From NCBI GenBank assembly GCA_002794775.1, contig NBAY01000131.1, forward strand, positions 1 through 64,000: 64,000 nt of DNA, written 5' to 3'. This document shows, piece by piece, positions 1 through 64,000 of this stretch. The notes under the pieces are model-generated. The model was not told where the DNA came from. It saw nothing but the letters and a program-made list of their open reading frames with translations, and searched no databases. Both the position numbers and the translations under genes were made by a program. Each line of letters starts with the position of its first letter. The stretch's first letter is position 1. Source of the stretch: Porodaedalea pini. Its lineage: Eukaryota; Basidiomycota; Agaricomycetes; Hymenochaetales; Hymenochaetaceae.

Positions 1-44
1 GGAAAATGATAAGAGAATAAAATAATTAAAAAGCATCCATGACA
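1..44 (-). repeat. Element A 3' LTR, first 44 bp only
   Basis: Read on the minus strand the LTR begins TGTCATGG. These 44 bases match 6538-6581 of the 5' LTR exactly (44 of 44). The rest lies left of the window. Confidence 0.9.
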
Positions 45-57
45 TGACCCTCCCCTT
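45..57 (-). other. Element A polypurine tract
   Basis: On the minus strand a purine run (AAGGGGAGGGTCA) directly precedes the TGTCA start of the 3' LTR, the expected place for the plus-strand DNA primer. It abuts the pol stop codon at 57-59. Confidence 0.75.
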
Positions 58-3000
58 CAAGGCGAGCGTCCCGATCGCCCTTGTTCCCTACCCTGGAACT
101 TACCGGCCCACCACTGTGCCACTCCTTCCTGTCTCTCAGGCTCCATCATTTCAAATACGGGTCGGAACTTCAGCTGTGACATCTCTAGGGTGTTGAGGGC
201 GCGAGGAGCACTGGGAGTCGATTTATGAAATTCATCAATGGCTTTTTGAGAGTTCGTCAAATTCTCAATTGGCTCCCAGGTGCGTTCTTCGTTCGGATAC
301 CCTTTCCAATGTACGAGGTATTTGAGCTTCCCTCGCACAAGTTTGGAGTCGACAACCTTTTCGACCTCATATTCCGGCACATCATCAATGATCTCGGGCG
401 GGGGTGGAGGATCTTGCTTTTGCGACGTATACTGCGGCTCGTGGTATGGGGAGAGGAGCACTTCATTGAAAACCGGATAGACTTTTTTCCATGTACGTGG
501 AAGTTTAAGCCTATATGCTGACGTGCCGATTTTCTTTTCGACGATGAAAGGCCCATAGCGTTTATCTCCCAGCTTCTTCATAGGACGATCTGTCTTTAAG
601 TGAGTTCCTTCGAGCATGACCTTATCCCCAGGTTTATACTCGATGGATTCTCCCTTCGTCCTGTCATAGAAGCGCTTCATGGTTTCGGCCGCATGCTTTA
701 ACGCCGATTCGGTTTCCTCCCTGATCTTGGCCATCCGGTCGGCAAACTGCTTAGCGGACTCATTGGTCGATTCGCGTCTAGGATTCGTGCCCTTATATGG
801 GTGTCTCCCATGGTTGACGAAAAAGGGTGACGCTCCTGTCGACATTTGTTCTTTGTCATTATACGCGAATTCCGCTAGCGCAAGCCATTCCGCCCAGTCC
901 GACTGATGGTGGTTAACAAAGAGACGAAGGTACTGTTCAATCTCTTGGTTTATCCGTTCTGTCTGACCATCTGTCTGTGGGTGATATGCCGTTGACGGGT
1001 TTCCCTCAATGCCCAGTAACCGGTATAGTTCATTCATGAATTTGGACTCGAACTGTGATCCTCTGTCATGAATAAACTTGCGCGGTATGCCGTGTAGCCT
1101 GAAGACATGATCCCGGTAGAGTCTCGCCATTCCTTCCGACGTTATGCTCACAGAGGTAGGGATCGCATGCACCTGTTTACTGAACCTGTCAACGAAGACA
1201 CAGATTGCGTTATGCCCATTGGACTCGGGTAGTTCGCCGATCAGGTCTGCTGTGACGATTTCCCAAGGACCTTTCGGGATCTCGTTCGGGTTCAGAGGAT
1301 TATGCGGTTTCGCTCTGTGTGCCTTGGTACGTTGGCACGCATCACATCCCTCGACATATATTCGAACATCTCGTTGGATTCCCGGCCACCAGTAGTTGCG
1401 TGTGATCAACTCATGGGTCTTGTAGCGTCCTGGGTGTCCTGCGAGCGTGCTGTCGTGATGGTTTCGAATGATGTCTTCTCGGAGTTTATGGTCTTTCGGC
1501 ACGTAGATCCTGCCCTTCCACATCAACAACCCTTCTTCTTCATCCCATTCTCGTTCCTTCCGCTCTAACGCCTTCACAACTGCTCTGTCCCTGTTGTTTC
1601 GTACCCTTTTAATTCGTTTAACAAAGTCTGCATCCAGCGCTTCTAGCAGTGTTTCGTTTACAAATAGGTCCGGCTTGAGCAAAACGATGTCGATATTGTC
1701 GTTCTCCCCCCTCTCATGATCCGCTCGTCTCGAGAGGAGGTCAGCCTTAGTCATCAGGGCACCTGGTTTATGGAACAGTTTGAAGTCATAGTCTGCTAAC
1801 TCCTGTAGCCATCTCGCTTGTCAGTGGTTAATCTTCTGGGGTTTTCGGAAATACTGGAGGTTGAGGTGATCCGACCAGATTTCGAAGGTTTGCGTTGCCC
1901 CTAGAAGATATTGTCGCCAGTCATCCAGTGCGCACATGATTGCGAACATCTCTTTGTCGTAGATTTCGTAGTTGCGCTCTGCTTGGCTAAGCGCTTGCGA
2001 TCGGTATGCGATTGGATGCCACTTTCCGTCAATGAATTGGGACAGAATGGCGCCGTTAGCGAAATGCGACGAATCGGCCTCCACCCGAAATTGACCGTCA
2101 TCAGTAGGTACTGTGAGTACGGGTTCTTCACAGAGCTTCTGCTTCAGACGTTCAAAGGCCTCCTGTTGCTCCACCTCCCACTTCCACTCTACATCTCCGG
2201 TCAACACTGTCAAGGGCTTCGCATAATGACTGAATGCTAGGATAAAGCGGCGGTAATAGTTGCAGAACCCAAGGAAAGACTGTAGTTCTTTCTTGTTCTT
2301 AGGCACTGGCCAATCTTTTACACCTGCCACTTTGGCTGGATCCATGCGAATCTGTCCGTTGCCAAGGATATGCCCAAGATAGTTCACGGTCTCTTGAGCG
2401 AAGCTGCACTTTTCTGGCTTTAAGAACAACTTGTTTGCTCGCAACACTTCCAGGACTTGTCGGACGAGTTTGTCATGATGTTCGCGAGTTCGTGCGAAGA
2501 TCAGAATGTCATCCATGTAGACTATGACGTGTCCATCATTGACGAGTTCTCGGAAGATCTCGTTCATGAATCCTTGGAAGGTTGCCGGTGAGTTTGTGAG
2601 ACCAAAAAACATGACCGTTGGTTCGAATAGACCGCGGTTTGTCCTGAAGGCGGCTTTATGCTCGTCACCCTCTCGAATTCGAATGTTATTGTAACCCCAA
2701 CGTATGTCAAGCTTCGTGAAGAATTTCGCCTGTTTTGTTTTGTCGATGAGCTCTTGGATTAGAGGTAACGGGTATTTGTTCTTAATCGTCATCTCGTTGA
2801 GCCGGCGATAATCCTGTACGGGGCGAAGCTTGCCATCCTTCTTTTTTATGAAGAAGAAGGGGGATGCCATCTCAGATTGAGAGTTACGAATACGGCCAGT
2901 TCTCAAGTTTTCGGTGAGGAATTCGTCCAGTGCCACCTGTTCGGATGGACTGAGCGGGTAGATTTTACAGTCAGAGAGCTTTGAACCCGGCTTGAGTTCA

Positions 3001-4196
3001 ATAGCATGATCCCAAGGGCGTCTCTCTGGTAACTGATCAAATTCCTGTTCACTGAAGACGTCCGCGAACTCTTTGACATAGTTTGGGACTTCCTCGAGCA
3101 CCTGTTGTCTGACCTTCAGCGCTTTTCTCGGATCGGACTTAATGTACCTGTCCCAATCGAAGAGGAAGAGCTGATCGCCGTCTTCAAGTTCCACCAAATC
3201 AAGGTTTTCGTCGGGGTCTGCATCAATGTCCTCTAGACTACGGATATAGCCGCATACATCGGGGCATCGATCGAATTCGATCGTTGATTTTTGCCAGTCG
3301 ATGTTGGGATTGTGCAGCTTTAACCATTCATGTCCGATGAACACATCTGTTTTCCCTAGATCTGTGACTGCGAAGTGGATGCGCTCTGAATGATCCTTAA
3401 TTGTCATGCGCATTTCCACAAACTCTGTGATCGAGCCGTCCTTGTTGAGCGTGCCGTCAGCATTATAGACTCGGATTGGGATGGGTGTCTTTTTTGTCCT
3501 GATCTGATGCTTTTCGACGAAGGATCGGTTGATACACGAGCCAGTGCAGCCACTGTCCAGTAGGGCGTCTACCTTGAACTGGTTACCGGTGTCGGTCGTT
3601 TGAAGGAGAATCGGTACCATGAGCTGTTGCCCCCGAGACCCTCTTACGAACCGTTTCGGACCCCTCAGGTCCCTAACAGCTGCCACGGCATCTGATTCTT
3701 CTAGCGCAATGATTTGACGCACCGTCTCTTCATTCACTTCAGCATGCCTCTGCTGTTTCATCCACACTCGGAGAGTCGTTAAAGCACTTTCGAGTTTATC
3801 CTCTTTGAGACGCTGTACCACCCATGGGGCAGTAAAGGGGACAGGGCGATCTCTCCGGGACTTCCTCTCAGCTTGTTTCGACGAGTTTTCATTTTTCACG
3901 GATTTCGGTTCAGTTCCGGCCAAGGAAGAAATAGAATTAAAAGATTCGGAATAGGGTTTTACATGATTTTTTGACACAGGAGTAGAACAAGATGATGAGG
4001 CAGAAGTGTTGTTACATGTAGGCATATCTACACTACTAGCTACTGGTACAGGAACAGAAGGAATATTTTTGCGAGTGACATTGCTTTTTACATTTTTTTG
4101 TGTTTTATCTAAATTATCTACAGAGTCCATAGAATTATCAAAAATGGCCGTTTGAAAAACCGAAACTGAACCTATCCCAGTCAGTGCCGTGTTCAC
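57..4196 (-). pseudogene. pol: Element A pol (protease-RT-RNase H-integrase-chromodomain), one nonsense codon
   Basis: One reading frame of about 1,380 codons broken only by TGA at 1821-1823; the two open parts (57-1754 and 1821-4196) share a frame. Element B has Arg at the matching place in the same context (QARW follows), so a CGA to TGA change is likely. In order: a Ser/Asn-rich linker (residues 1-120), aspartic protease with DSG (214-216), RT with YMDD (560-563), RNase H ending just before the stop, then integrase with an HHCC zinc motif, the DDE core, a GPY/F module and a C-terminal chromodomain (YLVHWKGYPNEERTWEP). The frame is -1 relative to gag and overlaps its end, so it is expected to be made as gag-pol by frameshifting. 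Domain assignment is secure. Whether the TGA is read through is unknown; it is called a pseudogene on that basis. Confidence 0.88.
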
Positions 4197-5278
4197 TGCT
4201 GGGGCTCCGCAAAATCCAACTCCTGCTCAAAGAGCGCCTCCTCTTCTTCCTCCGCAAAGTCTGACTCCTTGAGCGTCGCGGTCTCGTCTGCCCAGACTTT
4301 TCTCTCTCGGGGTTCCATCCCCATCAACACAGCCCTTATCACCTTCTTCTGCATTGGGCAATTCCTCTGTAGATGCCCAGATTCTTTGCAGTAGTAGCAG
4401 AGTCCTGCTTTCCTCAGCTCTTCGAGTGAGACGTCCATCGGCTTCCCCATGCCTCCGTATGTGACTCCGGTGGCATCGCGCCTTTCGGGGATTCTAGGTG
4501 CGAATGTCTGGGCAGGTTTTGGTGGGGGTGCCTGAGGTCTGGACGGGGCAGCGCGCATTTGTTCAATGGCTTTCATCTGACGTCTAGCGTTGTCAAATCG
4601 AATGGCTTTTTCTTGCCAGCCTTTGTACGTGGTTGGGACTGTGTCACTCATTTCGATCCGGTATACGATCTCTCTATCCAAGGCTTTCGTCAGTTTGTGG
4701 ATGAGGGTGTCGTCATTTTTGGCGTCATCGCTGTATCCTGCCGCACGGCGATAGATATCGAACTGCTGGAAGAATTGGTCGGCTGTGATGTCCCGGGTGT
4801 GTTTCCAGCTGTCCAATTTCTGCATGGCGTTCATGCGTTCGTTCGGATCTCCGAACGCTTTCTCCAGTTGTTCGTTGAACTTCTGGCGACTGACGAGTGA
4901 AAAGATCAGATAGCCGTCCATTTTGATGCTTTCCAGGAAGTTCTGTGCCCAGAGTGCAGCCGAGCCTTCCGTCATGAACGATAACACGAAAAGGAAGTAG
5001 TCCTTGTCGTTCACGAAGTCCTCTGCGTTAGCTTCAACGTAAAGGGTGATGGCACGTTCGAACTTCTTATAGTCTCGCCCGTTGAATGCCTCGGGTTTGG
5101 CGATGTGTCTTCCTCCACTGCGGCTTGTTGGTGGAGGGACAGGTGCTGCTGCGGCTGCTGGCGTGGGGGTTGCTAGTAATCCCAGGCCATGTAGCGCGTT
5201 GATGATCTCCTGCATCATGTCGTTTGAGATCGTCGGAGTTCCGGCTGCTGGCGCGACTGGGGCTTGGGGTTCCGCCAT
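4193..5278 (-). CDS. gag: Element A gag
   Basis: 361-aa capsid/nucleocapsid protein. The N-terminus is Ala/Pro-rich, followed by a helical capsid-type region and a CCHC zinc knuckle (CYYCKESGHLQRNC, encoded at 4358-4399) for RNA packaging, then an acidic tail. The ATG at 5278 opens the frame after an 840-nt leader. The tail overlaps pol in the -1 frame and contains the slippery heptamer at 4211-4217. No stop interrupts it, so this part of the element looks intact. Confidence 0.88.
   Translation of the reverse strand: MAEPQAPVAPAAGTPTISNDMMQEIINALHGLGLLATPTPAAAAAPVPPPTSRSGGRHIAKPEAFNGRDYKKFERAITLYVEANAEDFVNDKDYFLFVLSFMTEGSAALWAQNFLESIKMDGYLIFSLVSRQKFNEQLEKAFGDPNERMNAMQKLDSWKHTRDITADQFFQQFDIYRRAAGYSDDAKNDDTLIHKLTKALDREIVYRIEMSDTVPTTYKGWQEKAIRFDNARRQMKAIEQMRAAPSRPQAPPPKPAQTFAPRIPERRDATGVTYGGMGKPMDVSLEELRKAGLCYYCKESGHLQRNCPMQKKVIRAVLMGMEPRERKVWADETATLKESDFAEEEEEALFEQELDFAEPQQ
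4211..4217 (-). promoter_or_regulatory. Putative -1 frameshift heptamer GGATTTT (element A gag/pol)
   Basis: Read on the minus strand in the gag frame as G GAT TTT, nine codons' worth or fewer before the gag stop. The -1 frame is open from here into pol; the preceding TGA in that frame lies just upstream. GGAUUUU is a known -1 heptamer in some plant RNA viruses. Function here is inferred from position. Confidence 0.6.
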
Positions 5279-6120
5279 GATAGGCGATGGTGTTGGTGAT
5301 GGGTGGGGTGGTTGGTGGGCTCCTAGCTCGTCGTCTAGGCGTACTAGGTCATCGTCGGTCAGTGGTGGTAGTTGTGCGAGGACAGCGTCGGCAGTGTCTT
5401 CTGGTGGTGTATTCCACCGCTGTGCCGCTGATCCAGACGGTCGAGTGTACGGGTGTGGAGCCAGCTCAAATCAGAAACAACACTGCCAGCCGACAGGTGG
5501 TGCGGACGCCTGCGGATCTGATTGAGCGCTGTAACAAAATTCCGGATGTGGTGGTCGACTTTCACTTGCTGATCAAACCCGGATCTTCCTCTGTGAAGAC
5601 TCCAACGGGCGCCAAGGGACCTTTCCGAAGATCACCCCCAAGGCCTGGTAGCTACTCTCGAGTGGGTCGGACTCAACGTTACCCCCTCTCAAACGAGCGC
5701 TGGTTGATCGAATAGAAAGAGGACGGCGGGTTATGAAACGAGTGAGTTTAATAATGAAGGTAAAGAATTAACAATGTATCGGCCTGATCGATGCACGTGA
5801 GATCGATCTGAGAACAGGTGTGGGTCGAAGCGATCGTAGTCGGGGTCGCAGTCCAAGTCGTTGGACGCGTCGGATAAGAATGTTGGTCTAGAGTTCGGGG
5901 TTACGGACAGGTAGTGGACGGTTTTGAGATTGTTGGACAAGATGGGGGTTGAGAGTGATGATGATAGATAGTAGGAAGAGTTCAATGGTGAGAGTGATTT
6001 GCGGGGTACAGGTAAAGGTGTAGATGGTAGCGCGGTAGAGAGATTGTTGTCGGTAGGAGATGCGAATGTTCAGAGCCAGCTTGGCGTCGGTGACTGAGAA
6101 TGCGCAAGGCGGTAGGGGTA
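5279..6120 (-). other. Element A untranslated leader
   Basis: About 840 nt between the primer site and the gag ATG. No convincing coding sequence is seen. A purine-rich stretch near 5680-5700 followed by GTTGAGTCCGA resembles a polypurine tract/LTR junction, but nothing else supports a separate element there. Confidence 0.6.
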
Positions 6121-6131
6121 AGTTTCGACCT
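6121..6131 (-). other. Element A self-primer binding site
   Basis: On the minus strand AGGTCGAAACT lies immediately after the 5' LTR end. It is perfectly complementary (11 of 11) to AGTTTCGACCT at 6300-6290 inside the LTR, which sits 35 nt after the start of the TATA box and so at the predicted mRNA 5' end. No tRNA-like TGG primer site is present. This matches Tf1-type self-priming. Confidence 0.75.
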
Positions 6132-6581
6132 TGTGTCAGCGACGGACTACGGGTACGCAAGGGGTAGCCGGGTCGCGCGGAACTCAGTCAGAGGAGGAGG
6201 GAGAAGAGAGAGAGAACGGTGAGCCAGGGGAACTGACACAGCGCAGAGGTAAGGGGACAGCTTCTGGACGTAGCCAGGTAGAATTGACCAGGTCGAAACT
6301 AAGGGATAAGTACAGGAGGACTACCTACTTATATACCCTGCAGTGGCTGCGCACGGACCAGGGAATTAGCTACTACATAAAGATAGATGAAAGAATGTGT
6401 GGAACTTCATAGAACAATAGCGTCATAGTATCAGTCAGCAAATAATGACAGTGTGAGAAAGGGGCGTAATGGATATGAGTAAGTCGAAATAGGTGTGATT
6501 AGTAATGAGTGGATAAGATATGATAAGATAAGATAAGGGAAAATGATAAGAGAATAAAATAATTAAAAAGCATCCATGACA
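6132..6581 (-). repeat. Element A 5' LTR
   Basis: 450 bp. On the minus strand it begins TGTCATGG and ends CTGACACA, giving TGT...ACA termini. The inner edge was set by the adjoining 11-nt primer site, the outer edge by the copy at 1-44. Confidence 0.75.
6328..6335 (-). promoter_or_regulatory. Element A LTR TATA box
   Basis: TATATAAG on the minus strand, 35 nt upstream of the predicted mRNA start at 6300. Confidence 0.65.
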
Positions 6582-7374
6582 GCCAAGGAGGTATTGTCGC
6601 CACTCCTTGAGCGCCGAAACGATGGCAAGCATCTCCTTGTCATAGATTTTGTAGTTTCGTTCCGCCGGCAGGAGCGCTTCCGATCGGTAGGCGATCACCC
6701 TCCACTTCCCTTCTTGCTTCTGCAACAGCACACCTCCGAGCGCGTAGTTCAACGAGTCCGCCTCTACGCAGAAAGGGCCCTCGTCATTGGCGATCGCAAG
6801 GACTGGAGGTGAGCAGAGACATCGTCTCAGCTCCTCGAACACTTCCTGCTGTTCGGTCTCCCATGCCCAGTCCTTCTTGCCTGTTAACAACGTTAACGGT
6901 CGGACCACCTTGCTGTAGTCCTTAATAAACCGTCTCAGCCAGTTTCCCATACCGAGGAACTGTTGTAGCTCCTTGAGGTTTCACGGGATAGGCCAGTTCG
7001 CAATCGCCTCCGTCTTCGCTGGTCGGCCCTGATCTCACCGTTGCGATGATGTGACCGAGGTATTTGACAACCTTGGCATTGAACTCACACTTCTCCAGTT
7101 TCAGGTATAGGCCATTCTCTCGAAGGATCTGGAGGACGCGCTCGACGTGTCTATATGTTCCTCAATGGTTTCCGAGAGGATCAATATGTTGTCGAGGTAT
7201 ACGATGATCAGGTTAGCGTAAATCAGGTCCTTGAAGATGTGATTGACAAAAGCCTGGAATGTCACCGGGCGTTGCAGAGACCAAAGAACATTACTGTCGG
7301 TTCAAAGAGACCCATGTTTGTGCGGAACGCTGCTTCCACTTGTCGCCTTCGCGGATCCGGATGTTGTAGTACCC
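6582..7374 (-). pseudogene. Element C pol, middle fragment (RT to RNase H)
   Basis: Continues the RT of element C after the B insertion, through the RT thumb and RNase H region, and ends at the LTR of A. Compared with B it has several single-base deletions at short homopolymers, for example near 7340, 7265 and 7150. The RT catalytic motif reads YLDN (7188-7199) instead of YLDD. The last stretch (6582-6950) is open and carries RNase H motifs such as FCVEAD and YDKEMLAI. It cannot encode active polymerase. Confidence 0.88.
7371..7374. repeat. Target-site duplication of element B, left copy (ACCC)
   Basis: ACCC precedes the LTR at 7375 and is repeated at 13628-13631 after the other LTR. Removing B with one copy restores the sequence that element B itself has at its equivalent RT position near 10370 (GTAGTACCCCCAGCG). 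Confidence 0.8.
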
Positions 7375-7795
7375 TGTTAGGCGGAGCCGGGAGACGGCTC
7401 GGGCTGGGCAGGCCTCGGCTGACTGTCGTCTGGGACGTGCTATACTCGAGCGTAGACTCGGGACACGCTTACTCAGGCTAGGTCGACGCGGAGGTAAGAG
7501 GATTAATACAAGACTAGACTAATACAAGGGGGACGAGTCTCACCTAGGTCGACGCGGAGGTAAGAGGAAAAGCAGAACAAGGAGTTCATGCGATTCCTGA
7601 GACCTTATATAGCGACGACCGTGAGACTATATTACCTAACATTACATAACGAGTGGGAATGGAACGAATGAAGGTCGTGTAGAGGGAGTGTGGGAAGTGA
7701 TTGGAAAGATGATTAAAGATAATGAAAAGGAGCAATTAACAGAAACGAAAAAGGCAAAGGGGAAATAAAGAAAAGGGGAAGTTCGAGTCCTGACA
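7375..7795 (-). repeat. Element B 3' LTR
   Basis: 421 bp. Plus-strand ends are TGTTAG and CTGACA, so the minus strand starts TGTCAGGACTCG. It contains a 25-bp direct repeat (7478-7502 and 7544-7568) and a TATATAAGG box at 7603-7611. The pol frame runs into this LTR and stops at 7642. Confidence 0.92.
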
Positions 7796-10700
7796 TTACC
7801 CCCCCTCAAGGTTGGGCGTCCCGACCAACCAAGATCGCGGTCGTCTGGTTCGGTGTCGACGAAGAGCGGACGGAGTCGTGAGCGAGGGATATCGAGTTTG
7901 CGGGGAGCACCGGGGTGTTTGAGGTAGAATTCAGCAATTGCCTCCTTTGCGTTCTCGCCGAAGTCCGTCTCCGGTTGCCAGGTCGGTTCGTTGTACCCGA
8001 CCCACTTAACGAGGTACTGTAGTTTACCTCGGTGCAGACGTGAGTCAATGACCTCTTTAACCTCGTATTCCTCTTCGTTGTCGACGATTTCCGGTGGTGG
8101 CGGTGGCGGTAGCTTCTGGCTCTCAAACGACGGTTCAACGGCGGGTTTCAACAGGGCTTCGTTGAAGACAGGGTGGACCTTTTTCCATCGCTTCGGGAGT
8201 TTGAGCTTGTACGCGCTCGCTCCTACCTTGTCGACGACGTTAAAGGGGCCGTACCATTTGTCTGCAAGTTTCTTTGTCGGCGAGTCCGTACTGATGTTTC
8301 GCCCGTCAAGGAAGACCTTGTCGCCAGCCTTGTATTCCACCGATGCTCCTGCCGTCCGGTCATGGTAGCGTTTCATGTCTTCTGCTGCCTTGACCAGATT
8401 GTCCCTTGCCGCGCGATGGGTCTCCTTGATGTGCTTCGCGAATTCTTCTGCCGACATGTTGGTAGAGGAAGTTCGTACGGCGTCGAAGCTCCTAGGGTGA
8501 CGTCCAGTGTTCGCGTAGAAGGGTGACATCTTTGTCGCCGAGTGTTCTCGGTTGTTGTAGGCGAACTCTGCGAGAGGGAGCCAGTCTTTCCAGTCTGACT
8601 GCCGATGGTCAACGAAGAGCCGGAGGTACTGTTCGAGCTCTTGGTTGACGCGTTCCGTCTGACCGTCCGTTTGCGGGTGATACGCCGTCGACGGGTTGCC
8701 TTCGATGTGTAGGAGTTTGTACAGCTCCCTCATCATTGATGCGTCAAACTGCGTGCCTCGGTCATGGATGATCTTTTTTGGCAAGCCATGGAGACGGAAG
8801 ACGTGGTCGCGGTACAGTTGAGCCATGCCTTCCGCTGACAATTTTGTCGTCGTCGGGATCGCGTGCATCTGTTTCGAGAACCTATCGACGAAAACGCAGA
8901 TTGCGTTGTGCCCCTTGGAGTCCGGGAGTTCTCCGATGAGGTCGACCGTGACAATTTCCCAGGGACCTTCAGGGACCGCGTTTGGATGAAGTGGCCTCGA
9001 CCTTGATGCCCTCAGAGCCTTCGTTCGTTGGCAGCGGTCACATCCTCGGACGTATGCTCGGACATCGGAGAACATCGACGCCCACCAGAAGTCTCGACGT
9101 ACCAGTTCGACCGTCTTCGACGATCCCGGATGTCCTGCCAGGGTCGAGTCGTGGCACTCCCTCAACACCGCTTCCTTCATCGTCGACGGCACGTACACCT
9201 TGCCTTTCATTCGCCACAACCCGTCGACTTCTACCATATTCGTCGGCCTTTCCGACTCGTCCTGTGCCCTCTGCGCTTCACCCACTCGTTCCAACACTTC
9301 ATCCCGCGACGTCCTCACTATTCCACGATTCAACCACTTTTCCTTGATGAAGACGATGCCGTCGTTGTCATCCTGGCCCTTGTCGTAACCTGCCTTGCGC
9401 GATAATAGGTCCGCCTTGCCCATCGTCTTCCCCGACTTGTGTTCGAGGTGGAAGTCAAACTCTTCGAGTTCGGTTCGCCAGCGGGCTTGACGGTAGCTCA
9501 GCTTCTGCGCTGACCTGAAGTAGGTGAGGTTAGCGTGGTCGGACCAGATTTCGATCGTGTGGCGAGCGCCGAGGAGGTATTGTCGCCATTCCTTGAGCGC
9601 CGAAACGATCGCGAGCATCTCCTTGTCGTAGATCTCGTAGTTTCGTTCAGCGGGTAGGAGCGCTTCTGACCTATAGGCAATCACCCTCCACTTCCCTTCC
9701 TGTTTTTGCAACAACACACCGCCGAGCGCAAAGTTTGACGAGTCCGCTTCTACGCGGAAAGGACCCTCGTCGTTGGCGATGGCTAGGACTGGAGGTGAGC
9801 AGAGACGTCGTCTCAGCTCCTCGAACGCTTCCTGCTGTTCGGTCTCCCATACCCAGTCCTTCTTGCCCGTTAACGACGTCAGCGGATGGACCACCTTACT
9901 GTAGTCCTTGATGAACCGTCGTAGCCAGTTACCCATGCCGAGGAATTGTTGTAGCTGTTTCAGGTTTCGTGGGACCGGCCAGTTCGCAATCGCCTCCGTC
10001 TTTGCTGGGTCAGCCTTGATCTCGCCATTACCGATGATGTGGCCGAGGTATTTGACGACCTTGGCGTCAAATTCGCACTTCTCCGGCTTCAGGTACAGGC
10101 CATTCTCTCGCAGGATCTGAAGGACGCGCCTCGACGTGTCTATATGTTCCTCAATGGTCTCCGAGAGGATCAATATGTCGTCGAGGTATACGATGATCAG
10201 GTTAGCGTAAATCAGTTCCTTGAAGATGTGATTGACAAAAGCCTGGAACGTTGCCGGGGCGTTGCAGAGACCAAAGAACATGACCGTCGGTTCGAAGAGG
10301 CCCATGTTTGTGCGAAACGCTGCTTTCCATTCGTCACCCTCGCGGATCCGGATATTGTAGTACCCCCAGCGAAGGTCAAGCTTAGTGATGTACTTCGCTT
10401 TCTTGACCTTGTCGACGAGTTCGTCAATGAGAGGGAGGGGATACTTGTTCTTGATCGTACCGTCATTGAGCTTACGGTAATCCTGGATCGGGCGTAGCGA
10501 TTTGTCGGCCTTCTTAATGAAGAAGAAGGGCGACGCCATGGGCGATATCGACCGTCGAATGCGACCCGACTTCAAGTTTTCATCGAGGAAGTCCTTGAGT
10601 GACTGTTGCTCTGTTGGCGTGAGCGGGTAGATTTTACAGTCACTTGGTTTGAAGTCGGGCTTCAAGTCGATGACGTGGTCCCACGGTCGGTGTTCCGGTA

Positions 10701-11289
10701 GCTTTTCGAAGCCTTTTTCGCTAAAGACGTCGGCGTAGTCGTTGAGGTATGCGGGCCAGGACTCCTTGTCCATTCGCACCTCTCTCACCCTCCTCGTCTC
10801 CTCTGCTGCTCTCCACACCCTCCGCATACCTTCCTCGTCGTCCTTCTCTACCACGCATTCACCTGGACAGCGAGTAAAGTCGAGTGTCCCCGTCTTCCAG
10901 TTGACCTCTGGATTGTGTCGTCGAAGCCAGTCGTACCCCAGGAAGATGTTAGAAGACGCCAATGAGGTTACTGCCAGGACGATCTGTTCCTTATGATGAC
11001 CGATCGTGAGTTCAACGTCAACGTATTCCTCGATCAACCCAGCTTCGTTGTGCGTGCCGTCGGCATTGAGCACCGCAAGGGGTCGGATATACCGCTTCGT
11101 CTCTAGCCCATACCATTCGACGAACCTCACGTCGATGCACGATCCTGTGCATCCCGAGTCCACGAGTGCGTGAGCGTCTACCTCCCTCACTTCACCTTTC
11201 ACACTGTGTCCGACGTTCAGGAGAAGGTCCAGCTGGCGTCCGCCAGTTCCTCTCATGAACAACTGCTCGTACCCTTCACTTCTTTTCAC
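7642..11289 (-). CDS. pol: Element B pol polyprotein
   Basis: 1,215 residues from the first start codon seen, all in one frame. Aspartic protease DSG at 44-46, RT with YLDD at 368-371, RNase H, integrase with HHCC zinc motif and DDE core, GPY/F module, then a chromodomain (KWVGYNEPTWQP) that may direct integration to modified histones. The frame is open upstream of 11289 as far as the gag overlap at 11439-11445, so the natural product is probably gag-pol made by -1 frameshifting; the start given is not a real initiation site. The C-terminal tail is translated across the polypurine tract and about 150 nt of the 3' LTR, a common economy in compact elements. No inactivating change was seen. Confidence 0.92.
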   Translation of the reverse strand: MKRSEGYEQLFMRGTGGRQLDLLLNVGHSVKGEVREVDAHALVDSGCTGSCIDVRFVEWYGLETKRYIRPLAVLNADGTHNEAGLIEEYVDVELTIGHHKEQIVLAVTSLASSNIFLGYDWLRRHNPEVNWKTGTLDFTRCPGECVVEKDDEEGMRRVWRAAEETRRVREVRMDKESWPAYLNDYADVFSEKGFEKLPEHRPWDHVIDLKPDFKPSDCKIYPLTPTEQQSLKDFLDENLKSGRIRRSISPMASPFFFIKKADKSLRPIQDYRKLNDGTIKNKYPLPLIDELVDKVKKAKYITKLDLRWGYYNIRIREGDEWKAAFRTNMGLFEPTVMFFGLCNAPATFQAFVNHIFKELIYANLIIVYLDDILILSETIEEHIDTSRRVLQILRENGLYLKPEKCEFDAKVVKYLGHIIGNGEIKADPAKTEAIANWPVPRNLKQLQQFLGMGNWLRRFIKDYSKVVHPLTSLTGKKDWVWETEQQEAFEELRRRLCSPPVLAIANDEGPFRVEADSSNFALGGVLLQKQEGKWRVIAYRSEALLPAERNYEIYDKEMLAIVSALKEWRQYLLGARHTIEIWSDHANLTYFRSAQKLSYRQARWRTELEEFDFHLEHKSGKTMGKADLLSRKAGYDKGQDDNDGIVFIKEKWLNRGIVRTSRDEVLERVGEAQRAQDESERPTNMVEVDGLWRMKGKVYVPSTMKEAVLRECHDSTLAGHPGSSKTVELVRRDFWWASMFSDVRAYVRGCDRCQRTKALRASRSRPLHPNAVPEGPWEIVTVDLIGELPDSKGHNAICVFVDRFSKQMHAIPTTTKLSAEGMAQLYRDHVFRLHGLPKKIIHDRGTQFDASMMRELYKLLHIEGNPSTAYHPQTDGQTERVNQELEQYLRLFVDHRQSDWKDWLPLAEFAYNNREHSATKMSPFYANTGRHPRSFDAVRTSSTNMSAEEFAKHIKETHRAARDNLVKAAEDMKRYHDRTAGASVEYKAGDKVFLDGRNISTDSPTKKLADKWYGPFNVVDKVGASAYKLKLPKRWKKVHPVFNEALLKPAVEPSFESQKLPPPPPPEIVDNEEEYEVKEVIDSRLHRGKLQYLVKWVGYNEPTWQPETDFGENAKEAIAEFYLKHPGAPRKLDIPRSRLRPLFVDTEPDDRDLGWSGRPTLRGGNVRTRTSPFLYFPFAFFVSVNCSFSLSLIIFPITSHTPSTRPSFVPFPLVM
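7796..7809 (-). other. Element B polypurine tract
   Basis: TTGAGGGGGGTAA on the minus strand directly before the TGTCAGG start of the 3' LTR. It lies within the pol reading frame. Confidence 0.75.
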
Positions 11290-11420
11290 ACCGGTGGGGA
11301 CTTCATACTCCGGAAAACCATCGACGTCGTTCGCATCTACGTGTTGTACAGGCGGTTGGTTATATTTTAACGAGTCCGGATTTAAAGTCCCTTGTTCTTC
11401 CCGGTCAGTCGCCCCGATGG

Positions 11421-12500
11421 CTACGCCTGACCACTCGCAAAACCCTGCGAGTCAACGACCTCTTCGTCATTCTCTCCTTCCTCCACATAGTCCTCCACCG
11501 TCGACCTCCGAGTGTCTACGACTTCCTCGAAGGCTGACTCCTTCATCGCTCCGAGCTCGTCTGCGAGGATGCGGCGTTCGCCAGGGGCCATCAGTTCCAG
11601 CATACGCTGGATAATCGGTTTCCCCTGCGGGCACCTGTCCTTGAAGTGGCCTTCTTGACCACAGATCCAGCAAGCTCTTCTGCGACGTGCCTCGTTCATA
11701 GAGACGTCCATCGGTTGTCCGATACCTCCGAACGTGACGCCGGTCGCGTCGCGTTTGTCGACGTGCGGGGTTGCAACTTGGCGCCGAGCGGGGGGTGCCG
11801 GTTGTTGTTGGCGAGGTTGCGGTATGAACGGGCGGCCTCGTTGAATCGCGCGGATCTGCTGTTCTCCGCGATCGATCTCGATAGCTTTGTTCTTCCACGC
11901 CTCATACGTTGTCGGTACGGGCGTCGACCTTAGCACGCCGCGGACTACCTCGATGTTCATTGCTCGCTTGAGGCGGTCGCAGATAACGCTGTCGTCCTTC
12001 AGTTCCGCCCGCTTGATGATGACGTCAAGTTGTTGGAAGAACTTATCCGCGGTGAGGTCCTTCTGAACCTTCTCCCGGAAATCCTTCAGCGCAGCTTCCT
12101 TTCGGTTCGGATCGTCGAACGAGGCGTCGAGTCGTTCCTGGAATCTTTCCCAGCTGTCCGTGAAGGTAACGATTCCCGCCGTTGTCGACTCCTCGACGTA
12201 GTTCTGCGCCCACGTTGCCGCATTACCACCCTTCAGGTAGGAGAGAGCTACGTAGATCTTACTCTCCGACGTAGGGTATCGGTTTGGGTTCGCGGACACG
12301 AAAAGAAGGACTTCGCGTCTGAAGTCAAGGTAATCGTCGCCACCAGTGAATTCACGTGGTCGGGCGACGTCTATGTTGGGGGTCGGGGGGTTAGCGGCCG
12401 CGACCGGTGCTGGGGCGTTGTTCGCCTGATGGGCGAAGGCATTCGCAACGATGGCCGCGATCTGCGCCATTTGCTGTTGGTTGAAACCTTCTGCTGACAT
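11421..12500 (-). CDS. gag: Element B gag
   Basis: 359-aa gag. ATG at 12500 follows a leader of about 690 nt. Helical capsid-like body (residues 50-220), Gln/Arg/Pro-rich linker, and a CCHC knuckle (CWICGQEGHFKDRC) near residue 285 for nucleic-acid binding; acidic C-terminus. The final codons overlap the -1 pol frame and contain GGGTTTT. No interruption. Confidence 0.9.
   Translation of the reverse strand: MSAEGFNQQQMAQIAAIVANAFAHQANNAPAPVAAANPPTPNIDVARPREFTGGDDYLDFRREVLLFVSANPNRYPTSESKIYVALSYLKGGNAATWAQNYVEESTTAGIVTFTDSWERFQERLDASFDDPNRKEAALKDFREKVQKDLTADKFFQQLDVIIKRAELKDDSVICDRLKRAMNIEVVRGVLRSTPVPTTYEAWKNKAIEIDRGEQQIRAIQRGRPFIPQPRQQQPAPPARRQVATPHVDKRDATGVTFGGIGQPMDVSMNEARRRRACWICGQEGHFKDRCPQGKPIIQRMLELMAPGERRILADELGAMKESAFEEVVDTRRSTVEDYVEEGENDEEVVDSQGFASGQA
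11439..11445 (-). promoter_or_regulatory. -1 frameshift heptamer GGGTTTT (element B gag/pol)
   Basis: Read on the minus strand in the gag frame as G GGT TTT, a canonical X XXY YYZ site. It lies six codons before the gag TAG, inside the short overlap where the -1 frame is open between an upstream TGA and pol. Element C keeps the same heptamer (14705-14711). Confidence 0.75.
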
Positions 12501-13192
12501 CGCGGGTTCGGGTGTTGAAGATTCTGGGGGAGTCGGCGGTGAGGGATCTCTGTTGGTCTCGCGGTAAGGACCCGGAGTCGGTGGTAGGTTAACCGTAGAT
12601 GTTGACGGTGCGGGTGACGATGGGGTAGCTGGAGGCCACCTTGCTCTCCTTCCTCGTTCGTCTGACGAATACCAGCCGTGCCGGATTTCACTCCACCAGA
12701 TGTCGTGAGTGACGCCGCTGTTGTTGGTCGCGACGTAGCCTGGTCGATCTGGATCCCAACGGGCTGAGGCAGGAAGGGCCCGTCGCTGTTCGTCGGTGAG
12801 ATCTATCTTGACGTTGGCGGTGGGACAGGGATCGGTTGCGTGTTCGATCCGGGGTTACGCCAACGTTGAGCGGGTTCGTCAGCGAAGTTGATGACGAGGC
12901 GGTAGGATCCGAGTGAGATTACAAACGAGATTGTCGTCGAAGTTTGGACTCGTCTGGTTACCCACGTCCACGTTAGGTGCGTGCTCCACCAGAGGCTAAT
13001 TCGTAGAGCCAGGGTCGGGAGATGTCGGTTGATATGTTTACGTAATACACGAACGTCCGAAAACGTCCGGGCAGGGTTGAGGGTTGTCGTTCAGGGGGTT
13101 TACACGTCAAATCCGTCGAGGGGAGCGCTCCTCTAGACTGAGTGAAGGCGAGTCGACAGCGACGACGTACGCTGGGGATGAGCCTGGGTGGG
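12501..13192 (-). other. Element B untranslated leader
   Basis: About 690 nt between primer site and gag ATG. No credible coding region seen; element C keeps a homologous leader at 15770-16464. Confidence 0.7.
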
Positions 13193-13203
13193 GTTCTGCT
13201 TTT
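13193..13203 (-). other. Element B self-primer binding site
   Basis: AAAAGCAGAAC on the minus strand, one nt from the 5' LTR end. It is the exact complement of GTTCTGCTTTT at 13410-13400 in the LTR, 33 nt after the start of the TATA box. Confidence 0.78.
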
Positions 13204-13204
13204 A

Positions 13205-13627
13205 TGTTAGGCGGAAGCCCGGGAGACGGCTCGGGCTGGGCAGGCCTCGGCTGACTGTCGTCTGGGACGTGCTATACTCGAGCGTAGACTCGGGACACGC
13301 TTACTCAGGCTAGGTCGACGCGGAGGTAAGAGGATTAATACAAGACTAGACTAATACAAGGGGGACGAGTCTCACCTAGGTTGACGCGGAGGTAAGAGGA
13401 AAAGCAGAACAAGGAGTTCATGCGATTCCTGAGACCTTATATAGCGACGACCGTGAGACTATATTACCTAACATTACATAACGAGTGGGAATGGAACGAA
13501 TGAAGGTCGTGTAGAGGGAGTGTGGGAAGTGATTGGAAAGATGATTAAAGATAATGAAAAGGAGCAATTAACAGAAACGAAAAAGGCAAAGGGGAAATAA
13601 AGAAAAGGGGAAGTTCGAGTCCTGACA
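13205..13627 (-). repeat. Element B 5' LTR
   Basis: 423 bp, near-identical to 7375-7795. Carries a TATATAAGG box at 13435-13443 and the predicted mRNA start near 13410. Confidence 0.92.
13435..13443 (-). promoter_or_regulatory. Element B LTR TATA box
   Basis: TATATAAGG on the minus strand, 33 nt upstream of the 11-nt segment complementary to the primer site. Confidence 0.65.
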
Positions 13628-13631
13628 ACCC
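13628..13631. repeat. Target-site duplication of element B, right copy (ACCC)
   Basis: Second copy of the ACCC found at 7371-7374. Confidence 0.8.
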
Positions 13632-14711
13632 CCAGCGAAGGTCAAGCTTAGTGATGTATTTCGCTTTCTTGACTTTGTCGACGAGTTTGTCTATAAGGGG
13701 AAGGGGATACTTGTTCTTGACTGTACCGTCATTAAGCTTTCGGTAGTCTTGGATCGGGCGTAGGGACTTGTCGGCTTTCTTGATAAAAAAGAAAGGCGAG
13801 GCCATTGGGGATATTGACCTGCGTATACGACCAGATTTCAAGTTCTCCTCAAGGAAATCCTTCAGCGACTCCTGCTCCGTTGGTGTTAGTGGATAGATCT
13901 TGCAGTCGCTAGGTTTGAAGTCAGGTTTTAAGTCAATGACATGGTCCCATGGGCGGTGTTCCGGCAGTTTCTCGAATCCCTTCTCTGAGAAGACGTCGGC
14001 GTAATCGTCGAGGTACGCGGGCCAGGACGCCTTGTCCATTCGCATCCCACTCACCCTCCTCATCTGCTCCACTGCCTCCTTTACTTCACCCAGGTCCTCC
14101 ACTGGCTCCCTTTCGATCGCACATTTGCTCAGGCAGCGAGTAAAGTCGAGCGTACCCGTCTTCCAGTCGACCTCTGGGTTGTGCCGTCGAAGCCAGTCAT
14201 ACCCCAGGAAGATGTTAGATGACGCCAGTGAGGTTACCGCTAGGACGATCCGTTCCTTATGGTGACTGATCGTAAGTTCAATGTCAACGTACTCCTCGAT
14301 CAACCCGGCTTCGTTGTGTGTACCGTCGGCATTGAGTACCACAAGGGGTCGGATATAACGCTTTGTCTTTAGCCCGTACCGTTCAACGAATCTCACGTCA
14401 ATGCACGATCCCGTACATCCCGAATCTACGAGCGCGTGTGCGTCCACCTCCCTCACTTCACCTTCTACGCTGTGCCCGGCGTTCAGGAGAAGGTCCAGCT
14501 GGCGTCCGCCAGTCCCTCTCATGAACAGCTGCTCATACTCCTCACTTCCTTTCACACCGGTGGGGGCTTCGTACTCGGGAAAACCATTGACGTCGTTTGC
14601 ATCTACGTATTGTACAGACGGTTGGTTATATTTTAACGAGTCCGGATTTGAAGTCCCTTGTTCTTCTCGGTCAGTCGCCCCGATGGCTACGCCTGACCAT
14701 TCGCAAAACCC
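13628..14711 (-). pseudogene. Element C pol, N-terminal part (protease and start of RT)
   Basis: Open frame homologous to the start of element B pol: protease with DSGCTGSC, then RT up to LDLRWG, where element B is inserted. This half shows no internal stop. It starts in the -1 frame within the end of gag, where GGGTTTT at 14705-14711 is conserved. The gene is broken by insertion B and by damage in the downstream piece (6582-7374). Confidence 0.88.
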
Positions 14712-15769
14712 TGCGAGTCGACAACCTCTTCGTCGTTCTCTCCCTCCTCAACGTATTCTTCCACTGTCGACCTTCGAGTGTCTACGACTTCCTCGAAGGC
14801 CGATTCTTTCATCGCTCCGAGCTCATCGGCAAGGACGCGACGTTCACCTGGTGCCATCAATTCCAGCATACGCTGGATGATCGGTTTTGCCTGCGGGCAC
14901 TTGTCCTTAAAGTGGCCCAAACCGCCGCAGATCCAGCACGCGCGTCGGCGTTGCGCCTCGTTCATCGAAACGTCCATCGGCTGACCAGCGCCTCCGAAGG
15001 TGATTCCAGTCGTGTCGCGTTTGTCGATGTGCGGGGCCACCGCCTGTTGGCACGCAGGGGGTGCTTGTTGGGGTGTCGGGCGGGGCGTGAATGGTAATGT
15101 CCTGCCTCGTTGGATCGCACGAATCTGTTGTTCGCCCCGGTCGATTTCGACGGCTTTCTTCTTCCATGCCTCATACATCATCGGTACTGGTGTTGACCTC
15201 AACACCCCATGGACCACCTCAATGTTCATTGCGCGCTTCAGGCGGTCGCAAATGACGCTATCATCCTTCAGCTCTGCTGCCTTGATGATCACGTCGAGAT
15301 CCTGGAAGAACTTGTCGGCAGAGAGGTCCTTCTGGACCTTGTCTCGGAACTTCTTCAACACCTTCTCCTTCCTGTTCGGGTCGTCAAAGGAGGCATCCAG
15401 TCGTTCCTGAAACTTGGTCTAGTCATCCGTGAAGCTCACGACGCCGCCCGTTGTGAATTCCTGGACATAGTTTTGTGCCCACGTCAACGCATTGCCACCC
15501 TTGAGGTAAGAGAGGGTGACATAGATTTTGCTCGACGACGAGGGGTACCTCGTGGGGTTCGCCGAGACAAAGAGAAGGACTTCGCGCTTGAAGTCGAGGT
15601 AATCGTCGCCGCCAGCAAATTCGTGTGGCTGGGCGACGTCAATTGAGGGAGCTGGGGCTTGGGCTGCAGGGGCATTTGTTGCCGCGCGGGTGAAGGCGGC
15701 CGCTACGATCACCGCAATTTCCTGTTGCTGCCTTTGGGTAAAGCCCTCCGACATTGCTGGTACGGGCAT
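14687..15769 (-). pseudogene. Element C gag, one nonsense codon
   Basis: Colinear with element B gag over its whole length, with zinc knuckle CWICGGLGHFKDKC. A TAG at 15419-15421 replaces a Trp codon (element B reads SWERFQ at this place), splitting it into 15419-15769 and a downstream part listed from 15361. The frame is otherwise kept. Starts at an ATG near 15754-15769. Confidence 0.85.
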
Positions 15770-16464
15770 GTGTGTTAGGCGTTCAGGGGGCGTCGGCGGC
15801 GACGAGTCTCTGTGGGGCGTTCGGTATCCTCCTGGTTCACTGGGAAGGATGACTGATGATGTCGAAACGGTAGGGGACGATGGGGCACGAGGGGTTCGAG
15901 GTGCCCACCGAGTTCTTTCGCCTGATGGGTCAGTTGAGTACCAGGCGTGTCTAATGTCACTCCACCAGAGGTTATGGGTGACGTGGTTTCTATCGTCGGC
16001 TACGTACGACTGTCGTTCGGTGTCGTAGCGCGACGAATGAGGGAGAGCCCGCTGCTGTTCCTCGGTAAGATCTATGTTGACTAGACCGGAGGGGGAACGG
16101 GGAGGGGTTGGTTGTCCGGATGAACGTTACGCTGGCGAAGGACAGGTTCGTCGGCGAATTTGATGACCAAACGGAAGGAGGCGGCCGAGAGCACAATTGA
16201 CAACAATGTCGAGGACTGTACACAGTGTGTTACCCACGTCCAGGTCAGATGGTTCCTCCACCAGAGGGAGAGGCGGAGAGCCAGGGTCGGGAAAGGTCGG
16301 GTGTAGGTTTACATAATACACGAACATCCGAAAACGTCCAGGCAGGGTTGAGGGTTTGTCGTTTAGGGGTTCTACACGTCAAGTCCATCGAGGGGAGCGC
16401 TCCTCTAGACCGAGTGAAGGCAAGTCAACAGTGACGACGTACGCTGGGGATGAGCCTGGGTGGG
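15770..16464 (-). other. Element C untranslated leader
   Basis: Homologous to the element B leader (12501-13192). No coding region seen. Confidence 0.65.
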
Positions 16465-16475
16465 GTTCTGCTTTT
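16465..16475 (-). other. Element C self-primer binding site
   Basis: Same 11-nt AAAAGCAGAAC (minus) as element B, one nt from the LTR; its complement is preserved inside the LTR at 16672-16682 despite divergence elsewhere in this LTR. Confidence 0.72.
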
Positions 16476-16476
16476 A

Positions 16477-16865
16477 TGTTAGGCGGGAGTCCGGGAGACG
16501 ACTCGGACTGGGCAGGCCTTGGCTGACTGTCGTCTGGGATGTGCTATACTCAAGCATAGACTCGGGACACGCTTACTCAGGCTAGGTCATCGCGGAGGTA
16601 AGAGGATTAATACAAGACTAGACTAATACAAGGGGGACGAGTCTCACCTAGGTCATCGCGGAGGTAAGAGGAAAAGCAGAACAAGGAGTTCATGCGATTC
16701 CTGAGACCTCATATAGCGATGACCATGAGACTATATTACCTAACATTACATAATGAGTGGGAATGGAACGAATGAAGGTTATATGAAGGGAGTGTGGGAA
16801 GTGATTAAAAGAAAAGGAAAAGGAAAAGGGGAAATAAGGAAAAGGTAAAAGTTCAAGTTCTGACA
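16477..16865 (-). repeat. Element C 5' LTR
   Basis: 389 bp with TGTTAG and TTCTGACA plus-strand ends. Clearly homologous to the B LTRs, but shorter in U3 and with many C/T and G/A differences. It marks the point of insertion into element D. Confidence 0.88.
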
Positions 16866-18594
16866 CAACTCCAGAAGGATCGATACCTATTGCGATATCA
16901 AGGATCACAGACCCATACCCGGAAACGTGCCCTTCAACTCCAGAACAGCTGAGAAGGACACCAACTCCACCCTCACGCGTACCCACACTGGCTCCACCGA
17001 CTTTCCATATCGTGGTGCCACCAATAGTCAGAGCAGTCATGGCTAATTCTACCGCACAAGGATCGAGCCAAGGACCTTCACAAGCCCCACCAATGGCACC
17101 ACCAACGCAACCCATACCCAACATAGCCAATCCTCTTCCAGACCTTGCCGAGTCTAGAAATCTCCCGATCACCGGACCAAATCCTCCGGTTCCAGGAGCA
17201 ACAATGCCGAACAGACACGACAAATGAGCACCAGCAATGAATGCCGATGTAGAACCAGAAGGGATCCCATGATTCTTCGAAGAGGTTAACATCTTAGGAT
17301 CGGATACAGGAATCACCGATCTACAGAAAATCAATTGGGCATGTTACTACGCACCGGTACATGAGGAGTTACTATGGTCAACTCTCCCACAGGCATGACA
17401 AAACAATTTCGCGTCATTCAAAACAGCTGCCCTAGGCTTCTATCTGGTGGCAACGATAAGATACACTTATGGAGATCTAATCAATTTTGTCGCCGAGAAT
17501 TCCAACAAGGTTTTGATGAGCACAGCTACCCTGGGAGAATACCATTGAAGCTTTATGCGTATTACATCATATCTAGTTCAAGAAGGAGTCATTTCGGATC
17601 TAGATCAAAAGCGGTTCTATCGAGAAGGTCTAAACTGGCTCACCAATCAGCATCTCGAACAACAACTTTGGTTGGTTGACTTTTGACACCCAGCTGGCAT
17701 TCCTTGGGATATACCGGTACTATACAATGAACTCAACCGACTTATAGCAGGAGGAGTCCTAGTAACTGGTCCTGGGGTGCAGCAAGGATACGCAGTACTG
17801 CAGTATGGAACATTCGGGATACCTGCAGTGCCTCCATATTTTACTCAGTAACACGTCACTGCAGCATCTGGACCATACACACCGAACCCCATTAAACGAG
17901 AGGACACAGAACTGAGCCTGCTCACACACATGGTATCAGATTTACAAGCTGAGATACGGGATCTCTGGGGCAAAAGGAAGGAGGATTATCGAAGGCGAGA
18001 CTATGATGATCAGTACACTCGAGATTGACCATATGCCCATAATGAACTGCGGGAGTACCAGTGACCCAATGATTACAGACAGCCACGCGACGAATACAGG
18101 GCACCACCGAGAGGCCCACCCCCAGCCAGAAATATGCAGGTAAGGAATACAGGACCCCGAACGTGTGCCATGTGCTACAGCACCGCACACCTGTTCAGAG
18201 ACTGTACGATCAGGGACACGTTACTGAACCGACGATTACTGGCCTTGGATGCACAAGGATTTGTTGTGATGCCGGGAGGAACATGACTACCACCAGGACC
18301 ACAAGGCTCTTCTCTACTGGATCGAATGAACTTGTACTATCGAGACCACCCGAACGAGGTCCCTCCGGGTACGACTCTCCCAGTAGATATGACAGCACTA
18401 CAAGATCCACCACCGCACCAAATGGCAAACCTGTTCGATATGTACTATCCCACCATATCAGGACCAAGTATGTATACACCAACCCAGCCAGGTATGGAGG
18501 AAGCCCACATCGAAGAAATTCAGGACGAATACGTAGTGGAAGGAAGAAAGGTTCAGTTTGACGATACAGGCAATTCTCATGGACAGCAGAGATG
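16866..18594 (+). pseudogene. Element D gag with CCHC knuckle, ten in-frame stops
   Basis: In frame 2 the sequence reads as a Pro-rich gag with a CCHC knuckle (CAMCYSTAHLFRDC, 18164-18205). It is interrupted by TGA at 17225, 17270, 17396, 17546, 17684, 18026, 18062, 18284 and 18592, and TAA at 17849, with no frameshift. Its N-terminus is missing because element C was inserted at 16865. Open frame continues beyond 18594 with repeated YRTQNDLPD-like units, so 18592 may be another acquired stop rather than the true end. Confidence 0.75.
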
Positions 18595-19434
18595 ATCGGC
18601 GAGACTGGCAAATATAGGAAAAGCCAACTCTCCCTCACCTAAGCACCCGATGAAACCAGTGAAAGAACGAGAGGGACGCAAACCAGCTATGGACTCGGGC
18701 GTACCAGTGTAGAGTTCCGGCGAGCGGCCAACCACTGCAGATCCCTCTAGAGGCCATCCGTTGCACATTCCAACAGCTATTGACACGTACCGGACTCAGA
18801 ATGATTTGCCCGACGCGTACCGGACACAGGATGATTTGCCCGACATCACATCAGCGGATCACTAGGAAGATCCCCCTGGCAATTCAGGATGTACCGGAAA
18901 GCTTATGTCATCAGAGTCAGTTGGGATGCGTACCGGAGATCTGCCCGATGATGGGTGATGACTCACCGATTGGAGGATCTCAGTTCCGGTGGAGCTGCGA
19001 TATGACCAGATGATGGACTGATGCAAATGGGGAAGTTGTCGCATGGACAGGTTTTCTTTTGAATTTCTATGTTTCTCTTACATTCCGAATGTTTTCTCTC
19101 CGACGCTCTATGTTTCACCCAGTATGCACATTATACTCACTTTGGAATAATTTTCCTGTAGATAGATCTCTTGCACCTTGTATTTAGGGACTTCCCTGTT
19201 GTAGGTAGCAAGGGAGGAAATACTACTGCAGAGTTCCCCTCAGATAGGGCAGCTTCCGTGCGTGCAGTTAGTCTCCACAACAGTTAGTTTCGTGGCAACC
19301 TTGTCTTCAGTCTCATCTCTTGTCTCGTTCTCATTCTCGTCTCTGCTATCGCTATTGTCTCGTACCGGAGTTTATATCTCGCTCGTTCCAGCTCTGTACC
19401 GACACTCACATCGGGTCCAGAGCACCTTACAGTA
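18595..19434 (+). other. Element D gag-to-protease spacer
   Basis: 840 nt with no intact gene. It holds imperfect 30-bp direct repeats built on CGTACCGGAC (18786-18845, with a further partial copy near 18929), then an AT-rich and C/T-rich stretch. Confidence 0.55.
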
Positions 19435-20462
19435 TTGACACGTACCAATGCGTACCGACGCGTACCGACGTGTACCGACGTGTACCGAGATTTTTCCCGC
19501 ACTCATACCAAGGCTTTAATTACTTCAAAACTCAACAGAAACACGTCCCCAAACGAACTACCAATCCTAAACAACCCATACACAGGATCTACACCGGAAA
19601 CTGAAATGGTCAAAGGAAAGGAGACAGAATCGGCCGAGCCCAAAACAACCAAAGAATTGGTACCCAACTCTATTCCACCGAGCGAGCCTATGCAAGTCCA
19701 TGTAGCACCACCACGGGAAAGGACGGAACCAAAGCCTGGACATCCCAATCCAACAATAGACATACAGAGGCCTCAGTTCAAATACAACACACCAGCTAAT
19801 GACCCCGCAATGGTCGATGCAGTATTTTGCCGATTCTTGGATTCCACAGTGTCGATATCAGGTCAAGAACTGTTGGCAACCTCGCCGGAGGTCAGACAAA
19901 AGTACAAGGAAATGATGACGGCAAAGCGAAGTCCGATAAACCTTGAAGAGGAAGGCACAGCCATGTACTCAGTAGGACCCAGGCCAGGATCGCCAGATGA
20001 AACAACGGAAAGGGAACCAATTGCACCAGTGACTGTACCAATTCGAGTCATCAATGTATGGCTGGATGGAAAAGTCGAGGTAGAAGGACTACTTGACACT
20101 GGAGCTTTGTTTATAGGGCTTTCTCGGGATGTATGGAAACACCTAGGATCGCCAACTCTAAATAACGAACGAATCATTATCAAAACAGCAGACGCGTCTA
20201 GAACCCAATTGCTTGGACTAATACCACGACTCAGGATAGGACTCGGAGGATTCTCGGTACTCGTACAAGCACAGGTCGTACACCCAGCACCATTCGACAT
20301 CCTACTCGGCCGACCATTCCTCGCACACTGCAAGGCTCGGTTGGTGGATATAGACATCGATGACCAGGTACTGGAACTAATCCACCCGGTAACGGAAGAA
20401 GATGTATCAGTTCCAACTTGAGAACGAACACGACGAAAGCAATCAGCTGAGGACGAGGATTT
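19435..20462 (+). pseudogene. Element D aspartic protease region
   Basis: Open to TGA at 20419-20421. The N-terminal half is Lys/Glu/Pro-rich; the C-terminal third is a retroviral-type aspartic protease with LLDTGALFIG at about residue 218 (DTG catalytic triad) and a flap-to-ILLGRPFL segment near 290. After the TGA the frame stays open for 14 codons, then shifts at a T5 run (20460-20464) to the pol frame. So either the protease was once fused to pol, or a single T was gained or lost. Confidence 0.75.
19441..19490 (+). repeat. Five 10-bp tandem units (consensus CGTACCGACG)
   Basis: Units at 19441, 19451, 19461, 19471 and 19481 differ by one to three bases. They are translated within the start of the protease frame and share the GTACCG core with the 30-bp repeats upstream. 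Confidence 0.85.
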
Positions 20463-23400
20463 TTGATAGTCAATGAATCGGTACAATATCGACGAGACGA
20501 ACCAGAGACGCAACCATGCTATACCACGAATACCCTGGAATCAGACACAGTACATATTTCTTTTGACAGGCAGTCTATTGAAATCACCATCACAGAAAAG
20601 GGAGGTGTAAAATCAAAACAAAATATGAAAAACAACAAAACCCGAACGAACGGCAGAACAGGACTATTCTCCATTAATCACCCATACGATAATGAATCTC
20701 TAATTCCTCGAACAAATCAGACCCGCCAAACGACTCAGCCATTCTACAAGTACAAAAAGGTTGCCGATCGTATAAAGCTGGTTCCAACCACACTCCCCGA
20801 AGAATATCGAATCACCAGGACACAACACCCCGATCCTCTGAAGGACCTTCCGGAACTGCCGACCCACCCTCCACCATTCTCACCTGGGAAACGACTCACC
20901 CAGGAACGATACGACGAAATAGACATAGATCCGGCCAGATTCCTACTCCCTGAAGAAAAGGATCTCGCGTGGTGGGTTATTCGGACACAGGAAATGGCAT
21001 TCGCATGGGACGAAACAGAAAAGGGTGCACTTGACTATGACTACTTCACTCCAGTTCTTATCCCAACAATCGAGCATATTCCATGGGTACTGAAGAATAT
21101 TCCCATCCCACCGGGAATATTCGACAGGGTTGTTGCAATTATCAAAGACAAAATCATGTCCAGCGTATACGAACCATCAAACTCATCGTACCGATCCAGG
21201 TGGTTCTGCGTAGTAAAGAAGGACGGAAAGTCGCTGAGGATAGTCCACAATCTTCAACCTCTAAACGCAGTCACGATATGAGATCCATTGGTACCATATC
21301 CAACAGAACACATCGCCGAGTCTTTTGGTGGCCGATCCTGCTATACAACCCTGGACTTATTCGTAGCATTCGACCAAAGAAAACTCGCAATATGAAGTAG
21401 GGACATAATGACATTCCAGACGCCACCAGGAGCATTCCGACTCACATCGATTCCCATGGGGTATACAAACTCCCAGCAAATCATGCACACCGATGTCACA
21501 TTCATCTTGAAGGACGAAATCCCAGACGTGGTGTTCCCATACATTGATGATATACCCATAAAAGGGCTGGCCATGCGATACGAGTTACAGGACGGATCAT
21601 ACGAGACCATCCCAGAAAATTTGGGAATCCGCCAATTCATATGGGAACACCTAAACGACGTCAACCGAGTACTCCAAAGATTCAAAGTAGTTGGAGCGAC
21701 TCTGTCCGGGAAGAAGTTGGTACTTGCTGCACCTGAAGCCGTGATAGTCGGCCACACCTGCAACTACTCAGGACGAGTCCCAGATGAAGCACAAATCCAA
21801 AAAGTCATAGACTGGCCTCCTTGTGAAGACATTACCGATGTTCGATCATTCCTCAGAACTGCAGGAGTCCTCAGGCACTTTATCAACGACTTTGCTCAAC
21901 TGGCATATGACCTGAACCGACTCACCAGAAAAGACGTCCCCTTCTCATTCGGAAAACTCAAACAGTGATCGATGGACCAACTCAAGAAGGCAGTCGCCGA
22001 GTCTGGAGCCATCAGACCAATCGACTACAAATGCGGGAGACCAGTCCACCTCTGTGTAGATTCGTTGATTCGAGGATACGGAGCAATTCTCTTACAGATC
22101 GGAGAAAATGGAGAATGATTCCCAGCCCGTTTTATGTCTGCAACATGGAATGAAAGAGAGCAGAACTACTCACAGCCAAAAGTAGAACTGTTCGGCCTCA
22201 TGAGGGCCCTCCACAACGCACGAATCTATCTAATAGGACTGGACCACTTCTACATTGAAGTTGACGCCAAGTACATTAAAGGCATGATCAACAACCCAGA
22301 TATCCAGCCAAACGTGACGATCAACCGGTGGATCACTGGAATCTTATTGTTCCACTTCACAATTATCCATGTACCAGGCACTCGGCATACAGGCCCAGAC
22401 GGACTCAGTCGATGAAAGCGAACAGACACTGACCCTCCAGACAACGAAAACTATGAGGAATGGATCGACGACCAGTATGCTTTCATATTCATAGCATACA
22501 CTGGAGACATTCCTCCCGCTACTGACCCTCCCACCATTCCCCAGACAGCTGCAGCAGAATCGGCCGATCAAGAGTTGATAAAAATCAAGGAGTTTCTCAG
22601 CGACCCAAAGAAACCAGAAGACATGACAGACAACGAATTTTGACACTTTGTAACAAAGGCAACTTGATTTTTCGTCGCAGATGGACAACTCTGGAGGAAA
22701 CGGTACTCGGGACCACACCAACTCATACTCGCATGAGATCACCGATTCTCAGTCATGCAGTCAGCACACGACGACCTGGGACACAAAGGATTCTTTTCAG
22801 TACAACTACGAATCCACGATCAATTTTGGTGGCCCATGATGAGTTCCAACATATATTGGTTCCTGAAGACGTGTCACTTGTGCCAGACTCGGCAATTCAC
22901 TCATGTACGAATCCCACCAAACGTTCCAACACCAGCACCACTATTCGCCAGGGTACACATAGATGTGATGCTCATGCCCAAATCAGGGGGATTCAGGTAT
23001 ATCGTCCAGGCAAGAGACTTGCTCACAGGCTACCCGGAATTCCAACTCTTACACGCTGATAACTTGAGATCGATCGCAAACTTCATTTTCCAGGACATCA
23101 TATGCCGATGGGGCTACGTCCACGAGATCATATCAGACAACGGTCCATCATTCAATGGTGAAGTAATCAGGATGTTGGCAAGATACGGAGTCCACAATAT
23201 CCGAATCTCCCCCTACAACTCGAGAGCAAACGGAATCGTAGAGTGACGCCACAGGGACCTTTGGGAAACACTGATGAAACTTGCCGGGAACGACGAAGCT
23301 CGATGGTCACAACACACATACCATGCCATATGGGCTGAGAGGATTACGATTCAGAAAGCAACGGGATATTCACCATACTACATGGTCCATGGAGTCCAGC

Positions 23401-23978
23401 CGATCCTTTCATTCGACTTGGCTGAACAAACGTACATGTCACCAGTATACACATTGAAAGTATCCCAGTCAGAACTACTCGCAGCACGAGCAAGGGCACT
23501 CCAGCATCGACCAGAAGACTTGAAACGAGTACACTCGGCAGTCATGCGCACTCGCTTCAAATCAATCCAGCAATTCGAAAAACACTACCAAAACACGATC
23601 CGAGACTACGACTTTGGCCCTGGAGCCCTGGTTCTGGTTCGAAACTCATGAATCGACACGGAACTAAGCCAAAAAGCCAAACCCAAATACCTTGGACCGA
23701 TGGTAGTTATTCGCTGAACAACTGGAGGATTGTACATTCTCGCAGAACTCACAGGCACAGTCTTGGCACTACGATACGCAGCCTTCAGAGTTATCCTGTA
23801 CCACCCACGAGCAAACATATTGACCCCAGTCACCCAGATAGTGGAGCAAACCGACTCAGAACTCAACGATCTCGCCAACAAACATTCAAAAATCGAAGGG
23901 GAGGAGCTCGGTGCCAAGGATCGGCCACAACCAACAGAAATCCTCAACACCGACTCTGGAACCGAATCCGAATCATGA
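20463..23978 (+). pseudogene. Element D RT-RNase H-integrase, eleven in-frame TGA codons
   Basis: A single frame of 1,172 codons with no frameshift and no TAA or TAG, but with TGA at 21279, 21393, 21966, 22116, 22413, 22641, 22665, 22734, 23244, 23649 and 23715; it ends at TGA 23976. RT is recognised by FCVVKKDGKSLRIVHNLQPL, GAFRLTSIPMGYTNS and YIDDIPIKG; RNase H by SATWNEREQNYSQPKVELFG; integrase by a zinc region (CHLCQTRQF) and the DDE core (IDVMLMPKSGG, IISDNGPSFNG, NGIVE). Most TGA sites stand where Arg is expected from context. Clearly a Ty3/gypsy pol, clearly dead as written. Confidence 0.88.
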
Positions 23979-24194
23979 TACCCCTTATTCTTTTTGATAT
24001 TCGTTCTCATTCCATTTCTTTTCACACAATAAACCCCTACTCTCAAACTTCGAAATGGCGAAATACACGAAAAACAATACCCTACCGAGCCTGGAAGGAA
24101 AAGCCGAATCTTGTACTTCCGTCGTAAAGCACAGTTAACGCGGTACCAACATAGACTAAATTCCCTTAAATAAATAACAAACACCAAAACTACC

Positions 24195-26325
24195 CTATTT
24201 TCTACCCTTCCCTTTTCCCTTCTTCTTCTTTTCCTTTTCTTCCTTCTCCTCCTGTTCCTGAACAGTCCGATAGTTAATGAAAGATTCCTTGTCAAGGAAT
24301 GGCATAGGCGGCATCCAGTCCTCAACCTCCTCGTATTCGCCGAGACGACACGTAAGCTCATTGACACGAGCCTCATACGCCTCAAGACGATGACAAATGG
24401 CAGCCTGGCACTTGCGAATCGACACGCAAGACTCGGTGACATTCCTAGCCAATGCCCCGACCAGGACATCGACAGAAGCCACGTCAGAGTAGTCGGGCAC
24501 GTCCCCAAACTGCCAGACTGCGCCACCGATACTGATCGGGTCTGCCATGGAAAGCACAAGAGGAGCGAGCTGGGTACCACCACACTGCCCACGGAACCTC
24601 TCGAAGACACAGCGCACCTTATTCCACGAACAGCGGGTGCACCGCCGACTCTTGGGGACACCATCGCATGACGTGCCCGTGACAATGCAAGTGTCGCAAG
24701 TGAGGGCAAACTGAACAGTCCGCCCTAGGTGTACCCCACCTCTGAGCAAATCTGGGTCTGGGCCATCAGAAATGGCCTCTTCAGGATTCGCATCTCTCGC
24801 AGAGGACGCACCTGCAGCATGCAGAACCTTGGATGGACCAGGATGAGAAGGTCCTTCATCGCCGCTGGATTCAACCACAACCGGCTTTTGCTTCGTCCCA
24901 GGCTTCATAGGAGGGATGTTAGCTGCCACCACCTCAGAACGCGTGCGCAAACCACCAACCTACACGGGAACAGTCAACCATGAAGATCAGGATTGGTACA
25001 GAAAGGAATGTTCACCTTCGTCACCTCACATGGTATCTTCGTGGATGAGGTGCTTCCGCTGACTGTCGAAGGATCAGTTTTTACAGTTCCAGCCGGCGCA
25101 GCCAGGAAAGGAGAGGCAGAAGTCCTATGAGGGGGCGTGGCAGGCCCACCAGTACCTCGATGAGACACGGCACTCGCATCCGAACCAGCTTGAGGCAACA
25201 ACGTGGGAGAAATGACCACCCCGCTTTCTGCTCCCGAACGTGCAAGGACAGGACGAGGGTGAGGCTGACGTGTACGCGATCCACAACAGGGCAGAGACGG
25301 AATCGACTGAGTGGGAGCAGAAGGGATCGCAGACGAAACCGGCAGAGGAGGACTGACCATACATTGGAGTCGGCCCTGGAGCTCCTCATCGGTCACTGTA
25401 GGATACAGCGCACGCAATGACTCACGCACGCCCCTCAGCTTTGCCGTGCGCTCCTTCTTTTCCCGAGCCTGTTTGGCCACCAGGAGATCTGTACGCTCAA
25501 GCCAGAATCACGCCTCCTCCACAGCCTGTTTGGCACGCTCAGCGTCCTCACAAGCCCAATGCTCTACCCTCTCCTGGGCCTCAGCAGCAGCACATGCATG
25601 CTCGGCAGCAACGAGCTCGCGTTTGCGCTTACACTCAGCCACCTTCTCCTCCTCCTCAGCAATAAGGGACCGGAGATGCTTGGGCAGCATCTCCTCGGTC
25701 GCATTCTCCACCGCCTCCTCAGCCTCAGTCCAGAACACATCCAAAAGGATGTCCATCGTGGTAAAAGAAATATGGGTGGCTTTGGCGCACTCGGAAACAC
25801 CATCCCACGCGGTAGAAAGGGAGCACTAGAAAAGGTGTATCAGAAGCAAAAACAAGAAAACAAAAAAACAAGTGGTGCACCCAAGTAGCCCACACATACG
25901 CCATCGCCTCCTCGCGAGCCTCTTCACTCGACTTCTCGAGATCGTCGAGAGCCAAGTTGAAGTCTTCCATACGTGACGAGAAAGGATCATGCTGGGCGAG
26001 ACTCGGCAGGACAGACTCGGCAGGGGGAACTCCAACTTCCCCGGTGGGTTCCCCCTCTCTGCCCACTTCTCTGCCCAACGAGGATGACGGTAGCTGCAAT
26101 GGACGTGGGAGATCCGCGCCGACGAGCGCGCCTCCCATGTCTCAGTTGCCGTCGTCAGTTTCCTGCGAAAAACCAGGGGCCGCTGGCGTGTGATTGCCAG
26201 CCCCCAACTTCTCCTGTGGCGGTGTCAAAGAACCCCCCCCCCCATCCTTGGGAGACACGGGGGTGCACGGGACAGTATCGGGAGTTGTAGCGTTGTCCAT
26301 CGAATGGGTAAGGTGAGACGGAGGA
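24195..26325 (-). pseudogene. Antisense gene in element D with Zn(II)2Cys6-spaced cysteine cluster
   Basis: Proposed three-exon gene: 26325-25896, 25825-25016, 24959-24195, with introns of 70 and 56 nt. The middle part is a Glu/Ala/Lys-rich likely coiled coil (from MDILLDVFWTEAEEAVEN on). The last exon encodes Cys residues spaced C-x2-C-x6-C-x8-C-x2-C-x6-C (24698-24609), which fits the fungal binuclear zinc cluster spacing; the protein ends in a Lys-rich tail. Damage: an 11-G run at 26233-26243 puts the start in the wrong frame by one base, and TGA occurs at 26142-26144 and 25506-25508. It converges with pol, 216 bp apart. A DNA-binding or regulatory role is only an inference from spacing; another zinc fold is possible. 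Conceptual joins were not verified. Confidence 0.55.
24609..24698 (-). other. Cysteine cluster of the antisense gene
   Basis: Encodes CDTCIVTGTSC followed after eight residues by CTRCSWNKVRC. Six cysteines with the classical Zn2Cys6 intervals, followed by basic and aromatic residues. Confidence 0.65.
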
Positions 26326-27068
26326 CATGGTAGTAAAAAGTAGAGGGGGACACGTTTCGAAAACTACGATGATCTTTACCAACAGGAATCACGCCCCCAC
26401 GTTACCGGACCGGAACAAGCGCCGTGATCGCACTCAAGAAGCACAACGTGGAACCCAGTCATTTCAAGATCACCAAAGCGCCCGAAACGGTTCCCAACGA
26501 TCACACACCTCAAAAGCCAATCACACGCAGATCCAGACCACACCAAATACAGCACGAACCCACTGATCACTCACAACAAACCCAGGCACACACCGAACAC
26601 CAGCAGCTACCTGCAAGCCCGCTCCTACCAAAAAGGGACCCCGAGGCACGCAACACACAAATACTCAACAGAAAACGAACACCAAAGAAAATAACTACGC
26701 CGAACCAGGACCACCAAACAAAAATCACAACCGGCAATACAGAGACACGGACCAGTACCAAACACACGAAATACGAAACAGTGGACTAAAAAGACATGCA
26801 AATCTGCCGATCGACCGGCTGCCGACCATGAGAAAATGACACCATCGCTGTCATGAATCACCCACCGAAGGACCAACTAAAGCATGCGAATGAATCACCC
26901 AAAACATGCAATGAATGCGAACTCCGCCAACTGACGGCATGACCAATACAGAGAGGTCCACCCAATACAGACACACAAACAACTCAGGCAACGCAACTGT
27001 CCTTAAAAAGACACAACATTACTGAAAGCGACAAAAAGAAAAAGAAACAACATCCGACCCTGCCCACA
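26326..27068. other. Divergent spacer between two accessory genes of element D
   Basis: About 740 nt of A/C-rich sequence between the start of the antisense cysteine-cluster gene and the start of the sense ORF at 27069. No coding region is evident; it could hold a bidirectional promoter, but no clear motif was recognised. Confidence 0.5.
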
Positions 27069-27946
27069 ATGGAAAGTACAGACATTACCCCTCCCCACAC
27101 GATTGTCCTCAAGGGCATGGCACGCTGCATGCCCAACCCAACACCCGGCAACCTTGCACTGGCCAACCCTCGCCCGACGGGGTCTTGCAGATAGTCGTGT
27201 TCGACCCGGCAACGACCTCATTCGCCAAGTTCGCAGCAGAACTACTGTTCGCATTTGATAAGCTCACGCCCACAGACCCGACTCTGATATACGTGGCCTA
27301 CACATTCTGCACACCCGAAATACAAGAGCGACTCTTGCAGTCACCTGCACTTGCTGGAGGTTCGTGGTCTCAATTCTGCACTGCAGTCGCCATAGCCAGC
27401 CCTGATTGTGAGGGGCTCACACAACTCGTGTACGAAGAAGTATACCACATGGTGTTCAGACAGATTGTGAGCAGGAAGGCGACCTCCTATGAATCAGCCC
27501 TGACCCTATCTCGGTTCAACGCTGCAGCAACGGTGTCCTACATCCAACTGGCATACCTCAGCCAACTGTACGAAGCCCGGGAATCGCTGATTTCTGCAGA
27601 AGCTGAGCAGGCCGACTTCGCAGCAATGCTCGAAGACGCCAAGCAGGAGTGTACAGCATGCGAAGCACAACAGTCGGCCCTTCAGGAAACAGCAATCTCG
27701 ATGACCCACCTCGCCAAAACCGCTCAGGAACAAGCCATCAAAGCCCACAAACTACTCTCACAGTTAGTCGGTCAACTCAACAAGCACCACTTTGTACCGA
27801 TCAACCTGGGCGAGCACATGAACTTGATCACGTTGTGGAACGACTTCAATGCGACATTCGCAGCTGAGTATGGAAGGATCGCACAGGAAGGATCAGCTAT
27901 GACGGATGGGGAGGCTAAAGCTGAACACCCGGTGCATTTCTCTTGA
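27069..27946 (+). pseudogene. Element D accessory ORF 1, unrecognised, frameshifted
   Basis: The ATG at 27069 opens a frame (MESTDITPPHTIVLKGMARC) that switches by one base near a G4 run at 27178-27181 to the long frame 27185-27946. The continuity of the protein across the switch (PRPTG to VLQIVVFDP) suggests one lost G. The body is Ala/Leu-rich; the C-terminal half (from ESLISAEAEQADF) looks helical and coiled-coil-like, with a cluster of Cys (ECTACEAQQ). I do not recognise the family. It has the same orientation as pol and no similarity by eye to gag, pol or env-like proteins. Confidence 0.5.
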
Positions 27947-28243
27947 AACCCCCCCTGACTCAAACGCCTCATGTTACATTAGGCAAAATAGAGTACCCCT
28001 CCATTCCTTTAATAACAAAGAACCCCATTTTTGTTTGACAACAGACACTGATCCTCTCTATTTTACTTTCTCTCCGCCCCCAAATTTTTTTTTTCTCTTA
28101 CACCGAACATTGCACTAATTAATAACTCCGAGTCTCTATAGAATACCCCCTCCTTTTTGTTCATTTAGAATCACCCGCCCTACAATATCCCCCTCTCGAA
28201 TAATTCAACTTTGTTCTTCTTCACTTCTACCCCCTCACCGACC

Positions 28244-28795
28244 ATGCGTTCAGACCGAACCAGCGCCGAGTCTTTCTATGACAACCAAATCCTATGCCCG
28301 GATGACATACGCGGGGTTCACAACTGGTCGATATCATTCACTCTCGCTGTCACACGCCATCACTCGCATCAGGCCACCCTCGAGGACGTCCTACGCCACT
28401 CCGGATCTCACCAGCGCTTCTGGCACTCAATCGCCGAGCCTGGCATGAAGGTGCATGAGTTCTTCCTGTGCCTGTACATGGTGATCGATGTCCAGTTCTG
28501 ACCCTGACTGACCTTGATCAACAACCACACAAAATATGTCATTAATCAAGGCCTGGAGCTGCCAGTGAATCAGTGTCTACATTCGGCAGTGACACACGAC
28601 CTGATCCGGATCACAATTATCCCATGGCACCTGGACCTCCAGACGAGCATACACCACCCAGCCCCATCAGTCCAACTCAAGAACCTCCGTGACACGGTCA
28701 CGCAGCAAATAGCGCACATCATGAAACTCCAGGGTGTGATTTCGGCATTGATCGGTGAACCATCAACCTCTTCTTCTTCTTCTTCACACCATTAA
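28244..28795 (+). pseudogene. Element D accessory ORF 2, unrecognised, two in-frame TGA
   Basis: ATG at 28244; one frame to 28795 interrupted only by TGA at 28499-28501 and 28505-28507, consistent with two CGA codons lost. It reads as a small soluble protein of about 183 residues with a His-rich part and a Ser-rich end (SSSSSSHH). No domain recognised. Position after ORF 1, in the pol direction, suggests it belongs to element D. Confidence 0.5.
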
Positions 28796-28901
28796 AAAAC
28801 CACAGAATGCACCGAACCTCGCCCATTACACATTCTTTAATTTCCAAGTCAACCACTTCTCATGTACACCGCAAACACTTTTTTTCTGGCCCCCTGGGAG
28901 A

Positions 28902-29667
28902 TGTAGCGATTAACCATCACCTACGCGCCAGCCGAGTCTTTCTCCCCTCACTTACACTACTCCTTTGAATCCCTTTACCGGCCGCCAAACTTTACCATTT
29001 ATTCATTCATAATCAGCGGCCGACTCTTCATTATAATTCTTGGTATGGACACGATCAGACGGAGGGATGTCGCACGAACTCGATCAGCACATGGACAACC
29101 GACTCTCGTGGGGACAGGTGGAAGGAATTAGGCGAGTAGGACAAGGACGTGGGATACAGGTGTGCAGTGGTGGGAGATGAAAGAGCAGGTTGGGGACTCC
29201 AACATCACTCCACGACGATCGGCTGCGTGATGTGCGCAGACCGATCGCCGACTCACTTTCACATCCATTCACACAGACTCGGCCGAGTCTTGCACCGCTT
29301 TCTCTGCTTCAGTTTAGTATAAGTTTGCAGTAGTTTGTACAGACAGAGATAGGGAGATAGGGAGATACGAGACAAGTACAGAGACAGACAGTCCCCTCTC
29401 CACCTCTAGACCGCAATCTACTACATGCATTACTATGCACTACTCGCCTGACTCTCATTCTGAAAACAGTATACACTGACTCTGTCACCAACTCTCAGAA
29501 CTCCATCACCCAATCACCGAACACCCTCGGCCACTGCCACAAGTGCCGATTCTACCCGCCTGAGTCTTGGTCCAACCGGAATCCTGCAGGTATCCGTATC
29601 GCCGAGTCTTCATATCTCGAACCTCGCTCTACTTAGGTTGTCCCTCTCGGTATACCGAGTCACCACA
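28902..29667 (+). repeat. Possible 3' LTR of element D
   Basis: Starts TGTAGCG after a purine-rich CTGGGAGA and ends CACCACA, giving TG...CA ends; no coding sequence; several copies of GCCGAGTCTT. The 5' LTR is not in the window, so the identification rests on position and termini only. Confidence 0.3.
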
Positions 29668-30585
29668 GTTCCCCTTGGGTCGATCATGAGCTGTAGCCTG
29701 AATTGCCCTTTGGATTAGAAGAGTCTGCACCCCTACAACACAAGCCCTGTGGGCATCTCAGCTGTGTCCTTCACTGACAAGAATGGAATTCACAACTGAA
29801 GAGCTGAATGGAAGTGAAATCGGAATCTACTCTGGAAAGTCAATTAACACATACTGTGGGCATTAGTGGACTAAGGACTCAAGTAATAAACATCCAGTCT
29901 TTCAGAAAATCTGAGACTGGGTGGTCTAAACGGTAAATTCTGCCGTTTATTCACATGAACTCTTAGAAAACGTAAATCGAGCTGCTCCACGGCAAGGCCT
30001 AGCTTGATCGTGAAGAGTTGGCTGCAGATGTCATGAGGAAGGCTTTTAATAGTGGCAACGTTTCTGACGTGGAACCTGACCCGTTTGTCGTATCAATCTT
30101 ATCGTGCGCTAGGTACTGAATGTGATCGACGCCGGGAATTGGGATCTTCGACTTGATTCTTGATCCACGTGATTTTCCGGCCATGCAACCAGGACATTGC
30201 AAGAGCATAGCAAATATTATGCAATGCTCGGTATGGAACCCTATGAGTCTCACGATCATTTCAAAGCACTGAAACCTAGTCTCCAACTCAGAACACATAT
30301 ATAGCCAGAAATGGTTTAGGTCATTGCCACGCCTGACCTTCGTGCAAACGCGTTCCTAAATGGAAACTGAATATGTATAAATGCACACAAAGTATCCTTT
30401 GCCATTGCACCTTTGCTCGCACGTCTAAGCAGGTCGTCAGCCAATTAGATGGCCTAAAGCCTACGTTATTCTTGATATTAATGATGCTTTGATGTAGCCA
30501 TCGATGCACGCAAACTTGAGAACAGAATAAAAGCCGGCTATATGAACCTCAGCGCATACCAACAAGCACACGTAGAACCACAAGC
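29668..30585. other. Intergenic, no gene seen
   Basis: About 900 bp between the transposon cluster and the first host gene. A 99-codon minus-strand open frame (29999-30298) has no recognisable domain and no neighbours that suggest it is used. Confidence 0.6.
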
Positions 30586-31301
30586 ATGGCAAATGAGAGG
30601 GAAAGAACTCCGTACCCAAAGTTTTCAAAGGCGTATTCAAGGGAAGAAATACGACCTCCGAAGTTGAATAGCAGCAGCACGGCCTCATCGAACGTAAACA
30701 AAGAAGAGACAAGTAAGACCTTTCATTTTTTACTATTAATGAAATTTCCTTAACAAAAGATTTGTCAGTCGAACAACCTTTCACGAAAAATCCTGCTAAG
30801 GGCAGCGCAAGGGTTTATAGTGCCCGTTTAGACAAGGGAAAGAATTTTAAACTCAAGAGTTATTACGAGACCGCAGGCGTTACGGTTCTTGTTTCTGAGG
30901 AGCACCGAGAGCAGCGTAGGGAGCTGTATGGGGAAAACAAGAAAGATTTTACAGAAGATGAACTCAGGAAGCACAAAATCATCACATACACCGCAGGGCG
31001 AGGTAATATGCTGGTCTATATAGATAAGAAATCAAAAGAGAAGCGTCCGGTAATCCCGCCGAAAGACCCGAATGTAGACCCGGAAGACGACCAGTCGAAA
31101 ATGTGGAGAGTCAGCGTGGTGAGTTACTAGTCAGCTTTGCTTGTGTGTATCTCCGACGAGATACTGACCTGATGTCAGTCGTTCAACAAGGACGTTTACG
31201 ATGTTGCAGAATTACTTTATAACGACATCCGACTTCTCTTGAACAAGGCCGAGGACTGTGTCAAGGACACAGATTACGTTAGCTTGGATAAGTTTAAGTG
31301 A
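30586..31301 (+). CDS. Hypothetical protein, three exons, 199 aa
   Basis: Exons 30586-30712, 30769-31118 and 31179-31301; introns of 56 and 60 nt with GTAAGA/CAG and GTGAGT/CAG ends. The total is 600 nt with consistent phases. The protein is strongly charged and Lys/Glu-rich, with a compact middle (GRGNMLVYIDKKSKEKRP) and a helical C-terminus (DVAELLYNDIRLLLNKAED). No signal peptide, membrane segment or known domain recognised. The clean exon structure makes a real gene likely. It is the first host gene right of the transposon nest. Confidence 0.72.
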
Positions 31302-31549
31302 CTTGAACTGTGCTAGTAGTATGTAATTTAAGGAAAACGTATGGCACGACCTCTCCTCTGAATCTCATGATGACCGTCAACATCGATGCCCTGCCGATAA
31401 TCGATATTCTAGACTGGAGTGCACACAGCATATGTTGAGCTTAACAGTCAGTTGACTGAGAATTTCAAGTCCGAGTCGTGACTTACTCATACACGAAAGT
31501 GTCCGCGTCGAATAGCATACATAAGTAACACGCCGTAGCAGCACACGCC

Positions 31550-32939
31550 ATGCTCGGAGCAAGGAGCATCCTTCCCAGAGCCTCCACCCTCCTCCACTAT
31601 CTCACAACCTCCCGGCTTGTATCAGCACATCACACACCACCTACTCGAGCGGGAAACCTAAGGATGTCGTTCCCCAAGACTGTCAAGGCCATCGTCGTCC
31701 CTAGGCATGGTGATATTGACGTTATCGAGCTCGCAGAAGTACCCTTCCCGACACAGCAATCGGGAGAAATTCTGGTCAAGGTGCCGTCGTGTCCCTATTA
31801 TTTCGACTTCCAAGTGCGCATATACTCACGTGTAAAATATAAGGTGAATTATGCGGGCGTCAACTTCATCGACACGTACATGCGTAAGGGCCTCTACCCT
31901 GCCAAGTCGTTTCCATTTGCGATTGGACAGGAGAGCTCGGGTACCATCGTCAGCCTCCCGACGGACGCGGCCGTGCTCAACGACGAACAATACAAGAAGC
32001 GCAGTCTGGCAGTGGGCATCAAGGTCATAGCCGTAAGTTCCTGTATTTCGCCGTAATCCGAGGTGGAACTATTCGTACTAAAGAGTTGGATCGACGCATT
32101 GCCAGAGGTACACCGGGTCCTTCGCCGAGTACATCTCTGTGCCTTGGAAGGACGTGCACGCGCTCCCGCCCTCCATTGACCTGCGCACCGGCGCAGCGCT
32201 CCTAATCCAGGGGATCACCGCGCTCAGCTTCATGACGGAGGCGCACAACGTGCAGCAGGGCGAGACTGTGCTAGTGCACACCGTTGCGGGTGGGCTCGGG
32301 CTCATCTTTGCGCAGATTGCGAAGGCGCGCGGCGCGACCGTCATCGGGACGACAAGCACTGCGGAGAAGGCTGACCTCGCGCGGCGTCATGGCGCGGACC
32401 ATGTGATTTTGTACCCAACGGAGGACACCGTCAAGCGAGTGCTGGAGATCACGAATGGCGAGGGCGTGCATGCAGTGTTTGATGGCGTTGGGAAGGACAC
32501 GTGAGTGATCTTATACTCTCGCCGGAAAAGAGTATCGAAATGCAAGGGCTAATACTTGCTAAAGGTTCGATGCTAACTTTGAGCTACTCCGCCGAAAGGG
32601 CAGCCTTGTCTCTGTGGGCAACGCCTCGGGCGCCGTGCCTCCTTTCTCCCCATTGAAGCTTACTGGGAAGAACATCAAGCTCACTCGCCCCACGTACGTA
32701 TTCCCTCGACTCTCAGATTCTCTCATTCACACCCCCGTAGCGCCTTCAATTATATCGCCTTACCTGAAGAGTTCAGGTCCTACACGGAGGGCCTTTACAA
32801 GCTGGTCGAAAACGGAACAGTCAAAATCAACATTCATAAGGATTACCCTTTCACTGCTGAAGGCGTGCAGCAAGCGCAGGTGGACATCACAGGCCACTCG
32901 ACAACCGGAAAGCTTCTTATTAAGGTGTCGGAAGAGTAA
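31550..32939 (+). CDS. Quinone oxidoreductase (zeta-crystallin/MDR family), probably mitochondrial
   Basis: Five exons: 31550-31780, 31844-32032, 32106-32500, 32565-32693, 32741-32939; 380 aa, phases consistent. Zinc-less medium-chain dehydrogenase/reductase that reduces quinones with NADPH. Seen: substrate-domain signature NYAGVNFIDTYMRKGLYP, the Rossmann glycine turn in VHTVAGGLGLIFAQIAKARG, then GTTSTAEKADLARRHGADHV. The usual length is about 330; the extra 38 N-terminal residues are rich in Arg, Ser and Leu and look like a mitochondrial targeting peptide, with a second Met at 31664 offering a cytosolic form. Two acceptors end AAG rather than the usual CAG/TAG. Convergent with the ING gene. 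Confidence 0.9.
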
Positions 32940-33159
32940 ACATGAAATTGAAACCAGGTGGACGGAGAAGCAGAGGCTTGTGTACGAATCTGAAGCGCCA
33001 TTGGAATGATAGGACATTGGACCATGTAAAGTATAACTCTTCCATGCAAAAAAGTGAATATCGTCTTCAGTCTTGAAGACGGAAGATGGAGAAATCCAGG
33101 GCTGATGTACCAGACCATATGAAACAAGATATTGAAGTGAAGATATGAGCATTGCGAGT

Positions 33160-34694
33160 TCATGACCCGTTTCGAGCGTTTGGCCGCCCACCGGCTGCTC
33201 GCTTCTTGCGTGGATTACGAGGTGTCTTGCGCAGGACCGCGCACTCGTCGCAGTACCACACGCCCTTCGGAGCCTCCTTGAGGCCTACACAACTAAGATG
33301 GAACTGCAGAAACAGCAAATCAGCACGCTACAACTAGCCAAACCAATTGTTAAGACATACCCATTCGCGCTTGCATCCTGGTTGATCACAGCCTATCATC
33401 TCTCCAAAGCTCATGTTATCGCAGAAGCAATATATTCGCCCATCGTCGGCCTCCCCGTCTAGATCCGCGCCGACGTCTCCCGCAGCCGCGACCGCGACCG
33501 AAATTGTTGCCGCGTCGGCAGGAGCTGGAGAGCCCTCCATTGCGGACGCGAGATTGGTTGTGAGCGATGACTGAGTCGAAGCCCGCGCCTTGGCCGTGCT
33601 AGGCGCTTGAAGCTCACGAGGTGCGTCCGGAGGCCAGTACTCTTTATCTCGTTTTCCTTAAGAACAGTAAGTGGCCACGTTCCTAACATTGTCGGCCTCA
33701 TACGTACCATTGTCAAAGGTCTCCATCAGGGAGGGGTGCGTTGTCGATGACGACGGCGCGAGATGTTGATTCTCTTTTCGGGATAGAACAGACTCAAGCA
33801 ATGAGCCCTCACCATGGGCACCGCCATTTTGGAGATTCGCGCGACGTTTTGTAGATGAAGTATTGTGCGAGTTTCGGTTGGTGTTACTACCGGCGGAACG
33901 CTGGTTGCTACCCGACACGTGTATTGGCGGATGAGAGGTGACAGAGTGTAGTGATTCCGGAGGAGAGGGATGCCTCTCAATTCTGAAAGATAATTAGACG
34001 TTGACGCGATAAGGAGCGTGCGAGATACACACTTCTTCGTCCGAGGCCCACCGCGTGGCCTCGATTGTCCTCCGAGTTCCCCAGTTTTATCCTTTCTCGG
34101 GGACTTGCCTGCAGCACCGTAGTCAAGGTCCTCTTCCTGAATAACTCTACGTTTCTTTTGCGGACTACTCTCGGTGGCACCCATCCACGCACCGCCGCCA
34201 ATCGGTGCCCTGCGGCGCCGACCCGTCTCAAACGAATGCAGCGGCATGTACGCACGCGACGAGACGTGTGGGTACCTCGTCTTCGGAACGAGCATCGCAG
34301 GCTCAAATTCAGGGAGATGGGTCGCAAGCGCAGTGAGGTGGTGAGACTGCACATGCAGACTGTCCGCAGCCTGCGTCGCGATACGTATCTTGTCGTCCGC
34401 GCCCGGCCTGACCTTGCTGGCTTCCTCCGCAATCTCGCCAAGCAGCCACAGGCGCTGCTCGCTAGAAGCAGAGCGGTCTTCGATCATCTCGATGAGCTTG
34501 TATATCTTGTTCGTCACGGACGCCACGGTTGAGGTGAGCACGGCGTCGAGCTCACGGAGGTCGGCGAAGATGCGCGAAAGGTCCAGAGGCATGGCATCGA
34601 GCGTATGTGCGTATTCTGAGAGGAGCTCGAGAGAGTAGGGCGTCGAGGATGTCTGAGCTGACTTCACCATTGTTGTTGGGCGCGATGGCGGCAT
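33160..34694 (-). CDS. ING-family PHD-finger chromatin protein
   Basis: Four exons: 34694-34033, 33982-33708, 33656-33361, 33303-33160; 458 aa. The N-terminal ING helical domain (SRIFADLRELDAVL at about residue 35, then a long coiled region) is followed by a basic, Ser-rich linker and a C-terminal C4HC3 PHD finger split by the last intron (YCFCDNMSFGEMIGC ... GVWYCDEC) and a basic tail. ING proteins read H3K4me3 through the PHD finger and sit in NuA4/NuA3 acetyltransferase or Rpd3L deacetylase complexes (Yng1, Yng2, Pho23 in yeast); which paralogue this is cannot be decided here. The start ATG at 34694 was chosen because it precedes the ING domain; an upstream in-frame ATG at 34814 would add 40 residues without homology. 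Confidence 0.9.
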
Positions 34695-36534
34695 CGTGCT
34701 TTTTGTCAGGACGTCGTGGTCAGAGCAAATCGAGCACAAGGGTGGTTCAGCAACGGGAATAGGCGGACTTGCGTTGCCACAGTGTTTACGAAAATGGTAA
34801 GTGTTTGCTTGCATGTATTTGTCCTCTTTCTCAGATCAGCCGAAACATGTTCGTCGGCCAACTCGGAAATGCAAGCGGCCATGAGACGTTGAGCTCCTGC
34901 TGGAATATTCATCTCTGCTGAAGGAAAGAATTGTTGCTTAGATGCTCTTTTTTACGGAAACGTATGAGGAAGACAGTCTCGCCTGCTAACTGTGATACTT
35001 ACTTTGCTCATATAGTCTTGACTTCTGATCATGCCTAGCATTAATATTGCCTGCTCAAGAACCCTTAGTCTGGCCATAGATACTTAGCGCTGATGCAGAA
35101 TACTTTGCCGTCTTCTTATGCATAAATGAAAGCTCTTGTATGCAGGCAATGCTCCCCTTTCTTTGGTCAGCTTGCTAATGAAATCAAGTGACTGCTGCAA
35201 CCTGAAAATCGCGGCTTGTGAACCGTTCATATTCCTTACCCGACGAACTGCTGATGACGATATCTTACAAAACAGTTACACGTGGGAATGATCAATCCAC
35301 AAGTCTGTGCCTATTCCCTGCTTTATCTACAGAGTCGTGTTGTCTTTTCAAGGAGGGACTATAAGAGCGCGCTCGGAATATAGCACAATTCAGGCTACCA
35401 ACCAATGAGTGATTCACTAGTCAGGACCATCCTGAAAGTCTGATAGCTCTGCATAGATCTCAATCCCAATTAAGAAGCGGTATGTCGGTGAAGTCATTCA
35501 TGTCGGACGTGTTTCACTGCAGAGTCGGAATCGTCGAAGAAGCCATCGACGACCCCTACAATTTTCCGGCATCTGGTACACTCTATAGCTATGGTACATG
35601 GACGATGCAACGCGTATTCCTCAATGTTCAACGTTGTCTTTCATGCTATTCGGCCAAAATTTCTAATCCGGAAAGGATGGGGCAATCATGCACTCCTGAA
35701 CATTTCCGGCTTTTGCAGTAGTTTTGCAACAGTTGCAGATCGCCATGTTATAACAGAACTTTCTTTTTCGTTTAATGGAAAGTGTATTTAAAATAAAGAT
35801 AATGCCATATCCATGAAATTGTTGATTTGACTACCCTTACTTGAAGGTCTATCGATCCCTCCGAGTCGCTTTTTGGAAGGCTTAGCATACAAATACCATG
35901 ACAACTAGTTCCTTGTACCTTACATAGGATCCATTATGAGCATCAGTTAAGCCTACAAGATATATAATGCTCCTTTGGCACTATCATTCTCTCTTGCCGA
36001 CTCCAATATGATGGTTCTACATCACAAAAGTTTGCAAAAAATTATATTTGATTATACTTCGAAAAAAATTGATTACCGATTATATGCGAATATAAGCTGC
36101 TTAAATTCTGAGTACATGCCAAATATAGTCCAGGCTCAATTGATTATAATCCCTGTAAGCACATGTAATTCTTTGCAAATTTTTGTGATGTATCTTTCAA
36201 GTTGTTTGAGTTTTCCAATCCGAGTGCTTTCTATAGATGTCCAGAATTTTCAAGTACTGACAAAACGAGGAGCAAGGGAAGCTTGCTTGTTGTAGACTAT
36301 TGTACAACAGAAACCTATTGGGGTTTCTTCACGTCTCATTATCTGCAGATCGGATTGGAGTTTGGGACTCCGACGCGACGCGACGCGACTTCTGTCGCGA
36401 CATGTCAGATCAGGTGACCTAATATCACGCTTGTCACGGCTCCCAACTAATGCCTCCTTTCGTGCTTTACTCCGAGGAAACCCTCTTCCACGCCGGTGCT
36501 TAACTTACTTAGAACTTCAGCATTGTCTATAGAA
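34695..36534. other. Intergenic, AT-rich, no gene seen
   Basis: About 1.8 kb with only short, low-complexity open frames on both strands. A short CGCGACGCGACGCGAC run lies near 36374-36390. No RNA gene or transposon end recognised. Confidence 0.6.
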
Positions 36535-38193
36535 ATGGAGGATGCGACACGGCAGCAAAATAATCAACCTCTGGATATCCTCGTAAATGCCTTATCAAGG
36601 ATGAGGAGTGGAAGTCGCATCGACTCGGAAGACCTATGGCTGGGAAAAACGGCAGAAGAGTACGCACTTATCAGTCATAGAAGGTTAAGATGGTGACAAA
36701 GTAATGCTGCCAGGCTATTACAGATCACAGATAATTCCGACATCGAGAAAACCGTGGTATCGGTAAAAGATGCGTTACAACAGCTCAAACGTGTCGGCGA
36801 ACTTTTGGATTCGTTGAGCCTCTCGTCAAAAACTTTGATGGATACTCTACGAGAAAAGTCAAAACCCGTGCTACTGCAACACGGAATAACGACGCTGCCA
36901 GATGAGCTTCTTGCGGAGATATTCGAATGCGCCAACGATTCTCTCATCCAAGAAAGCAGTCATAACGAAGGCCGCGTATATATGGGACGCATGTACAATG
37001 TGTGTCACCGTTTCAGACAGGTAGCTCTGAATACACCTAGTCTTTGGACTACTTTGCATACCGGAATGTCCCGGGGGGCCTTCAAGACGTATCTCGAACG
37101 AAGCAAAATCGCGGAGCTTTCAATTATAATCAGATCGCCGTTCTCTGACGAGAGCCTTCGGATGTTCCTCCTCGATATACTACCCTATACTCACCGTTGG
37201 AGAAAGGTCGTCATCGAGTGTGCGTCGGAGAGTGTATTTGAATGGGAGTTGTTTGACGCGCGGCTTGGAAAGATTTCTGGACTGCGGGAGCTTCATTTGC
37301 CCGCTCTTCAAAGTCTCAGCGTACGCGTTGTAGGTAGTCGGAGCTCTGATTCGATCACGAGCGACGATGCGAAGGATTTCTTTTCTAGATGGAAGACTCC
37401 TAAACTCTGGCAGCTCGACCTACTTTCAGTCGTTCCGAGCCGAACGCATAACTACGGAGACACAACTACTTGCCTGACATTCACCTTTGGCAATATGAAT
37501 GTCGGTTTGCGTTATTTTTTCTCTTTCCTTGGTACCCTTCCAAACCTCGACGATTTCACACTCGTCGGCATTCTTCCTACCGCATTTTTGACGGAGACAA
37601 ATGATCATAGCGCTTCGTTGCCTCTTCTAACTTCCCTCACCCTTCGCCGCTGCGACAACACAACTTTGAACTTCGTGTTGAAAAGTTTTGACATGCCGAA
37701 GGTTAGCAAACTTATTCTGGACATGGATCTCACAAGCTATGGATCTACTAAGGATCTATCGTTTCTCAACGTTCTATATGACCATAACGATTTCGTGTCT
37801 AGAATCAAAATCCTCGAATTATCCCTCGACCGTTCTCGATCAGAAGTCCAACCTCATGGAGTTTTAGATCATCTGTTTACCAATTTCACCCATCTGGAAC
37901 ACTTCTCCCTCGTATCACGTCCTAAGCGCCCATACACCCTAACTGGCAAACTGTTGGAGAGGATGATGTTCCACAGCTTGAAGAAGAGGCCTCTGAAGAC
38001 CATGCGGATCGTCGATAGTACGGACCTGACAGCGAGTCTCCCAAGAACATTGCACTACTTGCTGGGTAGCCAGCCGGACATGAGCGAGTTCCAGAGATTG
38101 GAGATTGTAGGTCGGACAAATTTCATTGAACACGACTTCCACTCCGCACCTAAGGATAAAGTGGTATGGGTTGAAGATGGCAATTCTACGTGA
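36535..38193 (+). pseudogene. F-box-like protein gene with one in-frame TGA
   Basis: One frame from ATG 36535 to TGA 38191-38193 (552 codons), broken only by TGA at 36694-36696. F-box-like motif at about 36880-37060 (GITTLPDELLAEIFECAND ... NTPSLWTTLH), followed by leucine-rich substrate-recognition-like repeats, the layout of the expanded Agaricomycete F-box family whose members act as SCF ubiquitin-ligase adaptors. The sequence on both sides of the TGA reads as protein in the same frame, so this is a nonsense change, a start further downstream (for example 36754), or readthrough. A 30-nt GT-AG span that would remove the TGA is too short for a normal intron. Confidence 0.78.
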
Positions 38194-38678
38194 TCCAAGC
38201 GACCTACAGTACGTCTTTTAGATTATTCTTGAAAGGCTGCAATCCAGCTGACTCTGCCATAGCAGTCAAGAAACGGATATGTGTCCTGGGAAGAGAATAT
38301 AACGGAATGATGCATTCTAAAAGGGAGATATATATGCTACAGCGGTGCGCGAGGGATATCAATACAATCGAAAGTGGTGTGAATATCGTGTCCGAAAAAT
38401 GGTATGGATGACGATGATAGTAGGTGACAGCGGCGGCCAAGCGCCTTGTAACAAGAAAAACAGGAAAACCAACGATTAAATAACCGAGCAACATACGAAT
38501 CAAATGACGGTGCAGACATCGGCGCGTGCGTCTCTCTACGGCCTCCTACATTATGTAATAGCCTGACGACCGGCTCTTCGCTCTAGAAAAGCGGATGTTA
38601 GGGGGCGACAGCGTTGGGCGCGGAAGAGCTCCAGCATGCTTCCGGGTGCTGACGGGTCTACTCCAGAAGACTCCTGCA
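38194..38678. other. Intergenic, no gene seen
   Basis: About 485 bp of mixed composition between the F-box gene and the small minus-strand gene; nothing recognisable. Confidence 0.6.
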
Positions 38679-38903
38679 TTACTTCCGGAACATCTTCTTC
38701 AGCGATGACGTGGTCGACGACGAGCGCGAAGATCGGCTAGACTCGCCGCCGCTTGAGCTGCCCGCGAACATGCGGAACTCGGTGTACATGTTGTACGAGT
38801 CGCGCGGAGACTGCTGCTGCATCGCGGCGAAGGAGAGCGGGGACGTCGGAGACGCAGCGAAGTAGCCCGTGGTTGGCGAGGACGGTTGCCTGGGGTATGA
38901 CAT
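38679..38903 (-). CDS. Small Ser-rich protein, 74 aa
   Basis: ATG at 38903, single exon. Pro/Ser-rich N-terminus, a central MQQQSPRDSYNMYTEFRMF segment, a run of Ser/Arg residues, and a basic end SSLKKMFRK. The Ser/Arg part and basic end suggest a phosphorylated or membrane/nucleic-acid-associated peptide, but no family is recognised. Third-position GC bias resembles neighbouring real genes. Confidence 0.55.
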   Translation of the reverse strand: MSYPRQPSSPTTGYFAASPTSPLSFAAMQQQSPRDSYNMYTEFRMFAGSSSGGESSRSSRSSSTTSSLKKMFRK

Positions 38904-39893
38904 GACTAGCAGAGAGGATGGTGCGAGTGGGAGGTGCGTAGGGTGCGTGAGACGAGCGGGCGCGAGTACTGGATTTTATGGCCTTGGATACGAGTACACG
39001 GATTTGAGGCGCTCAGAGAGTAAGGATACAACAAAGAGAGGTCGTGATAGGGGTTAAAAATAAGACTCAGACGTCGGGAGCGACGCGGATGACTCTAATT
39101 GTACAGCTGGAGCACCGCGAGGGCGATGAGGTAGACATTCCGCCTCCTCATGCGGCATTTATACGCGTCCTCATACTAGGCATCCAAGCCGCGCCTGTGC
39201 CAAAGGGACCTAGTGGAAGCAAAGTCGCGCTCGCATCTCCGATCGACTGCAAAAGCTCAGATCCCACAACACTGCCCAAATGCGGACGGCTCTTTGTCTT
39301 CCTCGTCGCCTCAGTAGGAAGGACCCTGCACATTAGGGCGCGTTGATTGGGTCCAATTGTTTTCGCCCAACTAGGCGACCTGCTCGTAATATCGAGGAAT
39401 GGAACTTTACGCAGCTTAATCTTCCTGAGTACAAAGGACGGACGCTCTTTGGGATGCGTCGCGCATTGTGGTCTGGACGGTACATCGAGACTCAAACTCC
39501 GAGCGTGTTCTTCGATCTCTCGAGTCAGATCTGATATGATATTTGCACTGATGGGGTCGGTATTGGTACAAAAGTATTGCTAAAAGAGAGTGCGGAGCGA
39601 TGCGATAGATGAGCTCGAGGAACCGGGAGAGGAGTAAGAAAGAAGAAAGCAAGACTAATAAGATAGTATAGTACGGCTTCGAGAAGTGACTCGAAAGATG
39701 CAATGCGTGCGGATGTCATGACTCGTATGTGATGCCAGAGCGGATATGATGAATGATCAGAGCAGGAATAAGATAGGAGAGCGGAAAGAAGAAAACGAGG
39801 CCTAACGAAATGAGAGAAATCCCAGACTAGAAGAAAGGCGAAAGAAGACAGAAAACAAAGAAAAGCGAAGGGTGCCCAGAAGGTGTATCAAAA
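38904..39893. other. Intergenic, no gene seen
   Basis: About 990 bp between the small gene and the 3' end of the TBC gene; short open frames only. Purine-rich near 39600-39890. Confidence 0.6.
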
Positions 39894-42747
39894 TTATAAA
39901 AGCGCATCACCTTCCTTCTTCTCTGCAACGAGAACGCGCCACTCAGCACGCCACCGTACCATATCGGCACGCAGCTTCTTATCGTCAAGCGCACGATCAA
40001 TCCATCTGAGAAGTACATCCTCATCCTCTGGTACAAAGAACGACGAAAGGAGCGAAAGCACAGTTTCGAAATTTGCCTGACTCGACGTCAGATGGTCTGC
40101 GAGGAGAAAACAAGAGTCACCCAGTCAGAAGAAAACAGGACAGTAACAGCGAGAAGGAAGAACGAACCTTTGAGGACCCAGACGATCGCTACAGCGACGA
40201 TCACAAAGACGTCCCGCCCTTCAAGTAGAAACGCGTCCCAAAGTCGGAGCTGCGTCTGAAATGGTACGGTGTTCGCAAACAGCGTAATGTACCACTTCGT
40301 TGCATAACTCGTCGTCGAGATCATATGCTTCTTCTGCGGGGAGAATAATGTTCAGTTTCACAAACCACTGAACCTCTTCAAACGTACTCACAAATGAGGC
40401 ATAGACAGTGGGTAGCATCTTCTCCAAGATCCGCTCCTGCACGTATATGGCCTCAAGCAGGCCTGGGAAGCCCGGCAAGAAGGTGTCGTGCATCTGGTAT
40501 TCATCATGAAAATGCACGAGCATTGCATACACCTTCTCTGGCTCGTAGTAACACAGAAGCGTCGCCGCAAGTGGGCCCATGCCCTGACAATAACCGCACT
40601 CCTCACACACGAGCGAGAACGAGTGAAGCGTGTGGAAAAGCGAGCGTTGTCTGTGCAGGAATATATGCGATCAGCTAAACAGCTCTGGATAAAGCGAGAA
40701 CGAACGTACCCTTGGCCGTACCGCGTCTTGAACAATACGTGGCCGTTGATTGTCCGCGGGACGTCCAGATCGATCTGCACATCATAGCTACTCGGTCTAT
40801 CCAAGCTCGAGCGGTACTCCTTCCTCAAATCATTCAGCATACTTTCCAATCGCCGCGCATCCAGACTTTGTTTCTTCTGCTTGCCGACCCATCGTCCGAC
40901 GAGCACTTCCCAAGCGGCAGCGCGCCATGCATCCGGAATGCCCTTGAACACGCGCGAACGCAGTTTGCGTTCCTTGCCCGGGCTTACGCGCCATACGGAC
41001 ACGTTCCCGCCCGAATCGCGCCGCTCAGCCTCAAGCATGCGCCCCCACTTTGCAATTCGTCGGGCCTCTCGGTCTTTTGACACGGGAGGAGGTTTGGGCT
41101 CGGAGGATACGATTGGCGGTGATGGTGCACTAGAGGCGTTAGTCTGAGTAGTAGGGTGTAATGGTTTGGAAAGCGAAGAGGTAGGGAGGATAACGACACG
41201 GTCATGGGAAGGTACGACGAAGAAACCATATCTACTCAGAGCAAAAATTAGTTAGCTAAACTTTTTATGATTAAAGAAACGTACCGATCCACGTTACTCA
41301 ATACTTCGAGTTCTTCTTCTGGAATCTCGCCTTTTATGTCCCCTTTTGCATCGTTTTTCACTGCGAGCTGCACGCTTCGACGATCATGCCCGAGCTTCGC
41401 ACGCGTTCTTTCAATGCCCTCTTCATACCCGTCGCCCTTCACTCCCGTCACGTCTAGTTGTGCATAGGTATTGCGCACGAAGAAAGATTCCGACTCCTCG
41501 CCTGCTACTGGCACACGTGAGCCTCGCAAGGACGAAGCAGCAGACGATATTGGACGGGCCGGTGGTACAGACGGAACGATGGATTTCCGCTTCGCATGGT
41601 GTATCGCAGGACTGCTCGGCGGCCTCGGAGTCGGAGGCAAGCCCTTTTGTGACGAGCTACTTGAGCGAGAAGCATGAATTGGGAAAGGAGGAGGCGATGG
41701 ACTCGGAGGAGGATCTGGGTTAGCCACACAGAATCGCTGTATGGGCGTGTTGTACGAGCCGCTAGATTCTGCACTTTGCGGAGCAGTCACGTAGCCCTCG
41801 TGCGTCGTACTCACGGTATCCAATCCGCGGATGCTCCCGCTAGGTGATAGCCCAAGACCATTGTAACCCGCCGTGCTTGCGCTTTCCGATTTCCCATGCG
41901 ATTGCGCAGGAGGCGGGCTCGCACGCGGTGGTCTGTTTGGTTTCTCCCACATTTCGCCGACTTCGACCGTCGTTGGGCGCGAAGAGTCGTGCACCTTGCC
42001 CGAGGCGGGGCTATAACGGTGCATGCTGAGATCGGGCTGACTGCCGTCAGCGAGTGGTAGGTCGGCGTACTTCCCCCACGACGCGACGGTCTGCGCAGCC
42101 CGTGTGCGTCCGGCCGTGGACGTACGAGTGTCAGCCGCAGACACATTTGCACTGGAGTTGGTTGGAAGAGGTGCGCCGTAGTTCGGGAGGCTGTCCCGAT
42201 TTACGTATGGCAGATCTGTCGAGTTCGCGTCCAAGAAGGGACCGACGTGTCTGCTCGCGGGTCTACTCTGTGGTTGGCTTTGAGACGAGCTACAGTTATA
42301 GCTCTGATGCCGACTTGAGCCTTCCGCTGAGCCAGCGAAGAACCCGCTTCCGCTGCTCGACCGGCGGCTCACAGTATTCGGCGCGCGATAGAAGGAGTCG
42401 GCGATAGACTCGCTCGGCCTGCCTTCATCCGTGGCAGCATCTCCGCCACTCTCTCTCGAACCATCTCGGTGCACTTTGACGAGTCCCGCGCCTGGGAATG
42501 TACTGTTTGCGAGCGCAGATTTGCGCCAGGTCTGGCGGCGCTCACTGTACATGGAATAGATTGAGAATATGGTCGATTCTGAGGAGTTGCGCGTGGATTC
42601 GTCTTCGACAGAGATGCCATACGCCGAGGGTGGTCTGGTATGTGACGAGTTGGATGATACGGGCGAGTTGTTCTTTGAAGCGAGGGCTGGCGAGGACGTC
42701 GGTTCGAGGGGTGATGAGGGCACGAGCACGAGCGCCGGGGTCTCCAT
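39894..42747 (-). CDS. TBC-domain Rab GTPase-activating protein
   Basis: Five exons: 42747-41285, 41231-40710, 40650-40392, 40333-40168, 40096-39894; 870 aa. The first exon encodes about 490 Ser/Pro-rich disordered residues with several basic patches. The TBC domain begins near KGIPDAWRAAAWEVLVG (supplying the arginine finger) and continues through RTINGHVLF and the glutamine-finger motif YCQGMGPLAATLL. TBC proteins stimulate GTP hydrolysis by Rab GTPases in membrane traffic. The first two-residue choice in intron 1 (TAG rather than the nearer GAG acceptor) was made to give DRYGFFVV. A hydrophobic stretch before the ATG at 42747 is open in frame but is probably 5' UTR. Confidence 0.9.
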
Positions 42748-44641
42748 CAAAACAAGGAAAATCGAGAAAAATGTAAAGAAAAAATCTGAGAGGATGGAGA
42801 TGGTAAGGAGCGTGAAGCAGATAGGAGGATTCACGATAAATATGTGCAGTTTAGCAGGTGCTCATTGCGCGGTGCCACGACACGGTCGCTCGCCTCAATA
42901 TGAATGCTGACAGCTTCCCGCTTGGCTTCTTATTCCGTGAAGTTGTATTCGTGGGAAATCAGCCCTTTGTTACTTTTTATGTACACGCATATATGTGATG
43001 GTATTTTGCTTTCGCGCCCAGCTCGCATGGTGGTCTTCTTCAGAGATTTCAGGCGCCCTTTGGACAGGAAGGAATGAGACTTGAACTTATGCGTGCTAAT
43101 TAGCACCGCTCAAGCTAAGCGTGACTATAGAGCTGTACACCGATTGATACGACGCCATCGCGAGTACTGATTTCTCCCACTGCTCCCACCAGTTTGCACT
43201 AAGTACGGCTTTGGATAGCCTGTAGTGTAGTACTTCGCCGAGGTACCCGGGCAGCCGAGCCAACGGGAACCTTCGTATGAGCATACCGAAAGCTCGCTGG
43301 CAAAATGCGTGTGACGTGCTTCAAGCAATCAATGAGTTGGCGCCTCCTGTCCGACCGTCTTGCCAGCAATCGCGCATCATAGATGAGTAGCAAAGACGGA
43401 CGGCCGCATGGGCGGCGAGTCCGACGAGCGATGATCGCAGAGTTGAAGATCAAATTCAAGTGTTTGCCAAATACATTTTGATTTCGCTCGATGAAGAACT
43501 CACAAACCCATCGGCTTGGCCATTGAGGGCTTGGCAGTGCAGTGGGGGATGTGTTGCCTGTTGAAAGATCTGATTTTTGTATCGCGTAGACTCTGGAGTG
43601 ACCTTGACGCTTGCATGTCTTCTGCCCAGCAGCTGCTTCACGATCCAAACCCTGTAGTCATCAAAGATCGAGGACATCGACTCGGAATCTTGCATGTTGG
43701 GCTATTCAGTCTCAAAAACATTTCGCATTAGCAGCAGACCTCTAATGGATCTAACGAAGAACATCACTGGCATTTCCTTTGTCTCGAGAGGATTATGCAC
43801 ATACCGACTTTGCTAGCCAGAAATCTTCTGAGACGACGAAGGAGCCAGTTCGAGCCTAATTCTTGCACACTTGCAATTACCTACTTCCTGAGGCATAAGG
43901 TCTATGGGCAAAGGTGTGTACGCGACACGATTCCCGACAGACGACCAGCTGCATTGTAATGCAGTCCCGGTCGTCCTAATCGTCATTGGTGAATTTTGTT
44001 GGAAAGTCATACAAGTCACCGCAGAGTAAAACCAAGCTTGACGGGTGTCGTACGGAAGAAAGGATGCATTTGACTGTCTACGCAGGATTGGGGCCTGTTA
44101 CAAACGTACAAGCAGAAACGTAGACGATTGAAGGAAAAAAAATCAAGCGTACATGCGTCCCATACATCCAAGATTCCATAGGTCTTCGTTGAAGAAATGT
44201 AGCGTTCCACGCATCGAGACACCCGGCCTCCTCCCCTCAAGCAGCCATCATGGACACGCAGCCGCGACGAGCACGGCGGTACCTCCAGCACACCGCAAAG
44301 AGAGTCGAACGGACGGGCACCATCGATGCGCAGAAAGCATACGCTGCGTTGCGTAGTCCGTCAGTCTTGAGGACGGGAACGCGGACGAGGAGACGGTGAA
44401 GCTCAACCAAGCCCGAACTTTTGTGTCCTCGTAATTGTTCTAGGAGAAGAAAAAAAGAAAGGTGTAGATGCTTTAAAGGGCGTGTTACAAATGAGTTCCC
44501 ACGAATACAGTTTGGAACAAACCACTTGTTACTTCGGTGACACTGACAACTTGTCGTACGCGCTTTGTGTCGGACACGCTCAAGGTGCGACAGCACTCGC
44601 GTTGTCTGTGAAGTTCACAGAAACGAGACAATCATTTCCTC
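42748..44641. other. Intergenic with a possible gene relic on the minus strand
   Basis: Between the divergent TBC and FIP1 genes. On the minus strand, 43695-43456, 43648-43199 and 43284-43096 give protein-like open pieces in three frames (for example LLLIYDARLLARRSDRRRQL and LVARLPGYLGEVL-like text), which could be an unresolved multi-exon gene or a decayed one. No domain recognised; the rest shows nothing. Confidence 0.35.
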
Positions 44642-44704
44642 ATGTAGGCTAGGTTTTCAGGAAAAAGTTTGTCTGAGAAAACAAAATAACTCAGTTTAAA
44701 CAGG
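44642..44704 (+). promoter_or_regulatory. Start codon of FIP1 split by a 60-nt intron
   Basis: AT (44642-44643), intron 44644-44703 (GTAGGC to AAACAG), G (44704). If the intron is kept, the same ATG is followed directly by TAG, a start-stop minimal uORF, so only spliced mRNA gives Fip1 from this codon. Confidence 0.6.
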
Positions 44705-47000
44705 GACGACGACGAAGATTCGTTCTTGTACGGGGACGCTGTCGAAACCGTGTCGCCAGTGCAGAAAGCATCGGAAAATGGTAAGAGTGACATTTGACTC
44801 CGTCGGCTTTTCCTGCTCACTATCTTCAAAGTAGTAGAAGTAATATCGTGAGTCAATTGCGGTGCTTGGCATTCTCGAGGTGTATGTAACCTCGCTACGC
44901 AGTGTGGCCGCGGAAGCTGCTGAGAAGCAAACGAATGGCGTCGTTGCCCATCTTGAAGCCGAGGCGGAAGGCGATGCTTCAGTCGAACCTGAAGAACAAA
45001 CAGTGAGCCAAGGCAACGGTGAAGTAGACGAAGGACAGGATGAAGGAGAGGCAGAGGAGGAAGGCGAGGAGGAAGAGGAGGGAGAAGAGGATAGCGATGA
45101 GGTACGTCCTTTTTCACATTAACTTGCTACAGAATTTGAAAACTCTACTGTTCAGGACATCGAATTCATCTTAGAGCCTCCGACACGCTCATTGGATTTC
45201 CGGTGCGTGTTTGGCTTAAACTCTGTGTTTCCCTCATTGCTGAACTGCAAGTAAAAGCCAAAGGGGCGGGCATCGACCCATTCAGGCTCGCACGCCTAGC
45301 GTCGCGCCATCGAGTACTCCAGCGCCCGGTAAGTTGAGGTGATTGATACTTTTCTGGCTGAATTATAACCCTATTTTGTAGGCACGAGCTTAACTACAGA
45401 ATACACACCTCGGGAACGAGGAGCTCCTCCGTCAGAAGCCTTGAAGCACCCGTCACCACAGGAATCTTTACCTGCACAAGCTGGTACTCCACAGATACCT
45501 CCCGCGACGCCCGTTGTAAATGTTACCGCTACCGCTGCACAACCGACCGCCGCGGAGCAGCCTCTGGTAGACGATGGCCCTGACCCTTCCACTCTTCCTC
45601 CCGTCCGTGCTCCACCCTCACACCCTCATATTGATCCTACAATTCCTGGGGTCTTCGAAGGTCGCTCAATTTTTGACATAGATATGACGAATCTTGCCGA
45701 TAAACCTTGGCGGCGACCAGGCTCAGATTTGAGCGATTGGTTCAACTACGGCTTCGATGAGCTCTCCTGGGAAGCGTATTGCTACCGTCGGCGCGCACTG
45801 GGAGATATGGCAGATGTACTTAGAGCGAATGTGATGGGATTTGCAGGCATGCCAGAGGAACAGCTTCTTGCGCTTCCACCCGAGGCGCGCACTATGGTTA
45901 TGACCGGCACGCATGCTATAATGGCAAGCGGAGGGGGCGGTCCGAATGGCCCTCCTGGCGTCGGTGTGGGGCCTGGGATGATGCCTCCTGTAGGCATGAA
46001 CCCCATGGGTCCAATGAACCCGATGATGGCGGCGGAAATGGGCGGCATGGGCGGCATGGGCCCGATGGGCGTCGGGATGGGCGGTCCCATGGGTATGGGT
46101 ATGAACGGCGACATGGGCGTGGGTATGCAGGGTCCCGGTCAAGGTCCGGGGCCTATGATGCAAGATGGTGTGCCCGAAGGATCAGTCCAGGTTCTTGGAC
46201 AAGGTCCTGGTGCGGCGGGGCCCAGCGGTACGCCTGAGCAGGGAGGGCAGATGACGCTGCCCGACGGTATGCCTGGTGGGCCTGCAGGCATGACGGGCAT
46301 GGGCATGAGCATGGGGCCCGATTTCGGCGGAATGCAGGTACGTGTTTCTAATTCACAACCGACATTTAACCACATTGCTGAACGAACTAATCCAAGATGC
46401 AGGACGGCGGCGTCATGCAAGGCCCGCAGATGCATCCTGGAATGGAGCCAACCAGCAATGGTACGCCTACACCGGTCCCTGTGCCGCTACGCGTCGGGTC
46501 TACTCCCGCTTCGTTCCGCGGAAGAGGTATGGGTGCAAGCGTACCGACAGCGCCGCGAGGCGGACGCGCGGTACCGACCTTTCCGGCGCGCGGGCGCGGA
46601 CGAGGCGGAATGTTCGATGCGAGTTCACTCCCCGTGCGTCCTGCACTCCCGCCGAACGTGCCTACGGGTCCACGAAACCCCGGGAACAGGTACAAGGATC
46701 GTGACAACAATGCACCGGCAGTGGAAGGACTGGACTATGGTGGCAACAAAGAGGGCAGCGTAAGCACGCCGACGAACGAACGGGAACGGGATAGGGACAA
46801 AAGCGACAGGAGTAGAGATAAAGAACGCGAAAAGGATCGCGATCGTGATCGTGAACCAGAAGAGAAATCATCTAGCAGGTAAGACGTTAAATAATCAATG
46901 CTCTCATAAACTCATTCGTTCTCTTCTATGCAGCAGAAAGCGAAGGAGCCCGCCTAGCAATGAGGAGGACAGAATGGGGCGCAGCTCTAAAAGACGGTGA
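44642..47000 (+). CDS. FIP1: Fip1, pre-mRNA polyadenylation factor subunit
   Basis: Nine coding exons: 44642-44643, 44704-44780, 44832-44847, 44903-45101, 45156-45202, 45252-45328, 45382-46337, 46397-46878, 46934-47000; 640 aa, every phase consistent. The ATG is split: AT ends exon 1 and G starts exon 2 (MDDDEDSFLYGD). Order: acidic N-terminus, DIEFILEPPTRSLDFR motif, the Fip1 signature (DMTNLADKPWRRPG ... DWFNYGFDELSW), a Gly/Met/Pro-rich stretch, RGRG repeats and a C-terminal RD/RE/RS-rich tail for RNA binding. Fip1 links poly(A) polymerase to CPSF in the nucleus. Exon 3 is a 16-nt microexon (TAGTAGAAGTAATATC), supported by a strong GTGAGT donor and by frame. Exon 1 and the microexon are the least certain parts. 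Confidence 0.87.
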
Positions 47001-47404
47001 TATAAGGAGGCGATTGCTGCCTATGCATTTTCTTCGCTGTCGTTTCGTACCGCATGACTCATCTCGGTGTTGAGGTTTTCTTTTGCATTCCCTCATTTAC
47101 AGTATTTAACTCGTTCGCTTTCATGTTTTATTATTTGGTTTGGCAATCCATCTGACCATCGTCTCAAAACGTCGTTGTTTTTTGGAAGGCAAGCATCATC
47201 CCTGTGTGTAAATGTCGAACGATGTATTGTGTTTCCGAGTCGTCCTTAAGATTAGACCGTGACTCTGGGACCAGATCACGTGAGGAGAGGCTTTACTTTT
47301 CGCTTGAAGTTGAACTTGACTCGTTTCAAAAACTTCAGTCAACGTCTGCAGCTAAAGTTGCTAAAGCAAGTTCGGGTCTCCTAGAAACTCAGCTACGAAC
47401 TAAA
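47001..47404. other. Intergenic, no gene seen
   Basis: Short spacer between FIP1 and the next plus-strand gene. It holds the FIP1 3' UTR and the promoter of the next gene; T-rich. An open frame runs into the next gene's ATG but has no homology. Confidence 0.6.
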
Positions 47405-48017
47405 ATGGACAGTTTGCTGAGAACTTCGCTGAAGATAGCTTCCGAATCCAAGCCGTTGATCGACTCGAGCACTCGAATAAAGTGAGTGCCATGGTGTTCA
47501 TTTTTTTTCCGTCTCTAGATCTATCTCCCAAATACCCACAACATGATCCAGAGTCAGTTCGACACTCGACAAGTCTGTAGGCAAGAAATATTTGACGGAT
47601 GGTAGTCCAGAAACATGCTGGACGTCTCAGCAGGTGAACCTACCTTTATCGTCTTATTTTCTGTTCACTTATTCTTTGTCGGCTTGGAAGGGCCTTCCTC
47701 AATACGTCCACGTCTTATTCGACTCTCCAGTTATCCCAAAGACTGTTCTTGTTACCTTCCAAGGCGGATTTGTTGGCAAGCGCTGCTGCCTGAGCGTTCT
47801 CCCAATTGCATCGACAGACGAAGAGAAGCCCGTTCTAAAAGACATGACGACGATCTATCCTGAAGATGTCAATCGAAAGCAGTCGTTTGAACTGCCGGAG
47901 ACTGGTGCCGTTGAACAGATCAAATTTACTTTCGAAGAAAGCTCTGACTTTTTTGGTCGGATTACTATCTACGACCTGCAGATCGAGGGCCAGCTCGCTC
48001 CGGAGGATTCTGCGTGA
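47405..48017 (+). CDS. NR2C2AP/TRA16-like protein (galactose-binding-like fold)
   Basis: Three exons: 47405-47481, 47552-47633, 47691-48017; 161 aa. The ATG at 47405 was chosen because the protein then starts just before the conserved RVSST segment. Shared motifs with the animal NR2C2AP (TRA16) family: GKKYLTDGSPETCWTSQQG, VTFQGGF, YPEDVNRKQSFELP and FEESSDFFGRITIYDLQI. The fold is a small jelly-roll related to the F5/8C and Doc1 discoidin-like domains. In mammals the protein was found as a partner of the TR4 nuclear receptor, which fungi lack, so the fungal role is unknown. Acceptor of intron 2 is AAG. Confidence 0.88.
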
Positions 48018-48065
48018 AAATCTCTCCATACATATTATTATAAAATTCGAGTGTCCCACTGCAAC

Positions 48066-49307
48066 TCAAGTCTTCCGCCCCGCCCCTTCCCAGACAATCG
48101 GTGGCAGGGGTAGATCCGGGTTGAACTGAAGCTCCGGAGGTCGGCGCATCGACATCATCCTCTCTCTTCCCCGACGCCATGATTCCAACCACTCTCCGTT
48201 GTCCTTCTCCATGTTACCGCTCCTCGCATCGCGCATATCAACTTGCTCCCAATCCTCGTCCTGGTCATCGTAATGTGAGCCAGACGTAGCTGTGGCGTTC
48301 TCAAGATCGCGCGGCTGGCCCTCAGCGGTTCCCCGTCGACGGAAGAAGTTTTCCTGGCTCTGGCTCACAGGCGGCGCCTTATGTGAAGAGCGGAAGACCG
48401 GGAAGTGTATGTTGGAGCTCAATCCTCGCATCGCGCCGCCGCGTATGTACGCAAATATGGATAGAAGGATAAGAAGGACGATGACAACGACGCCGGAAGT
48501 AACTCCAGCGACTGTTCTCGCCATTCCAGTTGAAGCTGCTCCGTCGACATGCACGATGTGAGGAAGAGCCGATGAGGTCCCAGCAATGCTTGAGAAAGTA
48601 CTCGAAGGGGAATCGATGGTGGAGCTTAAGAAATGACTGGAAGGTGTGCTTGGCGTGTCCGAACTCATGGTAGCGCTTGCCGACGGCGTCGAGCTTGTCT
48701 CTCCGAATGTGACGAACGGCATTATCGTTACACCGCTCAATGATGCTTCGTCTGAAGTTGCCGTGATCCATGTATTATGGGTGGCGGACGTGGTTGACGA
48801 TTCCGAAGCAGCCGCGGCGCGCAGATCATCGCTGGTTGTCGATAATGGCTGCAGATTCAAAATTGGACTTCCTGTCATGTCCGTTTGCAGATCATCATCA
48901 CCGGCTGTCGTAGACTCGGCCTGCATGCTCGCAATTGGCGGTGTTCCCTGTGCGGCATTTGCAAAAATTGCCGATGCAGCAGGCGAACACGAGGTGACCG
49001 TTGGAGTAAAGACTGGTATTGGGGTTGTTATCCCAGGTGTGAGGCTGCTTGATAGTGCTGGGGAAAAGGTAGACGGCGAACCTGATGTCCAGCGGTTAGA
49101 CTGTGTCTGAGGCTTTCTGAAGAATGACTCACTCGCGCTGTTCGCCATGCTGTTTTCGCCTGAGCTCCCACTATCTAGCCAGCTCCTGATGCTATCGTCG
49201 ACAACACTCGCTGCTGCATCCCATGTGCGAGAACTCCCCATTGTTTCCTGCCCGTCTCGCTTTTCCTTCTCTCCATCTCTGTGCCTCTCTCTTCCAAGGC
49301 CGCGCAT
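48066..49307 (-). CDS. Single-pass membrane protein with Ser/Thr-rich ectodomain
   Basis: Single exon of about 413 aa (ATG at 49307; the ATG at 49241 is an alternative that fits protein-like sequence better). A Ser/Thr/Pro-rich, probably O-glycosylated region of about 230 residues is followed by one membrane helix (TSGVVVIVLLILLSIFAYI) and a charged cytoplasmic tail of about 130 residues. No signal peptide is visible, so an upstream exon may be missing. The layout resembles fungal wall-stress-sensor-like proteins, but no defining domain is present. Convergent with the NR2C2AP-like gene, 48 bp apart. Confidence 0.7.
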   Translation of the reverse strand: MRGLGRERHRDGEKEKRDGQETMGSSRTWDAAASVVDDSIRSWLDSGSSGENSMANSASESFFRKPQTQSNRWTSGSPSTFSPALSSSLTPGITTPIPVFTPTVTSCSPAASAIFANAAQGTPPIASMQAESTTAGDDDLQTDMTGSPILNLQPLSTTSDDLRAAAASESSTTSATHNTWITATSDEASLSGVTIMPFVTFGETSSTPSASATMSSDTPSTPSSHFLSSTIDSPSSTFSSIAGTSSALPHIVHVDGAASTGMARTVAGVTSGVVVIVLLILLSIFAYIRGGAMRGLSSNIHFPVFRSSHKAPPVSQSQENFFRRRGTAEGQPRDLENATATSGSHYDDQDEDWEQVDMRDARSGNMEKDNGEWLESWRRGRERMMSMRRPPELQFNPDLPLPPIVWEGAGRKT

Positions 49308-50689
49308 TCGGGGGTCGAAGAACACACGAGGATGTTTAAATGATAGAGCTTGGGCCGCGTTCAACGTGGTTGCCTGCTTCCTTGTCCGATGGATAATATG
49401 AGAACGGAGGTCAAGTTACGGACCTGCCCGACAAAAAGACAGGGGTATACGTTGGGAAACGAGGCGTCCTGCGCTCGCTGTTAGTGGTTTGGGGAAGGGA
49501 TAGGGCTCCAGCCTCAGTTCTGAGCTGCGTGCGGACACTCGTGAATCAGAGTAGGTCTCATTTGAATTCAGACCGACGATTCAGAACTAGACTTCGAATA
49601 ATTTTCTACTCGGCCAATAGTCGCACGTACTGTCAACGCGTTTCTCTGTGGTCTCCAGCGTCGATAGAGATTAAGCAACGGGATTTCCAACACGAAATGT
49701 CCTGCATGTGAGCCGTGGCAAATCGAAGCCGAGTCTTTGGAATGCACACCTTTTTGCTCGCACCAATGCTGGTGGCGAACGCTTGTCGCTCTGTGACGGC
49801 TTCATGCCAGCCGCCTATAGCTTGTTGATCAATCTAATCTCAAATCTGTACAAATGATCCTGCGGCTATCGGACGATGAAAGAAAGCAGACGACACCGCG
49901 CGGCTCAGAACGACAGATCGAAGGTCTCGCTATCTCACCTTCGAGGCCCTTATCTGTAGTATCTGACTCAAGATCAGGCAATGCAAACTTGATTAGGGGC
50001 GATTGAGGCAGCAGCCGATGAACATACAAGCTTGACAGACGAGGCGACCCGGGGGACGTTTGGAATCATACCTACTACATAGTATGCGGAGAACGATTGC
50101 TCATCTGGGATCAAAGAATAAAGCGTGAGGGGCAGGCGACTTGATTCGAGCAAGTGTCTACTACTACTACTCAATATGATAGTTTTTATTAAAGGGTGCC
50201 TCAGCTTGATATTTCCAGAGCGGATCGAATTGAAGGTTGATTGAGGCAGACAGACAAACGCAGAAGCTTGGTGCTCTAACCGCTTATTGGTTATGGATCA
50301 CTGGAGATTCTTCAAAGGAGTTAAGGCGGAAAAATGTTCAATCGGGTGTAAAGGATCACGGATAATGACATACAAAACGCGTCGTGCAAGGTAGGTAGTA
50401 CTAATTGTCAGCAGAATTGTGCGAGGCGAGTCTGAGTTACTGTTCAGAGGACGCGTCAAAGACTGTACTTGGAGTCCACTTCCGCCTTCACTTACATGTA
50501 GATGGATCCGGGTGATGAAAATGAGACTTCAACATGAAGATATTAATATTCAAATAACGAGCCAGAACTCAGGAGAGTGGCGCGTGACGCGTCGTGGTCA
50601 ACGGTTCAGTCTGACTCAAAATTCGAACTTGCACTCATGCTCTTATCATCTGTTCAGCTCATCAACCCTTTTCTCTGCCTTCAGTTGAG
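49308..50689. other. Intergenic, no gene seen
   Basis: About 1.4 kb without a convincing gene. A run of ACT/CTA triplets lies at 50157-50170. One GCCGAGTCTT motif like those in element D occurs at 49728. Confidence 0.6.
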
Positions 50690-52294
50690 ATGGCACCTTA
50701 AGAGGTCAATGTTAACCGGGATGTGCTTCAACTCATCATCGACGCCCTAGCAAATCTGCAGCAACGTGATGGAACCGCTGACGATGACAAACTATGGTCA
50801 TTCACGTCTGGCGGCTCTGGGCCGACAAAACTTCCGTACGTTCATTTTCTCATGCCATGTCTCTTACTGACGGTCTAATACTCATCCTTTCTGTTAGGAT
50901 GACTTGTGGACTATTAGGTCCATCACTGAACAATGTGCTGGCAGTTTTCAGGCATTTCGAGGCCATGAAGGACGCTCTTTACGAGTTGGCGCGTTCTTGC
51001 GAAAGGAGGTTGGAAGTGCTGAAGACGGAATTGCAACCATCATTTCTACACTATGGAATCCAGATGCTCCCAGACGATATTCTTGACCACATCTTCGATC
51101 TCTATGTGCTTGAATACGACAACTTTGATGATTCCCAGCCCGAACTCATCCTCTCGCATGTCTGTCATCGGTTCCGATCCCTTTCGCTTAGCCTTCCTCC
51201 GCTATGGTCGCGCGTCACATCTTCTATGTCTGAGGCCTCGGTGGACATCTGTTTAGGACGCACCAAGAGTACTGCACTGACAGTGGTCATTGAGGAGAGT
51301 GAGTGGTCCAAAGAACTTGAGCAGTTTATCCGGCTCATAACACCTCATATCTCGAGATGAAAATCCTTCCAGCTCCGCTTGATCTTCATCAATGAAATGC
51401 ACCCCGATTTCCCCGCAACGCTAGCAAAGCATCTCGGGAATCTTCATCTTCCAATCCTGGAATCTTTCGGCCTTTATTTCAATAATGACTCACATTTCGA
51501 AATTGCCGATTTCAGTGGTTTTGATTTCTATAAGACCTGGAACACGCCGAAAATCCGCCATACCGATACCTCAGAGCTCATCCGTCATTTATGCCAGGTG
51601 TTTTCTCTTCAAGTGCGATCAGGTCCTTCGATTTCAGTTGGACGAATGGGAGATGCGACATGCGAAGTCTGATGGACATCCTCATATCATTGCCTAATCT
51701 GAGTGAGCTACACTTGGACATCATGAACAATACAGGCAAAAATACGTACATAGACGGGCCCTCACTTGACTCTCGTGGTCATGGTGATGTTCTACCAAGA
51801 CTTACAGACTTGACTTTTAAGATGCGCATCCCGAGAGCACTTTCAGCAATAATGCATTATCTGCGCATGCCCATGCTTGAAAAGCTACACTTAGAAATTG
51901 AAAATGGTTCCCTGTACCTCCAGCCGGAGAAGTGGCTAGAATGTCTTCCTTTAGGGGCCTGCTTTTCTGTGAAGAATTTGATATTTTCCCTCTCGCAAAG
52001 GAGGTAAGAAGAATTGGATTTGTCCACCCTTTTCAAAATGTTTCCGAGGTTGCAGAGGCTGAACATAAATGCCCCGAATGCAATTCCATTCTTCTATTTC
52101 AAGGAAGTGGAGATGCCACCTTTACGTTCCCTCTTGGTCCACCTTGCATTCAGAAGCAGTAGGATGTTCTTGGAGAAGTTCGTTAAGACATTGCAGCAGA
52201 AAGGTAGATGGGATGAACTCAAATTCTTCCAGTTGAAAACTGTGTTATCGACAGAGGAGACCCTGACAAAAGATAAAGTGAAGTGGTGTGAATG
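50690..52294 (+). pseudogene. Decayed F-box-like gene
   Basis: Related in layout to the gene at 36535. Exon 1 is 50690-50835, the intron 50836-50897 (GTACGT to TTAG), then exon 2 onward. F-box-like motif GIQMLPDDILDHIFDLYV near 51055, then recognition-like repeats to the C-terminus. Breaks: TAA at codon 4 (50699-50701), TGA at 51358-51360 (context suggests Trp or Arg), a one-base shift from frame 1 to frame 0 near 51590, and TAA at 52005-52007. Four independent lesions make loss of function very likely. Confidence 0.82.
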
Positions 52295-53812
52295 ATCAGA
52301 AGGCATGGTGGCAGATCATAGGTCAGTGTTGTATCGGTTTGGATTCATACTATCTTAGTCAGGTCTAATACCTTTCCGTCCATGCATTTCAGGAGATTTT
52401 ACACCAATATTCTTTGGTCTCTGTGGTCAACTTGTGAAATTCTCTCCTTCATTACCAGTCATATTAAGCTCAAGATTTTTTTTTTCCTTCTGCCTTATTT
52501 CATGTCTGCGTAACCAGTAGCCCTTCATCCATTCTTTCTACATAGAAACATATATCATGAGGTATTTACTCAGAGGACAGTGTCAATGACAACTATGATC
52601 TAAAGGGTAATCACATAGACTTTCCTATGCATCTTGGTTTCCGAGTCCTTCAAATGTTGAACTCTCCAGTAAGCTGGTACAGTACATTAATCACTGTAGT
52701 CGTTTTGTGAAGGTGCAGTAAGCTCTAGGAGGGCTAGATTGGTTAAGTAGGGACATCTGAGTCTTGAAGAGCTGATACTTGTGCCGCCACTGGCAGTACT
52801 TTTGAGTGGCACCGTGATGTGGTGCTACACAAGCGCAAATGCCGCCAAAGCCCTCGAAGGGAATCCAGAGTCTTGCAGATAGACGCACCTTGCAGGATTT
52901 TCCAGTATGCAAGGGCTGGTAAGCAGCGAAGCAGATCGAAGCTATGAAATATGTTTCTCAGGCTGTAGTGAAAAGTTCAGACATTGGGATCGCCGCGCCA
53001 CATCTTTACCACTTTCGGTTGAGACAAAGCTCGAGCGCCGATCCTCTCAGATCCAGCATCAAACCAGGTGCTCAAAAGTAAATCAAATCCAAAAAATCTC
53101 CATCACCTCGTTCTTCCAAGTTATAATTCTGATACGGCAGGTTAGACTCCCATACAAATACAAATACACAACATTTTTTGCTTTCGCTTTTCCCTATTCA
53201 ATTCTGTAAAGAGTGGCGGGTAAACTCCGGGCTGGGAAAAAAGGGACTCCGGACGCCCGCGCGCGCCCAAGAGACCGCGATAGAGAAGACAACGAGACGC
53301 TCATGATTATCGACTATGATGATGGCAAGGCGAAGGAGATGAGCGGGCGGCGGTAGAGCGGGTGTATGGCTACAAGAAAGAGTCGGGTGGGTGGCAGCTG
53401 CAGACAGTAAAGGAAAACGAAACGAAACGAAACGAAACGAAACGAACGAAGGCATTCGACAGAAGGGGGTGAGGAACATGCGAGGGAAGCGGAGCACGGG
53501 AGAAAGCGTGCAGTGGCGAAAACGAAGAGTCGCAGGGTTAGGCCTCGCAGGAGAGCCAGGATCAATTAACGTGCGATTTTTCAAGATTCAAGAAAAGAAC
53601 CTGGTGCGTTATAGAGAGGTTCAAAGAGCAGAAACAAGCAGTATTATGATCAGACGAGAGATGAAGAGAACTGAAAAATAGAGAAGAGAGGCAGTGCAAT
53701 ACAAGAGGAACGAACATCGAAGCAGTCAAATCAATCCCAATAGTCGGTCACATCCTTCGAACGAACGCACGAACAAACGATAATCCGGAAGGAAGGAGGG
53801 ACGAACAAAGCA
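52295..53812. other. Intergenic with a pentanucleotide microsatellite
   Basis: About 1.5 kb with no convincing gene. T/A-rich on the left, then purine-rich from 53250 to 53800. Confidence 0.6.
53415..53444 (+). repeat. (AAACG)6 microsatellite
   Basis: Six perfect 5-bp units followed by a partial unit, within a longer A/G-rich tract. Confidence 0.95.
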
Positions 53813-56589
53813 CTATCTCACAGCAGACAATACCGCATTGCGATCCGCCGTTTCGACGTGCGCCACGCCCGGCGGTACCTCCGGCTCCGCGTACATCGTG
53901 CTTCCTACATGCCCGCCCCCCAACTCGGCTTCGTCGCGGTCCGCAAGCGCGCCGTCAGAAGCGTCCACAATATCGCCCGAGTCATCCTCTGAGAAAAGAG
54001 GCGGAGCGCTCGCGCCCGCAAGCACGTCGTTCCCTGACCCTTCCCCAAGAGAACCGCCAATGCCGAATGGCTCTGCATAAGCAGAGAACGGCGGTGCCGA
54101 CGGCACGTCCACAAGATCTAAATCCAGGTCGTTGTCCAGGCCTATACCCACGCCGAAACCCAAATCCATGCCCAAGTTAGGATCTAGACCCGCATCCAAG
54201 GGTGCGTACGCAAGCTGGGACGAGACGGGCTTGGGAGGGGCGGGGAACGGTGTATGCGTATGCAAATGCAAATGTGACGAAGGCGGCTCGGAGGGAAGCG
54301 AGGGAGAAATAGAACGAGCGAATTCGGTGGACGGTCCCGGGCCAGCACCAGGCGAGTCCTCGGCGTCGACGATGGCGGAGTCGTAAAGCCACTCCGGCTC
54401 GGGAGGTGCGTTAGCCATATGAGAGGGGGAAGAAAAAGTTTCGAGAGCCGGGGGTGAAGACGGCGGCGGAGCACTGGCGTATGCCGCCAAACGCGCGAGC
54501 GCGTGCTTGTCGTCCACTGCAACGTGCATGTTGGTCTCCACGCGTCTCACATTCCCATTCCTACTCCTTCGACCAGTCGCTGACCTTCCTTCACCTTCAT
54601 CTTCGCCCACACGGACATCTTCATCCTCGTCGCTCGACGCGTACGGCGCACAGTCGTCTGGGGTAGGTACGTATCCAGGCGCTGCAGCACGCTTCTCATC
54701 GCGGCGCACTCGCCTGCTCCGCGACCGGATCTCATCGTCATCAGCAATACCGCGCGAACGGTACGCAGGCGGACCCTGCACCTCATCCTCTCCATCCATC
54801 TCCCTCTCCTCAGCCGGTGACATGGCAGGCGGCGGGTCATCATACACCTCACTCCAATCCGAGTCCACGGTGGAAGGGTTCCGATTCGGAGGTGTAGTAA
54901 GAATATTTGGGATATCGAGCCTTGGTCTCGGTCTTGTGCGCCCCGCTTCGCCTTCGTCCTGATTCCGCAGGGACCGATGACCCTCCGACGAAGCTCCGAT
55001 GGCAACTTCACACCTTTGTCTTACTCTGATTCTATCTCCTGCAATTGGCTCTAGCTCTGTATCCGGCTCCAGTTCCGGCTCCCCTCCGCGTAAGCGGACC
55101 CTGTCATATGCAATCCGCCTCCCACTTGCACTTCCGACCCGCGATGACGCCACAGAACGTGCCAGCGAGACGCCCGATGCCGTCGCATCGTCTCGCTGCT
55201 TCGTGCTATCGGTGACGCCAGGGCGACCCCGTCGACGGCGATGAGTCCATCGTACATGTGCCTTCCATTGAGCCGTCGCACGCGCCCAGCGCGCCTTTGC
55301 CTTCTCTTCCCCCTTCCGTCCTTGCCGAGCATGGTCCCCATATACGTCTTCCTGCTGCCTCCTACTTCTCCTCCCACCGGTCTCTGCATCTTCATCGCCG
55401 TCTTCGTCCACACTCTCTTCGCCCCCACTCCCCTCCGCCTCGGCTTCGGCCTTCCTACGTTTCTCTACATCATGAGCGAGCGCCGCTTCTTTCGCAATTC
55501 GCCGCCGCCGACGCCAGAAAACGGAGATCCAGACGGCACAGGTGACGCCGGCAGCGAGCAGGAGACTTGCAATGACAATGAGCGGCACCCTGTACACAGT
55601 GGAACTGCTTTTCCTATCCCAGCCGTCAGGTAAGATAAGGCTCATAGTAGTGCTGCCTGACGAGAAGCTAGTCGAGGCTGTGTAAGAAGTAGTTGCCGAT
55701 ACGGAAGAGGATACTTCCGCATCGTCAGAGACACCTGTAGCGGATATGTTGTTGTCCAATGAGTCATCGACGTCTTCCGGCTGCATTGGTCAACAGAACA
55801 AGTAGATAAGTAAAAGCTATTAGAAGCAGTATTCCTCAGACGCACCACGCATTCGCATAGCGTACACGACGACCAGACACTGAGCTTGTGCCAGCGGCCG
55901 TCGTTGCCGAGCTCGTATCTGTCCGGAATGGTGCGCGATGTGTACAGCTCAGAGCACGAATCGTTTACCCCGCCTGTGTCGTCACGCTTCAACCTAAGCG
56001 TTGGCGTTGGCCTTGGCTTTGGGTCGTCTGCGCGGGTGCGTGTGCTAAAATTGGGCACTGATTTACTGGATCTGGATTGCCTGCTGGCGACGGCGTCCGA
56101 GTTTGTGCTTGTGTTGCTGTCGGTGACAGTATGTGTATCGACGTGTCGGTTGATACCGCCCTCGATGGTATTGCTGCAGGTGGGAGTGGGTGTGCTGCGC
56201 GCAAGGTATTGTTGTTGTGGACTCGGCGCGGGTGCGGAGGCAGTTTCAGCTGCACGGTGCGGCGCCGCGGGTGTTGCACTGGGGCCTGCGCTCCTCGACG
56301 CTGCTGCCGACGGAGCCGCACCTGCGAGCGAAGGCGCGCCGACGAGTGCAGGGCACAGGAAGTCGGGTACGTCCGCTGCGAGCGGTGTTGCTGCCTGGTC
56401 GACGGGACGGGCTGCGGCGAGTGCTGCGAGTGCTGCGAGTACGCCTGCCGACGGCGCTCTGCCTTTTGTTGCGGATTTTGACGACGAGCAGCGAGCCGGG
56501 CGTCGGGAGCGTCGGACGGGCTGTCGGGAATTGTTGTGCGGAGAGAGCGTGCTCGTGGTGAGCAAGGATAGAGAAAGAGGCTTGGCCAT
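53813..56589 (-). CDS. Single-pass membrane protein with long acidic, disordered tail
   Basis: Two exons, 56589-55846 and 55780-53813, 65-nt intron (GTGCGT to TGCAG); 903 aa. Start at ATG 56589. Ala/Pro-rich N-terminal part, a Cys-containing segment (DSCSELYTSRTIPDRYEL ... SCTLCECV) just before the intron, a Ser/Thr stretch, one membrane helix (VPLIVIASLLLAAGVTCAVW) followed by a stop-transfer run of Arg, then about 560 residues rich in Arg/Glu/Asp and Pro. No enzyme domain. A hydrophobic Leu/Ala stretch near the N-terminus (GVLAALAALAAA) could be a weak signal. Role unknown; the topology suggests an outside sensor or anchor with a long cytoplasmic tail. Confidence 0.72.
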
Positions 56590-56764
56590 CGTCTTGGCCG
56601 TCGTCGAGTAGTGGGTCACACCTCCCATTACGCACACGAACAAGTATTATACATGTTCGCCCCCTACCTCGCTTATTACAATCTATTTTCTCCCACGAAT
56701 ACAACCGCTTTACGTAACCAATCAATTTATAGAAATGAATACAGCTAAAATTAGCTACAGCCCA

Positions 56765-59700
56765 CTAGCTCAACACCGGTATCGCCCATCCGTACTCCCC
56801 GCTCCCGTCCTTGTACACCAGCTTCATCGTCCCCGGCCGCACACCCACCTCCAGCAGCCCCTCCGATACCCACCGCGTCTTCCTCTTCGGCCCTTCCCCA
56901 TCTGCACTGCGCTCGTCATTCTCCTCCTCACCCTTCGTCCTATAAATATGCATATTAATTCAGTACACCCACACATATCACAGCATCGACTTCTCGCGCT
57001 AGCCATGCGCAATTATAACAAGGTTTAACTTCTTGCTTTACTCACCGGAGGAGAAACGGCCTCCGAACACGGACAGAATCCACCAGTTCCGTCGCGTGGG
57101 CGAGTACGTAGCTTTCTGCGTACGCTCGCCATCGCGCCGCCATCCTCACCTCGCGCGGTTTTGTGCCTGCCCCGCACAGATCGATGCTTGCGTCAGCCGC
57201 GCCCAACAGCCATATACGCATCGCACTCGCGCCCTTTTGTCGGTCCTGTCAAGGATCGGAAATAAAAATCAGCCCATCGTTTACGTTGATTCTCAAGCAC
57301 AGGGCCGGTCCGGTCCCCCGCGCCTGGTTTAATTGTGAAAGATAACAAAAGACCTCACCCATTCGACGCGGTACAGGTGGTCATCCTGACCCAGATACTG
57401 TTCTGCCTCGCGCCGATACGCAATCAACTCGCGCACAGTTGTCGCGCTCTGCTGCACAGCATGTCAAAAATCTCGAGAAAAATGAGCGAAGCCCTGACCT
57501 TCGCCCGCGCCCTCGCTAGCAATGCCAGCAACTCCTGGCACTTGCTGTCCACTACCGCAGTCTGGACCTGTCAGAAATAAACAGAAATCAGCCCAGTTCA
57601 ATAGACATGTCAATCAGTTGTGCATCATCCATCGTTGTCCTATTAACCGCACTCGTACGAATGGGACATAAATCTGGACGCGTGTAAGAATAGAGTCGCG
57701 CGATTAAAAATACCCCTGCCCGAGTCGGGCAAGGATGCCAAACCATCCGCCCGAAAATCACTCAAGATACAGTGACGCGTCAGCCAGATGGACTAAGTGG
57801 CGCAACACGCCTGCGATCCACGATCACATCGAAAAAAAAGCCTCGCACCGCTGCCCCCAAAATAGGATCTCGCTAGTACCAGCTGGTTAAGCTGATCACG
57901 CGCACGACCGACGCTCGCCCGCAGTGCCGGATACGTCAGAGGGGCAAGATGAAGGGAAAGTGAAAGGAAGAAAGCGAAGGGAAGGGATCCAACTAGTGCG
58001 GATGGGGACATCGACACTTGGGGTAAGGCAACATGCGGGAAGAACAGCCAGCAAGAATAGCACATGGAACTCGGAAAGAGACACACCTGCTTGATGAGTG
58101 CTGCAATAAGCTTATCGAGCGTAAAGACGATGTATGCCTGCGGGAACGAAGGATGAGCCGGTCAGCTTTAATTTTAGTCTCAATTCATGGAAGCAAAGCA
58201 AAAATAGAAAGGTTATTAAAAAAGGAGCGGAAACCTCCGAGATGAGCAACACATGAGGATAAACTCAGATGGGAATGCGGATGATCGGAGAAAATAGCCC
58301 ACGTTTCCAAGAATATCTGCGGAGTTAATATATAAAAATAGATGTATGGAAGATGTGAAAAGCATGTTTTGACCTGTATTGCGCATACAGTCCAGTCCAG
58401 CCCATTGCATCGAAGCGGATGGAAGCTCGGTCAGATGCCTTCACAATAAAGCGCTCATAACCGCGCGAACTGATGTCCCCGAGTTGGAATCGCTTGCCGA
58501 AGTCGGGCTAGCCTGTATGAGTTTGCCTTATGAAAGCATAAAAGCACCTCCGTGCGTCGCTGATCATCCGCAGTGGTGCGAACGAGAGAGCAGGGAAACG
58601 AAGCAATGCGCGATGCAAACAAAGAAGCAGAGAAAGAAAGGAATAAGGGCCGGTGAAAACGCACCTTCGTCCCGAACAAGAATCGCATGTTTTCTTCAAA
58701 CGTCGCCTGGTCCAACTCGCCCTCGAATAGTTTCTCGCATGCGTCAAGGAGGTAGCTGTAGAAATGCGCCTCCGCTCGCGGGGCGGGGTCACTTGTACCG
58801 TTGGAAGCAAGCCCGTTCTGAGGCACGGACCCGTCTATCTGCCCATCGATTGATGGATGAGAATGCGTCGGAACGCTAGCGGCGAGCGCCAAAACAGCGC
58901 CAGGCCCATGGGCGTCCACAAGTCCTAGCTCCTCGGCGACAGGATTGACGGTAAACACGCTCTTTTTCCTTCCTTGAGCCACGAGGTTCTGACCTGTTTC
59001 CTTGCAGTGTAGGAGACGTGAGTAAAGAAGCTACATTGGTGAAAGCGCCTTAGTGAGAGGGAAACTATAATCAGCAGTTCTGACATACCTGCAGCAACCT
59101 CAGCAGAGCGTAGAGCGTTGTATTCGTGTAGAACGGCTTCTGGTCCACCAACCCGTGTTTCGCGAGTTTTTCGAACGCATCCTGGGTATCAACATCCATG
59201 CTATCAGCAGTGATAGCTCCGGATTCCCTACCCGTATCGAAAGCGACGGGCATAAGCTTCGCCCACTCTTCGCAGTCCACGTGGTGAGCCTCAGGCACCT
59301 CCTTCGTGCGTCCGCCCTTCTTCCGCTTTGGCGTCGTCGAAGGCGACGCTACGGAGGCATCTGCGAGCTTCATCTGATCATCATCGCTTCCCGCAGGCGA
59401 TACGGCGCGCGAGGCAGACGCCGACCCCGAGCGCGCCTTCACAGCCTTCTCCTGAGCAGTCTTTAGCAGCTTCTTGCGCAGGTCACTCGGATGTACTCCG
59501 CCATTCCCATGCCCGTGGCTGCTTCCGCCCGCTGATCGCCGCCCACTCGTACCACCACTCTTGTTATGTGACTTTGAGCCTGAGCCATGATGTGATTCCT
59601 CACCATCATCAGATCCCCCTGCATCCTCGTGTCCGACATCCTCGTTGTCTGTATTATCCGCTTCGAGGGGCAGTCCAAAAGCTGCGTCAAATTCTGCTGA

Positions 59701-62319
59701 AGGAAGCATGCAGAAAAGCGGGGTGAACGACCGTAGCATACGCTCTATAGTTCGGCGTTCATGCGAGGAGTACTGGATGGTCGAGCGGTCGAGGAAGGAG
59801 AAAACGAGCTTGAGCGCATCTTGAAGGACGCCGATATCGTTGAAGGCGAACTCGAGGTGGGGTGCATATTCAACATCATCATACAAGGCATCTGTGCTGG
59901 CAACCACGCTCCCTTTAAGTATTTTCGCCTTTGCCTTGGCTCGCGCGGCTCGTTCCGCCAACTCTATCTTGGCGGTCTCAATCTCCGTGACCAAGCTTTT
60001 ATTTGTGATATATTTCTTGTCGTTCGCCTTAAACGAGATCCCCTGATGATCTAGGCTCTTGTAGAAATTACGTCCGTCGACCTCACGCCAGACCTTGTTC
60101 CAGTCACGTTGGGCACGGCGCCATTCTTCGTTCTTCTGCTTCAGGCGCGGCAGAACCACTGGTACTGCTATCGCCGGACAGTCCTGCAGCGCCTGCAACA
60201 CCTCCAGCCCCTGTGCGTCACGTCCATAAACTTTCTTAATCGCCCGGTGGTAGATGCTCTTGCTCGACCCGCCAAAATCCGCCGCTAGCCGGAAAGCATT
60301 CCGCTCATCAGTGTTCATCTCTTTGATTCGGTCATGCAACGGCTGTAGCAACGCAATCGTGCGCGTGATGATATCGATGTAGAATTGGAACTCATGACGC
60401 TCTTCTTCACTCTTGTGCAGAGCTTCTTCGTAAGTGTTTTTCTTGTGTGCGACGAAGCCAGATTCCTCTGATGCCCATGTGGGGTGCGAGACCCAGACGT
60501 CGTTGAGAACGCTTCTACAAAGCTCGTCTCTGCCTGAACAAGCAAGTTTCGTCTCCTGTAATGACTGTTTAAGTAGAGGATAGGCATATGCTATAGCAAA
60601 CTTACAGCGAGCGGCAACCGCCTGTAGCTCTTACCGAACCTCTCCTCCATGTCCGTTGGCTGTACGGTCCAGTTCCTGATAGAGCCCGGTGGACCCTCAT
60701 TGTCACCCTCGCGTTTTGCGTCCCAGCCCATCAGGTCCTTGAACTGTGCATACAGCTCGCCGTCGTGCAAAAAGGTCTCCGCCCGTGCAATAAGCGTGCG
60801 CGCATTGATTATTTCGAGAGAGAACAAGTTCAGTAGCTTAAGGAACTCGTCGTACATCTCTTGTGACTCGAGCGCCTTCCTTGCCCTGTCGAAGAAAGCG
60901 AGTTCGTCTTGGGAGCTCGAGCCACTCGCACCCGACGATCCCGCGTTGTGAGCTTGCGACGCGGAAGGCCCGGCATGGGATTGGTGGTGATGGGAGTGGG
61001 ACGGATGGTTTGGCGATGGTGGTCGACTGTATGGGTGGTAGGAAGGAGAAGGGGGGATGATACTATCCTTAACATGTGCATGCTTTGACTTTTTGGACTG
61101 CATCAACCTGTTAGCACGCAAACATCCATGGTCTCTAAAAAAACTTAGTAGCTCACTCGACTAGCAGCATTCTTCGTAGTTGAAGACGATGCTTGCGGAG
61201 CAGGTTGTGTTTCTTTCTCCGCAGGTTTCTTCTTTCTCTTGGGCGCTGGAGTTTTCTTGTCGGGTATCTCAGTCCATGTTGGATCGTGGAACGTATCCGA
61301 CCCAAAAGCTGGAGTAGCCCCATCAATTGGTAGGAAATTCTTGAACTCGGCGAGCAAATCCGGTGCATCCTTAAACAAGAACTCAACCTTATAATAGACC
61401 TGTGGACATGGTCAACTGAAATCCAACCAGCAGCATGCTTCGAGAAGAAGATGGGCGTACGTCATCATGGTTCTGCTCCTTTCTGTACGAGTGCAAGATG
61501 TCGAGAAAGAGTTTGTATGTCTCTGGATCGTCTTCGAAACGCGTCTTGATCTTGTTCACGTACTGGATAGCATGATGGAACTCGTGGGCACCCGCAGGGC
61601 CTTGGCGTGCCCGGTCTTGTCCGTTAAAGTTTCCACCCATGCCATTCAGTGTTGACACCGCAGATGACGTGCCAAACGGCATCGGCGAGCCTGATAAGAG
61701 TGAGGGAGGTTCTGGCTGAGATGCGGGGCCAGGGACTTGGACGACAGGTGGAGGGGGAGGAGGCGTCACAGCTGGGCTGGGCTGTGACGGCAGATGTCCA
61801 TGAAGTTGATGATTATCGGTGGACTGCGTTGTCGTCCCGGCGGGAGTTGTGACTGTAATGGTCGTCGTCTCCATCGCGTTCCTCGTACACTCAATACGAT
61901 ATCCAGGGGGCAAGAATGTGTTGAATCCCTGAATAAGATCATTGTGTCCGCGGAATAGTGTGGACACGCGCTCTATCACGCCTGGAGTATCAATGCTGCG
62001 TTGCATTGTCAGAGCCATTCGAATCACAGCAGAATGCATGCACATACACCTGGCTTTTGAAGTCCTTCATAATATCCAAGAAGTTGTTATATACGTCCGG
62101 TCTCTCCACGAACTGCGTCTTGACCGCATCTAGATAACTGAGGGCATCCGTGACATTGAGCGGTCGTGCGCCGTCCGACATTGGCGCCGCCTGAGTGTCG
62201 TGCTCGCCTCGAGTGTCTTCAACTGTCGCTTGTAATAAGTCGTCCGCACCATTTGCCATGGACTGAGCTTCATCCAGTGTTCCAGCAGCATGCATATCGG
62301 TGCTTGATACGGAGGCCAT
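56765..62319 (-). CDS. SIN3: Sin3 transcriptional corepressor
   Basis: Eleven exons: 62319-62048, 61995-61461, 61399-61157, 61097-60606, 60555-59089, 59030-58665, 58137-58087, 57567-57499, 57451-57359, 57245-57046, 56939-56765; 1,320 aa, all phases consistent. Scaffold of the Rpd3/HDAC complex in the nucleus. PAH1 spans exons 1-2 ([17 protein letters not shown] ... [11 protein letters not shown]), PAH2 exons 2-3 ([16 protein letters not shown]), a third PAH-like repeat is in exon 4, and the HDAC-interaction region and Sin3-family C-terminal domain follow from exon 5 ([19 protein letters not shown] ... [12 protein letters not shown] ... [12 protein letters not shown]). Most introns are 47-60 nt; intron 6 (58138-58664) is 527 nt. 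Donor of intron 8 (GTCAGG) is weak. Confidence 0.92.
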
Positions 62320-62476
62320 GGTCAAGGAAGCATAGAATAAATGCAAGGAGCTTCGTGGCTAACTCGCTCGACTGAAGAGAGCGATCTGCGCGGCGCGCCA
62401 GAATCACTTAACCTCTTACCATCATCATCCAGATCGTGGGAAAGACTCAACCAGCTGCAATCCTCTGTCTCTATCG
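62320..62476. other. Divergent spacer between SIN3 and the right-end ORF
   Basis: 157 bp between the SIN3 ATG (minus) and the ATG at 62477 (plus). It must contain the SIN3 promoter; no TATA box seen. Confidence 0.6.
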
Positions 62477-64000
62477 ATGGCTCCGCCCCCCAACCCGAAG
62501 CCGTCTACCCTTCACCGAACCAAATCGCTCAGGTCCCTAGGCAATATCAAGGACCCGACCAAATGCGACGAGTGTAAATACGAACTTCCATATCACAGTC
62601 GCTCGTGTGTCTCTGGCGCGGCGAAACTCTGCACTCAGTGCGGACGCGACTCGACATACAATCATAACCCAGCCGTATGCGAATATGCGAAGAAAAACAT
62701 CGTTAACTGGACACCCGACACTGAAGCGGATCAGCACGCCGCTGCTCTTCGCAAACAGGGAGACCTCCCGCCCATCCCCGACATATTATCCCAAACTAGC
62801 CTCAAACGCTCGCCGTCCGAAGAGGAACACCATGGACGCGAAGCCCCAGATAACCCCGCTACAATCGGTCACATCCCGGACGACAAGGACGCAATGGACG
62901 CCGACGACGATTTATACGTCGACAGCAGACCCCCTCAACTCGACAACGAGGAGGATCCGGATATCACCGGCGAGGATCCGGCCATCGCCGAAGAAGTAAA
63001 CAAAAAGTCTCTGGAACTTGCCGGGAAAACAGTCCACGAACTCCACGCCCTTATCAATCAGGACACTTGGACGTCCACAACGCCCTTTTACGATGATCCC
63101 GCCATGATGGGCCGTTATATGGCCAACATTGCGTCAGCCCTTTGCTTCTGGGTTAACCGTTCCAACAACTTTGACGACGAGACTGCGCGCGAAAACTATT
63201 CTAATTCCTCTCTTAACCAGTTTCAGACCAGCTTCAAGATCCACGCTCCCTACTGTAAAAATATTTTCGACAATATTTATCGTAGCCCCCAAGACATCCG
63301 CGAGGAGCAGATCTCTGACGAGCTTACATCTATGTCCCGGTCTATTTCTTCCCTTGTATCTATGGTGTCCACTCTTACCGAGAAAACTAACAAATTAGAA
63401 AAACAGGCACAAAACCCTACTAAACCCAAAGTTGCTTTTTCGTCTAACACTTTGACAGAGCCGAAACTCTTACCAGACCCACTTGGAGCCAAATTCACTC
63501 ACGACCCACGCTTTCCCCCGCCCCCCCCTGTTGTTAAACAGCGGGTTCCTGCCCCCAAAGGCGGCCGTACCAATTACGCCGCGGCCATGGCCAACACCCG
63601 TATTCCGGGTTCCAGCTACCGCATGGACACTCAAGGCACCATTCATGTGCCAGACGGTTATATACATTCCAAACATAACGCCCCTCGACCCGGCCTCTCT
63701 ATGACTATTTATACACCACCCATCCAGTCCGTCGGCACAGATAAAGACAGGTATACCACCGTCACATACGCAAGGGCCACTCAGAAGAAGCCCAAGCAGG
63801 TACCGACTAAAGTTACCACCGCCTCCTCAGACCACCCTGACGGGGAGGTCGTTACCAAACCCATGAACCGGGCTAACGGCTCAGTTAATACACGTGTCCG
63901 CAACGTCAAGTGCGTCTATTTCTCCCTTCCCGATAACCTAGCTATCTGCCCACTTCCTAACTCCATCAAGAACACCGTCCGTACTGGACTCAAAGGTTCT
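62477..64000 (+). CDS. Long ORF leaving the window, possible retroelement ORF1
   Basis: 508 codons from ATG 62477 to the window edge with no stop. Near the N-terminus are paired cysteines (KCDECKYEL, then CVSGAAKLCTQCGRD and CEYAKK) that could bind zinc; then an acidic linker, a middle helical part (ISDELTSMSRSISSLVSMV) ending in a likely coiled coil, and a Pro/Lys-rich part. No intron is needed over 1.5 kb, unlike most host genes here. Length, zinc-like N-terminus, coiled coil and basic region would fit ORF1 of a non-LTR element, with the enzyme ORF beyond the edge. A host gene is equally possible on this evidence. Confidence 0.5.
   Translation, partial: MAPPPNPKPSTLHRTKSLRSLGNIKDPTKCDECKYELPYHSRSCVSGAAKLCTQCGRDSTYNHNPAVCEYAKKNIVNWTPDTEADQHAAALRKQGDLPPIPDILSQTSLKRSPSEEEHHGREAPDNPATIGHIPDDKDAMDADDDLYVDSRPPQLDNEEDPDITGEDPAIAEEVNKKSLELAGKTVHELHALINQDTWTSTTPFYDDPAMMGRYMANIASALCFWVNRSNNFDDETARENYSNSSLNQFQTSFKIHAPYCKNIFDNIYRSPQDIREEQISDELTSMSRSISSLVSMVSTLTEKTNKLEKQAQNPTKPKVAFSSNTLTEPKLLPDPLGAKFTHDPRFPPPPPVVKQRVPAPKGGRTNYAAAMANTRIPGSSYRMDTQGTIHVPDGYIHSKHNAPRPGLSMTIYTPPIQSVGTDKDRYTTVTYARATQKKPKQVPTKVTTASSDHPDGEVVTKPMNRANGSVNTRVRNVKCVYFSLPDNLAICPLPNSIKNTVRTGLKGS

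What the first reader, a model, noticed from the sequence alone, without database searches (positions are those of the whole stretch)
16866..29667. Gypsy-type element carrying three extra genes downstream of integrase
Downstream of the element D integrase lie three ORFs not found in standard Ty3/gypsy elements: an antisense, intron-containing gene (24195-26325) and two sense ORFs (27069-27946, 28244-28795). All share the TGA-rich decay of gag and pol, which argues that they aged together as one element of at least 12.8 kb. The antisense gene and first sense ORF are divergent with a 740-bp spacer, like a small regulatory module. This is the best candidate in the window for an undescribed system.
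Basis: partly seen in the sequence, partly recalled or inferred. Interest (0 to 1): 0.75.

Follow-up and report, generated by a model that had tools for sequence, protein, structure and literature searches.

The report
Fungal retrotransposon with three extra genes
A large jumping element in a fungal genome carries three extra genes behind its standard copying machinery, one of them running backwards, and all three have been kept by selection in two related element families, so they look like working parts of the element whose job is still unknown.

Summary
The window copy (16866-29737) is a 5'-truncated, CpG-decayed Ty3/gypsy element with its 3' LTR at 28902-29737. Copies with both LTRs are about 13.7 kb with 4-bp target duplications. 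A spliced antisense gene (24195-26300) and two sense ORFs (27069-27946, 28244-28795) lie between pol and the 3' LTR. Of 40 pol copies scored, 37 have the convergent antisense exon within 700 bp. A second family (E, 15.25 kb) has the three genes in the same order at 23-38% protein identity; a third (F) has at least an ORF2-like gene. Between subfamilies dN/dS is 0.09-0.25 for ORF2, ORF3 and antisense exon 3. The antisense protein has six invariant cysteines with Zn(II)2Cys6 spacing but no Pfam match. ORF2 and ORF3 have no recognised relative and no membrane-length hydrophobic stretch; a Gag origin was tested and not supported. Most likely the antisense gene is a nuclear regulator with its own divergent promoter, like plant Retand or Botrytis Boty antisense genes. 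That function is inferred, not shown.

The parts
16866..29737 (+). 5'-truncated copy of the gypsy-type element (family D), no 5' LTR
   Evidence: blastn against other copies
16866..18705 (+). gag region, truncated at its 5' end and with many in-frame stops
18706..19592 (.). 889-bp repeat inserted into this copy, interrupting the gag/protease region
   Evidence: absent at this place in C119, C93, C29, C21 and C43 copies; related sequence found elsewhere on C21 and C43
19593..20421 (+). rest of gag plus aspartic protease
   Evidence: Pfam gag-asp_proteas
21282..22736 (+). reverse transcriptase and RNase H region (coordinates mapped from copy C119)
   Evidence: Pfam RVT_1 (below its cut-off) and RT_RNaseH on the C119 frames; mapping
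   Evidence: Pfam Integrase_H2C2, and rve below its cut-off
24195..24959 (-). antisense gene, exon 3: six-cysteine cluster and Lys-rich C-terminus
24609..24698 (-). C-X2-C-X6-C-X8-C-X2-C-X6-C motif
   Evidence: all six Cys invariant D vs E; 13 of 13 further full-length D copies checked
24960..25024 (-). antisense gene, intron 2 (inferred GT..AG, 65 nt)
   Evidence: frames and splice-like ends; no transcript data
25025..25825 (-). antisense gene, exon 2: coiled-coil-like by eye; holds an in-frame stop in this copy
25826..25895 (-). antisense gene, intron 1 (inferred GT..AG, 70 nt)
   Evidence: no transcript data
25896..26300 (-). antisense gene, exon 1, from ATG at 26300; frame broken in this copy
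26301..27068 (.). spacer between the divergent antisense gene and ORF2; candidate two-way promoter (inferred)
   Evidence: layout; same layout in family E
27069..27946 (+). ORF2 (292 aa in intact copies; frame break near 27.18 kb here)
28244..28795 (+). ORF3 (183 aa in intact copies; two in-frame TGAs here)
28890..28901 (+). polypurine-tract-like sequence next to the 3' LTR, similar in families E and F
28902..29737 (+). 3' LTR (TGTAGCG...CCCCTACA)

Best explanation
It is a Ty3/gypsy LTR retrotransposon lineage (order gag, protease, RT, RNase H, integrase) with a conserved three-gene module between pol and the 3' LTR. Shown: the module is part of the element, recurs in order in many copies of family D, is present in the more distant family E (an ORF2-like gene also in family F), and ORF2, ORF3 and exon 3 of the antisense gene are under purifying selection. 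Inferred: the antisense gene is transcribed from its own promoter in the ~770-bp spacer, divergently from ORF2. Its introns have survived retrotransposition because the genomic (sense) RNA cannot splice them. Its protein, with coiled-coil-like middle, six-cysteine cluster and Lys-rich tail, is a nuclear nucleic-acid-binding regulator of the element's own expression or silencing. ORF2 and ORF3 are small soluble accessory proteins made on the sense strand, and ORF2 may pair through its helical C-terminal half.
For: Copies with both LTRs contain the module (C119, LTRs 98.9% alike; C93) and have 4-bp target duplications. 37 of 40 pol copies have the convergent antisense exon close by. 22 of 34 full-length ORF2 matches have no stop; ORF3 is open over all 183 aa in 6 of 10 complete copies, window not counted. 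Family E at C7:376996-392250 has the same three genes in the same order, with LTRs 94-95% alike. tblastn both ways links D and E: ORF2 36% (E=1.4e-23), ORF3 24% (2.7e-13), antisense exon 3 32-33% (1.2e-5 and 4.4e-7) (ORF3 was queried from the E side only). NG86 dN/dS for pairs with dS of at least 0.3: ORF2 0.17-0.23 (6 of 10 pairs), ORF3 0.09-0.20 (9 of 15), antisense exon 3 0.17-0.25 (3 of 6). Differences pile up at third codon positions (IN 0.67, ORF3 0.56, ORF2 0.54, antisense exon 3 0.48), against at most 0.41 at any position in the spacer, gap and LTR controls (ORF2 index corrected by hand; the IN set includes one 74%-identical sequence). All six cysteines are invariant D vs E and the motif is in 13 of 13 further D copies checked. 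E's antisense gene also shows a canonical GTGAGT..CAG intron before its coiled-coil-like exon.
Against: No function was tested and no transcript was seen. No Pfam zinc-cluster model matched the antisense protein and no convincing PDB relative was found (best E 0.32 and 0.12). Its motif lacks the basic residues that DNA-binding Zn2Cys6 proteins carry between Cys2 and Cys3 (pattern recalled, not from a call). Exon 2 shows no clear codon periodicity (0.38 after hand correction of the index; controls reach 0.41), and exons 1 and 2 were compared between D and E by eye only, so only exon 3 has sequence-level evidence of selection. Structure models of ORF2 and ORF3 were too poor to use (mean pLDDT 45-46). 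The copies used for dN/dS were chosen for open frames, and no pol benchmark was computed on the same pairs.
Confidence: 0.6

Rival explanations
1. The three ORFs are host genes or fragments picked up or nested by chance in one copy, not element genes.
For: The window copy is broken, contains one foreign insertion and lies among other nested elements.
Against: Recurrence with pol in 37 of 40 scored copies, location inside paired LTRs, presence in family E at low identity, and purifying selection.
Confidence: 0.02
2. ORF2 and/or ORF3 are envelope-like genes, which would make the element a fungal errantivirus-type element.
For: Sense orientation between pol and the 3' LTR is where env-like genes sit in some plant elements (PMC7264820, passages read).
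Against: Highest 19-residue hydropathy is 1.22 (ORF2) and 0.82 (ORF3) over D and E, so no transmembrane-length stretch is apparent (no dedicated signal-peptide or membrane predictor was run); no Pfam envelope family matched.
Confidence: 0.04
3. ORF2 (and perhaps ORF3) is a duplicated, diverged Gag capsid domain that modulates assembly.
For: By eye the N-terminal half of ORF2 resembles the Gag pattern, and hhalign's weak local match pairs part of the same stretch.
Against: hhalign probability 0.1 (per cent) and E 0.74 for ORF2, 0.0 and 0.87 for ORF3. In a shuffle test 87 of 500 shuffled ORF2 and 346 of 500 shuffled ORF3 sets scored as well. The profiles are shallow, so a remote origin is not excluded.
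Confidence: 0.08
4. The antisense region acts mainly as RNA: convergent or antisense transcription makes dsRNA that limits the element, and the protein matters little.
For: The gene is convergent with pol; antisense RNA roles are discussed for plant elements (PMC7264820, passages).
Against: Exon 3 has dN/dS 0.17-0.25 and six cysteines invariant between families whose exon-3 protein identity is only about 34%, so the protein itself is selected.
Confidence: 0.15

Closest known systems
Retand lineage of plant Ty3/gypsy elements (Grande, RIRE2, Retand)
   Same: Long pol-to-3'LTR region (2.9-6.6 kb in Retand; about 4.9 kb here) with antisense ORFs predicted to bind DNA and unassigned sense ORFs (PMC11963269, abstract and passages; PMC7264820, passages).
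   Different: Retand antisense ORFs carry TRP28 (PF04195), reported only from flowering plants. Here the protein has a six-cysteine cluster and no Pfam match, appears split by introns, and is accompanied by two conserved sense genes in a fungus.
Boty-like elements of Botrytis cinerea with the antisense gene brtn
   Same: Fungal gypsy element with an additional antisense gene (Zhao et al. 2011: only title and citation seen, through PMC7264820 and PMC8365987).
   Different: Different fungal group (recalled).
Retroviruses with antisense genes (HTLV-1 type)
   Same: Antisense gene with a proposed or known regulatory role (discussion passages in PMC7264820 and PMC11963269).
   Different: No sequence relation tested. 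Here the candidate promoter is internal, not in the 3' LTR (inferred).
Gypsy element with a related Gag in Sanghuangporus sanghuang (ACEPAF_5674)
   Same: Gag 48% identical over 73% of the query region.
   Different: Whether it carries the three-gene module could not be seen: the tool gives no genomic context.

Membership tests
Ty3/gypsy (Metaviridae) LTR retrotransposon | Paired LTRs with target-site duplication | tested here: met
   C119, C93 and C7 copies: paired LTRs and 4-bp duplications. The window copy itself has only the 3' LTR.
Ty3/gypsy (Metaviridae) LTR retrotransposon | Domain order protease, RT, RNase H, integrase | tested here: met
   Pfam gag-asp_proteas, RVT_1 (28.4 bits, cut-off 29.6), RT_RNaseH, Integrase_H2C2 and rve (21.1 bits, cut-off 32.6) in this order; retroviral integrases by PDB sequence search for E
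LTR retrotransposon with conserved additional ORFs between pol and 3' LTR | Extra ORFs in most copies at a fixed place and orientation | tested here: met
   second family
Retand lineage | Antisense ORF encoding TRP28 (PF04195) | tested here: not met
   No PF04195 among Pfam results at E up to 1
Fungal Zn(II)2Cys6 transcription factor | Six cysteines C-X2-C-X6-C-X5-12-C-X2-C-X6-8-C (pattern recalled) | tested here: met
   D: X2,6,8,2,6; E: X2,6,8,2,7
Fungal Zn(II)2Cys6 transcription factor | Match to the Pfam zinc-cluster model and basic DNA-contact residues (recalled) | tested here: not met
   No zinc-cluster match at E up to 1; the Cys2-Cys3 interval is IVTGTS in the window and VETGIP in E, no Lys/Arg
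Fungal Zn(II)2Cys6 transcription factor | DNA binding | not testable with these tools
   needs an assay
Envelope gene | Transmembrane segment | tested here: not met
   19-residue hydropathy only
Envelope gene | Signal peptide | not tested
   no predictor run
Gag-derived protein | Sequence or profile similarity to the element's Gag | tested here: not met
Boty/brtn | Homology of the antisense protein to BRTN | not tested
   brtn sequence not held

The most novel reading that the evidence does not exclude
An old lineage of fungal gypsy elements evolved a self-contained regulatory cassette: a two-way promoter drives, on one side, an intron-containing zinc-cluster-like regulator that only the antisense transcript can express, and on the other two accessory proteins of new folds. 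Antisense introns would then act as a lock, keeping regulator expression apart from the retrotransposing sense RNA. All three proteins would be new families without known relatives.
Probability: 0.35. Interest if true: 0.65.

Novelty: new variant of a known kind. Interest (0 to 1): 0.5.

Why it matters
Genes in LTR elements beyond gag and pol are uncommon, and the antisense ones described in plants have no shown role (PMC7264820, passages). Here is a fungal case with three genes conserved together over deep divergence. Introns that only the antisense gene appears to have give a direct, cheap test of which strand is expressed. It also warns annotators that these ORFs may be filed as host 'hypothetical proteins' or zinc-cluster factors.

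Tried and rejected
Considered and rejected. (1) UGA recoding in gag: the in-frame TGA in the capsid region of C119 and the window is not a stop in 3 of the 7 copies compared, so it is decay. (2) ORF2 and ORF3 as Gag paralogues: my first guess by eye; hhalign and a shuffle test did not support it. (3) Env. (4) Homology between ORF2 and ORF3: none found.

Led nowhere. AlphaFold models of ORF2 (10 rows) and ORF3 (6 rows), mean pLDDT 45.4 and 45.7, so no fold search was run. Protein database: ORF2, 0 of 1436 candidates; antisense residues 460-655, 0 of 1128; Gag, 2 of 2339. Not even this organism's own copies scored, so these misses say little about distribution in fungi; ORF3 was not searched there. 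IMG/VR: 78 stretches matched a pattern for ORF2, none a relative. The tRNA primer was not identified.

Literature. Searches (listings and abstract starts seen; 72 failed on a character), and passages found by search terms in PMC3411680 and PMC3248453, showed no fungal element with this three-gene set. The library lacks most subscription journals.

Row choices. One dropped piece (C45:14496-14609) changes the pol count from 36 to 37 of 40. In the ORF2 list, 35 of 60 have the antisense exon 3 within 2.8 kb; of the other 25, 7 lie at 3.0-3.6 kb, 12 farther off, and 6 have none on the contig in that orientation. I read these as insertions, truncations or fragments but did not check them one by one.
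Full report
What is there. The region is a copy of a gypsy-type LTR retrotransposon (family D) in an unnamed 53.3-Mb genome of 201 contigs. Comparison with other copies shows a 3' LTR at 28902-29737 and a missing 5' end: copies C119 and C93 have paired ~840-bp LTRs (98.9% alike in C119), and a length near 13.7 kb once a 1-kb insertion in C119 is set aside; C119 has ~0.85 kb of internal sequence that the window lacks. Target duplications are 4 bp: ACAG (C119), GCGC (C93), and GCGT for family E. Gag and pol carry aspartic protease, RT, RNase H and integrase domains in gypsy order. RVT_1 and rve fell below their curated cut-offs; the RNase H, H2C2 and protease models passed.

The three ORFs belong to the element. 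Same-genome searches scored 40 places each for pol, the antisense gene and the 3' part, the window and partial copies included (of 111, 83 and 211 candidates, so counts are lower bounds). Of the 40 pol copies, 37 are followed within 700 bp by the convergent antisense exon (with one correction told in Tried and rejected). Of 34 full-length ORF2 matches, 22 have no stop, and the 12 interrupted ones hold TGA only (10) or TAG only (2). ORF3 is complete in 6 of 10 full copies besides the window. One antisense copy (C134) was read through all three exons with open frames.

Decay. Most in-frame stops in the gag of the copies compared are TGA where the C119 reading has CGA. Over the pol 3' half, 68 of 310 CpG positions are changed in the window, 66 as expected from cytosine deamination, against 87 of 2290 other positions.

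A second and third family. ORF2 and the antisense exon 3 also matched C7 at 36% and 32%. The C7 element (E) spans 376996-392250 with ~1.44-kb LTRs 94-95% alike; a related sequence at C47 matches the flanks without the element, as an empty site. E carries, in order, integrase, an antisense gene with the same six-cysteine cluster, an ORF2 and an ORF3. Searches with E proteins recover the D genes (best ORF3 2.7e-13, ORF2 7.8e-26, antisense 4.4e-7) and further E matches on C47, C99, C82, C4 and C23, not each with all three genes. D and E proteins are 70-78% identical in three RT/integrase pieces, 57% in Gag, 26-38% in the module (23-34% in the alignments). A third family (F) at C113 has an ORF2-like frame (29%, 1.4e-6) just before an LTR start with a similar flanking purine tract; whether F has the other two genes was not seen.

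Selection. NG86 dN/dS for subfamily pairs with dS at or above 0.3 is 0.17-0.23 (ORF2), 0.09-0.20 (ORF3) and 0.17-0.25 (antisense exon 3); the remaining, closer pairs give 0.24-0.55, as expected for copies decaying after insertion. The copies were chosen for open frames, and pol was not run on the same pairs. Third-position excess appears in ORF2, ORF3, antisense exon 3 and integrase, not in spacer, gap or LTR controls (for ORF2 the printed index is shifted by one, the 0.54 column being position 3). Exon 2 of the antisense gene showed no excess beyond controls (0.38 against up to 0.41), a result against uniform constraint on that gene.

How it may work. The antisense gene has splice-like introns in D and E. 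Introns readable only on the antisense strand would survive reverse transcription of the sense RNA, so the gene must be made from a separate antisense transcript; the spacer between it and ORF2 is the natural promoter. The protein has a coiled-coil-like middle (by eye; no predictor run), a six-cysteine cluster and a Lys-rich tail, which fits a nuclear nucleic-acid-binding regulator. The cluster lacks the basic residues of classical DNA-binding Zn2Cys6 proteins (recalled) and no Pfam model matched, so it may work like, but is not shown to be, a member of that family. ORF2 and ORF3 have no membrane-length hydrophobic stretch and no detectable relative in the searches run; a Gag origin was tested and not supported.

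Known kinds. Plant Retand-lineage elements have long pol-to-LTR regions with antisense, probably DNA-binding ORFs (PMC11963269, passages; PMC7264820, passages), and Botrytis Boty has the antisense gene brtn (cited in PMC7264820 and PMC8365987; the original paper was not read). The present case is a new variant of that kind: different proteins, a spliced antisense gene, and two further conserved sense genes. I did not find it in print in the searches named, which cover only open-licence papers and were seen as listings.

Noticed in passing
window 18705-19593: 889-bp repeat inserted in this copy; related repeats lie on C21 and C43. Likely another mobile element, not classified.
   Followed up: partly
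window 1-16812: Nested gypsy-type elements of another kind with repeated LTR-like sequences (7387, 13219, 16491) abut the truncated 5' end at 16866; protease and RT matches on the minus strand at 13545-14747.
   Followed up: partly
window 31529-32504: Zinc-binding dehydrogenase-type gene (ADH_N, ADH_zinc_N) less than 2 kb downstream of the 3' LTR.
   Followed up: no
G000:C113:17630-32900 (L037 holds 31300-32900): Apparent third family: LTR-like copies 96% alike over the 242 bp seen, an ORF2-like gene before the 3' one, and no second copy of the coding part at the DNA level.
   Followed up: partly
G000:C29:200171, C2:1697588, C21:481370: In three copies the ORF2-to-antisense exon distance is almost the same but several kb too long (8512, 8486, 8524 bp), as if a similar insertion sat in the module. 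Unexplained.
   Followed up: no
L035 (G000:C47:13000-22900): The flanks of the C7 element match frames resembling another gypsy pol at C47, so one retrotransposon inserted into another; C47 serves as an empty-site relative.
   Followed up: no
L009 3044-3053 and L033 2941-2950: Shared TGGAGCCCAC primer-site-like sequence after the 5' LTR in D and E whose tRNA was not identified.
   Followed up: no
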